Source of the DNA: Ensifer sp. PDNC004
Lineage (GTDB): Bacteria; Pseudomonadota; Alphaproteobacteria; Rhizobiales; Rhizobiaceae
Direction of reading: 5' to 3'
DNA: 64,000 nucleotides
Assembly (NCBI RefSeq): GCF_016919405.1
Contig: NZ_CP070353.1
Span: 62,001-126,000 of the forward strand
The notes under the pieces: generated by a model
What the model saw: the letters and a program-made list of their open reading frames with translations, nothing else
Databases searched by the model: none
Told to the model about the DNA's origin: nothing
In this document: piece by piece, positions 1 to 64,000 of the stretch
Position numbering within the stretch: the stretch's first letter is position 1
Layout: every line of letters starts with the position of its first letter
Translations under genes and position numbers: made by a program

Positions 1-143
1 TGCGGGACGGCGAGGTTCAGCACCGTCAGGTCCATGGAATAGAGCATGCAGGGCAGCGCCAGCACGGCGAGCCCGATCCACTCGCGCCGGGTCGCCTTCG
101 GACCGGGCGCGTTTTCGGTTTGAAGGTTCGAAATCTCAGACAT
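1..143 (-). CDS. MFS transporter, drug:H+ antiporter (DHA2-like), 5' end only
   Basis: Reading back from the ATG at 143 gives 47 residues: a polar N-terminus (MSEISNLQTENAPGP) and then the first membrane helix, with MLYSMDLTVLNLAVP. The 'D.TVLN.A.P' pattern is typical of helix 1 in 14-helix QacA/EmrB-type antiporters. The gene runs off the left edge. Its start overlaps the stop of the SRPBCC gene by 8 bases, so the two are probably translated from one mRNA. Substrate cannot be told. Confidence 0.72.
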   Translation of the reverse strand, partial: MSEISNLQTENAPGPKATRREWIGLAVLALPCMLYSMDLTVLNLAVP

Positions 144-600
144 GGTCGACGTAATCCCTGAGCCGCTCGAGGCACTCGCCCCAGCCATCCTGGTGCGAGT
201 CGCGCTCTTCGACGGTCTCGAATGGTGTTTGCTGGAAGGTGAGCCGCGTCTTGCCGCCGATATCGGCAAAGGAAACGGTGATCAGCGTGTCGCTGCCGGG
301 CTCGCCGTCTTCATCCCAGGCGAAGGTGAAGACCAGCTTCTCGGGCGCGCGCACTTCGCGAAAGATGCCGCTCATCCAATAGTCCTGGCCTTCGGGCGAG
401 CGGATGCAGGCGCGCCACGCGCCGCCCGGACGGAAGTCCATGTTGACCGAATGCGGCGTGAAATCCCGCGGTCCCCACCACCGCAACAGATGCTCCGGCG
501 TCGACCAGACCTTGAAGACGAGGTTTATCGGCGCCTCGAAGTCGCGCACGATTTCCAAGCTGATATCCTTGCGTGCTGCGTTTGCGGTCGCCGCTGTCAT
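136..600 (-). CDS. SRPBCC / AHSA1-type (START-like) domain protein
   Basis: 154 residues, the usual size for stand-alone AHSA1/SRPBCC proteins. Family hallmarks are visible: an early 'REF-AP..LVFKVWSTPEHL..WWGP' segment (about residues 18-45), 'G.YR'-like strands and a late 'LTF.QT.F' followed by 'GW.E.L.RL..YV'. These proteins bind small hydrophobic ligands in a helix-grip cavity; the ligand here is unknown. A strong AGGAGG lies just upstream of the ATG at 600. The family is often paired with an ArsR repressor, but none is present here; the upstream neighbour is tetR, 162 bases away. Confidence 0.85.
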   Translation of the reverse strand: MTAATANAARKDISLEIVRDFEAPINLVFKVWSTPEHLLRWWGPRDFTPHSVNMDFRPGGAWRACIRSPEGQDYWMSGIFREVRAPEKLVFTFAWDEDGEPGSDTLITVSFADIGGKTRLTFQQTPFETVEERDSHQDGWGECLERLRDYVDHV

Positions 601-638
601 GAATCCTCCTCCTCTGGGCGCCCCAATGCGCCCAGTCT

Positions 639-670
639 TTAACCGTAGAGTTATTTAACTTATCGGTTAA
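639..670. promoter_or_regulatory. Nested dyad, likely repressor operator for the SRPBCC-MFS unit
   Basis: Two inverted repeats share one centre (between 654 and 655): outer arms TTAACCG (639-645) and CGGTTAA (664-670), inner arms AGTTA (649-653) and TAACT (656-660). It sits about 40 bases upstream of the SRPBCC start in an A+T-rich patch. The layout suits an ArsR- or TetR-type dimer; which protein binds is inference. Confidence 0.6.
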
Positions 671-762
671 TATCCGCGCGCAAAGGCGATTGTCAAGGCT
701 GGCTCAAGCGACGATCTGATTTTTGTCAATTTGGGCGAGGGGTGGAAGCCTGGTCGCCTGGT

Positions 763-1329
763 TTACGATGATACCGTGAGGCACCGCGCCTTGAGGCGGG
801 TCAGCACCCGCCCGAAGGCACCGGGGTCCTCGAGGCTGCGGGCAAGGATCAGCGCGCCCTGGATGCCGCCGACGATTTCCTCTGCAAGGCCTTCGCACTC
901 GGCAGCGGGCGTGCCGGCGCGTTCCAGCGTAGCGGCGAGATCGGCGCGCCAGTCGGAGAAATAGCGGTTGAGTTCGCGGGCAAAGCGGTCGTGGGCGCCG
1001 CTGGTCGCGATCACCCCCATCAGGCAGAGGCGTCTGCCTTGGCGGAAGTAGCCGTCGACGGCGGCAAACATTGCATCCAGCGCCGCGGCGGGGTCTTCCG
1101 CATTGCGCAGCGGCTCGAAGATGTGGGTGCGGAACCAGGCGGAGATATCGCCAAGCACGGCCTCGGCCATCTCCTCCTTCCCGCCCGGGAAGAAGTGGTA
1201 GAGGCTGCCTTTGCCAAGCCCGGTCTTCTCGGTGATCAGGCTGAGGCTGGTGCCGTCATAGCCGTGCTCGCGGAAGATTTCCGCAAGCATGGCGATGACA
1301 TCCTTTCGCTCGGTGACCACGCGGCTCAT
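763..1329 (-). CDS. TetR/AcrR family transcriptional regulator
   Basis: 188 residues from the ATG at 1329 (a longer in-frame extension upstream is antisense to the HPP gene and lacks family features). The N-terminal HTH is clear: 'MLAEIFREHGYDGTSLSLITEKTGLGKGS', continuing into 'LYHFFPGGKEEMAEAVL' (about residues 12-56). The C-terminal ligand domain resembles the TetR_C group seen in YcdC/AcrR-like proteins. The start overlaps the HPP stop by ATGA, so the two are co-transcribed. The palindrome at 1824-1858 in front of the HPP gene is its most likely operator (autoregulation, inferred). Confidence 0.9.
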   Translation of the reverse strand: MSRVVTERKDVIAMLAEIFREHGYDGTSLSLITEKTGLGKGSLYHFFPGGKEEMAEAVLGDISAWFRTHIFEPLRNAEDPAAALDAMFAAVDGYFRQGRRLCLMGVIATSGAHDRFARELNRYFSDWRADLAATLERAGTPAAECEGLAEEIVGGIQGALILARSLEDPGAFGRVLTRLKARCLTVSS

Positions 1330-1820
1330 GCGGGTTTCCTCGCCAGCGGATACTCGACCTTGGCGAAGCGGTGGAACAGCGCGCCAACGGCGACGAGAAT
1401 AAGCGAGCCGGTCAGCACCGGGAAGAGCAGGAATTCGAAGCCGGGGTCGGCGGCAAAGACGACGAGCGGATTGGCGCCCGCCGGCGGATGGGTGACGCGC
1501 AACGCCGCCATCAGCGCGATCGCTGCACCGACGGCGATCGCCACCGCCCACCACTCATTCGGAAAGACTGACCTGAGGACCAGGCCGACGAGGGTGGCGA
1601 CGAAGTGGCCGCCGACGACGTTGGCCGGCTGCGACAGCGGGCTTGCCGTGACGGAGAAGATCAGCACGCAGCTGGCGCCGAAGGGCGCCATCAGCATGGG
1701 GTGGCCGACAAGGCCTGTCAGCGCGCCGACGGCGGCGATGGCGACGAGGCCGCCGATGCCGGCAATCAGGCCACGGTTGATATGAACGGGAGGCTGATGA
1801 CGCGAGAAGAAATGGCGCAT
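1326..1820 (-). CDS. HPP family integral membrane protein
   Basis: 164 residues with about four or five hydrophobic segments. The name-giving HPP motif occurs in 'THPPAGANPL' (about residue 113) and the conserved 'P..APFGAS.VL.F' occurs near residues 43-58. Some HPP proteins are linked to nitrite transport in plastids and cyanobacteria; in proteobacteria the role is mostly unknown. First gene of an HPP-tetR operon. No Shine-Dalgarno is visible: the operator ends only three bases before the ATG, so the mRNA may be leaderless. Confidence 0.83.
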   Translation of the reverse strand: MRHFFSRHQPPVHINRGLIAGIGGLVAIAAVGALTGLVGHPMLMAPFGASCVLIFSVTASPLSQPANVVGGHFVATLVGLVLRSVFPNEWWAVAIAVGAAIALMAALRVTHPPAGANPLVVFAADPGFEFLLFPVLTGSLILVAVGALFHRFAKVEYPLARKPA

Positions 1821-1823
1821 TTG

Positions 1824-1858
1824 TGTACCAATCGGTCAATTGTTTACCGATTGGTACA
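1824..1858. promoter_or_regulatory. 13-bp perfect inverted repeat, probable TetR operator
   Basis: TGTACCAATCGGT (1824-1836) is exactly mirrored by ACCGATTGGTACA (1846-1858) around a 9-base spacer. It abuts the start of the HPP-tetR operon. A perfect repeat of this length next to a tetR gene is the classic autoregulatory arrangement. Confidence 0.8.
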
Positions 1859-1940
1859 ATTATGTGCCGACGATGTCAAGACAGGGCCGCCGGACCGGGC
1901 GTGGCGCCGATCGGCCGCCGGCCCGCTCCGTGGGTGCCGC

Positions 1941-3935
1941 TCACATGAAATCGCGCGGGATGCGCTTCTTGAAGTGCTTCTCGAAGATCGGCGTGTCTCC
2001 CTCGTAGGCGGCGACCTCGGCCTCGGTGATCCACTCGTTCTGTGTGCAGTGGAGCGTCGAGGTCGCGACGGTGCGCACCGACCAGCCCTCGCGCTTGGCG
2101 ACGCAGGTCCATGTCGAAGTGCCGATCATCGACAGCGGGTCGTCCGGTGCGATCGACCAGGTCTCGTCGCGCACGTCCTGGGTGGCAAGGCCCGTATCCG
2201 GATGTTCGGAGAGCCCGGTGTCCTCGTAGATCCGATAGTGGGTCATGCCGTGGGTCATGTCGCGCTCGACGGTGCGGCTCGAAATACCGCGCGTCAGCTC
2301 GCGATACTTCGGCAGCGGATCGGGGTTCTCCGGCTCGGGCACGACGATCTCCTTGTGCGCGCCCAGCAGCGGCAGGGCGAGCGACAGGCTTGCTGTGTCG
2401 ATCGAAAGACCCGGGTCGGTGGGGGTGGGGAGGATCAGCGGCCAATAGGAGGTCGAGAGCGAGACGCGGATGCGATTTCCCGCGCGGAAGCGGTAGCCGC
2501 AGGCATCGAGCGCAAGCGTGATGCGCGTCTTGCGCCCGGGCTCCATGGTGCGTGGCTGGGCGTTGCCGTCGCGGTGCGAAAGGTTGAGTACGCCGAAGGC
2601 GACGCGGGTGGCGGCACCGTCCGGATGCACGTCGACGAGGCGCACGGCGAGATTGGCGGTCGGCGCCTGGCAGGTGACGTCGACGGTCAGCGTCGGCTGG
2701 CCGAGATAGTCGGCGGCGTCCAGCAGCGGCGCGGTTTCGAAGACAAGCGAGCCGGCATCGTCGATGCGCTGGTCGCCGGCCATTTCGGCATCGGGCTTCA
2801 GCGTGAAGTACTCGCCGGACGCCGTGCCGGTATCGAGCGGCGATTTCAGGTAGATCTCGCCGATGCCGGTGCCGCCGGCAGATGGCGTCAGCCGTCCGTC
2901 ATGCGAGACGCCGAAGAGCTGCATTTCCGGTGCGGTCCAGGCGTCCTTCGCCACCCAGCGGCCGGGATCGCTGTCGCGCCGAAGCGACGGGCGCGGGCCG
3001 TCGAGGATATAGGCACGCACCTGCGGCCCGTTCTCGGCGCCGTTTTCCTCGTCGCGCAGCCAGCGGTTCCACCAGCGGATCGCCTCGCCATGGAAATCGG
3101 CGCGCGGCTTCGGGAAGGCGAAATGCGGGTATTTGTGCACCCAAGGGCCGATCAGCGCCTTGGCCCTGTCGCCAAGGCCTTCGACCGCCTTCAAGGGCGT
3201 GTTGCGGTAGCCGTCGGCCCAGCCGGCGATGACCAGCGCCGGGATGCCGACCCTGTCGAGATCTTCGCAGATCGATCCGTGCTGCCAGAATTCGTCGCGA
3301 CGCTGGTGTTCCAGCCACTCTTCCATGAAGAAGGGTTCTTTCTCCAGCCGCTCCATCCACATCTGCTTCCAGCGATCGCCGACGATGGCGGGATCCGGCG
3401 AGCGCGACTGGTAGCCGAGCATCGTCGCCGCCCAGGACAGCTGGGCGGAGAGATGGCAGCCGTTCTTGTAGTGGATGTCGTCGTTGTAGCGGTCGACCGT
3501 GGAGGCGATGGAGATGACGGCTTTCAGCGCCGGCGGCTTCAAGGCCGCGACCTGCAGGCAGTTGAAGCCGCCCCAGGAGATGCCCATCATGCCGACCTTG
3601 CCGTTGGACCAGGGCTGGGCGGCGATCCATTCCACGATCTCGCAGCCGTCGGAAAGCTCGCGCGGCGTATATTCGCCGTCAATCACGCCTTCGCTTTCGC
3701 CGGAGCCTCTAATGTCGACGCGGACGCCGGCAATGCCGGCGGCGGCAAAGACGGGGTAGGTGGACTCGTCACGCAGGCTCGTGCCGCCCTGCTTGCGGTA
3801 GGGCAGGTACTCGAGCACGGCCGGAACCGGATCGGCCTTAGCGCCGGCGGGCATCCAGATGCGGGCGGCAAGCTCGGTGCCGTCCTTCAGCCGGATCCAT
3901 TCGTTTTCGATGACAGTGAATTCGCGTTCTGACAT
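1941..3935 (-). CDS. CocE/NonD family serine hydrolase (X-Pro dipeptidyl-peptidase S15 fold)
   Basis: 664 residues. An alpha/beta-hydrolase part carries the nucleophile elbow GISWGGF (Ser about 120); the likely acid is in 'IAGWADGYRN' and the histidine in 'IGPWVHKYPH'. The C-terminal half ('YFTLKPDAEMAG', 'VDVTCQAPTANLAVRL') is the jelly-roll domain of the CocE/PepX group. The family hydrolyses esters and amides (cocaine esterase, acyl-amino acid or peptide amidases). It lies 75 bases downstream of an oligopeptide-type binding protein on the same strand, so it probably works on what that protein brings in. No signal peptide, so cytoplasmic. Exact substrate unknown. Confidence 0.88.
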   Translation of the reverse strand: MSEREFTVIENEWIRLKDGTELAARIWMPAGAKADPVPAVLEYLPYRKQGGTSLRDESTYPVFAAAGIAGVRVDIRGSGESEGVIDGEYTPRELSDGCEIVEWIAAQPWSNGKVGMMGISWGGFNCLQVAALKPPALKAVISIASTVDRYNDDIHYKNGCHLSAQLSWAATMLGYQSRSPDPAIVGDRWKQMWMERLEKEPFFMEEWLEHQRRDEFWQHGSICEDLDRVGIPALVIAGWADGYRNTPLKAVEGLGDRAKALIGPWVHKYPHFAFPKPRADFHGEAIRWWNRWLRDEENGAENGPQVRAYILDGPRPSLRRDSDPGRWVAKDAWTAPEMQLFGVSHDGRLTPSAGGTGIGEIYLKSPLDTGTASGEYFTLKPDAEMAGDQRIDDAGSLVFETAPLLDAADYLGQPTLTVDVTCQAPTANLAVRLVDVHPDGAATRVAFGVLNLSHRDGNAQPRTMEPGRKTRITLALDACGYRFRAGNRIRVSLSTSYWPLILPTPTDPGLSIDTASLSLALPLLGAHKEIVVPEPENPDPLPKYRELTRGISSRTVERDMTHGMTHYRIYEDTGLSEHPDTGLATQDVRDETWSIAPDDPLSMIGTSTWTCVAKREGWSVRTVATSTLHCTQNEWITEAEVAAYEGDTPIFEKHFKKRIPRDFM

Positions 3936-3971
3936 GTGGTTCTAACGATCTCTCTTGTTTTCTCGGGAAAT

Positions 3972-3995
3972 GCCGGACGCGAACCCGCGTCCGGC
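3972..3995. terminator. Intercistronic hairpin after the binding-protein gene
   Basis: Perfect 10-bp stem GCCGGACGCG / CGCGTCCGGC with an AACC loop, between the binding-protein stop and the hydrolase start. No strong T-run on the minus strand, so it more likely protects the upstream mRNA or attenuates than fully terminates. Confidence 0.6.
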
Positions 3996-4010
3996 TTTCA
4001 TCGCAATGGC

Positions 4011-5615
4011 TTAGCTGTCGAACCAGACGCGGCTACCGACATAGCCGTTCGAGAGGTCGTTGCCGATGTCGTCGACAAAGCCCTTGAGCGAGGCGGAGGC
4101 GGCGTTCACGTAGTCGTTGAAGACCGGCAGGATCAGCCCGCCTTCGTCGCGCACCGTCATCGCCATGGTGTGATACATCTCCTTGCGCTTGGCTTCGTCG
4201 AGCTCGGAGCGGGCCTGAAGCAACAGCTTGTCGAAATCCTCGCGCTTGAAGCGCGTGTCGTTCCACTCAGCGGTCGAGAGGTAGGAGGTCGAGTAGCGCG
4301 AATCCTGTGTCGGCCTTCCGCCCCAATAGGAGGCGCAGAAGGGCTGCACGTTCCAGACATTGGTCCAGTAGCCGTCTTCCGGCTCGCGGCGCACTTCGAT
4401 CTCGATTCCGGCCTTCTTGGCGCTTTCCTGGAAGAGCACGGCGGCGTCGGAAGCCCCGGGGAAGGCGGCGTCGGAGGTGCGCAAGAGGATCGGCCTGTCG
4501 TGGCCGGACTTCTTGAAGTGGAAGGCGGCCTTGTCCGGGTCATAGGTACGCTGCTCGATGCCCTCAGGCGCCAGCGCATAGTTGCCGTTGACCGGATAGT
4601 CGTTGCCGAGCGTGCCGAAGCCGCCGAGCACCCGGTCGAGGATTGCCTGGCGGTCGACTGCATATTTCAGTGCCAGCCGCAGGTCGTTGTTGTCGAAGGG
4701 CGCGGTGTCGCAATGCATCAGGAAGCTGTAGAAGCCCTTGCCGGAGGTCCTGAGGATCTCGACGCGCGGGGCGCGCTTCAGGAGCGGCACGGTCTTCGGG
4801 TCGATGTTGTTGATGAAGTGCACCTGGCCGGACGAAAGAGCTGCGATGCGCGCCGTCGTGTCGTTCATCACGATGATCTCGACACTGTCGACGAAGCCGC
4901 GGTCGGAGCGCCAGTCGTCGGCGTTCTTTTCAAAGGTGGCGCGCAGGCCAGCCTCGTAGCTTGAAAGCTTGTAGGGACCGGTGCCGATGGGCGAGGCCGG
5001 ATTGTCGACGCCGCCCTTCGGCTGGACGATCAGGTGGTAGTCGGTCAGAAGCAGCGGCAGGTCGGCATTGCCTTCGGTGAGCGTCAGAACCAGGCTGCCT
5101 GCCTTCTCCTCGATCGTCTTGATCGAGCGCATCAGCCCGAGCGCGCCGGACTTGGAGCCTTCGTCCGCATGGCGCTTCAGCGTGGCGACGACGTCGGCAA
5201 CCGTCAGCTTACTGCCGTCGTGGAAGCTCACATCGCTGCGGATCTTGAAGGTCCATTGCGACGCATCGGCCGAAGGCTCCCAGGATTCGGCAAGTGCGGG
5301 CAGCGGCGCGCCGGTCTTTGGATCGGATTCGACCAGCGTGTCGCCCCAGAGGTGGCCGATGACGAAGGAGACGGAACCGCTATAGGCCGCCGGATCGAGC
5401 GAATCCGTCGTGGCGCCGCCCTTGAGGCCGAGCTTCAGATGACCGCCGCGCTTCGGCTGCTCAGCCCTTGCGTCGGTGGCGGCGAATGTGCCGCCGAAAC
5501 CGGCCGCGAGGCCCAATGCTGCGGTGCCGGCCAGGAAGCCGCGCCGGCTGAGGCCGGTCGAGGAAAGGCTCGCCGGGACAAGGAGGCCGTCAGGACGCTT
5601 GGTGAATTCGCTCAT
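4011..5615 (-). CDS. ABC transporter periplasmic binding protein, oligopeptide/dipeptide type (SBP_bac_5)
   Basis: 534 residues with a twin-arginine-like signal ('LSRRGFLAGTAALGLAAGF', cleavage probably near 'ATDARA'). The mature part starts 'EQPKRGGHLKLGL' and shows SBP_bac_5 features: 'LAESWEPSADASQWTFKIR..VSFHDG', 'ALKYAVDR' and 'YDPDKAAFHFKKSG'. It is a very close paralogue of the protein at 12533-14122, with long identical blocks, yet has no permease or ATPase genes beside it. It is followed by the CocE-like hydrolase and is divergent from an Xre-type regulator. It may share the permease complex encoded at 8964-12536 (inference). Confidence 0.92.
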   Translation of the reverse strand: MSEFTKRPDGLLVPASLSSTGLSRRGFLAGTAALGLAAGFGGTFAATDARAEQPKRGGHLKLGLKGGATTDSLDPAAYSGSVSFVIGHLWGDTLVESDPKTGAPLPALAESWEPSADASQWTFKIRSDVSFHDGSKLTVADVVATLKRHADEGSKSGALGLMRSIKTIEEKAGSLVLTLTEGNADLPLLLTDYHLIVQPKGGVDNPASPIGTGPYKLSSYEAGLRATFEKNADDWRSDRGFVDSVEIIVMNDTTARIAALSSGQVHFINNIDPKTVPLLKRAPRVEILRTSGKGFYSFLMHCDTAPFDNNDLRLALKYAVDRQAILDRVLGGFGTLGNDYPVNGNYALAPEGIEQRTYDPDKAAFHFKKSGHDRPILLRTSDAAFPGASDAAVLFQESAKKAGIEIEVRREPEDGYWTNVWNVQPFCASYWGGRPTQDSRYSTSYLSTAEWNDTRFKREDFDKLLLQARSELDEAKRKEMYHTMAMTVRDEGGLILPVFNDYVNAASASLKGFVDDIGNDLSNGYVGSRVWFDS

Positions 5616-5688
5616 TCTAGGGTTCCCTTTGGAGTGATGCTTGTTAGGGAAAACCTAGCGTTTGCCGACCGGCACACAATTTCGCGAC

Positions 5689-5718
5689 TTGACGCTTGTT
5701 TACGCTCTTTTACGCTAC
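5689..5718. promoter_or_regulatory. Three tandem 10-bp repeats, likely operator of the Xre-type regulator
   Basis: TTGACGCTTG, TTTACGCTCT and TTTACGCTAC follow each other exactly at 5689, 5699 and 5709 (core TTKACGCT, one per helical turn). They lie in the divergent gap between the binding-protein gene (start 5615) and the regulator (start 5778). A single DNA face carrying three copies suggests cooperative binding. Confidence 0.6.
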
Positions 5719-5777
5719 CTGAATGCCTCCGGTTCGACAGGGATCGGAAGCGCATGAAATAGGGTTCGGAAAGCATC

Positions 5778-6572
5778 GTGCAGGACATCGACATCTTCGC
5801 CATCAATCTCAAGTTTGCCTGTGCGACGCGACGGTCGATCTCGCAGATCTGCCGCGAAATCGGCATCAACCGGCAGCAGTTCAACCGCTACATCGGCGGC
5901 GAGGCGCGGCCATCGGCGCACAATGTCGCGCGCATTGCCCGCTTCTTCGGGCTCTCCGCCGAAGACTTCGCGTTGCCGGCCAAACAGTTCGAGGCGCGCA
6001 TGACGCGGCCGGATCGGGATCGCTCGGATGCCGGCCTGTTGCTTGAGGGCTTTCCGGGCGACATCGCCGGCCTCAGGCGTCATATAGGCTACTATCAGAC
6101 CTATCACGTGTCGCTTTCCTGGCCGGGGCTCGTCGTCTGCTCCTGCGCGCGGATCTACGAGGAGGCGGGCTCGATCCGGGTGAAATCGATCGAGCGCATC
6201 CGCGATCCCGCAAACGAGATCCAGCAGTTCTCGAAATATGTCGGCCTCGTTACTCTCTGGCGAAACCGGATCTTCATCGCCGAGCGCAGCATCGGGCGGG
6301 AGCCGATGCTGGCGCAGACGATCCTCCTGCCGTTCGAAGTGCACCAGCGCGTCTATCTGCGCGGCACCACCATGGGAGTCTCCTGGCGCAAGGAGAACCT
6401 GCCTTACGCATCGCGGATGATCTGGCGCTCGCTCGGGGAACAGCCGGACTTGCGGCAGATGCTTTCGCGCTGCGGCGTGCTGTCCTTCGGTTCGCGCCAC
6501 CTGCCGCAGACGGTCCGGGCCTTCCTCGATACGCCCGATGCCGAGCTCTTGAGCATACCGACCGAATATTGA
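5778..6572 (+). CDS. Xre-like helix-turn-helix transcriptional regulator
   Basis: 264 residues from a GTG. An HTH of Cro/CI type is visible at about residues 14-60 ('SISQICREIGINRQQFNRYI', then 'GGEARPSAHNVARIARFFGL'). The long C-terminal part ('YYQTYHVSLSWPGLVVCSCARIYEE', with 'SFGSRHLP' near the end) is a conserved but uncharacterised sensor-like region found with such HTHs in rhizobia. It is divergent from the binding-protein/hydrolase pair and probably controls it through the repeats at 5689-5718. Confidence 0.83.
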   Translation: MQDIDIFAINLKFACATRRSISQICREIGINRQQFNRYIGGEARPSAHNVARIARFFGLSAEDFALPAKQFEARMTRPDRDRSDAGLLLEGFPGDIAGLRRHIGYYQTYHVSLSWPGLVVCSCARIYEEAGSIRVKSIERIRDPANEIQQFSKYVGLVTLWRNRIFIAERSIGREPMLAQTILLPFEVHQRVYLRGTTMGVSWRKENLPYASRMIWRSLGEQPDLRQMLSRCGVLSFGSRHLPQTVRAFLDTPDAELLSIPTEY

Positions 6573-6627
6573 GACGGCATCGCCATGTGGTAGGTTCCGC
6601 CGAAACGGGAAGATTGAGGAGGGGTCA

Positions 6628-6969
6628 ATGAAATCTGTTGTGGCCGCCATCGCCGGCCTGTGCGTCGCCTTGCCGATGTCACCGGCAAAGGCCGAGCAGG
6701 CACGGGCGCCGATCCCTTCCTGTGCGCTTTCGGGTGCTTCCAGCGTGACGATCGGCGGGCAGCCGGCGCTCAGGCTCTCCGACGTCGCCAATTGCCCGCC
6801 GGAACTTTACGAGGTCGTGCCGAGCATCATGATCGAGGGCCAGCCTGTCGTGCACTTCCGCGCCGGCAGCGGCGAAAAGGGCGATTGCACGGCCAAGGGC
6901 GAGGCGACGGTGACCTTCGAGGGCGAGGCGGCGCAGCGGGTGGGCGACGTCGATTGCCGGCAGAAGTAA
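6628..6969 (+). CDS. Small secreted protein with PAAR-like repeats
   Basis: 113 residues. Sec signal at residues 1-22 (hydrophobic core 'VVAAIAGLCVALPM', AKA cleavage). The mature part has three degenerate repeats: 'SVTIGGQPALRLSDVANC' (about 39-56), 'SIMIEGQPVVHF' (66-77, next Cys at 87) and 'VTFEGEAAQRVGDVDC' (95-110). This spacing of 'G.P..R.gD...C' is that of PAAR proteins, which form sharp beta-prism tips. Four cysteines (32, 56, 87, 110) could form disulfides in the periplasm. A PAAR tip with its own Sec signal and no type VI genes nearby is unusual. Good AGGAGG-like ribosome site. Function unknown. Confidence 0.68.
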   Translation: MKSVVAAIAGLCVALPMSPAKAEQARAPIPSCALSGASSVTIGGQPALRLSDVANCPPELYEVVPSIMIEGQPVVHFRAGSGEKGDCTAKGEATVTFEGEAAQRVGDVDCRQK

Positions 6970-6978
6970 AGGCTGTCG

Positions 6979-8430
6979 TCAGTCGAGCCGCGCCAACCGG
7001 GCACCCTCCCGAACGGCCGAAAGCGCCGGCGGATTGGAGATCGGATAGCCGGCAACGAAGCCCTCGACCGTAAACGACGGGAACTGGGTTCGCAGCCGCG
7101 CCGCGACCTCTGCCGCTTCACCCATCTCGCCAAGGTAGGCATGCGCCATCGCCTGGAACATCAGTGTATTGGGCGATTCCTGCGAACTTTTCTCAAGCGC
7201 GGACAGGCATTCGCGATAGCGCCCGACAACGAAGAGAACGCGCCCGAACATGCCATGGTACCAGGGCGGGCCGAGCGGGTTGAGCGAGAGGGCGCGCTCG
7301 ATGAAGGGAATCCCATCGGCGGGATCGCCGACGATCAGGGCCTTGGCCCCTGCGAGCAGCGCCAGCGTATCGGCGTTGTTCCTGCCATATTCGAGCGCTC
7401 GGGCGTGGGCCTCCGCAGCACCGGCGAGATCACCGATGCAGGCTTTGAAATCGCCGATGCAGGTATGGCCGGCCGGATCCGTCGGATCGAGCCGCAGCGC
7501 CGCCTCGGCGGCGCTTCGCCAGTTCTTTCTTGCGCTTTCGAGGTCGTGGCCGAAGCCGTTGGCTGCCTGTATGGAATGGGCGTAGGCAAGCTCCGTCCAG
7601 GCGCGTGCGCGCGTCGGATCGAGTTCGATCGAGCGGGTGAGCAACTGCATGGCGGCGGCGTTGCCGTCGGGGCTGAAGCGATTGTGCTGTTCGACGCCAA
7701 GCAGGAAGTAGTCATAGGCCTGCAGGCTGCCCGGCGGCTTCTGCCGGCTCGCCTTGCGGCCGATGGCCGCCAGCGTGCCGAAGCAGCCGGCGAGCACGTT
7801 GATGACGCTTTCGGTGAGGCTGTCCTGCAGCGTCAGCACGTCTTCCATCGTGCGCTCGTAGCGCTCGCTCCAGAGCGTCATGCCGCTGCGCGTGTCTGAA
7901 AGCTGGATCGTCAGGCGGACCCGCCGGTCGTCGGCGCGCAGCTGCCCGGTGATGGCATATGTGGCGCCAACCGCCTGAACATGGTCTTCGAAGCTTTCGG
8001 GCCTGTTGCCGAGCAGCTTCATCGTATGGAAGGCGATGACGGGCAGATCGGCGAAGCGCGCGAGATCGACGCAGATGTCGGATGACAATCCATCTGCAAA
8101 ACGGTGCCAGCGCTCCTCCGGATTGAGGCTTTCGATGGGGAAGACCGCGAGTGTCGGTGAGGCCGGCTCAGCCACCCGCGATGGCGCGACTGCTTGCGTT
8201 GCCGTCCTGCCGGCCACCATCTGCGCGACCGCGGCGGCAAGCTCGATCTTGTTGCGGACGCCGAGCTTGCCGTAGATCGTCGCCAGATGCGTGCGCACGG
8301 TCGACGGCGCGATGAACAGCGCCTCGCCGATTTCGCGATAGGTCAGGCCGGCGGCAAAACGCTCGGCCACGGCGCGCTCGCGGTCTGACAAGGCTTCGGT
8401 GGCGACTTGTGGTGTCGGGATACGGTTCAT
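6979..8430 (-). CDS. LuxR-type HTH regulator with TolB/AraC-like sensor region and TPR repeats
   Basis: 483 residues from the ATG at 8430; the 44-codon upstream extension has no family character. An N-terminal LuxR HTH ('LSDRERAVAERFAAGLTYRE', then 'IGEALFIAPSTVRTHLATIYGKL', about 15-60) is followed by the 'LAVFPIESLNPEERWHRFADGL' domain seen in CadC/adenylate-cyclase-type TPR regulators (about 105-250, with 'ITGQLRADDRRVRLTIQL') and then TPR helices to the C-terminus ('MQLLTRSIELDPTRARAWTELAYAH'). No membrane segment. Such proteins couple a protein or nucleotide signal to DNA binding; targets unknown. Confidence 0.85.
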   Translation of the reverse strand: MNRIPTPQVATEALSDRERAVAERFAAGLTYREIGEALFIAPSTVRTHLATIYGKLGVRNKIELAAAVAQMVAGRTATQAVAPSRVAEPASPTLAVFPIESLNPEERWHRFADGLSSDICVDLARFADLPVIAFHTMKLLGNRPESFEDHVQAVGATYAITGQLRADDRRVRLTIQLSDTRSGMTLWSERYERTMEDVLTLQDSLTESVINVLAGCFGTLAAIGRKASRQKPPGSLQAYDYFLLGVEQHNRFSPDGNAAAMQLLTRSIELDPTRARAWTELAYAHSIQAANGFGHDLESARKNWRSAAEAALRLDPTDPAGHTCIGDFKACIGDLAGAAEAHARALEYGRNNADTLALLAGAKALIVGDPADGIPFIERALSLNPLGPPWYHGMFGRVLFVVGRYRECLSALEKSSQESPNTLMFQAMAHAYLGEMGEAAEVAARLRTQFPSFTVEGFVAGYPISNPPALSAVREGARLARLD

Positions 8431-8655
8431 GGCTGCTTCCTGCCATCTGACCGGGCCGTTTTCAATGGCGACATAGGGCAAGGTGCCACAGCGCCCCTCA
8501 CGCGTCCAACGGGACGCGCGATGCTCCCGGCAAAATACTACAAATGCAGGAGAGGAAAACACAGCAGCTGCGCGATGTGGCGCGCAGGCGACGCGCCTAG
8601 AGTTCTCACCAGTGTTTCAACGCCCCTGAGGGGGCCAGAAGAGGTGGGAACGGCG

Positions 8656-8910
8656 ATGAGCAGCCTGCTTTCCGGAATGTCCGATTTCTATCACGCCGTC
8701 CGGCTGGATCTCAGCCAGCCGGCCAAGCATCTGGCCGACAGCCTTGGCCGTCACGATCCCTTCCGCATCCTTGTCATCTGGGAGGACCGCGTTCGTGTCC
8801 GCGAGCAACTTCAGCGGATGGCCGACCAATATCCGGAGCGGCTGAGGGATATCGGGATGACCATGGCGCAGGTGCGCGCTGAGACGAACAAGGCCTTCTG
8901 GCAACGCTGA
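8656..8910 (+). CDS. DUF1127 (YjiS-like) domain small protein
   Basis: 84 residues from the ATG at 8656 with GAGGTG upstream; a longer in-frame reading is not supported. The C-terminal part 'FRILVIWEDRVRVREQLQRM' followed by 'PERLRDIGMTMAQVRAETNKAFW' matches DUF1127 ('W..R...R..L..L....L.DIG.....V..E..K.FW'). Short DUF1127 proteins in Agrobacterium affect phosphate, carbon and RNA turnover; this longer form has an extra 35-residue N-terminus. Ends in a strong terminator. Confidence 0.8.
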   Translation: MSSLLSGMSDFYHAVRLDLSQPAKHLADSLGRHDPFRILVIWEDRVRVREQLQRMADQYPERLRDIGMTMAQVRAETNKAFWQR

Positions 8911-8928
8911 TTGATCCGGGGAGATGGG

Positions 8929-8962
8929 AAAAGGCGGCACGCACCGTGCCGCCTTTTCGTTT
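8929..8962. terminator. Bidirectional rho-independent terminator
   Basis: A perfect 12-bp stem AAAAGGCGGCAC (8929-8940) / GTGCCGCCTTTT (8946-8957) with a GCACC loop; a T-rich tail follows on the plus strand and the stem's A-run gives a T-run on the minus strand. Sits between the convergent DUF1127 and ABC ATPase genes. Confidence 0.9.
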
Positions 8963-8963
8963 T

Positions 8964-10595
8964 TCAGTTGCCGGCGCTTTCCATGCGCCGTGTCTTCAGC
9001 ACGCGCTCGAGCCAGCCGATCTCCATCTCCGGAACCGACTTCAGAAGCAGGTCGGTATAGTCGTCGAAGGGCGGCGACAGCACCTTCGACTTCGGACCGA
9101 AGCGCACGAGGCGGCCGCGATGCATGACCGCGACGCTGTCGGCGATCGCCCGCACGATGGCGATGTCGTGGGTGATAAAGACATAGGAAACAGCGGTTTC
9201 CTCCTGAAGCTTCAAAAGCAGATTCAGGATGCCTTCGGCGACCAGCGGATCAAGGGCCGAGCTCGGCTCGTCGCAGAGGATCAGCTCGGGCTTCGCCGCC
9301 AAGGCGCGGGCGATCGCCACACGCTGCTTCTGCCCGCCCGAAAGTTCCGCCGGGTACCGGTCGAGGAAGCGGCTGCCCATCTCGATCTGGTCGAGCAGCT
9401 CGTTCACCCGCTCGGTCTTCTTCTGGCCGTGCAGGCCGAAGTAGAAGGAGAGCGGGCGGCCGACGATGTCACGCACCGTCTGGCGCGGGTTCATCGCGGT
9501 ATCGGCCATCTGGTAGATCATCTGGATGCGGCGCAGCTCGTCGTTGCTGCGGCCCTTCAGGGCGCGCGGCAGCTCCTTGCCTTCGAACGAGATGCGACCC
9601 TCGGTCGGCGGCAGGAGCCCGGTGATGACGCGGGCGAGCGTCGACTTGCCTGAACCGCTTTCGCCGACGATCGCCAGTGTCTGGCCCTTCGGCAGATGCA
9701 TCGAGACATCGTGCAGCACCTTGAAGCCGTTGGCATAGCCGGCGCTGATATTCTCGATCTTCAGCTGCGTCCCGGTCTGGTCGGCAGCTTCCTCGCGTTT
9801 CGTCTGGCGGACGCTGACGAGTGCCCGGGTGTAGTCTTCCCGCGGAGCCTCGATGATCTGTTTCGTCGAGCCGTATTCCACCGTCTTGCCATGGCGCAGC
9901 ACCATGATGTCGTCGGAGATCTGGGCAACGACCGCGAGATCGTGGGTGATGTAGAGGGCTGCCGTGTGCGTCTCCTCGATCGCATGCTTGATCGCGGCGA
10001 GCACGTCGATCTGGGTGGTGACGTCGAGCGCGGTCGTCGGCTCGTCGAAGACGATCAGTTCCGGATTGGGGCAGAGCGCCATGGCGGTCATGGCGCGCTG
10101 CAGTTGCCCGCCGGAGACCTGATGCGGATAGCGGTCACCGAAGGTTTCCGGATTGGGCAGGCCCAGCACCCGGAACAGATAGAGCGCCCGCTTCTTGGCC
10201 TCCTCGCGGCTCATGATGCCGTGGCGCAGCGACGCCTCGATCACCTGATCGCCGAGCCTATGGGCCGGGTTGAAGGCGGCAGCGGCCGATTGCGCGACAT
10301 AGCAGACGCGGGCGCCGCGGATCGAGCGGATGCCTTGTCTGTCGAGCGTCAGGATATCCTTGCCGTCGAGCAGGACCTGACCGCCGGTGATGCGTACGCC
10401 GCCGCGGCCGTAGGCCAATGCAGACAACCCGATCGTCGACTTGCCGGCGCCGGACTCGCCGATAAGGCCGAGCACCTTGCCTTTTTGCACGGCGAAGGAG
10501 ACGCCCTCGACGAGGGTGACGACCTTGGGCGGTTCGCCAGGCGGATAGCTGGTCGCTTCGATCTTGAGGTTCTTGACGGAAAGCATCTCAGGCAT
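8964..10595 (-). CDS. Dual-domain ABC transporter ATPase (DppD-DppF fusion)
   Basis: 543 residues with two complete nucleotide-binding domains: Walker A GESGAGKST (about 46-54) with signature VSGGQLQR and Walker B 'LIVFDEPTTALD', then a second GESGSGKST (about 315) with LSGGQKQR and 'LILCDEPSSALD'. One polypeptide thus supplies both ATPases of a peptide/nickel-type importer. It overlaps the permease gene upstream by 8 bases and is the last gene of the operon 14122 to 8964. Confidence 0.95.
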   Translation of the reverse strand: MPEMLSVKNLKIEATSYPPGEPPKVVTLVEGVSFAVQKGKVLGLIGESGAGKSTIGLSALAYGRGGVRITGGQVLLDGKDILTLDRQGIRSIRGARVCYVAQSAAAAFNPAHRLGDQVIEASLRHGIMSREEAKKRALYLFRVLGLPNPETFGDRYPHQVSGGQLQRAMTAMALCPNPELIVFDEPTTALDVTTQIDVLAAIKHAIEETHTAALYITHDLAVVAQISDDIMVLRHGKTVEYGSTKQIIEAPREDYTRALVSVRQTKREEAADQTGTQLKIENISAGYANGFKVLHDVSMHLPKGQTLAIVGESGSGKSTLARVITGLLPPTEGRISFEGKELPRALKGRSNDELRRIQMIYQMADTAMNPRQTVRDIVGRPLSFYFGLHGQKKTERVNELLDQIEMGSRFLDRYPAELSGGQKQRVAIARALAAKPELILCDEPSSALDPLVAEGILNLLLKLQEETAVSYVFITHDIAIVRAIADSVAVMHRGRLVRFGPKSKVLSPPFDDYTDLLLKSVPEMEIGWLERVLKTRRMESAGN

Positions 10596-11415
10596 CGCCG
10601 CGTCCTCCCTTGAGGCTGGAGGTACGTTTCATCAGCCAGTCGACCACGAGGTTGACGCAGATCGCGAGCGTGGCGATCGCCGCACCCGGGATGAGCGCTG
10701 CCGAGATACCGAAGATGATGCCGTCTTTGTTGTCCTTGACCATGCCGCCCCAGTCGGCGGCCGGCGGCTGGATGCCGAGGCCGAGGAATGAGAGGGTGGA
10801 GAGAAACAGGATGGAAAAGGCGAAGCGCAGGCCGAATTCGGCGAGCAGCGGCGACAGCGTGTTCGGCAGGATCTCGCGGAAGATGATCCAGAGCGAACCT
10901 TCGCCGCGCAGCCTTGCCGCCTCGACGAACTCCATGACCGCGACGTCGAGCGCCACGGCGCGGCCGATGCGGAAGACGCGGGTTGAGTCGAGTACCGCCA
11001 TCACCAGGATCAGAATCCAGAGATGCTGCGGCAGCACGGCGAGAACGACGAGGGCGAAGATCAGTGTCGGGATCGCCATCATCAGGTCGTTGAAGCGGGA
11101 GAACAGCTGGTCGGTGAAGCCGCCGACGACGGCGGCGGTGAAGCTCAGGAGCATGCCCAGCGAGAAGGAGAGCACGGTTGCCGCCAGCGCCACGAAGATG
11201 GTGGTGCGGGCGCCATAGATCAGACGCGACAGCAGATCGCGGCCGAGATTGTCGGTGCCGAGCAGGAAGTCGCCGCCGGCCGGCAGCCAGACGTCGCCGA
11301 CCACGTCGCGCTCGCCGAAGGGGGCGATGACGGGCGCAAAGAGGGCGCAGAAGATCGCAATCGCGATGCCGGCGATGCCGATCCAGGCGCTGAAGGGAAT
11401 GGATCTCAGGTTCAT
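10588..11415 (-). CDS. ABC transporter permease, DppC type
   Basis: 275 residues, about six membrane helices, an N-terminal OppC_N-like helix ('WIGIAGIAIAIFCALFAPVI') and the 'FLLGTDNLGRDLLSRLIYGAR' segment that marks DppC/OppC. The EAA loop is 'EFVEAARLRGEGSLWIIFRE'. Pairs with the DppB-type permease upstream (ATGA overlap). Confidence 0.94.
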   Translation of the reverse strand: MNLRSIPFSAWIGIAGIAIAIFCALFAPVIAPFGERDVVGDVWLPAGGDFLLGTDNLGRDLLSRLIYGARTTIFVALAATVLSFSLGMLLSFTAAVVGGFTDQLFSRFNDLMMAIPTLIFALVVLAVLPQHLWILILVMAVLDSTRVFRIGRAVALDVAVMEFVEAARLRGEGSLWIIFREILPNTLSPLLAEFGLRFAFSILFLSTLSFLGLGIQPPAADWGGMVKDNKDGIIFGISAALIPGAAIATLAICVNLVVDWLMKRTSSLKGGRGDA

Positions 11416-12536
11416 CGCGGATGCCTCAGTCTCGGGTTGGCGATGATCGCGAGAATGTCGGCCGCCATGTTCAGGAAGATGTAGAAGGCGGCAAAGATCA
11501 GGCCGCAGGCCTGGACGACGGGCATGTCGCGCACGGTCACCGCATCCACCATGTATTGGCCCATGCCGGGATAGACGAAGACCACTTCGACGACGACCAC
11601 GCCGACGACGAGATAGGCAAGGTTGAGCGCAATGACATTGATGACCGGCGCCACGGTGTTGGGAGCGGCATGGCGCGCGATGATGCGGAACATGCCGAGC
11701 CCCTTCAGTTCCGCCGTCTCGACATAGGCCGACGACATGACGTTGAGGATCGCCGCGCGGGTCATGCGCATCATGTGGGCGAGAACGACGAGAACCAGCG
11801 TCGCGACGGGAAGCGCGATCGCCGAGAGCCGTTCGGTGAAGGTCATGCTGTCATAGACGGTCGCGGGGAAGGTCGCGACGCCGTATTTGACGGCAAAGAA
11901 CATGATCAGCAGATAGCCGACGAAGAACTCGGGCAGGGAGATGGCTGCGAGCGAGACGACGTTGATGATCTTGTCGGGCAGCCGGTTTCGAAACTGTACC
12001 GCAAGCATGCCGAGCCCGACGGCGAGCGGCACGGAAACGAGGGCCGCGAAGAAGGCGAGGAACAGCGAATTGCCGAGGCGCTTGGAAATCTGTTCGCCGA
12101 CCGAGTTCTTGCTCGCCCAGGACGTTCCGAAATCGCCCTGCAGGGCGCCGCCGAGCCAGGAGACGTAGCGTTCGGTCCAGGGGCGATCGAGGCCGAGATC
12201 CTTGCGGATGTTTTCGACCGCCTGCGGCGTTGCCGACTGGCCGAGATAGGTGGTGGCGAAGTCGCCCGGAAGCGCCTCGATGCCGCCGAAGATCATCAGC
12301 GATACGGCAAAGAGCAGCCCGACGCTCAGGCCGAGGCGCTGCAGGACCAACGCCGCGAGCGGGCGGCGGAAGGTGAAGCGCCGCCAGAAGGTGCCGTCGA
12401 TTTCACCATTCGAGGGATTGGCGGCAGGGTTTGGTTTTGCTGGTACTCCGGAAAGTTCGGCAGACCGCGGGTGTGTTGCACCCGCGGTTCCATCCGTCGA
12501 AACCGGACCAGTGAGCGGTCCGCTTTCCATCATCAT
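11412..12536 (-). CDS. ABC transporter permease, DppB type
   Basis: 374 residues. I choose the ATG at 12536 because it overlaps the binding-protein stop as ATGA; a start four codons earlier is possible. Membrane helices begin near residue 65 ('RLGLSVGLLFAVSLMIFGG'), with 'LGLDRPWTERYVSWLGGALQ' in the periplasmic loop and the EAA loop 'YVETAELKGLGMFRIIARHA', all typical of DppB. The polar 50-residue N-terminal extension (Pro/Ala/Asn-rich) is longer than usual for the family. Confidence 0.92.
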   Translation of the reverse strand: MMMESGPLTGPVSTDGTAGATHPRSAELSGVPAKPNPAANPSNGEIDGTFWRRFTFRRPLAALVLQRLGLSVGLLFAVSLMIFGGIEALPGDFATTYLGQSATPQAVENIRKDLGLDRPWTERYVSWLGGALQGDFGTSWASKNSVGEQISKRLGNSLFLAFFAALVSVPLAVGLGMLAVQFRNRLPDKIINVVSLAAISLPEFFVGYLLIMFFAVKYGVATFPATVYDSMTFTERLSAIALPVATLVLVVLAHMMRMTRAAILNVMSSAYVETAELKGLGMFRIIARHAAPNTVAPVINVIALNLAYLVVGVVVVEVVFVYPGMGQYMVDAVTVRDMPVVQACGLIFAAFYIFLNMAADILAIIANPRLRHPR

Positions 12537-14122
12537 GCGTCCAGCCATACCCGGGTTGCGACGTAACCGTTCGACATGTCGTTGCCGATATCGTGCACAT
12601 AGCCCTTCACCTGCTTGGTGGAGGCGTTCACGAAGTCGTTGAACATCGGCAGGATCAGGCCGCCTTCGTCACGCACCATCATGGCCATGGTGCGGTACAT
12701 GTCCTTGCGCTTGGCCTCGTCGAGTTCGGCGCGGGCCTCGAGCAGGATCTTGTCGAAGTCCGGGCGCTTGAAGCGGGTGTCGTTCCAGTCGGCGGTCGAC
12801 AGGTAAGCGGTGGAGTACATCTGGTCCTGGGTCGGACGGCCGCCCCAGTAGGAGGTGGAGAAGGGCTGCACGTTCCAGACGTTGGTCCAGTAGCCGTCGC
12901 CCGGCTCGCGCTTGACCTCAATCTCGATGCCCGCCTTCTTGGCGCTTTCCTGGTAGAGCACGGCCGCATCGACAGCCCCTGGGAACGCGACGTCGGAGGT
13001 GCGCAGGAGCACCGGTCCGCTATGGCCGGATTTCTTGTAGTGGAAGGCCGCCTTGTCCGGATCGTAGGCGCGCTGCTCGATGCCTTCCGGGAAGAGGGCA
13101 TAGGTATCGTTGATCGGGAAGTCGTTGCCGACCTTGCCGTAGCCGCCGAGGATGCGCTGGACCATGGTCTCGCGGTCCATCGAATATTTCAGCGCCATGC
13201 GCAGGTCGTTGTTGTCGAAGGGCGCGGTGTTGCAATGCATGATGAACACGTAGTGGCCGCGGCCGGACGTGTTCAGGATCTCGACCGTCGGCGCCTTCTT
13301 CAGAAGGTTGACCGTCTTCGGATCGACGCGGTTGATGTAGTGCACCTGGCCGGAAGAAAGGGCTGCGATGCGAGCGGTCGCGTCGTTCATGGCGATGAGT
13401 TCTACCGAGTCCACGTAGCCGCGGTCGGTGCGCCAGTCGTCGGCGTTCTTCTCGAAGGTGGCGCGAACGCCGGCTTCGAAACTCGTTACCTTGAAGGGAC
13501 CGGTACCGATCATCGCGTCCGGCTTGTCGATGCCGCCGCCCGGCTGGATGATCAAGTGATAGTCGGTCAGAAGCAGCGGCAGGTCGGCATTGCCTTCGGT
13601 CAGTACCAGCACCAGCTTGTCGCCGTCGGCCTTGATTTCCTTGATCGACTTCATCACACCGAGCGCGCCGGACTCCGACTTTTCGTCGGTGTGGCGCTGC
13701 AGCGTCTTGATGACGTCGTCGAGCGTCAGTTCCTTGCCGTCATGGAATTTCACGCCCTTGCGGATGGCGAAGGTCCAGGTCGACGCATCGGCTGATGGCT
13801 CCCAGGATTCGGCAAGGGCCGGCACTGGCGCGCCCGTCGTCGGGTGGCTTTCGACCAGCATGTCGCCCCAGTTGCGGCCGACGACGAACATGAACTGCGA
13901 AAGCGCCTTGGCCGGATCCTTCGAATCGGTCGCAGCCGCACCTTCGAGACCGAGCTTCAGGTGGCCGCCGCGCTTCGGCTCCTGCGCCTGAGCGCTGGTG
14001 GCAAACAGCGTGCCTGCGGTCGAGGCGAGAATGCCGGCAGCGGCTGCGCGGCCCAAAAACTCGCGGCGGTTCATCTTGCCGAGCATGACCTGGCGTGTGA
14101 GGTAATCCTTGTAATCGCTCAT
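12533..14122 (-). CDS. ABC transporter periplasmic binding protein, oligopeptide/dipeptide type
   Basis: 529 residues from the ATG at 14122 (MSDYKDYL) with GGGGA upstream. Twin-arginine-like signal 'MNRREFLGRAAAAGILAS', cleavage near 'SAQAQEP'. The mature part is an SBP_bac_5 protein and a near copy of the product of 4011-5615 (shared blocks include 'LTEGNADLPLLLTDYHLI' and 'AKKAGIEIEV'). First gene of a compact operon: binding protein, two permeases, dual ATPase. Ligand unknown; peptides or opine-like compounds are typical for the class. Confidence 0.94.
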   Translation of the reverse strand: MSDYKDYLTRQVMLGKMNRREFLGRAAAAGILASTAGTLFATSAQAQEPKRGGHLKLGLEGAAATDSKDPAKALSQFMFVVGRNWGDMLVESHPTTGAPVPALAESWEPSADASTWTFAIRKGVKFHDGKELTLDDVIKTLQRHTDEKSESGALGVMKSIKEIKADGDKLVLVLTEGNADLPLLLTDYHLIIQPGGGIDKPDAMIGTGPFKVTSFEAGVRATFEKNADDWRTDRGYVDSVELIAMNDATARIAALSSGQVHYINRVDPKTVNLLKKAPTVEILNTSGRGHYVFIMHCNTAPFDNNDLRMALKYSMDRETMVQRILGGYGKVGNDFPINDTYALFPEGIEQRAYDPDKAAFHYKKSGHSGPVLLRTSDVAFPGAVDAAVLYQESAKKAGIEIEVKREPGDGYWTNVWNVQPFSTSYWGGRPTQDQMYSTAYLSTADWNDTRFKRPDFDKILLEARAELDEAKRKDMYRTMAMMVRDEGGLILPMFNDFVNASTKQVKGYVHDIGNDMSNGYVATRVWLDA

Positions 14123-14495
14123 TCCCCTGTTCCCTTCTGTTGTCGGCATTCGCCGTTCGTAGTGGTTGGTAGAGATTGCTGCGTACAGCCATTGTATCAG
14201 ATGGCTTCGGATCGGCCTGACGGCCGCTTATTCTTCTCTTTCTGTCGTCTTCTCCTTCCCCAGCCGGGGGCGTCCTTCGTTCAGATCGATAAGCGTAATC
14301 GCTGGAACTCTTCTTGTAACGCCCTAAATTACAATTTATTTCCATAAGGTTGGCTTATGGATGCGTGTTTGATGGCGCGCGGCTTTTCCCGCGCGTCTCG
14401 TCACGTCTTGGTGCCGGTCGCCCGGCTCGGTTGCCTGCGCCGCCAAGGCTTGGCGGGGATGCGCTTTCGGTGATTTCACGCGAAAGCGGGATGCT
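14123..14495. other. Intergenic region with promoter-like A+T patch and two small palindromes
   Basis: No convincing gene. The A+T-rich part holds TAAATT-AC-AATTTA (14325-14338) and CCATAAG-GTTGG-CTTATGG (14342-14360), both perfect; they lie 200-240 bases upstream of the binding-protein start and may be operators. A GC hairpin (about 14376-14395) lies nearer the hydratase end. Confidence 0.5.
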
Positions 14496-15278
14496 CTAGC
14501 GACCCTTCCAGACGGGGTCGCGCTTCTCGGTGAAGGCGCGCACGCCTTCCAGCTGGTCTTCGCTCGAATAGAGAATGTCGACGGTCTTGAACTGCCGTTT
14601 GGTGATCTTGTTCATCGTCCCCTGGAAGGTGTCGCCCTCGGCGGCGCGCACCACTTCCTTGATCGCGGCATAAACGAGCGGCGGGCCGCTTTCGAGCAGG
14701 CGCGCCAGTTCCCAGGCGCGATCCATCAGCTTGCCCGCCGGCAGGATCTCGTTGACGAAACCCCAGCGGTTGGCCTCGACTGCATCGAGCCAGCGGCCGG
14801 TCAGAAGCATGTCCATTGCGATGTGATAGGGGATACGCTTCGGCAGCTTGATCGAGGCGGCGTCGGCAACCGTGCCGGAGCGGATCTCCGGCAGCGCGAA
14901 AGTCGCGTGTTCGGCGGCAAGGATCAGGTCGGTCGAAAGCGCGATCTCCAGGCCGCCGCCGCAGCAGATGCCGTTGATCGCCGCGATGATCGGCTTGTTG
15001 AGATCGCGCAATTCCTGCATGCCGCCGAACCCGCCGACGCCATAGTCGCCGTCGACGGCGTCGCCGCCGGCGGCCGCCTTCAGGTCCCATCCCGGACAGA
15101 AGAATTTTTCGCCGGCGCCGGTGATGATGGCGACGCGCAAGGTGTCGTCGTCACGGAAATCGCGGAAGATTTCGCCCATCACCCGGCTGGTCGCCAGGTC
15201 GATGGCGTTGGCCTTCGGCCGGTCGATGGTGACTTCGAGGATGCCGCCCTCGCGGCGTGTACGGATCGGTCCGGTCAT
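14496..15278 (-). CDS. Enoyl-CoA hydratase family, probable crotonobetainyl-CoA hydratase (CaiD-like)
   Basis: 260 residues of the crotonase fold: 'ITGAGEKFFCPGWDLKAA' (oxyanion/CoA region, about 52-70), 'GICCGGGLEIALSTDLILA' (about 103-121) and 'FALPEIRSGTVADAASI'. CaiD-type proteins hydrate crotonobetainyl-CoA to L-carnitinyl-CoA. The assignment rests on the neighbours: CoA ligase, acyl-CoA dehydrogenase and carnitine dehydrogenase on the same strand, separated by short gaps. Last gene of the run. Confidence 0.82.
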   Translation of the reverse strand: MTGPIRTRREGGILEVTIDRPKANAIDLATSRVMGEIFRDFRDDDTLRVAIITGAGEKFFCPGWDLKAAAGGDAVDGDYGVGGFGGMQELRDLNKPIIAAINGICCGGGLEIALSTDLILAAEHATFALPEIRSGTVADAASIKLPKRIPYHIAMDMLLTGRWLDAVEANRWGFVNEILPAGKLMDRAWELARLLESGPPLVYAAIKEVVRAAEGDTFQGTMNKITKRQFKTVDILYSSEDQLEGVRAFTEKRDPVWKGR

Positions 15279-15283
15279 CGCTG

Positions 15284-17350
15284 TTATTTCCTCCGGCGGA
15301 TCAGGGCGTCGGCAGCAACGGCACCCTGACCGTTCGGCAACACCATCAAAGGATTGATATCCAGTTCTTCGAGTTTCGAAGCGTTTGCAACGACATAGGA
15401 TGCCGCTGCCGCGACAGCCTCGATCAAAGCGGCGTAATCGGCGGCAGGCGCCCCGCGATAACCGTCGAGCAGCTTGCGGATCTTCAGTCCCGCGATCGCC
15501 TCGCGGATCGCTTCCGGCGTCGTCGGCAACGTCACGATGGCGGAATCGTCGAGCAGTTCCACCAGGATGCCGCCTGCGCCGATGGTCAGAACCGGCCCGG
15601 CGACGGGGTCGCGCATGGCGCCGATGATCAGCTCGGCGACGGGTTTTGCCACCATCTTTTCGACGAGGTAACCGGAGGCAACCCCGGCCATGGCTTTGGC
15701 CGCCGCATGGACCTCATCGCGGCTCGTCAGGTTGAGCTTCACTGCGCCCGCGTCGGTCTTGTGGGCGACGCCGAGGCCCTTCAGTACGACCGGGAAGCCG
15801 AGTGTCTCGGCAGCCGCTGCTGCCTGCTCGGCGGTTGCCGCCGTCTTGCCCTTCGGCACGGTGAGGCCTGCGGCGGCAAGCTCCACCTTCGCCTCGTTTT
15901 CGCTGAGGGTGACGGCTTCACCATCTTCGGCTTCAATGCCGTCGAACAGACGAGGCGGGGCGGGCTTTGCCCAGACAGCGCCGATATCGGCTGCCGTCTC
16001 GATCGCGTCCAGCGCCTCCTCGATGCCGAAGAAGGGCACGATGCCGGCCTTCATCAGGAAGAGCGCGGTTGCTTCCGGCATGTTCTCGCCGAGGCTCGCG
16101 ACGATACCGGCGCGGGCGCCGGTGGCTCTCGCCGCGTCGATTACCGCGTGGCAGGTGGTCTCCCAGTCGGCCGGGTCGCAGCGGTCGAGACGGGGGAAAT
16201 CGAGCACGAGCAGATTGATGGCATAGCCGCCCTTCATCATCGCGGTGAAAGCGGTCGTCTGCTTCTCGCGGTTGCCCCAGACGAAGGTGTGGTAGTCGAG
16301 CGGGTTGGCGATCGTCACCATCTCGCCGAGCGCGTCCTTCAGCGGCTTCTTCTGCTCGTCGCGCAAGGGGCGGTAGTTCACTCGGTAGCGTTCGCCGGCA
16401 TCCGCCATCAGCGAGGCCTCGCCGCCGGAGCAGCTCATCGAGGAGATGTCGCGGCTGTCGAGCGGGCCTGCCACGTGCAGCAGCTTCAGGGTTTCCAGAA
16501 GTGCGGGCAGCGTGTCGACGCGGCCGATGCCGAGACGGGCAAGCAGGGCCGAGGAGACACGGTCGTTGCCGGCAAGCGAGGCGGTGTGCGACACCGTCGC
16601 CAGTTGCGCCGCTTCCGATTTGCCGACCTTCAGTGTCACGACCGGCTTGCCGAGTTCGCGGGCACGGGTCGCCAGCCGCTCCAGCGCTGCCATACTGTCG
16701 AAGCCCTCGATGTGCAGGCCGACGGCGGTGACGCGCGGATCTTCGAGCACGGCGCAGGCGATGTCGGATAAGCCCGTCTGCGCCTGGTTGCCGGCGGTCA
16801 TGACATAGGCGAGCGGCAGGCCGCGCGTCTGCATCGAGATGTTGCAGGCAATGTTGGAGGACTGCGTCAGGATGGCGACGCCCTTTTCGACGCGTTGCAT
16901 GCCGTGCTGGTCCGGCCAGAGCAGGGCGCCGTCGAGCATGTTGATGAAGCCATAGCAGTTGGGCCCGACGATCGGCATGTCGCCGGCGGCCGCCACCAGC
17001 GCCTCCTGCATGTCGTTGCCGTCGTCGAGCTCGCTTGCCGCCTCGCGGAAGCCCGAGGCGTAGCAGACCGCACCGCCCGAGCCACGGGCGGCGAGGTCAC
17101 GGATGATGTCGATCGTCAGCTGCCGGTTGACCCCGACGAAGGAGGCGTCGGGCGCGCCCGGAAGTTCGGCGACGGAGCGATAGCATTTGCGGCCGAGGAT
17201 CTCGGCCTCGCGCGGGTGCACCGGCCAGATCTCTCCGGTAAAACCCATCTTGTCGCATTGTTCGATAACGCGCCGCGCTTCCTTGCCGCCAAAAACGGCG
17301 ATGGTGCGCGGACGGATGAGGCGGTTGAGGGAGCGGGGCGTGGAGGTCAT
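15284..17350 (-). CDS. ADP-forming acyl-CoA synthetase (acetate-CoA ligase family), probable betaine activator
   Basis: 688 residues from the ATG at 17350. CoA-binding Rossmann domain ('RPRTIAVFGGKEARRVIEQC', 1-130), succinyl-CoA ligase-like domains with the phospho-histidine context 'SHTASLAGNDRV' (about 255-265), and a C-terminal ATP-grasp ('FPVVLKGLGVAHKTDAGAV', about 520-680). One chain therefore carries the alpha and beta parts. In this context it would activate gamma-butyrobetaine, crotonobetaine or carnitine to the CoA thioester, replacing the AMP-forming CaiC or the CaiB transferase of enterobacteria (inference). Confidence 0.84.
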   Translation of the reverse strand: MTSTPRSLNRLIRPRTIAVFGGKEARRVIEQCDKMGFTGEIWPVHPREAEILGRKCYRSVAELPGAPDASFVGVNRQLTIDIIRDLAARGSGGAVCYASGFREAASELDDGNDMQEALVAAAGDMPIVGPNCYGFINMLDGALLWPDQHGMQRVEKGVAILTQSSNIACNISMQTRGLPLAYVMTAGNQAQTGLSDIACAVLEDPRVTAVGLHIEGFDSMAALERLATRARELGKPVVTLKVGKSEAAQLATVSHTASLAGNDRVSSALLARLGIGRVDTLPALLETLKLLHVAGPLDSRDISSMSCSGGEASLMADAGERYRVNYRPLRDEQKKPLKDALGEMVTIANPLDYHTFVWGNREKQTTAFTAMMKGGYAINLLVLDFPRLDRCDPADWETTCHAVIDAARATGARAGIVASLGENMPEATALFLMKAGIVPFFGIEEALDAIETAADIGAVWAKPAPPRLFDGIEAEDGEAVTLSENEAKVELAAAGLTVPKGKTAATAEQAAAAAETLGFPVVLKGLGVAHKTDAGAVKLNLTSRDEVHAAAKAMAGVASGYLVEKMVAKPVAELIIGAMRDPVAGPVLTIGAGGILVELLDDSAIVTLPTTPEAIREAIAGLKIRKLLDGYRGAPAADYAALIEAVAAAASYVVANASKLEELDINPLMVLPNGQGAVAADALIRRRK

Positions 17351-17403
17351 GCCGTTTTGCACTCCCTCATGCCGACGGCCGTCGGAGCGCTCGCCATCAA
17401 CGC

Positions 17404-17510
17404 CCTCATTCCTGTGCTTGTCACAGGAATGAGGAGGGAAGAGAGGTTCGTTGCCTCTAACCGATCTCCCCCCTTGTGGGGGAGATGCCCGGCAGGGCAG
17501 AGGGGGGTAA
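17404..17510. repeat. Composite palindromic intergenic repeat of rhizobial type
   Basis: Three hairpins in a row: 13-bp arms CCTCATTCCTGTG / CACAGGAATGAGG (17404-17434), ATCTCCCCC / GGGGGAGAT (17464-17486), and GCCC-GGCA-GGGC (17487-17498). This 'tccccc-ttgt-gggggaga-tgcccggcagggc' mosaic is a common non-coding repeat in Rhizobiales genomes. It lies between two genes of the carnitine run and may stabilise or split the mRNA. Confidence 0.7.
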
Positions 17511-17533
17511 CTCGCTGAAACCGACCCATCCCG

Positions 17534-18694
17534 TCACGCCCCCAGCGGCCGCAAGAGGTCGCGGCTGATGATGTGGCGCTGGATTTCAGACGTGCCGTCC
17601 CAGATGCGCTCGACGCGGGCGTCGCGCCAGAAGCGGGCGAGCGGCAGGTCGTCCATCAGGCCCATGCCGCCAAAAATCTGGATCGCCTCGTCGGTGACGC
17701 GGGCGAGCATTTCGGTGGCGTAGACTTTGGCGGATGCAATCTCGCGGTTCGCCGGCAGGCCGTTGTCGAGCCGCCAGGCGGCGGACAGCGTCAAAAGGTC
17801 GGCGGCGTCGATCTCGGTGATCATGTCGGCGAGCTTGAAGGAGACGCCCTGGTTGGCGCCGATCGGCTTGCCGAACTGCTTGCGCTCGGCGGCATAGTTT
17901 AGCGCATAGTCGAAGGCGCGGCGCGCCCGGCCGACCGAGGTCGCCGCCACCGTCAGGCGGGTGGCGAACAGCCAGTCATTGGCGACGTCAAATCCCTTGT
18001 GCACTTCGCCGAGGATCTGGGCGGAGGGCAGGCGGCAATCGTCGAAGGTGAGCACGCAGTTGTTGTAGCCGCGGTGGGAAACGGAGTTGTACCCCTTGCG
18101 GATCTCGAAGCCGGGCGTACCTCGGTCGACGAGGAAGCAGGTGATCTTCTTCTTCGGCCCGCGCGGCGTCTCTTCCTCGCCGGTGGCGATGAAGACGATG
18201 ACGAAATCGGCGATGTCGGCATGGCTGATGAAATGCTTGGTGCCGTTGACGATCCAGTCGTCGCCCTCCTTGCGGGCAAAACACTTCATGCCGCGCACGT
18301 CGGAGCCCGCATCCGGCTCGGTCATGGCCAGCGCATCGAACTTGTCACCCTTGACCGCCGGCAGCAGGTACTTCTCGCGCTGCTCGGCGTTGCAGGCCAT
18401 CAGGATGCCGGAGGGGCGGCCGAAGAAGACGGTGAGGCCCATGGAGCCGCGGCCAAGCTCGCGCTCGACGAGCGTGAAAGAGGTGTGATCTAGACCTGCG
18501 CCGCCCACTTCCTCCGGGAAGTTACAGCCGAAAAAGCCGATCTCCTTGCATTTGCGGGCGATCTCCTGGCCGAGTTCGCGGGGCACCACGCCGGTGCGCT
18601 CGACCTCGTCCTCATGCGGATAGATTTCGGTTTCGACGAAGCTCCTGACCGTATCGACGATCATCTGCTGTTCTTCGGTCAGTGCGAAATTCAT
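17534..18694 (-). CDS. Acyl-CoA dehydrogenase, probable gamma-butyrobetainyl-CoA dehydrogenase
   Basis: 386 residues from MNFALTEEQQ; the 15-codon upstream extension is not needed. Standard ACAD features: 'AMTEPDAGSDVRGMKC' (about 123-138), 'WIVNGTKHFISHAD' (FAD region), 'RKQFGKPIG' and 'IQIFGGMGLMDDLPL'. At the usual catalytic 'IYEGT' site this protein has I-W-D366-G-T, i.e. Asp instead of Glu. It would make crotonobetainyl-CoA, the substrate of the hydratase at 14496-15278. Electron acceptor presumably ETF. Confidence 0.86.
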   Translation of the reverse strand: MNFALTEEQQMIVDTVRSFVETEIYPHEDEVERTGVVPRELGQEIARKCKEIGFFGCNFPEEVGGAGLDHTSFTLVERELGRGSMGLTVFFGRPSGILMACNAEQREKYLLPAVKGDKFDALAMTEPDAGSDVRGMKCFARKEGDDWIVNGTKHFISHADIADFVIVFIATGEEETPRGPKKKITCFLVDRGTPGFEIRKGYNSVSHRGYNNCVLTFDDCRLPSAQILGEVHKGFDVANDWLFATRLTVAATSVGRARRAFDYALNYAAERKQFGKPIGANQGVSFKLADMITEIDAADLLTLSAAWRLDNGLPANREIASAKVYATEMLARVTDEAIQIFGGMGLMDDLPLARFWRDARVERIWDGTSEIQRHIISRDLLRPLGA

Positions 18695-18732
18695 TGTGTT
18701 GTTCCCCTCGTTTTCGCGCCGCTGACGTCGGT

Positions 18733-18783
18733 GCCGCAAACGATGGCCGCCTCCTCAAGCGTCCTTCGGCTGCGGTTTGCGGC
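18733..18783. other. Inverted repeat in the gap between dehydrogenase genes
   Basis: GCCGCAAAC (18733-18741) and GTTTGCGGC (18775-18783) are perfect 9-base arms around a 33-base GC-rich loop, in the 140-base gap downstream of the carnitine dehydrogenase gene. Possibly an mRNA hairpin; no T-run. Confidence 0.4.
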
Positions 18784-18834
18784 TCCGCCCGCAAGGCGAA
18801 GCTGCCTGTCGTTGCTGGCCTGCCGCTGTTGCGG

Positions 18835-20328
18835 TCAGGCGCGCTTCTGGCCGACGAAGCGTCCGGCACCGTCAGGCGTCGGCAGCTGCGCATGGGCTTC
18901 TGTAATCGCACGCAGCTTGCTCAGCACCTTTTCGGGTGCCGTGACCGCCTTGCCGGCCTTGCTGTCGACATGCAGCATCATCTGCTCGGCGGTGGCCACG
19001 GCCTCGTTGGTCGCGGCGTTGTAGATCGTCGAGAAGATGTGCAGGCGCTTTTCGTCGGACGACAGGATCTGGCAGGTCGAATAGAGCGCCTCGCCGAGCT
19101 TGGCTTCGCCGAGGTTCCGGATGTGGGTCTCGACGGTGTAGTAGCTGTGGCCGTCGCGGACGTATTCGAGGTCGACGCCGATCAGGCGCAGCACGCCGTC
19201 GGAGGTGTCGCCGAAGACCTGCAGATAGCGGTGCTCGGTCATGTGGCCGTTGTAGTCGACCCAGGCGGCGCTGACCTTGGTGTCGAGAATGCGCAGCGGC
19301 TTGACGTCGCCGAGATCGGCTTCCGGCTTCCGGGCGTTGGCCCAGAGCTTGGCCTCGAAATCAGCAAGCAGCTTGCCGGCACCCCAGCCTTCGCCGCCAT
19401 TGCCGGATTTCAGCGCATGCATGATGCCGACGAGGTTTTCGTCGCGGATGCGTTCGAGCTCGCGGATCGAGCGGCCGGCGGCCTGCGCGTCCGACTGCGC
19501 GCCGATCTTCTCGACCAGCGCGTCGTCGAGGTCGACGACATCGGTGAACTTCGTCCAGGGCCATTTCAGGCAGGGGCCGAACTGGGCGAGGAAGTGACGC
19601 ATGCCCGCTTCGCCGCCGGCGATGCGATAGGTCTCGAACAGGCCCATCTGCGCCCAACGCATGCCGAAGGAATAGCGCATGACGTTGTCGAGCGTTTCGG
19701 TATCGCAGATGTCGTCCTGGATCAGCCACAGCGCCTCGCGCCAGAGCGCTTCGAGCAGACGATCGCCGACGAAGGCCTCGATCTCCTTGGCGATGACGAC
19801 GCCCTTCATGCCGATCTGCTCGACGCCCTGCATGGCGCGCTCGATCGTCGCCTTCGTCGTCTTCTTGCCGCCGACCAGTTCGACGAGCGGCAACAGGTAG
19901 ACCGGGTTATAGGGGTGCGCCACGAACATGCGTTCCGGGTGGTGCATCTCGGCCTGGAGATCCGACGGCAGCAGACCCGAAGTGGACGAGCCGATCAGCG
20001 CATCCGGACGTGCGGCCGCATCGATCTTGGTGATGACGCCGCGCTTCAGCTCCAGCCGTTCCGGCACGCTTTCCTGAATCCAGTCAGCACCTTCGACGGC
20101 TTCCTCGATGCTCTTGCAGAAGGTCAGTTTGCCCTTCGGCGGCAAGGGCGCCATGGTCAGCATCGCATAGGCGCGCTCGGCATTGGCCATGACTTCGCCG
20201 ATGATGCGCTCGGCTTCCGGATGCGGGTCGAAGATCTTCACGTCGATGCCGGCAAGCGCGAAGCGCGCCACCCAGGCGCCGCCGATAACGCCGCCACCGA
20301 CACAGGCTGCTTTGGTGATAAAGCTCAT
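18835..20328 (-). CDS. cdhA: L-carnitine 3-dehydrogenase fused to betainyl-CoA thioesterase
   Basis: 497 residues in two parts. Residues 1 to about 330 are a 3-hydroxyacyl-CoA-dehydrogenase-like carnitine dehydrogenase: NAD-binding 'CVGGGVIGGAWVARFALAG' (about 9-27), 'SSTSGLLPSDLQAEMHHPER' and 'VAHPYNPVYLLPLVELVGG'. Residues about 345-490 are a hot-dog thioesterase ('VSAAWVDYNGHMTEHRYLQVF'). Known CdhA oxidises L-carnitine to 3-dehydrocarnitine with NAD+; CdhB hydrolyses betainyl-CoA to glycine betaine. Fusion of the two is known in rhizobia. It lies 16 bases downstream of the cleavage enzyme that makes betainyl-CoA, so the fusion brackets that step. Confidence 0.93.
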   Translation of the reverse strand: MSFITKAACVGGGVIGGAWVARFALAGIDVKIFDPHPEAERIIGEVMANAERAYAMLTMAPLPPKGKLTFCKSIEEAVEGADWIQESVPERLELKRGVITKIDAAARPDALIGSSTSGLLPSDLQAEMHHPERMFVAHPYNPVYLLPLVELVGGKKTTKATIERAMQGVEQIGMKGVVIAKEIEAFVGDRLLEALWREALWLIQDDICDTETLDNVMRYSFGMRWAQMGLFETYRIAGGEAGMRHFLAQFGPCLKWPWTKFTDVVDLDDALVEKIGAQSDAQAAGRSIRELERIRDENLVGIMHALKSGNGGEGWGAGKLLADFEAKLWANARKPEADLGDVKPLRILDTKVSAAWVDYNGHMTEHRYLQVFGDTSDGVLRLIGVDLEYVRDGHSYYTVETHIRNLGEAKLGEALYSTCQILSSDEKRLHIFSTIYNAATNEAVATAEQMMLHVDSKAGKAVTAPEKVLSKLRAITEAHAQLPTPDGAGRFVGQKRA

Positions 20329-20344
20329 GATGTCCTGTCCTTGC

Positions 20345-21247
20345 TCAGCGCTTCGTCAGCTTCAGTTTCTCGCGGACCTCTTTCGGTCCGATGATCTTGG
20401 CGCCCATGCCCTCGATGACGCCGACGGCCTTTTCGACGAGCTGGCCGTTGGTCGCGAGTTGGCCCTTGCCGATATAGAGGTTGTCCTCGAGGCCGACGCG
20501 GACATTGCCACCGGCAAGGATCGCCGCTGCCGGGTAGGCGAGCGCGTTGCGGCCGATGGAGAAGGCCGAGAAGGTCCAGTTGGCGGGCACGTTGTTGACC
20601 ATGGCCATGAAGGTGTTGAGGTCGTCAGGGGCACCCCACGGAATGCCCATGCAGAGCTGGATCAGCACCGGATCCTCGATCAGGCCTTCCTCGACGAGCT
20701 GCTTGGCAAACCACAGATGGCCGGTATCAAAGGCCTCGATCTCCGGGCGAACGCCGAGCGCCGTCATCTGACGGGCCATTTCGCGCAGCATCGACGGCGT
20801 GTTGGTCATGACGTAGTCGCCGAGCGAGAAGTTCATGGTGCCGCAGTCGAGCGTGCAGATCTCCGGCAGACATTCGGCCACATGGGCGACACGCTCGGTG
20901 GCGCCGGCCATGTCGGTGCCGGTCTCGTTGACGGGTAGGGGCTTCTCGACATTGCCGAATACGAGATCGCCGCCCATGCCGGCCGTCAGGTTCAGGACGA
21001 TATCGATATCGGCGGAGCGGATGCGGTCGGTCACTTCCCGGTAGAGATCGAGCCTGCGCGACGGTACGCCGGTTTCCGGATCGCGAACGTGGCAGTGGAT
21101 CACGGCAGCGCCGGCCTTGGCCGCCTCGACCGCCGCTTCGGCGATCTGTTTCGGCGTGATCGGCACGTGGCTGGACTTTGAAACGGTGTCTCCCGAGCCG
21201 GTGACGGCACAGGTGATGAATACCTCGCGGTTCATGCTGAGCGGCAT
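20345..21247 (-). CDS. cdhC: Beta-keto acid cleavage enzyme (BKACE/DUF849), 3-dehydrocarnitine:acetyl-CoA trimethylamine-acetyl transferase
   Basis: 300 residues from the ATG at 21247 (MPLSMNRE), preceded by GGGAGA. TIM-barrel BKACE with the zinc motif 'VIHCHVRDPETG' (H-x-H), 'LNLTAGMGGDL' and 'NVRVGLEDNLYI'. CdhC condenses 3-dehydrocarnitine with acetyl-CoA and splits it to betainyl-CoA and acetoacetate. Specificity is inferred from the adjacent dehydrogenase/thioesterase fusion. First gene of the minus-strand run; the regulator is divergent. Confidence 0.92.
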   Translation of the reverse strand: MPLSMNREVFITCAVTGSGDTVSKSSHVPITPKQIAEAAVEAAKAGAAVIHCHVRDPETGVPSRRLDLYREVTDRIRSADIDIVLNLTAGMGGDLVFGNVEKPLPVNETGTDMAGATERVAHVAECLPEICTLDCGTMNFSLGDYVMTNTPSMLREMARQMTALGVRPEIEAFDTGHLWFAKQLVEEGLIEDPVLIQLCMGIPWGAPDDLNTFMAMVNNVPANWTFSAFSIGRNALAYPAAAILAGGNVRVGLEDNLYIGKGQLATNGQLVEKAVGVIEGMGAKIIGPKEVREKLKLTKR

Positions 21248-21302
21248 TGCTGTCTCCCTTTTATTGCGCCCATTACGAGCCAAGAAAGACCGCGTTGCTT
21301 TT

Positions 21303-21333
21303 CATTATCGGCTTCATTCTATACATTATCGGC
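21303..21333. promoter_or_regulatory. Direct repeat, probable CdhR (AraC-type) operator
   Basis: CATTATCGGC occurs at 21303-21312 and again at 21324-21333, exactly 21 bases apart (two helical turns). It lies between cdhC (start 21247) and the divergent regulator (start 21356). AraC-type activators commonly bind such same-face direct repeats. Confidence 0.65.
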
Positions 21334-21355
21334 GATAGAGCGGAGAAGTTTGGGT

Positions 21356-22327
21356 ATGGATCAGAACGTTTCGCAGGTGCAGCACGTCGATATCCTGGTA
21401 CTGCCGGAGACCAATCTGATCCTCGTTGCCTCGGTGATCGAGCCGATGCGTGCGGCCAACCGCATTGCCGGCCGCCCGCTCTACGACTGGACGATCTACA
21501 GCCCCGATGGGGCGCCGATCGAAACGAAGAGCGGCATTCCCATTCCGGTTTCCGGCGCCTTCCGGCCGCAGCGCGAGACGTCGCCGCTCTTCATCCTCTC
21601 CAGCTACAACTGGGAGCGCAGCGCCACCTCGCAATTGAAGATGCTGCTGTCGCAGACGGCGCGGCACCGCGAGATGATGGCCGGCATCGAGTCAGGCTCC
21701 TGGCTGCTTGCCGAGACCAGCCTGCTCGACAATTTCAAGGCGACCACCCACTGGGAGGATTTCGAGGATTTCACCGCGGCTTACCCGCAGGTGACGATGG
21801 TGCGCGAGCGCTTCGTCATCGACGGCAAGCGCATCACGACCGGCGGCTCGCTGCCGACGCTCGATCTGATGCTCGAGCTGATCCGCCGGGCGCACGGCTA
21901 CTCTCTGGCGCTCGAAGTCTCCCGCCTCTTCATCTACGAGCAGGAGCGCACCCGCGGCGACCTTCTGCAGATGCCGACGATCGGCAACATGCGCATTCTC
22001 GATCCGCGCGTCGGCGCTGCCGTCAAGCTGATGGAGGAAACTGTGGAGGCGCCGCTGACGCTCTCGCGGCTTGCCCGCCGCATCGGTGTCAGCACGCGCC
22101 ATCTGCAGGATCTCTTTCGCGACACGATGGGGGTCGCTCCGCATGAACACTATCTGGCACTCCGTCTCAATGCGGCGCGCCGCAAGGTGATCGAGACGCG
22201 GCTGGAATTCGCCGATATCGCGGCGATCTCGGGCTTCAATTCGTCGTCGTCGTTTTCGCGCAGCTACCGGGCGCATTATCGCGAAAGCCCGAGCGAGACG
22301 CGGAGGCGGTTGAAGCTGAAGAGCTGA
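21356..22327 (+). CDS. cdhR: GlxA-type AraC family regulator of carnitine catabolism (CdhR-like)
   Basis: 323 residues from the ATG at 21356 (GGAG ten bases upstream; a TTG two codons earlier is less likely). N-terminal GATase1-like domain (about 8-200) in which the nucleophile turn reads G110-I-E-S-G-S-W, with no cysteine, so it senses rather than catalyses. C-terminal AraC double HTH ('LSRLARRIGVSTRHLQDLFR' and 'FADIAAISGFNSSSSFSRSY'). The domain layout is that of CdhR and related betaine regulators. Divergent from cdhC, with a matching direct repeat in the gap. Confidence 0.87.
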   Translation: MDQNVSQVQHVDILVLPETNLILVASVIEPMRAANRIAGRPLYDWTIYSPDGAPIETKSGIPIPVSGAFRPQRETSPLFILSSYNWERSATSQLKMLLSQTARHREMMAGIESGSWLLAETSLLDNFKATTHWEDFEDFTAAYPQVTMVRERFVIDGKRITTGGSLPTLDLMLELIRRAHGYSLALEVSRLFIYEQERTRGDLLQMPTIGNMRILDPRVGAAVKLMEETVEAPLTLSRLARRIGVSTRHLQDLFRDTMGVAPHEHYLALRLNAARRKVIETRLEFADIAAISGFNSSSSFSRSYRAHYRESPSETRRRLKLKS

Positions 22328-22372
22328 GCGCTGCTTCACGTATCGATTGAAGCGGGAATTTTCAGAGTCGTT

Positions 22373-23596
22373 TCAGGCGTTTGGCGGCCGACGATCAGGA
22401 ACTGATTCCGCCGGCGAACTGGTCTCGGCGGTCATCTTCATCATCGAAATCATCAGCTCGCCGATCTCGGCGGCAAACGCGCCGCGTGGCCAGACGAGCG
22501 TGAGCGACTGCCGATAGGCCGGGCCGAGCCGGATCATGGCCGGCGGGCGATGCACGCGGGCAAGCGAGGATTGCGGCAGCACCGAGAGATAGCCGTGCTG
22601 ACGAACGAGGTTGATGATCACGGGGATGGAATCGACCTCGACGAGGGTGATGCGCCGCCGCTCGGCTTCATCGAGCGTGTCGTCGAGGAAACGGGCGGCC
22701 TCGCGGCGAAGGCCGCTCCTGACGCTCGGCACCGCGATCGGGCAGGCGGCGAGCAGCCGCGGCAGGTTGCCGCCCAGGTCCGAAAGCGCGGAGGCTGGGC
22801 CGGCGAGAACCAGTGGTGTCTGCGATACCAGCCGGCCGTCGCAGTCGGCGGGGATTTCGGCGACATCGAGCAGGGCAGCATCGAAGCGGCGGCTGCGTAG
22901 ACCGGCGAGAAGTTCGTCGGCCGTGGTGCTGGAAATGAACAGCGGCTGACGCGGGCGGGCGCGGTGCCAGTTCGCCGTCAGTGCGGCCAGCATGCGGGCG
23001 ATCTCGCTTTCCGGACCAAGCGGCATGACGGCGCCGAGCCGCCAGGTGGCGACATCGCGGCGGAAGCGATCGGCGGAGGCATGGGTCAGCCGCGCCCAGA
23101 TATCCAGCAGAGCTTCGGCCAGCGGAATGATGGCCTGGCCAGCGGTCGTGCAAAGGATGCCGCCGTGGGAGCGCTCGAACAGCCGGCTGCCGAGATGGCG
23201 CTCGAGGTCCACCATCTGCCGGGTCAATTGCGGCTGGCCGATGCCGAGCGCCTTTGCCGTTGCGCGGATGCTGCCTGAACGGGCGATGCGGAGGAAGCGG
23301 TCGAGCGGGACGAGGCCGATCGGCGGCACAGGCTCGCCTTCCTGCCGGCCGGCGACCTTGAGGATCGCGGCGATCCTTGCCGTCGCGTCACGGATGTCGA
23401 CCGCGCGGGCGCGGGCCTCCAGCGTCAGGACGAGGGCGGTTTCCTCCCGTCGGAAGAGCGGCATCGAGATCGCCTGTTCGAAGCGTTTGACGGCGGCGCT
23501 GACGCTTGATGGCGCGCGTTTGCTGACGACTGCTGCGCGGCGAATGCCCCCTTCGCCGAGCACCGCGTCGACCAGCGCGATCGTTGCCAGATCCAT
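22373..23596 (-). CDS. LysR family regulator with two tandem HTH domains
   Basis: 407 residues from the ATG at 23596 (GGGGA upstream). A first LysR-like HTH covers about residues 1-60 ('MDLATIALVDAVLGEGGIRR', 'APSSVSAAVKRFEQAISMPL'); a second complete LysR HTH follows at about 100-160 ('LVPLDRFLRIARSGSIRATA', 'LGIGQPQLTRQMVDLERHLG'). The rest is a LysR substrate domain ('PLVLAGPAS', 'VEVDSIPVIINLVRQHGYLS'). Normal LysR proteins are about 300 residues with one HTH; this one is about 100 longer. It is divergent from the proposed ergothioneine genes and probably controls them. Confidence 0.86.
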   Translation of the reverse strand: MDLATIALVDAVLGEGGIRRAAVVSKRAPSSVSAAVKRFEQAISMPLFRREETALVLTLEARARAVDIRDATARIAAILKVAGRQEGEPVPPIGLVPLDRFLRIARSGSIRATAKALGIGQPQLTRQMVDLERHLGSRLFERSHGGILCTTAGQAIIPLAEALLDIWARLTHASADRFRRDVATWRLGAVMPLGPESEIARMLAALTANWHRARPRQPLFISSTTADELLAGLRSRRFDAALLDVAEIPADCDGRLVSQTPLVLAGPASALSDLGGNLPRLLAACPIAVPSVRSGLRREAARFLDDTLDEAERRRITLVEVDSIPVIINLVRQHGYLSVLPQSSLARVHRPPAMIRLGPAYRQSLTLVWPRGAFAAEIGELMISMMKMTAETSSPAESVPDRRPPNA

Positions 23597-23669
23597 TCGT
23601 CCATCCCCGCCGGCAGGGCTTGCGATCGCCATGTTCCGGATTTTGCATCGCCCGTTCCAGATTTGGGAT

Positions 23670-23770
23670 ATAGCATGCAGCGGCGATAAGCGCATAGCAT
23701 GCTTTCGGCAACCGGCCATTTGCGAGCGACGGTTGCGAGAGTTTCAAACATCCGCGCACCGTTTCGAAAC
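23670..23770. promoter_or_regulatory. Divergent control region with two repeat pairs
   Basis: ATAGCATGC appears at 23670-23678 and 23694-23702 (24 bases apart). GTTTCAAAC (23741-23749) and the perfect palindrome GTTTCGAAAC (23761-23770) are 20 bases apart and 36 bases upstream of the lyase start. Both sit between the double-HTH LysR gene and the lyase operon and are candidate binding sites. Confidence 0.5.
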
Positions 23771-23805
23771 CGAGGCGAGCCCGGCGCGGAAGGATACCCA
23801 TCGGC

Positions 23806-25344
23806 ATGCTGCATCAGGCCAAAACCACTGTTCTTTGCGGGAAACCGCTGGATTTCGCGACGCTCGGCGACATCGGGACGGGACGGGTCCGGCCGGTGGC
23901 CGATGACGGCGACATGGAACGGGTGGCGGCCGCCCACAAGGTGGTTGCCGACCGCGTCGCCATGGGGCTGCCAGTCTATGGTTCCAACACCGGCGTCGGC
24001 TCGATGAAGGATCGCCTGTGGACGGCGGATGATCTCGCCGAATTCAACAATGCGCTGGTGCGCGCCCACCATTTCGGGACCGGCGAGTTCTTCGCACCGG
24101 CGATCGTGCGCATGGCGATCGCGATCCGCGTGAATACTGCGATGCGCGGCCACACCGGCTGCAGCCCGGATCTCATCCGGGCGTTCCTGGCGCTGCTCGA
24201 GGCCGACATCATTCCGGCGGTGCGCCGCCACGGATCGATGGGCTGCGCCGATATCGGCCTGATGGGCCAGATCGCCTCGGTGCTGACGGGCGTCGGCGAG
24301 GCCTATTATCAGGGGCGTCTCGTCTCGGCCGAGACGGCGCTTGCCGAAGCCAGCCTCGAGCCCTTCGTGATGCGGCCGCGCGATGCGCTGGCGGCGCTCA
24401 GCGTCAACGCCATTTCCTTCGCGGCGGCAGTCAACGTGTTGCGCGAAGCGGCCTCGGCCATCCGCGTGCTGCTTGTCACCGGGGTCATGTCGTCGCAAGC
24501 GCTCGGAGCATCTGCCGATCCCTGGCGGGTGGCGGCAACACTCTCGACTCGTGGCGAGGCGGTGGTCGGCTCATGGCTCTATGGCCAATCGGGCATCTCC
24601 GACTGGCCGGTGCCGACGGCGATTCATGATCCCTTGAGCCTGCGCATGACCGCCCAGGTGTTCGGCGCGGTGGTCGATACGCTGCTGGTTGCGGCCGGCC
24701 GGTTGATAGAGCAGACCTATCTCTCCGACGACAACCCTGTTGTCATCGGCGGGCAGGTCCACTCCTCCGGCGCGTCGCTGCCGCTGACCACGACGCTTTA
24801 TATCGAGGCGGCGCAGATCGCCTTTTCGCACGCAGCGCGCAACGTCTTGAACCGCTGCATCCTTCTTGCGAATGGCGGCCGCCGCAATCTCTCGGTCAAT
24901 CTGGTGGCGCCGGGCGAGGTCGCGACCGGGCTCGGGCCGCTGATGAAGCTGGCGGTCGAACTCTACATGCGCGTGCAGTCGCTCGCCGTGCCGCTTTCGG
25001 CGCAGTCGATCGTGGTGGCGGGCGGGCTCGAGGAGGAGGCGACCTTCCTGCCGCTGATCGTCGAGCGCATGGAAACGCAGGTGCGCGATCTGCGCCAACT
25101 GGCGGCGATCGAGGCGATGCTTTCGGCGCAGGCGATCGACCTCGTCGGCGACCAGCCGCAGGGGATCGTCAAACGGGCCTACGACCAGACCCGCTCCGTC
25201 AGCGCGATCTATCTGAAGGACCGGCCGCTTTCGAAGGAGATCGAGGCGCTGCAGGCTGCCTTCACCTGCCATGATCTCCTGCGCTCCTTCGTCGCCTCCG
25301 CGCCGATGCCGGAGTTCGACGACTTCTTCGCGCTCGACAAATAA
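23806..25344 (+). CDS. HAL/PAL-superfamily lyase without MIO triad, probable ergothionase (ergothioneine trimethylamine-lyase)
   Basis: 512 residues, the length of histidine ammonia-lyase. The fold signature is present: 'LPVYGSNTGVGSMKD' with Y58 at the place of the catalytic Tyr of HutH, and 'NPVVIGGQVHSSGASLP'. But at the site of the self-cyclising Ala-Ser-Gly (family 'GSVGASGDLAPLAH') this protein reads G143-S-M-G-C147-A148-D149-I-G, so the MIO cofactor cannot form. Ergothionase, which removes trimethylamine from ergothioneine to give thiourocanate, is a known MIO-independent member. The downstream genes match the rest of that pathway, so I infer this activity. Not a normal hutH. Confidence 0.78.
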   Translation: MLHQAKTTVLCGKPLDFATLGDIGTGRVRPVADDGDMERVAAAHKVVADRVAMGLPVYGSNTGVGSMKDRLWTADDLAEFNNALVRAHHFGTGEFFAPAIVRMAIAIRVNTAMRGHTGCSPDLIRAFLALLEADIIPAVRRHGSMGCADIGLMGQIASVLTGVGEAYYQGRLVSAETALAEASLEPFVMRPRDALAALSVNAISFAAAVNVLREAASAIRVLLVTGVMSSQALGASADPWRVAATLSTRGEAVVGSWLYGQSGISDWPVPTAIHDPLSLRMTAQVFGAVVDTLLVAAGRLIEQTYLSDDNPVVIGGQVHSSGASLPLTTTLYIEAAQIAFSHAARNVLNRCILLANGGRRNLSVNLVAPGEVATGLGPLMKLAVELYMRVQSLAVPLSAQSIVVAGGLEEEATFLPLIVERMETQVRDLRQLAAIEAMLSAQAIDLVGDQPQGIVKRAYDQTRSVSAIYLKDRPLSKEIEALQAAFTCHDLLRSFVASAPMPEFDDFFALDK

Positions 25345-25362
25345 TCCGATTGGGAGAGCAGC

Positions 25363-26742
25363 ATGTCCGATTTCGATCTCGTTCTGAAAGGCACCGTTGT
25401 TCTCCCCGAAAGGATCGTCGAGGGCGGCCACGTGGCGGTCAGCGACGGCAAGGTGGTGCATGTCGGGCAGGGGGCGGCACCGGCGGCGCGCGAGCGGCAT
25501 GATCTCGGCAACGCGCTGATCCTGCCGGGCGCTGTCGATGCGCAGGTGCATTCGCTGTCGCAGAAGAACCAGGAAGACTTCATCTGGTCGACCCGCTCGG
25601 CAGCCGCCGGTGGCGTCACCACTATTGTCGACATGCCCTATGACGAGGGCAATCTCGTCTGCTCGGCCGACGCGCTCCGCCGCAAGATCGACCATGCGGC
25701 ACCGCAGGCGCGCGTCGATTTCGCGCTTTATGGCACGGTCGATCCGGAGGAAGGACCGGCGCGCATTCTCGAAATGGTGGAGGGCGGTGTTGCCGCTTTC
25801 AAGTTCTCGACCTTCGGCACCGACCCCAAGCGCTTCCCCCGCATTCCGGCAGCTTTGCTCGAAGATTGCTTTCGTGCGATCGCGCCGACGGGGCTTGCTG
25901 CCGGCGTGCACAACGAGGACGACGAGGCGGTGCGCGCGGCGATCGACAAGGTCAAGGCAGCCGGCATCACCGACTATCGCGCCCATGGCCTGTCGCGCCC
26001 GCCGCTGACGGAGCTGCTCGCCACCAACCAGATTTACGAGACGGGGGCGGCTACCGGCTGCCCGGCACATGTTGTGCACTGCTCGCTCGGCCGCGGGTAC
26101 GAGATCGCCGCTGCCTACCGCGCCCAGGGCTACAGGGCGACGATCGAGTGCTGCATCCACTACCTGACGCTCGACGAGGAGAGCGATGTTCGCCGTCTCG
26201 GCGGCAAGGCCAAGATCAACCCGCCGATCCGCCCGCGCGCCGAGGTGGAAAAGCTCTGGCGGCATGTGGCCGATGGCACGGTGACGATGGTCTCGACCGA
26301 TCACGTGAGCTGGTCGGAAGACCGCAAGACCAATCCGGACATGCTCGCCAATGCGTCGGGCGTGCCGGGTCTCGAAGTCATGGTGCCGCTCTTCGTCAAG
26401 GGCGCGCTGGAACGCGGCATCCCTTTGACGCGGGCGGCGGAGCTGATGGCGCTGAACCCGGCGCGGCACTTCCGCCTTGACCATAAAAAGGGCGCGCTGG
26501 AGCCCGGCAAGGATGCCGACATCATTGTCATGACGCCGGAGCCCTATGTCTATGATGCGGCGGCAAGCGGTCACAACGTTGTCGGCTGGTCGCCCTATAA
26601 CGGTATCCGGCTGCCCTGGCGGGTGGCTGCGACCTATCTGCGTGGCCGGCTTGCCTTCGATGGTCGCCAGGTCTTGGCCGAACCGGGTGTCGGACAGTTT
26701 GTCCGGCCGCTTCCAACTCTGGCGCTTCAGGAGGCGAAATGA
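25363..26742 (+). CDS. Hydantoinase/dihydropyrimidinase-like amidohydrolase, probable hydantoin-5-propionate hydrolase
   Basis: 459 residues, cyclic amidohydrolase fold. Metal-site residues are recognisable: carboxylated Lys in 'VAAFKFS' (K147), His in 'AGVHNED' (H183), His in 'AHVVHCS' (H239) and Asp in 'STDHVSW' (D313). The usual first D-x-H-x-H reads D59-A-Q61-V-H63, so one His ligand is Gln. In the ergothioneine pathway this step opens hydantoin-5-propionate to N-carbamoyl-L-glutamate. Ribosome site GGGAG. Its stop overlaps the next start (ATGA). Confidence 0.8.
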   Translation: MSDFDLVLKGTVVLPERIVEGGHVAVSDGKVVHVGQGAAPAARERHDLGNALILPGAVDAQVHSLSQKNQEDFIWSTRSAAAGGVTTIVDMPYDEGNLVCSADALRRKIDHAAPQARVDFALYGTVDPEEGPARILEMVEGGVAAFKFSTFGTDPKRFPRIPAALLEDCFRAIAPTGLAAGVHNEDDEAVRAAIDKVKAAGITDYRAHGLSRPPLTELLATNQIYETGAATGCPAHVVHCSLGRGYEIAAAYRAQGYRATIECCIHYLTLDEESDVRRLGGKAKINPPIRPRAEVEKLWRHVADGTVTMVSTDHVSWSEDRKTNPDMLANASGVPGLEVMVPLFVKGALERGIPLTRAAELMALNPARHFRLDHKKGALEPGKDADIIVMTPEPYVYDAAASGHNVVGWSPYNGIRLPWRVAATYLRGRLAFDGRQVLAEPGVGQFVRPLPTLALQEAK

Positions 26743-28019
26743 GCAAGACCGCCCACAAAGTTCCGGCCAATCTGCCCGTCAATGCGAGCCGCATTGCCGG
26801 GATCGTCAACGGTCTCGCCGGGATCACCGAGCCGGACCGGCCCTATACGCGCCGCGCCTTCACGCCGCTGTTTCTCGAAGGCCGCGCCTTTCTCGACCGG
26901 CGCTTTCGCGCCGCCGGGCTTGAAACACGGATCGACGCTGCCGGTAACCTGATCGGTCGGCGCAAGGGCAAAAAGTCGGCGCTCGGCACCATCCTGCTCG
27001 GCTCCCATTCCGACACGGTGCCGGAGGGCGGCCGCTTTGACGGCATCGCCGGCGTCGCGTCGGCGCTCGAAGTGGCGCGGGCGCTTTCCGACAACGGCAT
27101 CGAGCTCGATCATGATCTGGAGATCGTCGATTTCCTGGCGGAAGAAGTGTCTATCTTCGGCGTTTCCTGCGTCGGCAGCCGCGGCATGGCGGGCGTGCTG
27201 CCGGATGGCTGGCTCAGCCGCACGCAAGGGGATCTGAGTCTGCGGCAGGGTATCGTCGAAGTGGGCGGTGATCCGTCGCGGCTCTCGGGTTCGAAGCGCT
27301 CCGACATCAAGGCGTTCCTCGAACTGCACATCGAGCAGGGGCCGGTGCTGGAGACTGGCCGGCTCGATGTCGGGGTCGTTACCGCAATCTCGGGCATCAC
27401 TCGCATCGAGATCATCGTCGAGGGGCAGGCGGACCACGCCGGCACGACGCCGATGGGCCACCGGCGCGATGCGCTGGTCGCCGCCTCGCACCTGGTGCTG
27501 GAGATCGAGCGGCTGGCGACGGAATTTTCGCATGGCGACGGGCATTTCACCACGACGGTCGGTGAATTCTCGATCGAGCCGAACGCGGCCAATGTGGTGC
27601 CGTCTCGCGTCCGGCTGCTGATCGATGCGCGTGCCGAGCTGCGGCCGCAGATGGAGCGGTTCCTGGCAACGCTCGGCTCCCTTTGCCAGGGTGTCGCCGA
27701 GGCATCGGGCGTGACCATCCCGCCCGCCAATGTGATCTCCGACAACCACCCGACGCCGGGCGATCCGCTGTTGCTTTCGACGCTGGAAGAAAGCTGCGAC
27801 GCGATCGGAGCAAAACACCGGCGCATGGCCTCCGGCGCCGGTCACGACACCGCCTGGATGGGGCGCATCACCCGCTCGGCGATGATCTTCATTCCCTGCC
27901 TCGGCGGACGTTCGCATGCGCCAGAGGAGTGGGCCGAAAACGACGATATCGCGCTTGGCGCCGCCGTTCTCTTCGATGCGGTGAAGAGGCTCGACAAGAA
28001 ATTGCAGGAAAAGGTGTGA
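26739..28019 (+). CDS. M20 family Zn amidase, probable N-carbamoyl-L-glutamate amidohydrolase
   Basis: 426 residues of the N-carbamoyl-L-amino acid hydrolase/allantoate amidohydrolase group. Metal and substrate motifs: 'LLGSHSDTVPEGGRFDGIAG' (about 86-105), 'FLAEEVSIFGVSCVGSRGM', 'LHIEQGPVLE', 'DHAGTTPMGHRRDAL' and 'SGAGHDTAWMGRI'. It would release glutamate, CO2 and ammonia from N-carbamoyl-glutamate, the last step of the proposed route. Translationally coupled on both sides (ATGA overlap upstream, one base to the next ATG). Confidence 0.85.
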   Translation: MSKTAHKVPANLPVNASRIAGIVNGLAGITEPDRPYTRRAFTPLFLEGRAFLDRRFRAAGLETRIDAAGNLIGRRKGKKSALGTILLGSHSDTVPEGGRFDGIAGVASALEVARALSDNGIELDHDLEIVDFLAEEVSIFGVSCVGSRGMAGVLPDGWLSRTQGDLSLRQGIVEVGGDPSRLSGSKRSDIKAFLELHIEQGPVLETGRLDVGVVTAISGITRIEIIVEGQADHAGTTPMGHRRDALVAASHLVLEIERLATEFSHGDGHFTTTVGEFSIEPNAANVVPSRVRLLIDARAELRPQMERFLATLGSLCQGVAEASGVTIPPANVISDNHPTPGDPLLLSTLEESCDAIGAKHRRMASGAGHDTAWMGRITRSAMIFIPCLGGRSHAPEEWAENDDIALGAAVLFDAVKRLDKKLQEKV

Positions 28020-28020
28020 G

Positions 28021-29130
28021 ATGGGCCGGATACTGAAGGAAAAGGACGTCGAGGCGGCGGTCAAGGGCGGTTCCGTCTATGCGGCCGGCGGCGGTGGCTG
28101 GGCCGACCATGGGCGCATGCTCGGTTATGCTGCGGTCTCGATCGGCAAGCCCGAGCTCGTCTCGATCGACGAACTCGACGCGCAGGACTGGGTGGCGACG
28201 GCGGCCGCGATCGGCGCGCCGGCCTCGACCACGCCGTGGGAGATGCGCGGGGTCGACTACGTCAAGGCGGTGCAATTGCTGCAGGAGGCGCTCGGCGAAA
28301 AGCTTTCGGGCCTGATCATCGGCCAGAACGGCAAGTCCTCGACGCTCAACGGCTGGCTGCCCTCGGCGATCCTCGGCACCAAGGTGGTGGACGCGGTCGG
28401 CGATATCCGCGCGCACCCGACCGGCGACATGGGCTCGATCGGCCTTGCCGGTTCACCCGAGCCGATGATCCAGACGGCGGTCGGCGGCAACCGCGACGAG
28501 AACCGCTATATCGAGCTGGTGGTGCGCGGCGCCACCGCCAAGGTTTCGCCGATCCTGCGCACCGCTTCCGACATGTCCGGTGGCTTCATCGCCTCCTGCC
28601 GCAATCCGGTCAGGGCATCTTACGTCAAAGCCAATGCGGCGCTCGGCGGCATCTCGCTGGCGCTGGCACTCGGTGAGGCGATTATCGCTGCCGAAGCCAA
28701 GGGCGGCAGCGCCATCATCGATGCGATCGTCAAGACGACCAATGGCGCGATCCTCGCCGAGGGCACGATCACCGATAAGTCCGTCGTCTACACCAAGGAA
28801 GCCTTCGACATCGGCACCGTTACACTGGAAAAGGGGACGCTGGGGAAGGGCGCTGACTCGACGGTATTGCACGTGATGAACGAATATATGGCGGTTGACT
28901 CTGCGGAAGGCACGCGGCTTGCGACCTTCCCCGACGTCATCACGACGCTGTCGCCGGAGGGCGAACCTTTGAGCGTCGGCCAGCTGCAAGTGGGCATGAG
29001 GATCTTCGTGCTGCATGTGCCGAAGACTGTGATCCCGCTGTCTTCCAGCGTGCTGGACCCGACGGTCTATCCCTCGGTCGAAAAGGCGATGGGTATCGAG
29101 CTTGCCCGCTACGCGCTTGCAGGCAACTGA
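28021..29130 (+). CDS. DUF917 / S-methyl-thiohydantoin desulfurase family, probable thioxo-imidazolidine propionate desulfhydrase
   Basis: 369 residues. 'GSVYAAGGGGWADHGRMLGY' near the N-terminus and 'GDMGSIGLAGSPEPMIQTAVGG' and 'RNPVRASYVKANAALGGISL' in the middle are typical of DUF917, now named after a thiohydantoin desulfurase. Many members start 'GTGGGGxP..G'; here it is AGGGGWADHG. The known ergothioneine route needs a desulfhydrase turning 3-(5-oxo-2-thioxoimidazolidin-4-yl)propionate into hydantoin-5-propionate, which this gene would supply. The step assignment is inference. Confidence 0.8.
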   Translation: MGRILKEKDVEAAVKGGSVYAAGGGGWADHGRMLGYAAVSIGKPELVSIDELDAQDWVATAAAIGAPASTTPWEMRGVDYVKAVQLLQEALGEKLSGLIIGQNGKSSTLNGWLPSAILGTKVVDAVGDIRAHPTGDMGSIGLAGSPEPMIQTAVGGNRDENRYIELVVRGATAKVSPILRTASDMSGGFIASCRNPVRASYVKANAALGGISLALALGEAIIAAEAKGGSAIIDAIVKTTNGAILAEGTITDKSVVYTKEAFDIGTVTLEKGTLGKGADSTVLHVMNEYMAVDSAEGTRLATFPDVITTLSPEGEPLSVGQLQVGMRIFVLHVPKTVIPLSSSVLDPTVYPSVEKAMGIELARYALAGN

Positions 29131-29142
29131 GGGAGCTGCGCC

Positions 29143-29472
29143 ATGGTGCGCGATGCCGGACTGGAAGAGTTGATCCGCGAAGAGCTGGGCGACCGCGCCG
29201 GGCTCTCGGAAAAGGCGATGTTCGGCGGCTGGGCGTATCTGCTTCACGGCAACCTGCTGCTCGGCGCGCGCGAGGGTTCGCTGCTCGTCCGGCTCGGCAA
29301 GGGCAATGACGGCTGGGCGCTGGCGCTGCCTGATATCGAGCTGATGGTGATGAACGGGCGGGCGATGCATGGCTGGGTGCGTGCCGGGGCGGATGCCTAT
29401 GGCGATGATGCCCTGCGAAAGCGGCTGCTCGATGGGGCGATTACCTTCGTCGAGACGTTGCCGCCGAAGTGA
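29143..29472 (+). CDS. TfoX N-terminal domain protein
   Basis: 109 residues: 'SEKAMFGGWAYLLHGNLLLG' and 'LLVRLGKGNDGW' and 'MNGRAMHGWVRAG' match the TfoX/Sxy N-terminal domain, without the C-terminal half of competence Sxy. Single-domain forms are common in rhizobia with unknown role. It is 12 bases after the DUF917 gene and 43 before the urocanase-like gene, on the same strand, so it is part of the operon although no enzymatic step is missing. Confidence 0.82.
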   Translation: MVRDAGLEELIREELGDRAGLSEKAMFGGWAYLLHGNLLLGAREGSLLVRLGKGNDGWALALPDIELMVMNGRAMHGWVRAGADAYGDDALRKRLLDGAITFVETLPPK

Positions 29473-29515
29473 ACTTGGGGACCGCCCCGCCGAGACAACA
29501 ACAAGGAACGAGACG

Positions 29516-31174
29516 ATGCCCAAGGCCAATCCCCGTCATCCTGGTTTTCCCATTCCCGGCGGGCCGGAGCTGCGCGCCAAGGGCTGGCGGCAGGAAGCGC
29601 TGCTGCGGCTCCTGGAGAACGTCCTTTCGGTCGGCGAGGACCCGGACAATCTCGTCGTCTATGCAGCGCTCGGCAAGGCGGCGCGCAACTGGCCGGCGCA
29701 CCGCGCCATCGTCAAGACGCTTACCGAAATGGACGAGGACCAGACGCTCATCATCCAGTCGGGCAAGCCTGTGGGCCTGCTCAAGACTCATGCCAAGGCG
29801 CCGCTCGTCATCATGGCCAATTGCAACATCGTCGGCCAATGGGCGAAGGCCGAGGTGTTCTATGATCTGCAGCGAAAAGGGCTGATCTGCTGGGGAGGGC
29901 TGACGGCCGGCGCCTGGCAATATATCGGCAGCCAGGGGGTGATCCAGGGCACCTACGAGATCTTCATGCGCATCGCCGAACGCCGCTTCGGCGGCGATCT
30001 CTCCGGCCGTTTCGTGCTGACCGCCGGCCTCGGGGGCATGGGCGGCGCGCAGCCGCTTGCCGGCCGCATGGCGGGAGCGGCGATCCTCTGCGTCGATATC
30101 GACGCCGATCGGGCGAAGAAACGCCGGGAGATCGGCTACCTGCAGGAGATCGCGCCCGATCTCGATACGGCGCTCGCGATGATCGACGCGGCGGTCAAGG
30201 ACAAGCGGGCGCTTTCCGTCGGCCTCGTCGGCAACGCGGCGGAGATCTATCCGGAGATCGCCCGGCGCGGCATCGTGCCGGACGTGGTGACCGACCAGAC
30301 CTCGGCGCACGACCTTGTCTACGGTTACGTGCCGAAGGGCATGAGCCTCGACCAGGTGAAATCGCTGCGCGACGACGGCCAGGGACAGCTGATGGCGGCG
30401 AGCCGGGCCTCGATCGTCGAGCACGTCAAGGCGATGCTGGATTTCCAGAAAAAGGGCGCGGAAGTCTTCGACAACGGCAACCTGATCCGCACCCAGGCGC
30501 GCGAGGGCGGCGTTGCCAATGCCTTCGACATACCGATCTTCACCGAGGCCTATCTGCGCCCGCTCTTTGCCCGCGCCATCGGTCCGTTCCGCTGGATGGC
30601 GCTGTCGGGAGAGGAAAGCGATATTGCGCGGATCGACGATCTGCTGCTCGACATGTTTCCGCACAACCGCATCGTCACCAACTGGATCAGGCTTGCGCGC
30701 CAGCATATCCCTTTCGAGGGCCTGCCGGCCCGCATCGCCTGGCTCGGGCACGGGGAGCGCACGGCCCTAGCACGACGCGTCAACGAACTGGTGGCATCCG
30801 GCGAACTCAAGGGGCCGATCGCGTTCTCCCGCGACCATCTCGACGCCGGCGCCATGGCGCATCCAAACATCATGACCGAGCGGATGAAGGACGGATCGGA
30901 CGCGATCGCCGACTGGCCGCTGCTCGACGCCATGCTGCTCTGCTCGTCCATGGCCGACCTCGTCGTCGTGCATTCCGGCGGCGGCGGCTATGCCGGCTAC
31001 ATGACGAGCTGCGGCGTAACCGTTGTTGCAGACGGCACGGTCGAGGCCGACGAGCGGCTCGACTATGCGCTGACCAACGACACGTCCCTCGGCGTCATCC
31101 GCTATGCGGATGCCGGCTATGACGAGAGCTTCGAGGAGATCGCCGCCAAGGGTATCGGGCACGTGAAGGTGTAG
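29516..31174 (+). CDS. Urocanase family hydratase, probable thiourocanate hydratase
   Basis: 552 residues from the ATG at 29516 (AAGGA upstream). Urocanase blocks are plain: 'QSGKPVGLLKTHAKAPLVIM' (81-100), 'GRFVLTAGLGGMGGAQPLAG' (164-183), 'LVGNAAEIYPEI', 'VTDQTSAHDLVYGYVP' and the late 'ADAGYDE'. Differences from true HutU fall in active-site stretches: 'YGGIGKAARNW' reads Y49-A-A-L-GKAARNW, and 'GLPARICW' reads GLPARIA408W, so the well-known cysteine (410 in Pseudomonas putida HutU) is Ala. 'HHGGGVGMG' reads VHSGGGGYAG. These fit a sulfur-bearing substrate. Binds NAD+ as cofactor in the family. Confidence 0.82.
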   Translation: MPKANPRHPGFPIPGGPELRAKGWRQEALLRLLENVLSVGEDPDNLVVYAALGKAARNWPAHRAIVKTLTEMDEDQTLIIQSGKPVGLLKTHAKAPLVIMANCNIVGQWAKAEVFYDLQRKGLICWGGLTAGAWQYIGSQGVIQGTYEIFMRIAERRFGGDLSGRFVLTAGLGGMGGAQPLAGRMAGAAILCVDIDADRAKKRREIGYLQEIAPDLDTALAMIDAAVKDKRALSVGLVGNAAEIYPEIARRGIVPDVVTDQTSAHDLVYGYVPKGMSLDQVKSLRDDGQGQLMAASRASIVEHVKAMLDFQKKGAEVFDNGNLIRTQAREGGVANAFDIPIFTEAYLRPLFARAIGPFRWMALSGEESDIARIDDLLLDMFPHNRIVTNWIRLARQHIPFEGLPARIAWLGHGERTALARRVNELVASGELKGPIAFSRDHLDAGAMAHPNIMTERMKDGSDAIADWPLLDAMLLCSSMADLVVVHSGGGGYAGYMTSCGVTVVADGTVEADERLDYALTNDTSLGVIRYADAGYDESFEEIAAKGIGHVKV

Positions 31175-31476
31175 GGTAATTGCTCGGCTTTGGGGGGCGT
31201 TTCCGCCCCATCTCTGCGCTCGTCACAGAGTTCCAGCAGCGCCGCGCCGGCGGCGCGAGAACCTTTCATCCTCGCGTCGAGCAGGGGCATTCATGGCGCG
31301 GACGCGCCGTGGCTGGATGTCAGAGACGAGCACGGAAATGCGGAACTAAGTCGCAAATGCCGCCAACGTCCCGACCCGGCGCGGACATTTGAGGATTCAG
31401 CGAGGCAGGTGGACCGCTTGGAAAGCCGCTTGGAAAGCTGCCCGCCTGTGCCACTGGAAAAAAGAGAGCTTTCTGA
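31175..31476. other. Non-coding stretch, possibly a decayed intergenic repeat
   Basis: After the hairpin, 31210-31340 holds GC-rich inverted patches (GCCGCGCCGGCGGC at about 31241) and 'gtcacagag' and 'catggcgcggacgcgcc' strings of the kind seen in rhizobial mosaic repeats. Short ORFs across it lack codon or family character. Base composition falls from here on. Confidence 0.4.
31194..31209 (+). terminator. Weak hairpin after the urocanase-like gene
   Basis: GGGGCG-TTTC-CGCCCC, twenty bases after the stop. No T-run follows, so termination is uncertain. Confidence 0.4.
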
Positions 31477-31821
31477 TCAAGGGTGCTGCCACAGCCACGA
31501 ATCATTTTCGGCCACTTCCGCGCCAATTGAACGGAGTCGGTCTTTTTCGGCCGACCTCGCGTCCTTTCGTCGTTCGTAACGGGCTTCGGCGTCGCTCTCT
31601 GAAAGTTTGTCGCCATTTTGGTCGTAGTAGAAGCAGAACGAACGCGTTCTATCATCCCACTGCTTCTGATGCGGCCCTGCGAAGCATTGCTCAGAATAGA
31701 GCTGTGCTGCGGTCTGACGCGATAGGCTGTCCTTATCTTGCTCCTTCAGCCAATACGTCAGCAGCAGAAGACCAGACAGAAGGATAAAAATGCTCAAAAG
31801 ACGGGTACGTACAATTCTCAT
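31477..31821 (-). CDS. Hypothetical membrane-anchored small protein
   Basis: 114 residues. One N-terminal membrane anchor ('LLSIFILLSGLLLLTYWL', about 8-25), then a polar, charged domain with two cysteines ('YSEQCFAGP', 'SFCFYYDQNGDKLSESDAE'), probably periplasmic. A weak GGAAA precedes the ATG. The gene is less GC-rich than its surroundings and I recognise no family; possibly a recent acquisition or orphan gene. Confidence 0.45.
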   Translation of the reverse strand: MRIVRTRLLSIFILLSGLLLLTYWLKEQDKDSLSRQTAAQLYSEQCFAGPHQKQWDDRTRSFCFYYDQNGDKLSESDAEARYERRKDARSAEKDRLRSIGAEVAENDSWLWQHP

Positions 31822-32222
31822 TTCTCTGTTTCCGTTGTGATTTCAATGCCGCGAATGTCGTTTGTGGGCTTCGCCGCGCAAACTATCTTGGAGACGTTGC
31901 TGAAACTGGTGCGAAATAGATAAAACTGTCTGCGACGCTTGTGCGTGAACGGGCCGTTACAAAAAAAGGCGAAAGCTGTTGATCCTCTCTGCGTTGCGAA
32001 ACGTCGAGACACCACACTTTCGCAATTGTCGCAAATGCGCCAAACACCTTGCCGCCCAAGGCGGCGATTGTTCACTCGCGCAGGGGCGGAAAGTACACTC
32101 ACGCAGGCGATCTGCCGACGTTCCTCTCACTGTTGCTGCTGACCGCGCTCAAGCGGCACGTCGGTGTCTTGGTGTCGCTCCTGCCGCACGCTACAATGCA
32201 CGCCTCACTGCCGGAGGCGATC
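31822..32222. other. Lower-GC intergenic region without a convincing gene
   Basis: A 94-codon minus-strand frame from a GTG at 32102 to 31818 overlaps the start of the membrane-protein gene by ATGA, but has no ribosome site, an unlikely composition and no family features; I do not call it. The last 20 bases hold the GGAGG for the methyltransferase. Confidence 0.45.
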
Positions 32223-33026
32223 ATGACGTCGAGCTTCAATGTGCAGAGTGCTGCCGGCTACGAGCAGCTGATGGGGCGATGGAGCCGGCAGCTTGCGCCG
32301 CTGTTCATCGATTTTGCGGGTGTTACCGACGGTGAGCGGGTTCTGGACGTCGGCTGCGGCACGGGAAGCCTGACGTTTGCGCTGCCGCGTGCGGCCGATG
32401 TCAGCGAGATTACCGCGATCGACTTCTCGCCCGTCTTCGTCGAGGCGACGATCAAGGCGAATTCCGATCCGCGGATCAAGGTCCAGCAGGCCGACGCCTG
32501 CGCGCTGCCCTTTGCCGATGCGTCCTTCGACCGGGCGCTGGCGCTGCTGGTGCTGCACTTCGTGCCGGAAGCCGGCAAGGCTGTTGCCGAAATGCGCCGC
32601 GTCGTGCGGCCGGGCGGTGTCGTTGCGGCCGCTGTGTGGGATCACTTCGGCGGCATGCCGGGCATGCGCATGGTGCTCGATGTGGCGGCGATGCTGGATG
32701 GCAATGCCGAGCAGGTGCGCAGCCGCTACTGTTTCCAGCCGATGATGCGGCCGGGCGAAATGATGCAGAGTTTCGTCGCGAATGGGCTCACGGACGTCGA
32801 GCAGACCTCGCTCCTGATCCGCATGGACTATCAGTCCTTCGCCGATTTCTGGGAGCCGATCTCTGCGGGCGAGGGGCCGCTGGGCAAGTATGTCGGCTCG
32901 CTGGATGCGGGGATGCGGGCGAAGCTCGACGCGGCCATTCGCGCCGCCTACGAAGCCGGCCAGCCGGATGGGCCGCGGTCCTTTGCGGCGGTTGCGTGGG
33001 CTTGCCGGGGTATTGTCCCGTCCTAA
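32223..33026 (+). CDS. Class I SAM-dependent methyltransferase (Methyltransf_11 type)
   Basis: 267 residues from the ATG at 32223 (GGAGG upstream; longer in-frame readings enter the low-GC spacer). Motif I 'VLDVGCGTGSLTFALP' (about 41-56), acidic post-I 'ITAIDFSPVFVEA', motif II region 'ADACALPFADASFDRALALL' (about 88-107) and 'RVVRPGGVVAAAVWD'. 'GYEQLMGRWSRQLAPLFIDF' at the N-terminus is shared with many rhizobial methyltransferases of unknown substrate. Convergent with the SDR gene, 7 bases apart. Confidence 0.88.
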   Translation: MTSSFNVQSAAGYEQLMGRWSRQLAPLFIDFAGVTDGERVLDVGCGTGSLTFALPRAADVSEITAIDFSPVFVEATIKANSDPRIKVQQADACALPFADASFDRALALLVLHFVPEAGKAVAEMRRVVRPGGVVAAAVWDHFGGMPGMRMVLDVAAMLDGNAEQVRSRYCFQPMMRPGEMMQSFVANGLTDVEQTSLLIRMDYQSFADFWEPISAGEGPLGKYVGSLDAGMRAKLDAAIRAAYEAGQPDGPRSFAAVAWACRGIVPS

Positions 33027-33033
33027 CGGCTCG

Positions 33034-33795
33034 CTACACCACCGTCTCGCCGCCATCGACCACCAGGATCTGGCCGGTCATGTAGGAGGAGCGGTCGGAA
33101 ACGAGGAAGAGGATCGACTCGGCGATCTCGTCGACGCTGGCCCAGCGGCCGAGCGGCACCTTTTCGCGGATATAGGATTCGATCGCGCCGCGGCCGCCCA
33201 TCTGGGCGATGAAAGGCTCGTTGAAGGGCGTGTCGACCCAGCCGGGGCAGAGCGCGTTGACGCGGATGCCGTGGCGGGCGTAGTCGCCGGCCATCTGCTT
33301 GGTCATGGCAATGACGGCGTGTTTGGTGGTCGTATAGGCGATCATCTCGCGGTCGTAGAGCACGCCCGAGGAAGAGGACGTGTTGAGGATGACGCCGCGG
33401 CCGGCAGCCCGCATCGACGGCATGACCAGGCGCGCCGCCATGAAATGGGCGCGCACATTGAGGTTCCAGGAACGGTCGAAGCCTGCGACTTCGACCTCCT
33501 CCAGATCGCCTGCAACCTGCGCGCCGGCGTGATTGTGCAGGATGTCGATGCGACGGTGGCGGTAGAGGATGTCGGCGATGCCGTCGGAAAGGGCGGCGTC
33601 ATCCGTCACGTCGATCGCCAGCGCCTCGGCGCTGCCGCCCTTCGCGGCGATGTCTTCCACGGCGGTTACTGCTGCCGAAAGGCTGCGGTCGACCACGACG
33701 ACATGGGCGCCTTCGCGCGCCATGATGGCCGCACCCGCCTGACCGATCCCGGAGCCCGCTCCGGTCACGATCGCGACCCGGTCTTTCAGGATCAT
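33034..33795 (-). CDS. Short-chain dehydrogenase/reductase
   Basis: 253 residues. Rossmann 'IVTGAGSGIGQAGAAI' (about 9-24), 'LHNHAGAQ' at the NNAG position, catalytic Ser in 'NTSSSSG', the YTTTK motif in 'MIAYTTTKHAVIAMT', and 'PGWVDTPFNEPF'. A complete classical SDR. It is the last gene of the polyamine-type ABC operon (4 bases after the permease), so it probably oxidises the imported compound or a product of it. Confidence 0.9.
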   Translation of the reverse strand: MILKDRVAIVTGAGSGIGQAGAAIMAREGAHVVVVDRSLSAAVTAVEDIAAKGGSAEALAIDVTDDAALSDGIADILYRHRRIDILHNHAGAQVAGDLEEVEVAGFDRSWNLNVRAHFMAARLVMPSMRAAGRGVILNTSSSSGVLYDREMIAYTTTKHAVIAMTKQMAGDYARHGIRVNALCPGWVDTPFNEPFIAQMGGRGAIESYIREKVPLGRWASVDEIAESILFLVSDRSSYMTGQILVVDGGETVV

Positions 33796-33799
33796 GGTT

Positions 33800-34618
33800 T
33801 CACTCCCCGGATTTCGTTTTCTTTTCCCGCATCAGGATGCGGGCGGTCAGGATCAGAAGCAGCGAGGCGACGAGCACCAGCGTCGCGATCGCGTTGATCT
33901 CGGGCGTCACGCCGCGGCGGATCGAGGCAAAGACGTAGATCGGCAGCGTGGTCTTCGAGCCTGCGACGAAGAAGGCGATGATGAAATCGTCGAAGGAGAA
34001 GGTGAAGGCCAACAGGAAGCCCGCAAGGATCGAGGGCAGAATCTGCGGCAGCACGATGAGCCGGAAGGTGGTGAGCGGCGTCGCATAGAGATCGCTTGAC
34101 GCCTCGACGATGTCGCGGCCGAGGCTGGCGATGCGGGCTTTGACGATCATCGTCACCAGCGCCATCGAGAACAAGCCGTGGGCGGCGATGATCGAGCCGT
34201 AACCGAGCCCCAGCTGCGGCGGCTGGTCGCCGGGCCAGATGGTGGCCAGCGCCGGATTGACGAAGGAGAAGACGGCGACGAGCGCCACCAGCGTGGCGAT
34301 GCCGATGACGACGCCGGGAACGACGATGGCCGCTGCAAAGAGCGCATCGAAGATCGCCCGGTTGCGCGGCGCCAGACGCTCCATGCCGAGCGCTGCCATG
34401 GTGCCGAAGATCGCGGCGAGCGTGGCGCTGGTGAAGGCGATCAGCAGGCTGTTCTGCAGGGCCGAGACCAGGAAGGTGTTGCCAAGCGCCTTGCCGTACC
34501 AGGCGGTCGAAAAGCCGGTGAACTCGCTGGCGTTGCGTCCGGCGTTGAAGGAGAACAGCACGACCAGCGCGATCGGCGCATAGAGGAAGAGATAGACGGA
34601 GGAGATGAAGGCGCGCAT
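33800..34618 (-). CDS. ABC transporter permease, PotC type
   Basis: 272 residues, six predicted membrane helices starting 'FISSVYLFLYAPIALVVLFS'. The 'FNAGRNASEFTGFSTAWYGK' loop and the EAA loop 'DIVEASSDLYATPLTTFRLI' are typical of the PotC class; 'FSFDDFIIAFFVAG' near the end is the family fingerprint. Its start overlaps the stop of the PotB-type gene. Confidence 0.93.
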   Translation of the reverse strand: MRAFISSVYLFLYAPIALVVLFSFNAGRNASEFTGFSTAWYGKALGNTFLVSALQNSLLIAFTSATLAAIFGTMAALGMERLAPRNRAIFDALFAAAIVVPGVVIGIATLVALVAVFSFVNPALATIWPGDQPPQLGLGYGSIIAAHGLFSMALVTMIVKARIASLGRDIVEASSDLYATPLTTFRLIVLPQILPSILAGFLLAFTFSFDDFIIAFFVAGSKTTLPIYVFASIRRGVTPEINAIATLVLVASLLLILTARILMREKKTKSGE

Positions 34619-35484
34619 CAGACGAGATCCACCTGTCTTGTGCCCGCGACCCGGAAGGCGATGCGCATCGCCACCATCAGGATCACCACGACGACGGCAA
34701 CCAGCGTGACGGCGATCGCCGAGCCGAACGGCCAGTTTCGCGATTGCAGGAAGAGATCGACAAGCGCATTGCCGATGAAGAACACCTTGCCGCCGCCCAA
34801 GAGCTGCGGGATCAGGTATTCGCCGAGCAGCAGGATCGTCACCAGCGCGACGCCGGTCATGACCCCCGGCAGCGACAAGGGCAGGGTGACGCCGAAGAAG
34901 GTCGAGACAGGCCTCCCGCCGAGGTCGGCGGAGGCTTCGAGCAAGCGGCGGTCGAGTTTTTCGAGGCTCACATAGATCGGCATGATCATCAGCGGCAGGT
35001 AGCCGTAGACGATGCCGAGCAGGACTGCGCCCGGCGTGTTCAGCATCCTGACATCCTCGATGCCGATCATCGAAAGCAGGTTCGGGATGCCGCGGGAGCC
35101 GAGAATGTACATCCAGGCATAGGTGCGCACGAGCAGGCTCGTCCAGAAGGGCACGACGACGAGCGACACCAGGATCAGCCGGTAGCGCGGGTTCGCCTTG
35201 ACCGCGAGGTAATAGGCGACCGGGTAGGCGATCAGCAGGCAGGCAAGCGCGCCGATCGGCGCCAGGATCAGCGTGTTCCAGAAGGCGGCCGCTCGCGTTG
35301 GCAGGTTGGCAAATTGCGCAAAGGTGAAGGCCGCTTGATAGCCGCCTTCCGGTGCGCGCTCGCCAAAGGCGAAGACCAGCATGGCGATGAAGGGCAGCAC
35401 GAGGAAGATCATCAACCAGGCCGCGGCCGGCGCCACCAGCGCCGCCGTCACCAGGTTTCTCTTCGTATTCGTTGCCGCGGTCAT
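34618..35484 (-). CDS. ABC transporter permease, PotB type
   Basis: 288 residues from the ATG at 35484 (MTAATNTK). Helices begin 'LVTAALVAPAAAWLMIFLVL'; the EAA loop is 'LLEASADLGGRPVSTFFGV'. Pairs with the PotC-type permease. A 237-base gap with a palindromic repeat separates it from the binding-protein gene upstream, so its translation level may differ. Confidence 0.92.
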   Translation of the reverse strand: MTAATNTKRNLVTAALVAPAAAWLMIFLVLPFIAMLVFAFGERAPEGGYQAAFTFAQFANLPTRAAAFWNTLILAPIGALACLLIAYPVAYYLAVKANPRYRLILVSLVVVPFWTSLLVRTYAWMYILGSRGIPNLLSMIGIEDVRMLNTPGAVLLGIVYGYLPLMIMPIYVSLEKLDRRLLEASADLGGRPVSTFFGVTLPLSLPGVMTGVALVTILLLGEYLIPQLLGGGKVFFIGNALVDLFLQSRNWPFGSAIAVTLVAVVVVILMVAMRIAFRVAGTRQVDLV

Positions 35485-35542
35485 AGGTTTGGTCCGTTGT
35501 GTTCTGGAATGTTTTGGTCGTCGCGCAAAACGGTGAGGAAAG

Positions 35543-35706
35543 CCCCTCATCCGGCCTGCCGGCCCCTTGTCCCCGCAGGAGGGGCGAAGGGGACTAGTGG
35601 CGCCCGCCCGGTCGCATTCTTCCGGCAGAAGCAGGAGGGCAGGGAGCCTGCCGCTTGTTCCTTCTCCCCGCTTGCGGGGAGAAGGGGCCGGCCGGCGGAT
35701 GACGGG
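35543..35706. repeat. Rhizobial palindromic repeat between binding-protein and permease genes
   Basis: Inner hairpin CCTTCTCCCCG-CTTG-CGGGGAGAAGG (35660-35685); outer edges 'atccggcctgccggcccc' and 'ggggccggccggcggat' are imperfectly inverted, so the whole 150-base unit can fold on itself. The same CCTTCTCCCC hairpin occurs at 58241-58266. Confidence 0.75.
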
Positions 35707-35721
35707 CAGTCACATGCAAGA

Positions 35722-36882
35722 TCAAGCCGACTTGAAGCGTGCCATCAGTTCGGCGCGGCCGGGGTCGGTGAGGGTCACGGCGGCGCCGAATTCGAGCGGC
35801 GTCAGCGCGGCCTCGTCCGGATAGACGATCTTGTTGGAGGTGACATCGACCGGCAGCAGCTTCATGACGCGGCTGTCGGTGGTCGGTGCGCCGTTGGCGA
35901 TGTGCTCCTTCATGGCGTTTTCCGGCGCCATCAGGTAGTTGAGCAGCGCGTAGCCGGCGGCCTTGTTGGCGGCACTCTTCGGGATCGCGTAGAAGTCCGA
36001 CCAGATCTCGCCGCCGTCCTTGCCGAGCGTGAACAGGATTTCCGGCATGTCGCGGTTGAGCTGTGCGCCGTCATTGGTCCAGCACATGGTCATCCAGGCG
36101 TCGGTCGCGCGCATCGACGGCTGGTAGTCGCTGTTGATGGCGTAGAGATGCGGCTTCACCTTGATCAGCAGTTCCTCGGCCTTGGCGAGTTCTTCCGGCT
36201 TGATCGAGTTGAAGGAATAGCCGAGCGACACCAGCGCGTTGCCGATGGTGGTGAGCTGGTAGTCGTGCACCATGGCGCGGCCGTCGCCGTCGGTCATGGC
36301 GATTTCGAAGAATTCCTTCCAGCTGGTGACCGGCTTCTTAATTTTCCCCGAATTGACCGCAATGCCGGTCGTGCCCCAGTTCTTCGGCACGGCATAGGTC
36401 TTGCCATCGACAGTGCCCTCGTTCGTGAAACGGGCGGTCTCGGTCGTGGCGTCGTAGTTCGGAAGCTTTGACATATCGAGCTCGTCGATGAGGCCGAGCT
36501 TCACATAGGTCGAGATCGTGTAGTTGGTCGGAACGAAGAGGTCCCAGCCGGTGCCGCCGGCCTGGAGTTTCGCCAGCATCTCCTCGTTGGAGCCGAAGAC
36601 GTTGACTTCGACCGCAACGCCGGTCGCCGCCTGGAAGGCTTCGAAGGTCGCCGGGTCGTGGTAGTTCGGCCAGGTGGCGATCGACATCTGCGTGCCGAGA
36701 TCGCCGGCAAAGGCGGTGGAATTGAAGAGGCCCGGCTGGCGTGCGAGCACTGCGGTCGCAAGGCCAAGGCCGGTGACGCCGAGGAAATGGCGGCGCGTGA
36801 CCGAGCCGCGCTTCAGGCGCATCAGTTCGTCCGAGAGCTGGTCGGCGGTAATCGGGGCATTTTCTCTGTACCATTTGCTCAT
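35722..36882 (-). CDS. ABC transporter binding protein, spermidine/putrescine (PotD) class
   Basis: 386 residues with a twin-arginine-like signal ('VTRRHFLGVTGLGLATAVLA', about 28-47). The mature part has PotD-class features: 'MSIATWPNYHDPATFEAF', 'FGSNEEMLAKLQAGGTGWDL' and 'ALLNYLMAPENAMKEH'. Ligand not certain; the class also takes up betaines, opines and other cationic compounds. Located between the permease genes and the ATPase gene on one strand. Confidence 0.92.
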   Translation of the reverse strand: MSKWYRENAPITADQLSDELMRLKRGSVTRRHFLGVTGLGLATAVLARQPGLFNSTAFAGDLGTQMSIATWPNYHDPATFEAFQAATGVAVEVNVFGSNEEMLAKLQAGGTGWDLFVPTNYTISTYVKLGLIDELDMSKLPNYDATTETARFTNEGTVDGKTYAVPKNWGTTGIAVNSGKIKKPVTSWKEFFEIAMTDGDGRAMVHDYQLTTIGNALVSLGYSFNSIKPEELAKAEELLIKVKPHLYAINSDYQPSMRATDAWMTMCWTNDGAQLNRDMPEILFTLGKDGGEIWSDFYAIPKSAANKAAGYALLNYLMAPENAMKEHIANGAPTTDSRVMKLLPVDVTSNKIVYPDEAALTPLEFGAAVTLTDPGRAELMARFKSA

Positions 36883-36928
36883 GACGCTGTTCCCTTTATC
36901 GTTTGACGTTCATGCGTAGGCGGCAGAA

Positions 36929-36946
36929 CCGGCTTTTCGAAGCCGG
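36929..36946. terminator. Intercistronic hairpin between ATPase and binding-protein genes
   Basis: CCGGCTT-TTCG-AAGCCGG, 7-bp stem with a tight tetraloop, just after the ATPase stop. No T-run; an mRNA processing or stability element is as likely as a terminator. Confidence 0.45.
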
Positions 36947-36952
36947 GCGATG

Positions 36953-38035
36953 TCAGGCTGGAAAGACGTGAAGCGCGTTCGGATCGAAGGCGAGGCCGAC
37001 CTTTTCGCCGGGTTCGACCAGTTCGCTGTCGCCGAGCGTGCGGCGTTCGGCGGTGACAAGGAAATCGCCGAGACCGTCGACCGCGACGGAATATTCGACC
37101 GCTGACCCCAGGAAGATCCGGTGCGTGACCGTGCCCGCCAGCGCAGACGTGCTGACAGCACCGTTGCGCGTCAGGCGGATCGCCTCGGGCCGCAGCGCCA
37201 CCGTTGCTGCACCTTTTGTGCCGTTGACGGCGGAGGTGGCGAAGCGGGCGCCATTGGCAAGGACGAGCGACGAGGCGCCGTCGACGGTGGCGTCGATACG
37301 ATTGGTCTTGCCGACGAAATCGGCGACGAAAAGGCTTGCGGGCCGGTCGTAGATTTCCTGCGGCGGGCCGACCTGGACGATGCGACCTGAATTCATGACG
37401 CAGACGAAATCGCTCATCGACAGCGCTTCTTCCTGGTCGTGGGTGACGAGCACGAAGGTAATGCCGAGTTCGCGCTGCAGGGTCTGCAGTTCGATCTGCA
37501 TGGCGGTGCGCAGCTTCTTGTCGAGGGCTGCCAAGGGCTCGTCGAGCAGAAGCACCTTCGGCTTGTTGACGATGGCGCGGGCGAGCGCCACGCGCTGCTG
37601 CTGTCCGCCGGACATTTCGTGGATGCGGCGTTTGCCGAAGCCGCCGAGCCGTACCATTTCCAGCGCCTCCTGGGCGCGGCGGGCGATCTCGGCGCTGGCG
37701 ATGCGCGGCCGCATCTGCCTCAAGCCGTAGGAGACGTTGGCTTCGACATCGAGATGGGGGAACAGCGCATAATGCTGGAATACCATGTTGACCGGGCGGC
37801 GATAGGCGGCAACCCCGTTCATCGGTTCGCCGCTGATGAAGACCGTGCCTTCGCTTGGCTGCTCGAAGCCGCCGATCATGCGCAGGCAGGTGGTCTTGCC
37901 GCAGCCCGACGGCCCGAGAAGCGCCATGAAGGCGCCGCGCGGCACCTCGAGATTGATGTCGGAAACGGCCGTCACGGCGCCATAACGTTTGGCGACCGAA
38001 CGGAACTCGATGTCGTTCGTCGAAGCGGATGTCAC
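36953..38035 (-). CDS. ABC transporter ATPase, PotA type
   Basis: 360 residues. Walker A GPSGCGKTT (about 42-50), Q-loop 'NMVFQHYALFPHLDV', signature MSGGQQQR, Walker B 'VLLLDEPLAALD', H-loop 'VTHDQEEAL', and a C-terminal TOBE domain ('VALRPEAIRL'). First gene of the operon ATPase, binding protein, PotB, PotC, SDR. Divergent from the LuxR-type regulator. Confidence 0.94.
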   Translation of the reverse strand: MTSASTNDIEFRSVAKRYGAVTAVSDINLEVPRGAFMALLGPSGCGKTTCLRMIGGFEQPSEGTVFISGEPMNGVAAYRRPVNMVFQHYALFPHLDVEANVSYGLRQMRPRIASAEIARRAQEALEMVRLGGFGKRRIHEMSGGQQQRVALARAIVNKPKVLLLDEPLAALDKKLRTAMQIELQTLQRELGITFVLVTHDQEEALSMSDFVCVMNSGRIVQVGPPQEIYDRPASLFVADFVGKTNRIDATVDGASSLVLANGARFATSAVNGTKGAATVALRPEAIRLTRNGAVSTSALAGTVTHRIFLGSAVEYSVAVDGLGDFLVTAERRTLGDSELVEPGEKVGLAFDPNALHVFPA

Positions 38036-38131
38036 GTCTGTTCCCTGCGGTTGTTTTCGGATGTCGCCAGGATCTCGTATCCCGGCACTCCACCGTCATT
38101 GACACGCAGCCTAGTCACCACATGCCTAGCC

Positions 38132-38196
38132 GGTATATACCCCGAGAGAGGTATTTCAACGCGGATTGCTCTGTGTGAGGAGTATACCTCAGAGCA
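38132..38196. promoter_or_regulatory. Divergent control region with palindromes
   Basis: GGTATATACC (38132-38141) is a perfect palindrome. Further on, TGCTCTG..TGAGG (38167-38180) mirrors CCTCAGAGCA (38187-38196) with a two-base bulge. Both lie between the ATPase gene (start 38035) and the LuxR-type gene (start 38221), the expected place for the regulator's sites. Confidence 0.45.
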
Positions 38197-38220
38197 GGAA
38201 ACACCGGCCGGGAGGGCGGT

Positions 38221-39024
38221 TTGAGCGTCGATCTCGAAGGACTTTTTCAGGTCATGGCGCCGCTGGTGGCGGGTGCGGCGATGGACGACGAGACCGTCGG
38301 CTCCACTTATCGGCGGTTGATGTCAAAGCTGATGACCTTCGACTACGTGGTCGTTTTCGCCTATCGCGGCAAGGAACGGCCGATCGATCTCTACAGCACC
38401 TTCAACGCCAGGGATCACGTGCTCTTCGTCAGCCTCTACCAGGCCGGGCCCTACCTGCTGGACCCGTTCTACCACGCAGCGATCAAGAGCGAGCCCGGCG
38501 TCTGGCGGATGCGGGAGCTGGCGCCCGACCGGTTCTTCTCCTCGGAATACTACCGCACCTATTACGTTCAGACCGGGCTTGCCGAAGAGGTCGGTTTCTT
38601 CGTGCCGGTCGACGAGCAGATCACCGTCGTGCTTTCGCTGATGCGGCGCGAGGCAACGGGGACTTTCAGCACTGCTGAGTTTGCGCTTCTGAAAAAGGTG
38701 GAGCCGCTGGTCTCTGGCCTGGTACGCCATCATTGGGCCGATCTCGGCCGCCGCTTCGATGCGGCGCTGGCGAAAACCGGGCGCAGCAAACGCAAGGCGA
38801 CACACCCGCCGGCCGACGGCGTCTGGCAACATCTCAATCTGACGGAGCGCGAAGCCTCGATCATCGAGTTGGTGCTGCAGGGCCATTCGTCGGAATCGAT
38901 CGGGCTTCGGCTCGGCATCTCCACCGGCACGGTGAAGGTCCACCGCCGCAACGTCTACCGCAAGCTCGGCATTTCCTCGCAGACGCAATTGCTGTCGCTC
39001 TACCTCCGAAACCTCGGGCAATAA
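38221..39024 (+). CDS. LuxR-type transcriptional regulator
   Basis: 267 residues from a TTG with GGGAGG nine bases upstream. The N-terminal 170 residues are a sensor region of unknown ligand ('YVVVFAYRGKERPIDLYSTF', 'YQAGPYLLDPFYHAAI'), not a clear autoinducer domain. C-terminal LuxR HTH: 'LTEREASIIELVLQGHSSES', then 'IGLRLGISTGTVKVHRRNVY' (about 202-250). Proteins of this architecture often sit beside polyamine/betaine-type ABC operons; probably its local regulator. Confidence 0.87.
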   Translation: MSVDLEGLFQVMAPLVAGAAMDDETVGSTYRRLMSKLMTFDYVVVFAYRGKERPIDLYSTFNARDHVLFVSLYQAGPYLLDPFYHAAIKSEPGVWRMRELAPDRFFSSEYYRTYYVQTGLAEEVGFFVPVDEQITVVLSLMRREATGTFSTAEFALLKKVEPLVSGLVRHHWADLGRRFDAALAKTGRSKRKATHPPADGVWQHLNLTEREASIIELVLQGHSSESIGLRLGISTGTVKVHRRNVYRKLGISSQTQLLSLYLRNLGQ

Positions 39025-39242
39025 TCCGGCGACCCGTGCACCGCCGACGGTCAGTCGATCGTCCGTCGTGCGGTGCATTCCCAGTTTTCAAGAAGCTCCC
39101 GATCTCCGTTGCCTGCCGACGGCCGCTGCCATTGCGTGCGGCCGCCGCGAGCGCTCAACCGCGTCTTCACAAACGTGATCGCTCATTTGTCAGGCGCTAT
39201 TGACATTTTTTTCACGCCATGAAATTTCTTTCATTAACGGAT

Positions 39243-39274
39243 AAAAATATCACGCGGTGCAAAAAATATCATGC
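39243..39274. promoter_or_regulatory. Direct repeat in front of the SorC-type gene
   Basis: AAAAATATCACGC (39243-39255) and AAAAATATCATGC (39262-39274) are 19 bases apart. TTGACA lies upstream at 39200-39205. The second copy covers the ATG at 39271, which argues that translation begins at 39301. A related AAATATCAC string is found in the deoR promoter at 54411-54419. Confidence 0.55.
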
Positions 39275-39300
39275 AACGCAACAAGAGCCGGGTGGAAACA

Positions 39301-40266
39301 ATGACGATTGGCGGGACGGGCATTCGTGACGACGAGACCAGCATGGCGACGCGGGCGGCCTGGCTGCACTATGCCGGCGGCCTGACCCAGGCGGAGGTCG
39401 CCAAGCGGCTGGGGCTGACCTCGCTGAAAGCCCACCGGCTAATCATGAAGGCCAACCAGGAAGGGTTGGTGAAGGTCTATATCGACGGCGAAGTTTCCGA
39501 ATGCGTCGAACTCGAGCAGGCGCTTTCGGCCCGCTATGGCCTCGACTATTGCGAGGTGGTGCCGGACTTTGACTCTGACGAGCTGCCCTTGAAGGCGCTC
39601 GGCATTTCCGGCGCGCAGTTCCTGAAGCGCGAGATCGAGCGCGGCGAAACGGCGCTGGTCGGCGTCGGCCACGGCCGTACGCTTGCGGCCTGCGTCGAGT
39701 ATCTGCCGCGGATTTCGAGCGGCAATACCCGCTTCGTCTCGCTGCTTGGCGGGCTCACCCGCAAGTTCTCCGCCAACCCGCACGACGTGATCCACCGGCT
39801 TGCGGAACGAACCGGGGCAGAGGCCTATGTCATGCCGGTGCCGTTCTTCGCCAACACGGTCGAGGATCGCGACGTGCTCTTCAGCCAGCGCGGCGTGCGC
39901 GAGGTCTTCGATCTCGCCAAGACCGCCGATCTCCTGATGGTCGGTATCGGCACCGTCGAGCGCGAAGCCTCGCTGGTTTCGACCGGCATGATCGAGACCA
40001 GCGAGATCGAGGACATCCAGAAGGGCGGGGCAATGGGCGAGCTCCTCGGCCATTTCTTCGACCGCGACGGCAAGCCGGTCGAAACCACGCTTTCCGACCG
40101 CACGTTTACGCTCAGCCGCGAGGACCTGAAGAACCGCCGCACGGTCGCTGTGGCCGGCGGCAAGATCAAGGTGCCGGCCATCCGCGCCGTTCTCGCCAGC
40201 GGGCATTTGAGCGGTCTCATTACCGACGAGAGGACTGCGAGGGCGCTGGCCGCCGACGGCGCATGA
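39301..40266 (+). CDS. eryD: SorC family sugar-binding regulator (EryD-like)
   Basis: 321 residues from the ATG at 39301 (GGTGGA upstream); an ATG ten codons earlier lacks a ribosome site and overlaps a repeat. N-terminal HTH 'LTQAEVAKRLGLTSLKAHRL' (about 27-46) and a SorC effector domain ('ALVGVGHGRTLAACVEYLPR', 'LLMVGIGTVERE', 'GHLSGLITDERTARAL'). EryD of Brucella, repressor of the ery genes relieved by erythritol, is of this family. Position directly before the polyol transporter supports the same role. Confidence 0.8.
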   Translation: MTIGGTGIRDDETSMATRAAWLHYAGGLTQAEVAKRLGLTSLKAHRLIMKANQEGLVKVYIDGEVSECVELEQALSARYGLDYCEVVPDFDSDELPLKALGISGAQFLKREIERGETALVGVGHGRTLAACVEYLPRISSGNTRFVSLLGGLTRKFSANPHDVIHRLAERTGAEAYVMPVPFFANTVEDRDVLFSQRGVREVFDLAKTADLLMVGIGTVEREASLVSTGMIETSEIEDIQKGGAMGELLGHFFDRDGKPVETTLSDRTFTLSREDLKNRRTVAVAGGKIKVPAIRAVLASGHLSGLITDERTARALAADGA

Positions 40267-40383
40267 GGCGCTGAGACATTCGAGGCCATGAGGGCAGGGA
40301 GGATCTGCTCGCGGTCTTAAAGGGAGGAATACCGGTGGGGTAGCCGGCAGTCGCAATCATACCCGCAACGGAGGAGAAGACGA

Positions 40384-41826
40384 ATGTACGAGAAGGAGAA
40401 GGACCTCATCAGCGCATTCCTGCGTGGGGAGGTGGACCGCCGCGGCATGCTCAAGGGATTGGGGGCTGCAGGCCTGGCAGCCGGCACGGCCGGCACGTTG
40501 TTCAACATGATGTCGACGCAGGCGCTGGCCGCCGATTTCGACTGGAAGGCACATTCCGGCAAGAAGCTGAAGCTGCTTTTGAACAAGCATCCGTACGCCG
40601 ATGCGATGATTGCCAACCTGCAGGCCTTCAAGGACCTGACGGGCATCGACGTTACCTATGACGTGTTCCCGGAAGACGTCTATTTCGACAAGGTGACGGC
40701 GGCGCTGTCGTCGGGCTCGGCCGAATACGATGCCTTCATGACCGGCGCCTACATGACCTGGACCTACGGTCCGGCCGGCTGGATCGCCGACCTCAACGAG
40801 TGGATCAAGGACCCGGCCAAGACCAACCCCAACTACAACTGGGACGATTTCCTGGCTGGCGTGAAGAACTCCTGCGCCTGGAACGGCCAGCCGGGCGGGG
40901 CGCTCGGTTCGGAAGATGCCAAGCAGTGGTGCATTCCGTGGGCATTCGAGCAGAACAACATCACCTATAACCGCGAGATGTTCGACAAGGCCGGCGTCGA
41001 GCTGCCGAAGAACCTCGACGACATGATCACGGTTGCGGCCAAGCTGCAGAAGGACATCGGCGGCATCTACGGCATCGGCGTTCGCGGTTCGCGCTCCTGG
41101 GCAACGATCCATCCCGGCTTCCTGTCGGGCTATGCGAACTTCAACCAGAAGGACCTGAACGTTTCGGCTGACGGCAAGCTGTCGGCAGCGATGGGCACGG
41201 CGGAATCCAAGGCCTATCACGCCAAGTTCGTGCAGATGATCCAGGAAAGCGGTCCGAAGGACTGGTCGACCTACACCTGGTACCAGGTCGGCACCGACCT
41301 TGGCGCCGGCGCATCGGCGATGATCTTCGACGCCGATTGCCTCGGCTACTTCATGAACGGCGGCGACAACAAGATGGCCGGCAAGCTCGGCTATGCGGCC
41401 TTTGCCGCCAACCCGGAAGCGACCGCCTCGACGCCGAACATCTGGATCTGGTCGCTTGCCATGTCCAACTTCTCCAAGGACAAGGACGCCACCTGGTACT
41501 TCCTGCAATGGGCTTCCGGTCCGGAGCACGCGCTGTTCGGCGCCACCAAGATGGACTTCGTCGATCCGGTTCGCCAGTCGATCTGGAAGGACGAGATGTT
41601 CCGCGAGAAGCTGAACGGCAAGTATCCGGGTTATGTCGAAATGTTCGACGCCTCGGCCGCCGGCGCCTCCATCAAGTTCACGCCGCAGCCGCTGTTCTTC
41701 GACGTCACCACCGAATGGGCATCGACGCTGCAGAAGATGGTGGCCAAGCAGGTGCCCGTAGATGAAGGTCTCGACCAGCTCGTCGAAAGCATCAACCGCC
41801 AGCTCCAAGAGGCGGGTCTCGGCTGA
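40384..41826 (+). CDS. ABC transporter sugar/polyol binding protein (SBP_bac_1)
   Basis: 480 residues. Twin-arginine-like signal 'VDRRGMLKGLGAAGLAAGTA' (about 18-37), cleavage near 'ALAADF'. Mature part of the maltose-binding class: 'YPDVFPEDVYFDKVTAAL'-like region, 'EQNNITYNREMFDKAGVELP' and 'WYFLQWASGPEHALF'. First gene of a five-gene transporter whose order (binding protein, two permeases, two ATPases) is, from memory, that of the polyol transporter mpt next to the erythritol genes of Sinorhizobium meliloti. Followed by a strong hairpin that may raise its relative expression. Confidence 0.92.
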   Translation: MYEKEKDLISAFLRGEVDRRGMLKGLGAAGLAAGTAGTLFNMMSTQALAADFDWKAHSGKKLKLLLNKHPYADAMIANLQAFKDLTGIDVTYDVFPEDVYFDKVTAALSSGSAEYDAFMTGAYMTWTYGPAGWIADLNEWIKDPAKTNPNYNWDDFLAGVKNSCAWNGQPGGALGSEDAKQWCIPWAFEQNNITYNREMFDKAGVELPKNLDDMITVAAKLQKDIGGIYGIGVRGSRSWATIHPGFLSGYANFNQKDLNVSADGKLSAAMGTAESKAYHAKFVQMIQESGPKDWSTYTWYQVGTDLGAGASAMIFDADCLGYFMNGGDNKMAGKLGYAAFAANPEATASTPNIWIWSLAMSNFSKDKDATWYFLQWASGPEHALFGATKMDFVDPVRQSIWKDEMFREKLNGKYPGYVEMFDASAAGASIKFTPQPLFFDVTTEWASTLQKMVAKQVPVDEGLDQLVESINRQLQEAGLG

Positions 41827-41840
41827 TAGGCCTCCCAAGC

Positions 41841-41917
41841 GATGCCCGGCGCCAGAGTGCCAGAGCGTCCTTCGTGCGTTCGTCTGAACGCACGGCGCTC
41901 CGGTGGCGCCGGGCATC
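41841..41917. other. Triple nested mRNA stem-loop between binding protein and permease genes
   Basis: Three in-register stems: outer GATGCCCGGCGCCA / TGGCGCCGGGCATC (41841-41854 with 41904-41917, 14 bp), middle GAGCG / CGCTC (41863-41867 with 41896-41900) and inner CGTGCGTTC-GTCT-GAACGCACG (41873-41894). Placed 15 bases after the stop. Such structures protect the upstream message from 3' decay, as in malE-malF. Confidence 0.8.
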
Positions 41918-42058
41918 CCGCGATGCCGGCTGAGCCGGCCTGTTGCGACCTCTTTGAGGCCGCATCGAAATCAACCTGAGATGCCGAGGAACTGGCGCGA
42001 CGCCTGAAGGCCGCCGCGTGCCGCGTGCTCTTTAAAGACGTCAGGAACGGAGCTCGAC

Positions 42059-42982
42059 ATGGCTTCAACAGAAACCCTCAAAAGACCAGCCTCCGGTTTC
42101 AGGATCAGCAGGAAGATGCTTCCCTACGTGCTGAGCCTGCCGGCGCTGCTCGTCTGTATCGGCATCCTCATCCCGTTCTTCACGGCGGTCATCTATTCCT
42201 TCCAGCGCTATCGCCTCAGCCAGCCCTGGGCGCGCCAGTTCAACTGGGGCGAAAACTATCTCAACTTCTTCACCGATCCGGCCTTCTGGAACACGCTCAA
42301 GGTGTCGCTGCTCTATGCCGGCCTCACCGTGACGCTGGAACTGCTGCTCGGCCTCGGCATCGCGCTGCTTCTGCAGCGGCGCTCCGCGGTCAACAATTTC
42401 ATCTCGATCATGCTGCTCTTGCCGCTGATGATCGCGCCGGCGCTCGCCGCCTTGATGTGGAAGCTGATGACCAATCCGAGCTTCGGTATCCTCAGCTATC
42501 TCGCAAGCCTGATCGGTCTGCATGATTTTCGCTGGGCATCCTCGCCGGATACCGCACTTCTGACCGTCGTGCTCGTCGACATCTGGGTCTATACGCCCTT
42601 CATCATGATCCTGCTGCTTGCGGGCCTGCGGTCGCTGCCGACCCAGCCCTTCGAGGCGGCTGCACTCGATGGCGTTCCGCGCAGCTTCGTCTTCTTCCGC
42701 ATCACCCTGCCGATGCTCACACCCTACATCCTGACGGCGACGCTGTTCCGGTTGCTCGACAGTATCCAGCAGTTCGACATCATCTACGCGATGACCCAAG
42801 GCGGGCCCGGCAACACGCTCACCGTCTTCCAGGTCGAGGCCTATCTCAACTTCTTCCAGTCGACCAATGTCGGCCGTTCGGCAGCACTGCTGATCATCCT
42901 GTGGGCGATCACCTACACGCTGTCCAACGTCTTCATCAAGAACTGGCTGCGGCTGCGCGAACGCGCACGCGGCGAAGCGTAA
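42059..42982 (+). CDS. ABC transporter permease, MalF/UgpA type
   Basis: 307 residues; six helices beginning 'MLPYVLSLPALLVCIGILIP'. EAA loop 'PFEAAALDGVPRSFVFFRIT' and C-terminal 'FIKNWLRLRERARGEA'. First permease of the polyol transporter. GGAG precedes the ATG. Confidence 0.93.
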   Translation: MASTETLKRPASGFRISRKMLPYVLSLPALLVCIGILIPFFTAVIYSFQRYRLSQPWARQFNWGENYLNFFTDPAFWNTLKVSLLYAGLTVTLELLLGLGIALLLQRRSAVNNFISIMLLLPLMIAPALAALMWKLMTNPSFGILSYLASLIGLHDFRWASSPDTALLTVVLVDIWVYTPFIMILLLAGLRSLPTQPFEAAALDGVPRSFVFFRITLPMLTPYILTATLFRLLDSIQQFDIIYAMTQGGPGNTLTVFQVEAYLNFFQSTNVGRSAALLIILWAITYTLSNVFIKNWLRLRERARGEA

Positions 42983-42993
42983 AGGAGGGACCA

Positions 42994-43851
42994 ATGGAAA
43001 CCATGTCTCCGCTCGAACGGACTTTGCGCGGTCTCGCCCTGACGCTCGTCGTCGTCTTCTTCATGTTCCCGATCTTCTGGATCTTCCTGATGTCGTTCCA
43101 GACGAACGAGACGATCCTCGCCATCCCGCCGTCGGTCGTGTTCTCGCCGACGCTGTCCAACTATGCGGCGCTGATCACCGGCAAGCTGCAGACGGCGGCG
43201 GGCACGCTCGACATCGCCTTCATGCGCAATCTCGGCAATTCGATCTTCCTGTCGGTCGCCTCCGTTGCCGTGGCGTTGGTGCTTGGCGTGCCTGCGGCCT
43301 ACGCCTTTGCCCGTCACAAGTTCAAAGGCTCGGAAGACATCGCGTTCACGCTGCTTTCGTTCCGCTTCGCGCCGCCGCTCCTGGTGCTGTTGCCGCTGAC
43401 CCAGTACTTCCAGTGGCTCGGCCTCTCCAACACCTACTTCGGCCTGATCTGGGTCTACCAGCTGATCTGCCTGCCGCTGATCCTCTGGATCGTGCGCGGC
43501 TACTTCGAGGACATCTCCGCCGACGTCGAATATGCCTATCGCATCGCCGGCCATTCCTGGTTTGCGACCTTCCGCAAGATCGCGCTGCCGCTTGCCGGCC
43601 CCGGCATTGCTGCCGCCGGACTGCTCGCCTTCATCTTCGCCTGGAACAACTTCGTGTTCGCGCTGGTGCTGGCGTCCGCCGATAAGCAGCCGGTGACGGT
43701 CGGCGCACTTGCCTTCGTCACTTCATCGGGCATCCAATACGGGCAGATCGCCGCGGCCATCGTTCTTTCGGTCACGCCGACGCTCGCACTTGCACTCTAC
43801 GCCCAGCGCTACCTCGTCGAAGGCCTGTCGCTCGGCGCGGTGAAAGGGTAA
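42994..43851 (+). CDS. ABC transporter permease, MalG/UgpE type
   Basis: 285 residues from METMSPLE at 42994 (AAAGGAGGGACC). Six helices, starting 'LRGLALTLVVVFFMFPIFWI'; EAA loop 'DVEYAYRIAGHSWFATFRKI'; the 'FIFAWNNFVFALVLA' near the end is the usual MalG feature. Partner of the permease at 42059. Confidence 0.93.
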   Translation: METMSPLERTLRGLALTLVVVFFMFPIFWIFLMSFQTNETILAIPPSVVFSPTLSNYAALITGKLQTAAGTLDIAFMRNLGNSIFLSVASVAVALVLGVPAAYAFARHKFKGSEDIAFTLLSFRFAPPLLVLLPLTQYFQWLGLSNTYFGLIWVYQLICLPLILWIVRGYFEDISADVEYAYRIAGHSWFATFRKIALPLAGPGIAAAGLLAFIFAWNNFVFALVLASADKQPVTVGALAFVTSSGIQYGQIAAAIVLSVTPTLALALYAQRYLVEGLSLGAVKG

Positions 43852-43854
43852 CTC

Positions 43855-44973
43855 ATGACCACCTTGCAACTGCAAAACATCGTCAAGCGCTACAAGAGCC
43901 AGACGGTTCTCGACGACCTCACTCTTGACGTCGCCGATGGCGAGCGGCTGGTGCTCTTCGGCCCCTCTGGCGCCGGCAAGACGGTGCTCCTGCGCCTCGT
44001 CGCCGGTGTCATCGAGCCGGACGAGGGCAGGGTGCTGATCGGCGGCGAGGACATGACCGATGTGGACGCCGAGCACCGCGGCGTCGGCATGGCCTTCCAG
44101 AACTTCGCGCTGTTCCCGCATATGAGCGCCTTCGACAACATTGCAAGCCCGCTGACGGCGACGCGCTCGTCGAAGGAAAAGATCGCCGCCGGCGTGCAGA
44201 AGGTCGCCAAGCTGCTGAAGATCGACCATGTGCTGACGCATCACCCGAAGGCACTGTCGAACGGCCAGAAGCAGCGCACGGCCCTTGCCCGTGCGCTTGT
44301 CGGCTCGCCGCCGCTGCTTTTGCTCGACGACCCGCTGCGTAACGTCGATGCCAAGCTGCGTTTCGAGATGCGGCTTGAACTGCCGCGGCTCCTGGCTGCT
44401 GAAGGCGCGACGGTCGTCTACGTCACCCAGGACTACAAGGAGGCGATGGCGCTCGGCGACCGGATCGCGGTCATGGCCGCTGGCCGTATCCGCCAGATCG
44501 GCACGCCGCAGGAGATCTACAACGCGCCTGCCGATATCGAGATCGCCCGGCTCTTCGGCGATCCCACCATCAACCTGCTCGATGTCACGCCGCAGCGCAG
44601 CGGTGGAGACGTCTTCGTCGAGCTTTCGAACGTCCGGGTGCGGCTTGGGGATTACGGCGCCGATGTCGTCGGCCGCCAGTGCGTGCTTGGCCTGCGTCCC
44701 GAGACGATCAGCTTCGTCGATGCGGCAGCACCGGGTGCCATCCCTGTGACGGTGGAGGCGGAAACGCCGCTCAACGAAAAGACCGTAACGTTGGCGCTGA
44801 CCGCCCGTGGCCGCGAAATCCTGGTGTCGCGGCCGGCCGGCACGCCTGGTCCGACCGCAGGGCCTGCCCATATTGCCGTCAATGGCATGCAGGCCTTTCT
44901 CTTCGACAAGGCGGGCGGTGCTCTTTTGCCGCGCGCCGACCTTGCAGCCAAGCGCAATGGAGAAGCGGCATGA
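43855..44973 (+). CDS. ABC transporter ATPase 1 (MalK/UgpC type)
   Basis: 372 residues. Walker A GPSGAGKT (about 39-46), signature reads LSNGQKQR where LSGGQ is usual, Walker B 'LLLLDDPLRNVD' (D-D rather than D-E) and switch region 'VTQDYKEAM' where the H-loop His is Gln. Three consensus positions are altered, including the catalytic Glu and the switch His, so this half is probably the ATPase-inactive partner of the heterodimer formed with the next gene. TOBE domain follows. Confidence 0.9.
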   Translation: MTTLQLQNIVKRYKSQTVLDDLTLDVADGERLVLFGPSGAGKTVLLRLVAGVIEPDEGRVLIGGEDMTDVDAEHRGVGMAFQNFALFPHMSAFDNIASPLTATRSSKEKIAAGVQKVAKLLKIDHVLTHHPKALSNGQKQRTALARALVGSPPLLLLDDPLRNVDAKLRFEMRLELPRLLAAEGATVVYVTQDYKEAMALGDRIAVMAAGRIRQIGTPQEIYNAPADIEIARLFGDPTINLLDVTPQRSGGDVFVELSNVRVRLGDYGADVVGRQCVLGLRPETISFVDAAAPGAIPVTVEAETPLNEKTVTLALTARGREILVSRPAGTPGPTAGPAHIAVNGMQAFLFDKAGGALLPRADLAAKRNGEAA

Positions 44974-46094
44974 CCGACACCGCCCTTCTGATCAAGGACG
45001 TCGACAAGTTCTACGGCCCCGTCGACTACGGCGTGCATGCCGTGAAGAAGCTGAACATGGATGTCAGGAAGGGCGAGATCATCGCGCTGCTCGGCTCGTC
45101 CGGCTGCGGCAAGACCTCGACGCTGCGCATGATCGCCGGCTTCGAGGCGGTGTCGCGCGGCACGATCTCGCTTGCCGGACGCGAGGTCCAGACCCTGCCG
45201 CCGGTGCGCCGCAACGTCGCCATGGCGTTCGAAGGTTACTCGCTCTATCCGCCGCTGACGGTGCGCGAGAACATCGCCTTCGCGCTCAAGGCCTCCAAGC
45301 TCTCGCAGAGGGTCGTCGACGAGAAGGTGGCCGGCATCGCCAAGCTGCTCGAAATCGAGGACATTCTCGGGCGCTATCCAAGCTCGATCTCCGGCGGCCA
45401 GCAGCAGCGCGCTTCGCTCGGACGAGCGTTGATCCGCGACGCCAACCTGCACCTGCTCGACGAGCCGATGGGACAGCTCGAGCCGCAGCTTCGCGCGCTG
45501 CTTCGCGGCCGCATCAAGCATTTCATCAAGGAGCGCGGGCTGACGGCGATCCTCGTCACCCACGACCAGACGGAAGCCAACGCGCTTGCCGACCGTATCG
45601 CCGTCATGGAAGGTGGCGTGCTGCAGCAGTTCGACACGCCGCAGAAGATCAAGGAGCGGCCGGCCAATCTCTTCACCGGTACGTTCGTCGGCGAGCCGCC
45701 GATGAATGTCTTTGAGGCGAGCGTCACCGGCTCCGAAAGCAAGATGGCCTTTGGCCTCAAGGACGGCGTGCGGCTCGAATATCCGGCTTCCGATTTTTCG
45801 CATGCGGTGCGCGACGAATTGATCAAACGGCAGAAGGTGGTGCTCGGCATCAGGCCCTATTCGGTGCGCCGCAGCGCCGATGGCGTGACCGGACGGGTCG
45901 CCGTCAACCAGTGGCTCGGCGACCAGACCCATATTGCCGCGGACTTCGCCGGCGGCACCTTGGTGCTCGTCGAGCATGACCGCACGGAGCTCGATGTCGG
46001 CCAGCCGATCGGCATCCATCTCGACCCGTCGAGCCTGCACGTCTTCGACGGCGAGAGCGGCCGGGCGATCAGCCATGGACAGGAGCTCGCCTGA
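44970..46094 (+). CDS. ABC transporter ATPase 2 (MalK/UgpC type)
   Basis: 374 residues from the ATG overlapping the previous stop (ATGA). Walker A GSSGCGKT (about 39-46), signature ISGGQQQR, Walker B 'LHLLDEPMGQLE' (catalytic Glu present) and H-loop 'VTHDQTEAN'. The Q-loop reads 'AMAFEGYSLYPPL', with Glu at the position of the usual Gln. With the preceding ATPase it would make an asymmetric ATPase pair with one competent catalytic site. Confidence 0.91.
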   Translation: MTDTALLIKDVDKFYGPVDYGVHAVKKLNMDVRKGEIIALLGSSGCGKTSTLRMIAGFEAVSRGTISLAGREVQTLPPVRRNVAMAFEGYSLYPPLTVRENIAFALKASKLSQRVVDEKVAGIAKLLEIEDILGRYPSSISGGQQQRASLGRALIRDANLHLLDEPMGQLEPQLRALLRGRIKHFIKERGLTAILVTHDQTEANALADRIAVMEGGVLQQFDTPQKIKERPANLFTGTFVGEPPMNVFEASVTGSESKMAFGLKDGVRLEYPASDFSHAVRDELIKRQKVVLGIRPYSVRRSADGVTGRVAVNQWLGDQTHIAADFAGGTLVLVEHDRTELDVGQPIGIHLDPSSLHVFDGESGRAISHGQELA

Positions 46095-47671
46095 TGCGGG
46101 ACATCCTCATCGGCATCGATGCGGGGACGTCGGTCATCAAGTCGGTGGCCTTCGATCTTCGCGGCCGGCAGATCGCCACGGCGGCGCTGCCGAACGCCTA
46201 TGAGGCCGTCGGCCGCGCCGGCAGCGTGCAGGATCTCGACCGCACCTGGGCCGACGCGGCAACGACGCTGAAGCAGCTCTCCGACAAGATCGGAAACCTC
46301 GCCGGCCGCGTCGCCGCGATCGCGGTGACCGGTCAGGGCGACGGCACCTGGATGATCGACAGAGCGGGTGCGCCGGTCGGCAAGGGCTGGCTCTGGCTCG
46401 ACGCGCGCGCCGGCGAGACGGTGGAGCGGCTTCGCGCCGACAGCGGCGATATCGCCCGGTTCGAGAGCACCGGCTCGGGCCTTGCCGCCTGCCAGCAGGG
46501 GCCGCAGCTTCGCTGGATGAGCGACCATGCGCCCGAGATGCTCTCGGGCGTCGCCACCACGTTCCACTGCAAGGACTGGCTCTATTTCAAGCTGACCGGC
46601 AAGCGGGCGACCGATCCCTCCGAGGCGAATTTCAGCTTCGGCAATTTTCGCACCCGCAGCTACAACGACGATGTCATCCGCTTTCTCGGGCTCGAAAAGC
46701 TGAAACATGTTCTGCCGGAGATCGTCGACGGTGCGGCGACGCATCACGCGCTTACGGCTGAGGCCGCTGCCATCACCGGCCTCACCGAGGGCACGCCCAT
46801 CGTGCTCGGTTACGTCGATGTCGTCTGCACCGCGCTTGGCGCCGGGCTTTATGATCCGGGCACCGATACGGGTTGCTCGATCATCGGCTCGACCGGCATG
46901 CATATGCGGCTCGCCAATGGCGCCGACGATGTGCGGCTGAACCGGGACTTGACCGGCTACACCATGTGCATGCCGATCCCCGGCGCCTACGCGCAGATGC
47001 AGTCGAACATGGCCGCGACGCTCAATATCGACTGGATCCTCTCGCTCGCATCCGGCCTGCTGAAGGGCATGGGCGTGGAGAAATCCAAGAGCGAGTTGCT
47101 CGCTTATGTCGATGGCTGGCTGGCGGACGCGAAGGACACGCCGCTCATCTTCCAGCCCTATATTTCGGAGGCCGGCGAGCGCGGACCTTTCGTCGATGCG
47201 ACGGCGCGGGCGTCCTTCGTCGGGCTCTCGATCACCCACGGCTTTCCCGACATGGTGAAGGCGGTCCTTGACGGGCTCGCCATGGCCGCGCGCGATTGTT
47301 ACGCCGAGATGGGGCCGCTGCCCGGGCGTATTCGCCTGACGGGTGGCGCTGCCCGCAGCGCTTCGCTCCGCCGCATTCTTGGCGCCGCAATTGGCGCCAG
47401 CGTCCAGACGAGCGAGCGGGAGGAGGCGGGGGCTGCCGGTGCGGCGATGATCGCCGCCGTCTCGCTCGGCATCTATCCCTCGATGGCCGATTGCCTCGGC
47501 GATTGGGTTACGCCCTATCAGCGTCCCGCGGAAGCCGCCGACCCGGCGCTTGCCCGCCGCTATGACGAACTCTTCCCCACCTACCAGCAGTCGCGCACAG
47601 CGCTCAGGCCCGTCTGGCACGCACTCTCCCAAGGTGCGGCCGCGGGAACTCAACAGGAAACATCGAAATGA
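46094..47671 (+). CDS. eryA: FGGY family kinase, probable erythritol kinase
   Basis: 525 residues. FGGY phosphate-1 'LIGIDAGTSVIKSVAFDLRG' (about 4-23), 'IAVTGQGDGTWMIDRAG' and the C-terminal 'RLTGGAARSASLRRILGAAI'. Length and the 'GDGTWMID' block fit EryA, which phosphorylates erythritol on import. Coupled to the ATPase gene upstream (TGATG overlap) and to the dehydrogenase downstream (ATGA). Related tetritols or pentitols as substrate cannot be excluded. Confidence 0.83.
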   Translation: MRDILIGIDAGTSVIKSVAFDLRGRQIATAALPNAYEAVGRAGSVQDLDRTWADAATTLKQLSDKIGNLAGRVAAIAVTGQGDGTWMIDRAGAPVGKGWLWLDARAGETVERLRADSGDIARFESTGSGLAACQQGPQLRWMSDHAPEMLSGVATTFHCKDWLYFKLTGKRATDPSEANFSFGNFRTRSYNDDVIRFLGLEKLKHVLPEIVDGAATHHALTAEAAAITGLTEGTPIVLGYVDVVCTALGAGLYDPGTDTGCSIIGSTGMHMRLANGADDVRLNRDLTGYTMCMPIPGAYAQMQSNMAATLNIDWILSLASGLLKGMGVEKSKSELLAYVDGWLADAKDTPLIFQPYISEAGERGPFVDATARASFVGLSITHGFPDMVKAVLDGLAMAARDCYAEMGPLPGRIRLTGGAARSASLRRILGAAIGASVQTSEREEAGAAGAAMIAAVSLGIYPSMADCLGDWVTPYQRPAEAADPALARRYDELFPTYQQSRTALRPVWHALSQGAAAGTQQETSK

Positions 47672-48705
47672 AGAAGATAGCCATTATCGGCGACCGGTTC
47701 ATGCTGCCGGACGTGTTTCGCGACAAGATCGTCGAGGCAACCGGCAACGGCCATGACATCCGCACGCTCGAACTGCCCTGGCCGGATGTGCCGATGGAGC
47801 ACGGTTATGCCGTCGAAGGCATGGACGGTCTCAAGGAATATCTCGGCAAGCCGGAAGAAATGATCGACTTCATCGCCGACGCGGAAATCCTGGTGACGCA
47901 GCTCGCGCCGCTGTCGCGCGGAATGCTCGAGGCGTTGCCCGGCCTTAAGCTCGTCGCCGTCTCGCGCGGCGGTCCTGTCAATATCGACATGGGAGCCGCG
48001 CGCGATGCCGGCGTTCGTGTCGTCAACACGCCCGGCCGCAATGCCAACGCCGTCGCCGAGTTCACGCTCGGCGCGATCCTTGCCGAGACGCGGCTGATCC
48101 GCACCGGCCATGAGGCGCTGCGCAAGGGCGAATGGCGCGGCGATCTCTACCGCGCCGATCGCACCGGCCGCGAGCTTTGCGAGATGACCGTCGGCGTCAT
48201 CGGCTACGGCAATATCGGCACCAAGGTGGTACGGCTCTTGCGGGCCTTTGGCACCAAGGTGCTGGTGCATGATCCCTATGTGCAGCTCTCGGCCGACGAT
48301 CTCAACGCCGGCGTCGAGCAGGTCTCGCTCGACACGCTGCTTTCCCGCTCCGATGTCGTGACGCTGCATCCGCGGGTCACCGAAGAGACGCGCAACATGA
48401 TGAACGCCGAGACCTTTGCCAAGATGAAGCCCGGCGCAATCTTCGTGAACACTGCACGCGGACCGCTCTGCGACTACGACGCGCTTTACGACAATCTGGT
48501 GAGCGGCCATCTGTCGGCAGCGATGCTCGAAACCTTCGCGATCGAGCCGGTGCCGGAGGGCTGGCCGCTGCTGCAGCTGCCGAACGTGACGCTGACGCCG
48601 CATATCGCCGGCGCCTCGGTGCGCACCGTCACCTTTGCCGCCGAAATGGCGGCCGAGGAAGTCCGCCGCTATATCGCCGGTCTGCCGCCGGTCAATCCGT
48701 GCTGA
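47668..48705 (+). CDS. D-isomer-specific 2-hydroxyacid dehydrogenase family
   Basis: 345 residues. NAD-binding 'MTVGVIGYGNIGTKVVRLLR' (about 173-192), catalytic Arg in 'VSRGGPVNID', Glu in the 'HPRVTEETRNMMNAE' stretch and His in 'TPHIAGASVRT'. The family reduces 2-keto acids or oxidises D-2-hydroxyacids. The classical erythritol route has no such step, so this member points to an additional substrate, perhaps a sugar acid, handled by the operon. Confidence 0.86.
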   Translation: MKKIAIIGDRFMLPDVFRDKIVEATGNGHDIRTLELPWPDVPMEHGYAVEGMDGLKEYLGKPEEMIDFIADAEILVTQLAPLSRGMLEALPGLKLVAVSRGGPVNIDMGAARDAGVRVVNTPGRNANAVAEFTLGAILAETRLIRTGHEALRKGEWRGDLYRADRTGRELCEMTVGVIGYGNIGTKVVRLLRAFGTKVLVHDPYVQLSADDLNAGVEQVSLDTLLSRSDVVTLHPRVTEETRNMMNAETFAKMKPGAIFVNTARGPLCDYDALYDNLVSGHLSAAMLETFAIEPVPEGWPLLQLPNVTLTPHIAGASVRTVTFAAEMAAEEVRRYIAGLPPVNPC

Positions 48706-48722
48706 TGACAGGAGGAACGACG

Positions 48723-50237
48723 TTGAGTTCCGAGACCGGAATATACGATCTGTTCGTCGTCGGCGGCGGCGTCAACGGTGCGGGCATTGCACGCGACGCG
48801 GCAGGGCGCGGGCTCTCGGTGTTGCTGTGCGAGAAGGACGATCTGGCCCAGGGCACCAGCTCGCGCTCCGGCAAGCTGGTGCATGGCGGCCTGCGCTACC
48901 TCGAATATTACGAGTTCCGCCTGGTGCGCGAGGCGCTGATCGAGCGCGAGGTGCTGCTGCAATCCGCGCCGCACATCATCTGGCCGATGCGTTTCGTGCT
49001 GCCGCACAACCCTGAGGACCGGCCGGCCTGGCTCGTTCGGCTCGGGCTTTTCCTCTACGACCATCTCGGCGGCCGCAAGCGTCTGCCGGGCACCCGCAGC
49101 CTCGACCTTGCGACCGCGCCCGAGGGCGCGCCGATCAAGCGTGCGTATCGCAAGGCGTTCGAATATTCCGACTGTTGGGTGGACGACGCGCGTCTCGTCG
49201 TTCTGAACGCGCTCGATGCCCGTGATCGTGGTGCCTGGGTGCTGACGCGCACCGCCTGCAGCGCGATCCGTAGGCGCGACGGGCTCTGGTCTATCGAGAT
49301 GACCGATACGCGCACCGGCGCCAAGACCGAGGCGAGGGCGCGCTGTGTGGTCAACACCGCCGGTCCCTGGGTCAACGACGTCATCGGCCGGATCGGCGGC
49401 TTGAACTCCAGCCGCAGCGTGCGGCTGGTCAAGGGCAGCCACATCGTCGTGCCGAAATTCTGGGAGGGGCGGCAGGCCTATCTGGTGCAGAACCCGGACA
49501 AGCGCGTGATCTTCATCAATCCCTACCAGAACGACCTGGCGCTGATCGGCACGACGGATATTCCCTATGAGGGTCGGCCCGAGGACGTGGCGGCGGATAA
49601 CAACGAGATCGCCTATCTCCTGAAATCGGTGAACCGCTACTTCAAGCAGCAGCTGACGTCTGACGATATCGTCCACAGCTTCTCCGGCGTGCGCCCGCTT
49701 TATGACGACAATGCCGAAAACCCGTCGGCGGTCACCCGCGACTATATCTTCGAGGTCGATGCGGCCGACGGGCAGGCGCCGCTGCTTTCGGTCTTCGGCG
49801 GCAAGATCACCACGTTTCGCAAGCTTTCCGAACATGCGCTGGAACGGCTGAAGCCCTTCTTCCCCAGGATGGGGCCGGCCTGGACGGCGAAGGCGCATCT
49901 GCCGGGCGGTGACATGGCGGAGGCCGATTTCGATTTGTTCCTGGGCGAGCTCAAGGCTCGCTATCGCTGGTTGCCATCGGACCTCGCCAAGCACTACGCG
50001 CGCCTCTATGGCACCCGGACACATGCGCTGCTGGCTGGCGCCACGTCGCTCGACGATCTCGGTCCGGCCTTCGGTCCGCTCTTCCGTGAGTGCGAGGCGC
50101 GCTTCCTGATTGAAAACGAATGGGCGCTGACGGCGGACGACATTCTTGACCGGCGCACCAAGCATGGTCTGCACATGACGCAGGCCGAGCGGCAGGCTTT
50201 TACCCATTGGCTGGACCGCCAGCAGGCCGCGGCCTGA
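48723..50237 (+). CDS. eryB: FAD-dependent glycerol-3-phosphate dehydrogenase family, probable erythritol-phosphate dehydrogenase
   Basis: 504 residues if started at the TTG at 48723, which has AGGAGG seven bases upstream; GTG 48699 and ATG 48705 are further from it. FAD site 'DLFVVGGGVNGAGIARDAAG' (about 8-27), 'SSRSGKLVHGGLRYLEYYEF', and 'INPYQNDLALIGTTDIPYEG'. Same fold and length as GlpD. In the ery pathway EryB oxidises erythritol 4-phosphate to the tetrulose phosphate, delivering electrons to the quinone pool. Confidence 0.85.
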   Translation: MSSETGIYDLFVVGGGVNGAGIARDAAGRGLSVLLCEKDDLAQGTSSRSGKLVHGGLRYLEYYEFRLVREALIEREVLLQSAPHIIWPMRFVLPHNPEDRPAWLVRLGLFLYDHLGGRKRLPGTRSLDLATAPEGAPIKRAYRKAFEYSDCWVDDARLVVLNALDARDRGAWVLTRTACSAIRRRDGLWSIEMTDTRTGAKTEARARCVVNTAGPWVNDVIGRIGGLNSSRSVRLVKGSHIVVPKFWEGRQAYLVQNPDKRVIFINPYQNDLALIGTTDIPYEGRPEDVAADNNEIAYLLKSVNRYFKQQLTSDDIVHSFSGVRPLYDDNAENPSAVTRDYIFEVDAADGQAPLLSVFGGKITTFRKLSEHALERLKPFFPRMGPAWTAKAHLPGGDMAEADFDLFLGELKARYRWLPSDLAKHYARLYGTRTHALLAGATSLDDLGPAFGPLFRECEARFLIENEWALTADDILDRRTKHGLHMTQAERQAFTHWLDRQQAAA

Positions 50238-50247
50238 AGGAGAACGG

Positions 50248-51300
50248 ATGCGAAGTCTGGAATTCGAAGCGCTTCTCGATCTTTCGGCCCGCGTCGGGGC
50301 GGACCCGCTGCTGGTGCAAGGGGCGGGCGGCAACACCTCGATCAAGGAGGGCGGAACGCTCTGGATCAAGGCGTCTGGCCTGTGGCTGGCGCATGCCCGC
50401 CAGCGCGACGTCATGGTGCCGGTGGCGCTCGAGCCCTTGCTCGAAGCACTGGATGCGAACGACCCGGCGACAGAAAAGGCGCAGGATTTCGTGATCGCCG
50501 AGCGCAACCCCTCGGGCCTGCGCCCCTCGATCGAAACGACCGTGCATGCGCTGATGCCGCAAAAGGTGGTGGTGCATGTGCACTGCGTCGAGACGATCGC
50601 GACGGCGGTGCAGACCAACGGTGCGGCAATCGCTGCCGAGCGGCTTGCCGGCTACCCCCATGTCTTCGTGCCCTACGCCCGGCCGGGTCTGCCGCTTGCG
50701 CGGGCGATTGCCGAACGGATGCAGGACAACACGTCGGTGCTGGTGCTCGGTAATCACGGCCTGGTGGTCGCTGCTGAAACCGTGGTCGATGCGGCGATCC
50801 TGCTCACGGATATTACCCGTCGGCTGACCGGCGCACGCAGGATCGCTCCCGCCGCCGATGTGGCGGCGCTTTCGCGCCTGGCGGTCGACAGCGATTACCG
50901 TCTGCCGGAGGACGTTGCCCTGCATTCGGTCGCTGCAGATCTCGACAGTTGCCGGCTTGCCGCCGGCGGCAGCCTCTACCCCGACCATGTCATCTTCCTT
51001 GGCAAGGGTGTCGTGGTCGCCGCGCCCGGCGAGACCGCCCTTTCGATCGAGACGAAGCTGCGTGCGGCAGGTAACAGCCCGCCGCCGTTGCTGCTCTTCC
51101 CGGGCAAGGGCGTGCTGGTGCAGAAGGAGATTTCCGCCGGCGCCTTCGCCATGGCGCGATGCCTTGCTGACGTGACGACCCGCATTCCGGCGGACGCTCG
51201 GCTGCGCTACCTGACGGAAGCCGAAAACGCCGAACTTCTCGGCTGGGATGCCGAGAAATACCGACAGCAGCTCAACCGCGCGGGGCAGGTGCTGCAATGA
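50248..51300 (+). CDS. Class II aldolase/adducin family protein
   Basis: 350 residues. Aldolase domain (about 1-200): 'LLVQGAGGNTSIKEGGTLWI', zinc-type histidines in 'VVVHVHCVETIA' and 'GNHGLVVA'. The C-terminal 150 residues resemble the linker of rhamnulose-phosphate aldolase/alcohol dehydrogenase proteins but no dehydrogenase domain follows. Probably cleaves or epimerises a phosphorylated ketose. AAGGAG seven bases before the ATG. Confidence 0.82.
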   Translation: MRSLEFEALLDLSARVGADPLLVQGAGGNTSIKEGGTLWIKASGLWLAHARQRDVMVPVALEPLLEALDANDPATEKAQDFVIAERNPSGLRPSIETTVHALMPQKVVVHVHCVETIATAVQTNGAAIAAERLAGYPHVFVPYARPGLPLARAIAERMQDNTSVLVLGNHGLVVAAETVVDAAILLTDITRRLTGARRIAPAADVAALSRLAVDSDYRLPEDVALHSVAADLDSCRLAAGGSLYPDHVIFLGKGVVVAAPGETALSIETKLRAAGNSPPPLLLFPGKGVLVQKEISAGAFAMARCLADVTTRIPADARLRYLTEAENAELLGWDAEKYRQQLNRAGQVLQ

Positions 51301-52583
51301 GCGGCCAATTCGACAAGCTCGTCGTCGGCATCGACCTTGGCACTTCGGGCGCCCGTGCGGTCGCCATGGCGGTGGACGGGACCGTCGTCGCATCAGGTGC
51401 GGCGAAGCTCTCGGCTTTCTCCGCGGATCACCGCGATCCCGTGGGTTGGTGGAAAGCGGTGCAGGCGGCGCTTGCGGAAGCGCTTGGCTGTATCGACAGG
51501 CGGAAGGTCGTTGCACTTTCGATCGACGGCACGTCGGGCACGATGCTGCCGGTCGATCGGACGGGCGCGCCGCTGGCGACGCCAATGATGTACAACGATC
51601 CGGTTGCCGACCGCGCGCTGCTCGACGCGGTCTCGGCCCATGCACCGCGCGAAAGTGCTGCCCATGGCGCCACCTCCGGCCTTGCCAAGCTTCTCGCCTT
51701 TCAGTCGCTGCCGGGTGTCTTCCGGGTGATCCATCAGGCCGATTGGCTCGCGGGGCATTTCACCGGTCTCTACGATGTCTCCGACGAGAACAATGCGCTG
51801 AAGACCGGCTACGATCCCGTGTCGCGGTCCTGGCCGGACTGGATGGAAAGGACCGGCGCACGCGTCGAGCTTTTGCCCGACGTGCTGCCGGCCGGCGCGC
51901 CGATCGCGACGATTGCTCCGGAAGCGGCCGATGCTTTCGGGCTTTCGGATGACGTGGTGGTGGTTGCCGGCACCACGGACGGCTGCGCCTCGTTTCTGGC
52001 CACCGGCGCCGATCGTCCGGGTGATGGCGTGAGCGCCCTCGGCACGACGCTGACGGTGAAGATGCTGTCCGACCGGCCGCTGTTTGCGCCGGAATACGGG
52101 CTCTACAGCCACCGCATCGGCGAGATGTGGCTGGCGGGCGGAGCGTCCAATACGGGCGGCGTGGTGCTGGCCGAGCATTTCTCGCCGGAGCGGATCGCAA
52201 CACTTTCGGCCGGGATCGATCCGGCCATCGACACCGGGCTCGGCTATTATCCGCTGGTGAAGCCCGGCGAGCGCTTTCCGATCGCCGATCCGGATTTCGC
52301 CCCGCGCATGAGCCCGCGACCGGCCGACGACGCGACCTTCCTCAAGGCGATCTTCGAGGGCATCGCAGGGGTCGAGAGCCTCGCCTATCAGCGGCTGACG
52401 TCGCTCGGCGGGCCGGCGCTCCGTTCACTCCGCAGTGTCGGCGGTGGTGCGAAGAACGCGGCCTGGAGCGCGATCCGGGCGCGAAAGCTCGGCGTGCCAT
52501 TCCTGTCTGCGTCTTCCGAGGAGGCGGCCGCCGGCACGGCGCGGCTGGCGCTGGCCGGCGCGAGAAAGGCTGGTGTGCTGTGA
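51297..52583 (+). CDS. FGGY family kinase, D-ribulose kinase-like
   Basis: 428 residues. 'VVGIDLGTSGARAVAMAVDG' (about 9-28) with the 'GTSGARA' variant, 'SIDGTSGTMLPVDRTG' and 'GGGAKNAAWSAIRARKL'. The G-T-S-G-A-R form and short length are those of the D-ribulokinase/YpCarbK-like branch. A second kinase beside eryA suggests a pentitol or pentulose branch, as in the adonitol/L-arabitol part of the S. meliloti locus. ATGA overlap with the aldolase gene. Confidence 0.83.
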   Translation: MSGQFDKLVVGIDLGTSGARAVAMAVDGTVVASGAAKLSAFSADHRDPVGWWKAVQAALAEALGCIDRRKVVALSIDGTSGTMLPVDRTGAPLATPMMYNDPVADRALLDAVSAHAPRESAAHGATSGLAKLLAFQSLPGVFRVIHQADWLAGHFTGLYDVSDENNALKTGYDPVSRSWPDWMERTGARVELLPDVLPAGAPIATIAPEAADAFGLSDDVVVVAGTTDGCASFLATGADRPGDGVSALGTTLTVKMLSDRPLFAPEYGLYSHRIGEMWLAGGASNTGGVVLAEHFSPERIATLSAGIDPAIDTGLGYYPLVKPGERFPIADPDFAPRMSPRPADDATFLKAIFEGIAGVESLAYQRLTSLGGPALRSLRSVGGGAKNAAWSAIRARKLGVPFLSASSEEAAAGTARLALAGARKAGVL

Positions 52584-53431
52584 CGTTTGCCCAAGCGACT
52601 GCGATCGAGGGACTTGGCGAGATTGCCGATCGCTACGACGCCTTCCTGATCGATCAGTTCGGCGTGCTGCGCGATGGTCGCGGGCCCTATCCGGGCGCGG
52701 CCGAAACACTGGTTCAGCTGAAGGATGCGGGAAAGCGCATCATCATTCTCTCCAATTCCGGCAAGCGCTCGGCGGAAAACGATCGCCGCCTTGCCGATCT
52801 CGGTTTCGTCTCGGGAAGCTGGGACTGGTTTTTGACCTCGGGCGAGGTCGCCTGGCAGATCCTCAAGCGGGAGGGCGAGGGCGCGAGCAGCGGTACGCGC
52901 AAGTGCCTGCTGGTCAGCCGCGACGACGACCAGTCGCCGATTGCCGGGCTAGACCTCGAACGCACGAAGAGCGGTGCCGATGCCGATTTCGTGCTGCTCG
53001 CCGCGAGCGAGGGCGACGTCTACCCACTTTCGCACTATGAAGCGTTGCTTGCGCCTGCGGCAGCGCGCGGCGTTCCATGTCTCTGTACCAATCCCGACAA
53101 GGTGATGTTGACGAAGGAAGGGACCGCCTTCGGCGCTGGCCGCATCGCCGAGCTTTACGACGAACTTGGAGGCACCGTCCGCTGGATAGGCAAGCCCTTT
53201 GCCGACATCTATGCGTCAGCGCTCGAATTTCTCGGGCAGCCCGAGCTGACCCGGGTCTGCGCGATCGGCGACAGCATCGAGCACGACATTGCCGGTGCTG
53301 CGAATGCAGGGCTTCACTCGGTGCTGGTGACGACCGGGATCCTTGAGAACGCCTCCGGCGAGGAGCGTCGCAAACTCTTTGCCGAGCATGGCGCCAGCCC
53401 CGATTTCATTCTTCCGAAATTCATCTGGTAG
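52580..53431 (+). CDS. HAD superfamily (subclass IIA) hydrolase
   Basis: 283 residues from a GTG overlapping the kinase stop. Motif I 'DAFLIDQFGVLRDGRGPYPG' (nucleophile Asp, but the second Asp of DxD is Phe, as is usual for the 'D.WGVLH.G' group), motif II 'ILSNSGKR', and the late 'CAIGDSIEHDIAGAANAG'. Phosphatase or repair function on a sugar phosphate is likely. Conserved in rhizobial polyol loci. Confidence 0.85.
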   Translation: MTFAQATAIEGLGEIADRYDAFLIDQFGVLRDGRGPYPGAAETLVQLKDAGKRIIILSNSGKRSAENDRRLADLGFVSGSWDWFLTSGEVAWQILKREGEGASSGTRKCLLVSRDDDQSPIAGLDLERTKSGADADFVLLAASEGDVYPLSHYEALLAPAAARGVPCLCTNPDKVMLTKEGTAFGAGRIAELYDELGGTVRWIGKPFADIYASALEFLGQPELTRVCAIGDSIEHDIAGAANAGLHSVLVTTGILENASGEERRKLFAEHGASPDFILPKFIW

Positions 53432-53443
53432 GGGGAGCCGATC

Positions 53444-54406
53444 GTGGCCTTCACGCTGTCGCTCAACACCAATCCGCTGGTCAACCGCTTCGCCGAGCCT
53501 GACGACCTCATCGACACGATCGCCGAGAAGATTCGCATCGGCTACGTGCAGCTCACCCACGAATTCGTCAACCCGGGCTGGCCGGCGGCAACGATCGCCA
53601 AGACCCTCAGGCAGTTTCGTCGGGCAATCGACCGCACCGGCGTGAAGATCACCTCGGGTATGACCGGCCCCTATGGCCGCCTCAACCATTTCGGCCATCC
53701 GGACCCGGATGTCAGGCGCTACTATGTCGACTGGTTCAAGACCTTTGCCGATATCTCCGCCGAACTCGGCGCCTCCGGCATGGGCACGCAGTTCGCGATC
53801 TTCACGCTCAAGGATTATGACGATCCCGCGCGGCGCGAGGAGATGATGCGGATCGCCATCGACTGCTGGCGGGAGGTTGCCGAGCACGGTCGCGCGGCGG
53901 GGCTTTCCTATGTGTTCTGGGAGCCGATGTCGGTCGGCCGCGAGTTCGGCCACACGATCGCGGAATGCCGGACGCTCGATCGGCGGCTCGCAGAAGCGCA
54001 ACTGCCGATCCCGATGAAGATGATGGTCGATATCGACCATGGCGACGTCACCTCCGATAACCCCGACGACATCGATCCCTATGCCTGGGCCGGTGCCTTC
54101 CCGGAGCGTTCGCCGATCATCCACATCAAGCAGTCGTCGATGAACAAGGGCGGCCATTGGCCGTTCACCGCCGCCTATAACCGCGACGGCCGGATCACGC
54201 CGGAGAAGCTGATCGGCGCGGTCAAGGCCGGTGGCGGCACCGACAACGAGATCTGCCTGGAGCTTTCCTTCCGTGAGCGCGAGCCGACGGATCACAACGT
54301 CGTCGAGATGATCCGGGAGTCGGTCGAATTCTGGGAGCCCCATATCGACACGGGATTCAATCGCACAAAAAATCACACTGAAAGATCACAAAATCACGTT
54401 CGATAA
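53444..54406 (+). CDS. eryC: AP-endonuclease-2-like TIM-barrel isomerase, EryC
   Basis: 320 residues from a GTG with GGGGGAG upstream. 'LSLNTNPLVNRFAEPDDLID' at the N-terminus, metal-site blocks 'YVFWEPMSVGREFGHTI', 'MMVDIDHGDVTS' and 'IIHIKQSSMNKGGHWPFTA', then 'LELSFREREPTDHNVV'. EryC is one of three isomerases (with EryH and EryI) that convert the tetrulose phosphate to erythrose-4-phosphate. The last 15 codons are unusual (KNH, SQNH) because they run through an ATCAC repeat array that appears to be the deoR operator. Confidence 0.88.
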   Translation: MAFTLSLNTNPLVNRFAEPDDLIDTIAEKIRIGYVQLTHEFVNPGWPAATIAKTLRQFRRAIDRTGVKITSGMTGPYGRLNHFGHPDPDVRRYYVDWFKTFADISAELGASGMGTQFAIFTLKDYDDPARREEMMRIAIDCWREVAEHGRAAGLSYVFWEPMSVGREFGHTIAECRTLDRRLAEAQLPIPMKMMVDIDHGDVTSDNPDDIDPYAWAGAFPERSPIIHIKQSSMNKGGHWPFTAAYNRDGRITPEKLIGAVKAGGGTDNEICLELSFREREPTDHNVVEMIRESVEFWEPHIDTGFNRTKNHTERSQNHVR

Positions 54407-54446
54407 ATTGAAATATCACAAATAGGTGTTATCTTCTCACGGTGAG
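54372..54446 (+). promoter_or_regulatory. deoR promoter with ATCAC repeat array
   Basis: ATCAC occurs at 54372, 54385, 54393 and 54415. TTGAAA (54408-54413) and TATCTT (54430-54435), 16 bases apart, look like a sigma-70 promoter with the last ATCAC in the spacer. CTCAC-G-GTGAG (54436-54446) is a palindrome near the expected start of transcription. Fits autorepression by the DeoR protein. Confidence 0.6.
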
Positions 54447-54481
54447 CGTGGCCAAGGCTGCGCGTAATCGGGACCGAGACG

Positions 54482-55261
54482 ATGAAGCCGGAAGACAGGC
54501 GACAGGCGATCATGGATGTGCTGATGGAGGCTGGAACGGCGTCCGTCGAGGACCTGTCCTTACGCTTTGGCGTCAGCAAGATGACGGTGCATCGCGACCT
54601 CGACGACCTCGAACAGGCGGGCCTCCTGCGCAAGGTGCATGGCGGCGCCTCGATCCAGTCGAGCCCGCAATTCGAAAGCGATTTCCGCTACCGCGAGAAG
54701 ATCGCGATTTCGGAGAAGCGGCGCATCGCCGAACATGCGGCGAGCCTGATCGAACCGGGGCAGAGCATCCTGATCGACGACAGCTCGACGACCGGCGCGA
54801 TCGCCGAGTGCATCCGCGACATCCGGCCGCTGACGGTCATCACCAACAATCTCGGCGTCATCACCAGCCTCTCGGGCGCCCCCGGCATCAATGTGATCGC
54901 GCTCGGCGGCCAGTACAGCAAGAAGTTCAACGGCTTCTTCGGCATCGTCACCGACGAGGCGTTGCGGTCGTTGCGCGTCGACATCGCCTTTCTTTCAAGT
55001 TCGGCGATCGAGGGCACGACGGCCTTCCACCAGGACCAGGAGGTGGTGCAGGCCAAGCGCCTGATGGTGAAGGCGGCCAAGCGCAAATACCTGCTGGTGG
55101 ACCACGACAAATTCGGGCGCTCGGCGCTCCATTTCCTGACCGGGCTTAATGCCTTCGACGCGGTGCTGACCGGTGCCGAAGTTTCGGCCGAACATGCAGC
55201 ACCACTCGAAGAGGCGGGCATCCGGCTGGTCAGGGTCGACAATTCCAAGGAGAAAGCATGA
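54482..55261 (+). CDS. DeoR family transcriptional regulator
   Basis: 259 residues. N-terminal DeoR HTH ('RRQAIMDVLMEAGTASVEDL', 'RFGVSKMTVHRDLDDLEQAG', about 5-45) and the DeoR sensor domain ('ILIDDSSTTGAIAECI', 'LGGQYSKKFNGFFG'). Ligands of the family are phosphorylated sugars. The trio deoR-tpi-rpiB also accompanies the ery genes of Brucella. Stop overlaps the next start (ATGA). Confidence 0.92.
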   Translation: MKPEDRRQAIMDVLMEAGTASVEDLSLRFGVSKMTVHRDLDDLEQAGLLRKVHGGASIQSSPQFESDFRYREKIAISEKRRIAEHAASLIEPGQSILIDDSSTTGAIAECIRDIRPLTVITNNLGVITSLSGAPGINVIALGGQYSKKFNGFFGIVTDEALRSLRVDIAFLSSSAIEGTTAFHQDQEVVQAKRLMVKAAKRKYLLVDHDKFGRSALHFLTGLNAFDAVLTGAEVSAEHAAPLEEAGIRLVRVDNSKEKA

Positions 55262-56025
55262 AGAAGTCGGGCCTCTGGGTCGGAACCAGCTGGAAGATGA
55301 ACAAGACGCTCGCCGAGGCGATGGTCTTTGCCGAGGGTCTTGCTGCGGCCGACGCATCGCGTGACGAGCGCATCCAGCGTTTCGTCATTCCGCCGTTCAC
55401 GGCGGTGCGCGAGGTCAAGGCGCGGCTTTCCGGCACCAGCGTCAAGGTTGGTGCGCAGAACATGCATTGGGACGATGCCGGCGCCTGGACCGGCGAGGTG
55501 TCGCCGCTGATGCTGAAAGACTGCAACCTCGACGTGGTCGAGCTCGGCCACAGCGAGCGCCGCGAACATTTCGGCGAGACCGACGGCACCGTCGGCCTGA
55601 AGACGGCAGCCGCCGTGCGCCATGGCCTGGTGCCGCTGATCTGCATCGGCGAGACGCTGTCCGAGCGCGAAGCGGGCGAGGCGGACCAAGTGCTGAAGCG
55701 CCAGGTCGAAGGCGCGCTTGAGCTTCTCGAAGGCGAGGCGAAGTCCGCCACGATCCTGCTTGCCTATGAGCCGGTCTGGGCGATCGGCGTCAACGGTATC
55801 CCGGCGACAGCTGACTATGCCGACGAGCGCCACAAGCGCATCGCCGAGGTGGCGGAAGCGACACTCGGCAGGCGCGTGCCGGTGCTCTACGGCGGCAGCG
55901 TCAATCCCGGCAATTGCGAAGAAATGATCACCCAGGCGCATATCGACGGGCTCTTCATCGGCCGCTCCGCCTGGGACGTGAGTGGCTATCTCGACATTCT
56001 GCAGCGCGTCGCCAAGGCGATCTGA
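55258..56025 (+). CDS. eryH: Triosephosphate isomerase paralogue, probable EryH
   Basis: 255 residues with all TIM catalytic groups: Lys in 'TSWKMNKT', His in 'VELGHSERRE', Glu in 'AYEPVWAIGVNG' and the phosphate loop 'LYGGSVNPGN'. In Brucella the operon copy (TpiA2/EryH) acts on erythrulose phosphate rather than triose phosphate. Position within the locus supports that, but triosephosphate activity cannot be excluded. Confidence 0.88.
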   Translation: MKKSGLWVGTSWKMNKTLAEAMVFAEGLAAADASRDERIQRFVIPPFTAVREVKARLSGTSVKVGAQNMHWDDAGAWTGEVSPLMLKDCNLDVVELGHSERREHFGETDGTVGLKTAAAVRHGLVPLICIGETLSEREAGEADQVLKRQVEGALELLEGEAKSATILLAYEPVWAIGVNGIPATADYADERHKRIAEVAEATLGRRVPVLYGGSVNPGNCEEMITQAHIDGLFIGRSAWDVSGYLDILQRVAKAI

Positions 56026-56067
56026 GCCTCCGGCCGTTGCAGCTCAAGAAGAACGAAAGGAACAATC

Positions 56068-56511
56068 ATGAAGATTGCAATTGGAGCCGACAGCGCCGGC
56101 AAGCCCCTGCTGGATGTCATCGCCGCCCATCTGAGCGGCCGCAGCGACGTGGAAGTCGTCGACCTCAGCCGGTCCGGCTTCTATGCGGATCTCGCGCAGA
56201 ACCTGGCGCAGCAGGTTGTCGAGGGCAAGCATGACCGCGGCATCCTATTCTGCGGCACCGGCATCGGCGTGTGCATCTCCGCCAACAAGGTGCCGGGCAT
56301 CCGCGCGGCGTTGACGCACGATACCTATTCGGCCGAGCGGGCGGCGAAGTCGAACAACGCCCAGATCATCACAATGGGCGCCCGCGTCATCGGACCGGAA
56401 CTGGCAAAGTCGATCGTCGACACCTGGCTCGCCTCCGAGTTCGACCCGAACGGCTCTTCGGCCGGCAATGTCGAGGCGATCAACCGCCTGGATGCGGCGC
56501 GAGCCGGTTGA
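56068..56511 (+). CDS. eryI: RpiB-type sugar-phosphate isomerase, probable EryI
   Basis: 147 residues, usual for RpiB/LacAB. '[10 protein letters not shown]', '[20 protein letters not shown]' with the active-site Cys, '[20 protein letters not shown]' and 'GARVIG'. EryI makes erythrose-4-phosphate, which enters the pentose phosphate pathway. GAAAGGAAC upstream. Last gene of the polyol run; a terminator follows 100 bases on. Confidence 0.9.
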
Positions 56512-56610
56512 GGAAAAGGGCGGGCGGCTTGCCGTCTGCATCCGGTTCCCGGTTCAAGGCCTAACCTATCTCGCGATGCCGTTGATCCTCCCTCAGGCAT
56601 CGTGACGACA

Positions 56611-56636
56611 CGCCCGGCAGCGATGCCGGGCGTTTT
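56611..56636 (+). terminator. Rho-independent terminator of the polyol operon
   Basis: CGCCCGGCA-GCGA-TGCCGGGCG followed by TTTT: 9-bp perfect stem, tetraloop and T-tail. Confidence 0.88.
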
Positions 56637-56722
56637 CATGTCCGGTCTTGTGCTTCGTCTTGACGAGGCTTCTGTAAATATTTGAATATTCTTGCGGATC
56701 GTCAAATGAGAGGCGCTGCCGC

Positions 56723-58006
56723 ATGAGTGAAACCACCTCGACCGAGCCGCATCAAAGCGCGCACCACCACGTGGCGCGCATGAGCGGCCGCGACACGCAT
56801 GAACATCACCGGACCGCGACGACGCTCGAGCTGCTGTTCGACCTGACCTTCGTCATTGCCTTCAGCCTGGCTGCTTCGCAGCTTGCCCATTTCCTCGCCG
56901 AGGGGCACATCTTTGCCGGCCTCTTCGGTTTTGCACTCGCGACCTTCTCGATCTGCTGGGCCTGGATCAATTTCAGCTGGTTCGCCTCCGCCTATGACAC
57001 GGACGACTGGATTTTCCGCGCCGTTACCATGGTGCAGATGGTCGGCGTGCTGATCCTTGCGATCGGCCTGCCGCCGATGTTCGAGTCGATCGACAAGGGC
57101 GCGCATCTCGACAATGGCATCATGGTGCTCGGCTATGTCGTCATGCGGGTGGCGATGCTCTTCCAGTGGCTGCGCGCGAGCCGCCAGGACCCGGCACGGC
57201 GCAATGCCTGCCTCACCTATGTGAAGGCGATCAGCGTCGCCCAGATCGGCTGGATCGTGCTGATCTTCGTCGACTTCTCGCTGCTGGTGACCTTCGCCAT
57301 GGTCGTCGGGCTCACGGCGATCGAAATGCTCGGCCCCTATTTCGCCGAAACGCGTGACGGCGGTACGCCCTGGCATGCGCACCACATCGCCGAGCGCTAC
57401 GGGCTTCTTGCCATCATCGCGCTTGGGGAGGGGGTCGTCGGCACGGTCGCCTCGATCTCGGCCGTGGTCGAGGGGCAGGGCTGGGACCTCGATGTCGCGC
57501 TCGTCTGCCTCGCCGGCACTGGGCTCACTTTCGGCATGTGGTGGATCTATTTCCTGCTGCCGAGTGCGGAGATCCTGCACCACTACCGTCTCAAGCGGGC
57601 CTTCGTCTGGGGCTACGGCCACATGCCGATCTTCGCCTCGATCGTCGCCACCGGCGCAGGCCTGCATGTGGCGGCCTATTACATCGAGCACAAGGCGCAT
57701 ATCGGTTCAGTCGCAACGGTGCTGACGGTGGCGGTGCCCGTCGCGTGCTACATCGGGCTGCTCTACGCGATGTACGCCTATCTCATGCAGCAGGTGGACC
57801 GCCTGCACCTCTGGCTGCTCGCGGGCACCGCGCTGGTGCTGGCAGCGTCCGTGGTCGCGGCGATCGCCGGGCTCGATATGGCCAAGTGCCTGATCATCCT
57901 GATGCTGGCACCGGTCGTCACCATCGTCGGCTACGAGGTGGCGGGGCATCGACATCGCATGGCGGCTCTGGAGCGCAGCCTGCACAAGAGTGATGCGGTG
58001 CATTGA
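56723..58006 (+). CDS. Low temperature requirement protein A (LtrA) family membrane protein
   Basis: 427 residues, about eleven hydrophobic segments after a His-rich N-terminus. The LtrA signature is clear: 'TTLELLFDLTFVIAFSLAAS' (about 33-52) and 'AERYGLLAIIALGEGVVGTV' (about 222-241). Role in bacteria is poorly known (first linked to cold growth in Listeria). GAGGCG eight bases before the ATG; own transcription unit. Confidence 0.9.
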   Translation: MSETTSTEPHQSAHHHVARMSGRDTHEHHRTATTLELLFDLTFVIAFSLAASQLAHFLAEGHIFAGLFGFALATFSICWAWINFSWFASAYDTDDWIFRAVTMVQMVGVLILAIGLPPMFESIDKGAHLDNGIMVLGYVVMRVAMLFQWLRASRQDPARRNACLTYVKAISVAQIGWIVLIFVDFSLLVTFAMVVGLTAIEMLGPYFAETRDGGTPWHAHHIAERYGLLAIIALGEGVVGTVASISAVVEGQGWDLDVALVCLAGTGLTFGMWWIYFLLPSAEILHHYRLKRAFVWGYGHMPIFASIVATGAGLHVAAYYIEHKAHIGSVATVLTVAVPVACYIGLLYAMYAYLMQQVDRLHLWLLAGTALVLAASVVAAIAGLDMAKCLIILMLAPVVTIVGYEVAGHRHRMAALERSLHKSDAVH

Positions 58007-58094
58007 TTTTGCGAGTCGAAACAGCGGGTTATTTGCTGTTGCTGGCGATGTGATTCAGGGGCTTCAGAGGTTGATTCAGGTACGGTTGCTGGGG

Positions 58095-58275
58095 CGATAC
58101 GCCCCTCTCCCCGGCTTTAACCCGAGGACTAACCTCTCCCCGCAGGCGAGGAGAGGGGACGAGAACCCTCATGAACTCGGAGCTTCTGGTACGCCGTGCT
58201 TGATGGCACCGGGCGGCTAGGCGGCGGTTCCTAAAGCTGTCCTTCTCCCCGCGAGCGGGGAGAAGGTGCCGGCAA
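58095..58275. repeat. Rhizobial palindromic repeat
   Basis: CCTTCTCCCCGC-GA-GCGGGGAGAAGG (58241-58266, perfect 12-bp stem) plus a second hairpin CCTCTCCCCGC / GCGAGGAGAGG (58133-58156, one mismatch). Shares its core with the element at 35660-35685. Fills the gap between LtrA and ribH2 (convergent); I see no gene in it. Confidence 0.75.
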
Positions 58276-58282
58276 CCGTTGA

Positions 58283-58990
<708 letters not shown>

Positions 58991-59082
58991 GAACAACGCG
59001 ACTATATAGCGCGACCGCGCGCGGTCAAACGCACGGTGCGACGAAAATGCCGGAAATCACGACAGATTTTTCCAGTGTTTGG

Positions 59083-59111
59083 AGCCATCGGAAGAAATCG
59101 TTCCGATGGCT
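59083..59111. terminator. Hairpin downstream of the Pot/Fbp-type ATPase gene
   Basis: AGCCATCGGAA / TTCCGATGGCT, 11-bp perfect stem with a 7-base loop, ten bases after the ATPase stop. The T-tail on the minus strand is weak. Confidence 0.55.
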
Positions 59112-59121
59112 TTCAATCCGC

Positions 59122-60183
59122 TTACTCGCGGATGACCAAGAGATCCTTGGCGGCAAAGCGCAGCGTGACGTTGTCGCCGGAAACCGGCGGGGCAACACCC
59201 GGATTGTTGAACATGTCGAAGGAGATGACGTCGCCGCCGACGCGAAGGCGCGTGCGGATGACCGAGCCGAGGAAGCTCGTCGAGACGACCTCGCCGGCAA
59301 GCGACGTGTCACCCTTGGCACCTTCGGCGATCGAGCCTGCTTCGGGACGCAGCGCCAGCGAAATGCTGTCGCCGCCCTTCATGCCGGCGATCGGGTCCTT
59401 CAGCGCCACCTGCTGGTTGCCAATGGTGACCGAGCCCGCGGCCGGGTCCGCCACCTTGCCCTCGATGATGCTGAGCGTGCCGACGAAGGACGCGACGAAG
59501 CGGGTCGCCGGCGTGTTGTAGATCTCGAAGGGGGTGCCGATCTGGTCGGCACGGCCGGCATTCATGACCACGATGCGATCGGAGATCGACAGCGCCTCTT
59601 CCTGGTCGTGGGTGACGAAGACGGTGGTGATGCCGAGCTGCTGCTGGATCTGCCGGATTTCCTCGCGCAGCGACACGCGGATCTTGGCGTCGAGCGCCGA
59701 CAGCGGCTCGTCGAGCAGCAGCACCTGCGGCTTGACCGCAATCGCGCGGGCAAGCGCAACGCGCTGCTGCTGGCCGCCGGAGAGCTGGTAGGGGAAGCGG
59801 TCCGCCAGGTGCTCGAGCTTGATCAGCCCGAGCATCTGCTTCACCCTCGCGTCGATCTCCGACTTGTCTGTACCTGCGACCTTGAGGCCGAAGGCGACGT
59901 TGTCATGCACGTTCATGTTGGGAAACAGCGCATAGGCCTGGAACACCATGCCGATGTTGCGCTGGTTGGGCTTCAGCGAGTTCTGGTCGCGGCCGTTGAT
60001 GACGATCTTGCCGCTGGTCGGGCTTTCGAAGCCGGCGATCATGCGCAGGACCGTGGTCTTGCCGCAGCCCGATGGCCCGAGGAACGAGACGAACTCGCCC
60101 TTTTCGATGTCCATGTTGAAATCGTGCACGACGTGAACCGGGCCGAAGGACTTCTTGATGCTGGTGAGTGACAGGAAACTCAT
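59122..60183 (-). CDS. ABC transporter ATPase, PotA/FbpC type
   Basis: 353 residues. Walker A GPSGCGKTT (about 37-45), 'GMVFQAYALFPNMNV', signature LSGGQQQR, Walker B 'VLLLDEPLSALD', 'VTHDQEEAL', and a TOBE domain. All catalytic motifs intact. Last gene of an operon that starts at 63146: binding protein, two permeases, ATPase. Confidence 0.93.
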   Translation of the reverse strand: MSFLSLTSIKKSFGPVHVVHDFNMDIEKGEFVSFLGPSGCGKTTVLRMIAGFESPTSGKIVINGRDQNSLKPNQRNIGMVFQAYALFPNMNVHDNVAFGLKVAGTDKSEIDARVKQMLGLIKLEHLADRFPYQLSGGQQQRVALARAIAVKPQVLLLDEPLSALDAKIRVSLREEIRQIQQQLGITTVFVTHDQEEALSISDRIVVMNAGRADQIGTPFEIYNTPATRFVASFVGTLSIIEGKVADPAAGSVTIGNQQVALKDPIAGMKGGDSISLALRPEAGSIAEGAKGDTSLAGEVVSTSFLGSVIRTRLRVGGDVISFDMFNNPGVAPPVSGDNVTLRFAAKDLLVIRE

Positions 60184-60194
60184 GGGTGCGGTCC

Positions 60195-60977
60195 TCAGGC
60201 CTTAGGAGGCGCGCTTTTTTGAAAGCGCGAGACGAGCTGGATGAGGCCGAGGCAGCCCCAGGTGATGCCGAATGCAATGACGGCGAGTGCGGCCGGTTCA
60301 TAGGCGCGGTTGGCGCCCAAGAGCTGCATGTAGGGGCCGAAAGCCGGGCGGTTGAGCAGGGCCGCCATGGTGAACTCCCCGATGACGATGGCAAAGGTCA
60401 GGAAGGCGCCCGAGAGCACGGCGACGAGCACGTTCGGCAGAATGATCTTGGCAAGGATCGTCGTCCAGCCGGCGCCAAGGCTCTGTGCCGCCTCGGTCAA
60501 GGTGGCGACATCGATGGTGCGAAGACCCGTATCCACCGCGCGGTACATGTAGGGCAGCGCAAGCGTCGCATAGCCGAACATCAGGAGGATGTTGGTGCCG
60601 GTGAGCGAGCCCGTCAGCGGCAGCCAGCTCGAGGTGTTGTAGAGCCGGATGTAGCCGAAGACGATGACGATCGCCGGGATGACCAGCGGCAAAAGCGTGA
60701 TGAACTCGATGATGGGACGCAGCCGCGGCAGCTTCAGCCGCACCCAATAGGCCGTCGGCACGACGAGCAGCACGCCGAAGAGGATGGTGAACAGCGCCTG
60801 CATCACCGAATAGGTGAAGGTCTCCTGGAAACGCGGATCGGCGAAGACCTTGGCGTAGGCGTCGAAGGAATACTCGCCGCGACGCATCTTGAGCGAGAAG
60901 TTGGTCATGCCGATGAGCGGCAAGATGAAATAGAGGAGGCCGAAAACGAGGGCTCCCCAGGCCCAGATCTTCTTCAT
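60195..60977 (-). CDS. ABC transporter permease, PotC/FbpB-half type
   Basis: 260 residues from the ATG at 60977, which overlaps the previous stop (ATGA); the long upstream extension is a frame shadow. Helices start 'IWAWGALVFGLLYFILPLIG'; EAA loop 'TLTEAAQSLGAGWTTILAKI'; 'FAIVIGEFTMAALL' replaces the 'DDF' loop of true PotC. Confidence 0.92.
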   Translation of the reverse strand: MKKIWAWGALVFGLLYFILPLIGMTNFSLKMRRGEYSFDAYAKVFADPRFQETFTYSVMQALFTILFGVLLVVPTAYWVRLKLPRLRPIIEFITLLPLVIPAIVIVFGYIRLYNTSSWLPLTGSLTGTNILLMFGYATLALPYMYRAVDTGLRTIDVATLTEAAQSLGAGWTTILAKIILPNVLVAVLSGAFLTFAIVIGEFTMAALLNRPAFGPYMQLLGANRAYEPAALAVIAFGITWGCLGLIQLVSRFQKSAPPKA

Positions 60978-61855
60978 TTCAGCCACCTTTCGCTGCGGCT
61001 GCGCAGCCAGATATAGATCGCGTTGGCGATACCGGTGACGACGATCATGCCGAAGGCGAGCGCGTAGCCGAGATGCGGATTGCCGAGCACGTCGCCGCGG
61101 ATCTGAGCAAAGAGCAGGATCGGCACGATCGACAGCGACGAGCCGGTGAGCGCGATCGCGGTCGCAACGGCGCCGAAGGCATTGGCAAACAGCAGCGCCA
61201 GCGTGCCGAGCAGCGACGGCAACAAGATCGGGAAGGCGACCATGCGCCAATATTGCAGGCCGGTTGCGCCGAGGATTTCTGCGGCCTCGCGCCATTCGCG
61301 CTTCAGGCCGTCGAGCGCCGGCGTGATGATCAGGATCATCAGCGGGATCTGGAAGAAGAGATAGGTGACCGTCAGCCCCCAGAAGGAGAGCAGGTTGAAG
61401 CCAAGCATCCTGAGGTCGAGACCGAAGTTGGACCGCAGGAAGACGGTGACGATGCCGACCGGGCCGAGCGTCGCGAGAAAGGCGAAGGCGAGCGGCACGC
61501 CGGCGAAATTGGAGGCGACGCCGGAAAAGGTCAAAAGCGGTCCGCGGATCCCCTTCGGCAAGCCGCCGAAGACGATGGCTGACGCCATGGCAAAGCCGAT
61601 CAGGCAGCCGAGAAGGGCGGAGGCGATGCTGATCTTGATGGAGATCCAGTAGGCGCCGAGGATCGACGGCGTGAACAGGCCGCGAATGTTGTCGAGCGTG
61701 AAGCCGCCATCGGGCGTCTGAAACGCGCCGACCACGATCTTCATCGTTGGCAGAAGCAGGAACAGCGTCACGAAGGCGGCAAAGGGCAGGATGCCCAGCC
61801 AGTGAAGCGGTAGGCGACGCGCCGGCGGGCTGGCGTCGGGTTTAGCAGATGACAT
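60974..61855 (-). CDS. ABC transporter permease, PotB type
   Basis: 293 residues, six helices from 'LGILPFAAFVTLFLLLPTMK'. EAA loop 'EWREAAEILGATGLQYWRMV'. 'FFQIPLMILIITPALDGL' is typical of the PotB/ModB-like group. Partner of the permease at 60195. Confidence 0.92.
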   Translation of the reverse strand: MSSAKPDASPPARRLPLHWLGILPFAAFVTLFLLLPTMKIVVGAFQTPDGGFTLDNIRGLFTPSILGAYWISIKISIASALLGCLIGFAMASAIVFGGLPKGIRGPLLTFSGVASNFAGVPLAFAFLATLGPVGIVTVFLRSNFGLDLRMLGFNLLSFWGLTVTYLFFQIPLMILIITPALDGLKREWREAAEILGATGLQYWRMVAFPILLPSLLGTLALLFANAFGAVATAIALTGSSLSIVPILLFAQIRGDVLGNPHLGYALAFGMIVVTGIANAIYIWLRSRSERWLK

Positions 61856-61994
61856 TCCGTTCGCGCCCCTGAAGCCGCGTTATCGACGCGGGCGTTATCG
61901 ATTGTTGCAAGCGAGAAGCGGGATGATGACGGAAGCCGCACGCAGATTCCGGATCTCGCTCCAAAGACTTGAATTTCTTACGAATAACCTATGC

Positions 61995-62020
61995 GCCCCG
62001 GCCGGAAAACCGGCCGGGGC
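61995..62020. terminator. Strong hairpin between binding-protein and permease genes
   Basis: GCCCCGGCCGG-AAAA-CCGGCCGGGGC: 11-bp perfect stem, 20 bases after the binding-protein stop. No real T-run on the minus strand, so a stability/attenuation element for the binding-protein message is likely. Confidence 0.7.
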
Positions 62021-62039
62021 GACATGTCTGTGGAAAGGC

Positions 62040-63146
62040 TTACTGGACGTTCGCGCCGACGACGGCATCCCAGCCACCGGTGACGGCAGCCTTGTTGGCG
62101 TCGACTTCTTCGAGCGTCGGGAAGTAGGCCTTTTCGTAAGCCGCTGCCGGCGGCAGGGCGTCGATCAGTTCCTGCGGAACCTTGCCGGCCTTGACCATGG
62201 CGTTGAAGCGGGTCGGGTGGCAGAAGCCCTTGAGCCAGCCGAGCTGACCTTCGTCGGAATAGAGGTGCTCCATCCACAGCTTGGCAGCGTTCGGATGCGG
62301 CGCGTAGGCCGAGATGCCCTGAACGTAGACGCCGGCGAGAACGCCGCTGGCCGGAACGACGACTTCGGTCGGCGGGTTGCCGTTGAGCGTCTTTGCCCAG
62401 CCGAGAGCGTTGTAGTCCCAGGCGACGACGATCGGGGTCGAGCCCTGGGCGAGCGTGCCGGACTTGCCGATAACAGGAACGAAGTTGCCGTTCTTGTTGA
62501 GTTCGGCGAAGTAGCCGAGACCGGCTTCACCGGCTTCCTTGCCGGACTTTGCACCCTTGGCGAGGCCAGCGGCGAGAACGCCGAGGATCGCCTGGTTCGA
62601 GGCGCGCGGGTCACCGGCAAGAGCAACCTGACCGGCATATTCCGGCTTCAGCAGATCGGTCCAGTCCTTCGGTGCGTTCTGGACGAGGTCCTTGTTCACG
62701 AGGAAGGACATGACGCCGTAATAGTCGCCGTACCAGTAACCTTCGGCGTCCTTGACGCTATCCGGGATCTCGTCCCAGGTGGAGACCTTGTAGGGCTGCA
62801 GCAGGCCTTCGGCCTTCATCTGCGGACCGAAGGCGAGACCGACGTCGACAACGTCAGGAGCCTGCGGGCCCTTGTTGTCCTTGTTGGCCTTGACGGCTTC
62901 GACTTCGTCGGCCGAGCCAGCGTCCGGGTTCAGTTCGTTGACCTGGATTTCCGGATACTTGGCCTTGAAGGAGGCGATGACGTCGCCGTAGCCGCACCAG
63001 TCGTGGGGCAGGGCGATCGTCGTCAGCATGCCTTCCTTCTTGGCGGCTTCGATGAGCTCGGCGCTCGGCTCGGCAGCGGCGATTGCGGTCGTTGCCAGGA
63101 AAATGGCGGTGGAGAGCGAAAGCAGGCGTTGGGTTTTTGAAATCAC
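62040..63146 (-). CDS. ABC transporter binding protein, PotD/FbpA-like (SBP_bac_6/8)
   Basis: 368 residues from the GTG at 63146, which has AAGGAG seven bases upstream; a TTG nine codons earlier overlaps that site and is rejected. Sec signal 'LLSLSTAIFLATTAIAAAEP'. The mature part ('LIEAAKKEGMLTTIALPHDW', 'FGPQMKAEGLLQPYKVSTWD') resembles iron/2-aminoethylphosphonate/polyamine binding proteins. Ligand unknown. It follows an RpiR regulator on the same strand. Confidence 0.9.
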   Translation of the reverse strand: MISKTQRLLSLSTAIFLATTAIAAAEPSAELIEAAKKEGMLTTIALPHDWCGYGDVIASFKAKYPEIQVNELNPDAGSADEVEAVKANKDNKGPQAPDVVDVGLAFGPQMKAEGLLQPYKVSTWDEIPDSVKDAEGYWYGDYYGVMSFLVNKDLVQNAPKDWTDLLKPEYAGQVALAGDPRASNQAILGVLAAGLAKGAKSGKEAGEAGLGYFAELNKNGNFVPVIGKSGTLAQGSTPIVVAWDYNALGWAKTLNGNPPTEVVVPASGVLAGVYVQGISAYAPHPNAAKLWMEHLYSDEGQLGWLKGFCHPTRFNAMVKAGKVPQELIDALPPAAAYEKAYFPTLEEVDANKAAVTGGWDAVVGANVQ

Positions 63147-63350
63147 TGGAGTTCTCCTTATGGGTTTAGTCAAATTCGTGGGGTTTCAGTCGATTTCGGC
63201 GAAGCTGTTAAAGAGATGCGATGAAAGTAATGTGACAGGGGTTTATCCGTTCGCGCCGCGTATGTCGTTGTAAGAACATTTCTTTTTTGGCTTCGGCGGG
63301 CCACTGTCGCATAACTGCATGAAATCCTGTGAACGTGTCGGCGAATTCTC

Positions 63351-64000
63351 CTAGACCGGTTTGCGAAAGATGCGGGTGGAATCGAACAGTCCCTCGAGCG
63401 TTTTCATCCGATCCCGGGTCTCGTCCCAGTTTGAACTCTGTACGGCCTCGATCAAAGCCTCGATCAGGAACAGGATGACGACGGAGCTGTCCCAGGCGGA
63501 CGGCACCTCGATCTGCGAGCGGAACACCCTGGAGGCGGACTTGGCGACCGGCGAACTCCAGCGATCGGTAAAAAGGATGATTTCGACGCCGCGCTCGCGG
63601 GCGGATTTGGCGAGCGTCACCATTTCCTGCTCGTAGCGGCGAATGTCGAAGAGAATCAGCACGTCGCCCTGGCGCATGTCGAGCACGTAGTGCGGCCAGG
63701 CGCTGGCATTGGAGGCGATCTCGATGACACCCGGGCGGATGACCTGAAGGTGGGTGAAGAGATAGTCGGCGAGCGAGCGGGTGATGCGGCCGCCAAGCAG
63801 GTAGATGCTGCGCTTGCGGTCGGCGATGAGGGCTGCTGCCGCGTCGAATTCTTGCGGCTCGATCTGGGTCAGCGTCTCGCGCAGATTGCTGGTGATCGCG
63901 TCGGCAAAGCGGTTGAGCGTGTGGGTGCCGGGCGCATTGGCGGCCCAGCGGTCGTGCTTGGCGATCGGATTGGAAATCGTCGCTTCCAGTTCCTGATGCA
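63351..64000 (-). CDS. RpiR/MurR family regulator, 3' part only
   Basis: The frame is open from the stop at 63351 to the window edge. Readable parts: 'QELEATISNPIAKHDRWAAN' near the edge, 'ALIADRKRSIYLLGGRITRS' and 'HYVLDMRQGDVLILFDIRRY', the SIS domain of RpiR regulators, with 'AKSARERGVEIILFTDRW'. The HTH lies outside the window. It is 204 bases upstream of the binding-protein gene on the same strand and probably controls that ABC operon. Confidence 0.88.
   Translation of the reverse strand, partial: HQELEATISNPIAKHDRWAANAPGTHTLNRFADAITSNLRETLTQIEPQEFDAAAALIADRKRSIYLLGGRITRSLADYLFTHLQVIRPGVIEIASNASAWPHYVLDMRQGDVLILFDIRRYEQEMVTLAKSARERGVEIILFTDRWSSPVAKSASRVFRSQIEVPSAWDSSVVILFLIEALIEAVQSSNWDETRDRMKTLEGLFDSTRIFRKPV

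Follow-up and report, generated by a model that had tools for sequence, protein, structure and literature searches.

The window analysed here, a 64,000-nucleotide stretch of Ensifer sp. PDNC004, carries on its + strand, at positions 23806-31174, five intact collinear open reading frames whose families are those of the known five-step ergothioneine (Ert) pathway (Table 1). Their spacing is operon-like: 18 bp separate the lyase gene from ErtD, ErtD and ErtE overlap by 4 bp, and 1 bp lies between ErtE and the DUF917 gene. The initial annotation had read five genes in one run, and the intact frames, this spacing and the strong family matches bear it out. The hydratase most likely starts at the ATG at 29516 rather than at the start of its open reading frame at 29369, because the latter would overlap another gene. 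The operon's only large gap, between the desulfurase and the hydratase, is occupied by a small TfoX_N-type gene, overlooked in the initial annotation; of 56 close loci with the hydratase, 34 also have this gene.

Table 1. Features of the Ert operon and its neighbourhood, in window coordinates
Feature	Position	Strand	Evidence
Acyl-CoA dehydrogenase, carnitine neighbour	17534..18739	-	Pfam; in 52/57 close loci
Carnitine 3-dehydrogenase with thioesterase domain, carnitine neighbour	18835..20328	-	NF005716 912 bits, cut-off 592
BKACE beta-keto acid cleavage enzyme, carnitine neighbour	20345..21283	-	PF05853 329 bits
GbdR-like AraC regulator, beside the carnitine genes, outside the pathway	21350..22327	+	GbdR model 221 bits, below cut-off 480
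Divergent LysR-type regulator, two HTH_1 stretches	22373..23719	-	Pfam; in 57/57 close loci
ErtA-type lyase, predicted ergothionase, 512 aa	23806..25344	+	PDB match, hutH model failed, residue columns
MIO triad site, G-S-M-G-C-A-D-I	24232..24255	+	Alignment columns; one residue shorter than HutH, Ser absent
ErtD, hydantoin-5-propionate amidohydrolase	25363..26742	+	NF058538 800 bits, cut-off 600
ErtE (M20 amidase), N-carbamoyl-L-glutamate amidohydrolase	26739..28019	+	NF058540 599 bits, cut-off 520; generic NF009531 687, cut-off 486
DUF917-type thiohydantoin desulfurase	28021..29130	+	NF058529 598 bits, cut-off 440; S-methyl sibling 279 vs 450
TfoX_N-type small protein, 109 aa	29143..29472	+	PF04993 31.3 bits, cut-off 30.1
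Thiourocanate hydratase	29516..31174	+	NF058530 1058 bits, cut-off 930; PDB 7ned 825 bits, next 618

The Pfam and NCBIfam matches of the operon proteins are far beyond chance. Lyase_aromatic (PF00221) is found in the lyase at 267 bits and three urocanase domains in the hydratase (269, 249 and 143 bits), and the S-Me-THD N and C domains, Amidohydro_1 and Peptidase_M20 are also matched. Thiourocanate hydratase, thiohydantoin desulfurase, ErtD and ErtE each exceed a curated NCBIfam cut-off, although a generic hydrolase model outscores the ErtE model for the ErtE protein, which passes both. Generic hydantoin or allantoin metabolism was considered for ErtD and rejected, with allantoinase AllB at 285 bits (cut-off 358) and D-hydantoinase at 208 (cut-off 393). 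The claim that routine annotation would miss the pathway therefore holds for the lyase only, since the other four genes pass models of NCBIfam 20.0 (June 2026).

The urocanase-like protein had been proposed as a thiourocanate hydratase, and on that model it outscores its own result with hutU (695 bits, cut-off 375, passed), while it fails the S-methyl model (740 bits, cut-off 880). The thiourocanate-hydratase model is sharply bimodal: 6 of 398 genomes of the phylum score 1029-1061 bits and the next best 720, and another family has 18 matching genomes of 299, with the next best match at 715. Forty-four alignment columns hold residues shared by all of 17 ErtB-type hydratases and by none of 37 HutU sequences. 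They are also borne, in that alignment, by PDB 7ned, the closest structure and well ahead of the next PDB urocanase; it was deposited as a urocanate hydratase, and we take it to be a thiourocanate hydratase.

No ergothionase model was matched in the NCBIfam search of the lyase, and this protein was therefore examined separately. It stays below the hutH cut-off (204 bits against 539), and its top PDB match is the Treponema denticola ergothionase 6s7j, with 184 bits against 114 for the HutH 1gkj. Overall identity was dropped as a discriminator, being 28% to the Treponema ergothionase and 27% to P. putida HutH over the alignment (31% to a Burkholderia-type lyase). The MIO site of the lyase reads C-A without the Ser, not Ala-Ser-Gly as in the HutH triad, and in the alignment the MIO Ser column is empty in 17 of 17 ergothionases and filled in 16 of 16 HutH. 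Five residues of the lyase, K68, D69, S199, L277 and K381, recur in all 17 ergothionases and in none of the 16 HutH, and may have a catalytic role. The Treponema enzyme (6s7j/6s7q) shares these five and the missing Ser with the window lyase, but has E where the window's MIO site has C147. From its Lyase_aromatic match and the empty MIO Ser column the lyase is predicted to have a HAL-type fold without the MIO cofactor, and ergothionase is described as free of that cofactor (PMC13405746).

Neither of two simpler signatures sufficed as proof of an ergothionase. Absence of MIO alone was dropped, as 14 other MIO-less lyases could be aligned, and so was the GVGxxKD motif alone, as K68 occurs in 3 of 28 MIO lyases and D69 in 3 of 28, none of them HutH. 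One other MIO-less lyase (L002) sits in the same genome. What does separate ergothionases from HutH in the aligned sequences is the combination of a missing MIO Ser, K68-D69, S199, L277 and K381, and an adjoining thiourocanate hydratase, which offers a testable definition of the one Ert step that matched no NCBIfam model. A text search for ASG flagged one lyase of the Ert clusters, L034, but the match lies outside its MIO site, which is GSIGCADIG; in L142 the pattern matched another place, and the row of L058 is partial.

The phylogeny places the lyase away from HutH. On one side of a branch with support 100/99 lie 28 MIO lyases, HutH included, together with 8 'GSVGY' lyases; the other side holds the window lyase along with the T. 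denticola ergothionase and lyases from other Ert clusters. The refuting condition named in the initial annotation, a lyase that clusters with true HutH, was thus not observed. The 17 ergothionases do not form a strict clade in the best tree, where L181 and L205 are interspersed; constraining the 17 to one group lowers the log-likelihood by 9.9 units (p-AU 0.113). This tree supersedes a smaller one, in which a 100/99 branch divided 27 ergothionases from 32 lyases with a contrast set of only HutH and one other lyase. The window lyase is best seen as a strongly diverged predicted ergothionase, which carries no more specific label in databases than histidine-type ammonia-lyase. Among 844 plasmid records matched with it, one has at least 60% identity (Shinella).

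Genome distribution ties the lyase to the downstream pathway. Of the 247 genomes surveyed in the window's family, 25 have it, all of them among the 33 with the thiourocanate hydratase, by which we judge the downstream pathway to be present; in 23 of the 25 the two genes lie within 10 kb on one contig. Gene order is identical in 56 of 56 close loci reaching the hydratase. The window's own genome gave no match to PF10017 (EgtD-type).

Taken together, these observations make it very probable (about 0.9) that this Sinorhizobium/Ensifer-type bacterium carries a complete operon for ergothioneine utilisation. The earlier match of five families to five steps stands, steps 2-5 through NCBIfam models and the lyase through its 6s7j match, the loss of the MIO Ser and its residue set. 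The chemistry given here for the five steps follows the published pathway, and the NCBIfam names are consistent with it. The MIO-less lyase would eliminate trimethylamine from ergothioneine to leave thiourocanate, which the hydratase would convert to 3-(5-oxo-2-thioxoimidazolidin-4-yl)propionate. The DUF917 desulfurase would then replace sulfur by oxygen with release of sulfide, ErtD would open the ring of hydantoin-5-propionate to give N-carbamoyl-glutamate, and ErtE would yield glutamate, CO2 and NH3. The divergent LysR-type protein is probably the operon's regulator. We infer these substrates and products, as well as regulation and import, from sequence. Trimethylamine and sulfide are released when ergothioneine, an antioxidant taken up with the diet, is broken down.

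The lyase and hydratase belong to the same superfamilies as HutH and HutU, the hydratase passes the hutU model and public records name it urocanate hydratase, so the pair might be a second histidine-utilisation set with hydantoin genes adjoining by accident. However, the lyase fails hutH and lacks the MIO Ser, the 44 ErtB-type columns set the hydratase apart from HutU, and the genome already has a full HutH/HutU pair on another contig. That pair shares folds and superfamilies with the window pair (25% identity for the lyase, 50% for the hydratase), but its HutH keeps the MIO triad and the thiourocanate-hydratase model gives its HutU 690 bits where the window hydratase has 1058. Model scores led us to reject the duplication, which is exceedingly improbable. 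They likewise speak against S-methyl-ergothioneine catabolism through an S-methyl thiourocanate hydratase and an S-methyl thiohydantoin desulfurase: these are homologous sister families, but both S-methyl models stay below their cut-offs, unlike the thiourocanate and thiohydantoin models, which are passed, and we rejected this route too, as having hardly any chance of being correct.

The identity of the substrate invites two further doubts. Ergothionase can act on ergothioneine sulfonate, the oxidised form, and the lyase could accept both compounds. For catabolism of the sulfonate by a published bacterial pathway, a rhizobial relative, Agrobacterium radiobacter, is cited in the introduction of PMC13405746 (its reference 43), but such a route would leave the thiohydantoin desulfurase and the thiourocanate-type hydratase without an obvious role, and it is very unlikely here. 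Alternatively, the lyase might take hercynine or some other histidine betaine, or external thiourocanate might be the real substrate and the lyase have a side role. Ert clusters without any ergothionase do exist, so the downstream block is usable without one. But hercynine would yield urocanate and make the desulfurase needless, and none of the 247 family genomes has the lyase alone, without the hydratase; we consider both variants very unlikely.

The Ert pathway itself is already known, here with a distantly related first enzyme. Burkholderia sp. HME13 reportedly degrades ergothioneine in five steps that were reconstituted in vitro in 2021. The window has the same five enzyme families as that pathway and the NCBIfam Ert models, with steps 2-5 passing the latter, but forms one collinear operon, whereas the Burkholderia-type clusters retrieved (for example L130 and L137-L141) have ErtD and ErtE in divergent orientation and an MFS gene separating the hydratase gene from that of the lyase, which is ~31% identical to the window lyase. 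From BLAST searches, a 2026 paper attributes the small number of genera with known ergothionase to hits that are all histidine-type lyases, and it states that divergent homologues lie outside its coverage (PMC13405746). A literature search on rhizobial ergothioneine catabolism and Ert terms, which did not extend to the original pathway papers, gave nothing beyond that paper and PMC9732360.

Fifteen Ert clusters lack an ergothionase; UbiD is present in 10 of them, and a CoA-transferase with acyl-CoA dehydrogenase in 7. UbiD and that CoA-transferase occur in none of 78 cluster rows with an ergothionase, and this confinement suggests exchangeable entry routes. We therefore raise, tentatively and at somewhat less than even odds, the idea that hydratase, desulfurase, ErtD and ErtE form a stand-alone thiourocanate module, one of whose entries would be an undescribed UbiD/UbiX route. 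The window's entry would be the strongly diverged ergothionase, in a lineage with the operon fixed beside carnitine catabolism; other proteobacteria would pair a second type of ergothionase with an MFS transporter; and the ergothionase-less clusters would rely on UbiD/UbiX, a family III CoA-transferase and two acyl-CoA dehydrogenases, starting, at a guess, from a compound such as thioimidazole-propionate, a reduced form of thiourocanate. A search for thiourocanate with UbiD or acyl-CoA dehydrogenase gave no paper with 'thiourocan' among the matches listed (10 of 18). On the other side of the LysR gene, a conserved carnitine operon, also overlooked in the initial annotation, adjoins the Ert operon.

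The reading of 23806-31174 as an operon for ergothioneine degradation, proposed in the initial annotation, stands: steps 2-5 score over curated cut-offs and the lyase carries the ergothionase residue set. The pathway is already known; this is another host lineage for it, one whose first enzyme is divergent. The five genes named there are all intact and collinear, but its account of the gene anatomy needs amending at the hydratase start, most likely 29516, and for an extra TfoX_N-type gene. The latter recurs in 34/56 close loci that have a hydratase and in 43 of 110 rows overall, a set containing some regions twice, each time (43/43) between desulfurase and hydratase. The window (C2:62001-126000) belongs to a 6.78-Mb genome in three contigs, whose host is close to Ensifer/Sinorhizobium; the lyase loci nearest to that of the window (96% identity) come from Ensifer adhaerens strains.

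Features of the operon and its surroundings
Feature	Window position	Strand	Remarks
Carnitine catabolism operon with GbdR-like regulator	17534-22327		fixed beside the operon in close relatives
LysR-type regulator, two HTH_1 stretches, unusual layout	22373-23719	-	profile matches
Lyase (predicted ergothionase)	23806-25344	+	
ErtD	25363-26742	+	
ErtE	26739-28019	+	
DUF917 thiohydantoin desulfurase	28021-29130	+	
TfoX_N-type gene, 109 aa, putative	29143-29472	+	31.3 bits, cut-off 30.1
Thiourocanate hydratase	29516-31174	+	
SDR and ABC importer (two permeases, TOBE_2 ATPase, SBP_bac_8)	33034-38035	-	downstream of operon

The claim that routine annotation would miss the operon now holds for the lyase only, as the other four proteins pass NCBIfam models: thiourocanate hydratase (1058 bits, cut-off 930), thiohydantoin desulfurase (DUF917 protein; 598, cut-off 440), ErtD (800, cut-off 600) and ErtE (599, cut-off 520). 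The models of the S-methyl sibling pathway both failed (hydratase 740 vs 880, desulfurase 279 vs 450). A generic Zn-hydrolase model outscores that of ErtE (687, cut-off 486), so the ErtE name rests partly on context, and the hydratase exceeds the cut-off of the older hutU model as well (695 vs 375), which is why public records label it urocanate hydratase. Scores on the thiourocanate hydratase model are bimodal: its cut-off was exceeded in 6/398 phylum genomes (1029-1061 bits; next best match 720) and in 18/299 genomes of the family of genome G322 (next best 715). An alignment of 17 thiourocanate-type hydratases (16 picked out of the 110 rows, plus 7ned) with 37 HutU has 44 columns whose residue is invariant in the former and absent from the latter.

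For the lyase, the NCBIfam search returned no match to an ergothionase model, and the hutH model was failed (204 vs 539 bits). Its best PDB match is the Treponema denticola ergothionase (184 bits), ahead of a probable HAL (138) and Pseudomonas putida HutH (114), but overall identity is not decisive (Treponema 28%, HutH 27%); judged from sequence, it is the active site that decides the assignment. Where HutH has G-S-V-G-A-S-G-D at the site of the MIO cofactor triad, the window lyase has G-S-M-G-C-A-D, one residue shorter and lacking the Ser, like the Treponema S-S-I-G-E-G-D. K68, D69, S199, L277 and K381 occur in 17/17 ergothionases (11 window-type, five Burkholderia/Paracoccus-type and one Treponema, perhaps four independent lineages) vs 0/16 HutH, while Y58, H88, R280 and E409 are common to all 33. 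K68 and D69 are each found in 3/28 MIO lyases of all kinds, and K381 in 4/6 of the remaining MIO-less lyases of the x-A/G-D type, so an ergothionase would be marked by the residue set and no single residue. Among the 120 homologous proteins listed (451 found), 119 contain GVGxxKD, the exception being a 400-aa fragment.

In a tree of 59 lyases, a 100/99 branch separates 28 MIO lyases and eight MIO-less "GSVGY" lyases from all 23 x-A/G-D rows, ergothionases included, which sets the window lyase apart from HutH. In the best tree the 17 ergothionases do not form a strict clade, as L181 and L205, lacking K68, are placed among them; branches are long, and a constraint holding the 17 together was not rejected (p-AU 0.113), so the ergothionases may or may not have a single origin. 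Six more MIO-less lyases (L181, L182, L183, L198, L201 and L205) share the x-A/G-D site yet lack K68, and are probably not ergothionases. The window's genome encodes a second MIO-less HAL-family lyase (L002, C2:3627564-3628928) with GSVGYLTH at the MIO site; the eight lyases of this type form their own group near the MIO lyases (92/90).

The same genome has a separate HutH/HutU pair (C1:344145 and C1:346884), its HutH with the MIO triad. A PF10017 (EgtD-type) search of this genome gave no match, and the host thus probably consumes rather than makes ergothioneine. Among 247 family genomes, 33 exceed the hydratase cut-off; the window-type lyase (E <= 1e-60) is found in 25, all within those 33, and in 0/214 genomes lacking the hydratase, a co-occurrence inflated by relatedness. 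In 23/25 genomes the two genes share a contig and are no more than 10 kb apart (gap of ~180 kb in G912; different contigs in G852). Of the eight hydratase genomes without a window-type lyase, three (G775, G905, G847) have a Burkholderia/Paracoccus-type ergothionase and five have none.

Clusters without ergothionase also appear among 93 compared rows (91 different regions, as L053 = L133 and L130 = L149): the window-type lyase is present in 64 and the Burkholderia-type in 14, while 15 lack both within the stretch. In ten genomes with lyase-less clusters (G289, G556, G562, G598, G610, G645, G833, G732, G830, G749), the MIO triad is present in all PF00221 proteins found. G911 has only HutH and a GSVGY-type lyase, and a contig end adjoins its ErtD; for plasmids L124, L125, L127 and L129 the search covered the plasmid alone, that of P. 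aminophilus (L127) carrying two other MIO-less lyases, L201 and L205. The simplest reading is that these clusters serve another entry substrate, e.g. thiourocanate itself or thioimidazole-propionate. UbiD occurs in 10/15 and a CoA-transferase with acyl-CoA dehydrogenase in 7/15 (queries from one such cluster; close relatives count together), vs 0/78 ergothionase rows for UbiD and that CoA-transferase. Acyl-CoA dehydrogenase matches do occur in 54/78 ergothionase rows, at 23-26% identity among matches listed, those of window-type rows being part of the carnitine locus. UbiD and/or the CoA-transferase pair are carried by L127, L129, L144-L147, L150, L243 and L246-L248, possibly marking another entry route to thiourocanate; L124, L125, L132 and L242, the last cut by a contig end, have none of the three (4/15). 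After UbiD, L247 encodes a UbiX-type flavoprotein, a TRAP transporter and a CoA-transferase of family III; L243 has pieces matching this arrangement.

Among 57 close-relative loci, a set biased to near kin because the window lyase served as query, all 56 that reach the hydratase keep the order lyase-ErtD-ErtE-desulfurase-hydratase. LysR is present in 57/57, the GbdR-like AraC regulator in 56, BKACE in 56, carnitine dehydrogenase in 55 and acyl-CoA dehydrogenase in 52; the five loci missing any neighbour reach just 2.0-5.4 kb upstream from the lyase. The carnitine genes were not found within 3.6-6.5 kb upstream in distant clusters L123, L126 and L134-L136; the linkage belongs to the window's lineage, not to the pathway, and may be explained by the trimethylammonium group on both substrates. 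Two HTH_1 stretches also occur in the LysR of three alphaproteobacterial relatives scanned (L125, L127, L129), and one in that of L145. SDR and ABC importer genes lie near the operon in many relatives and may encode an importer. An MFS transporter 56-64% identical to that of L145 is a candidate importer in 14/14 Burkholderia-type ergothionase rows (L128, L130, L137-L143, L148, L149, L151, L244, L245).
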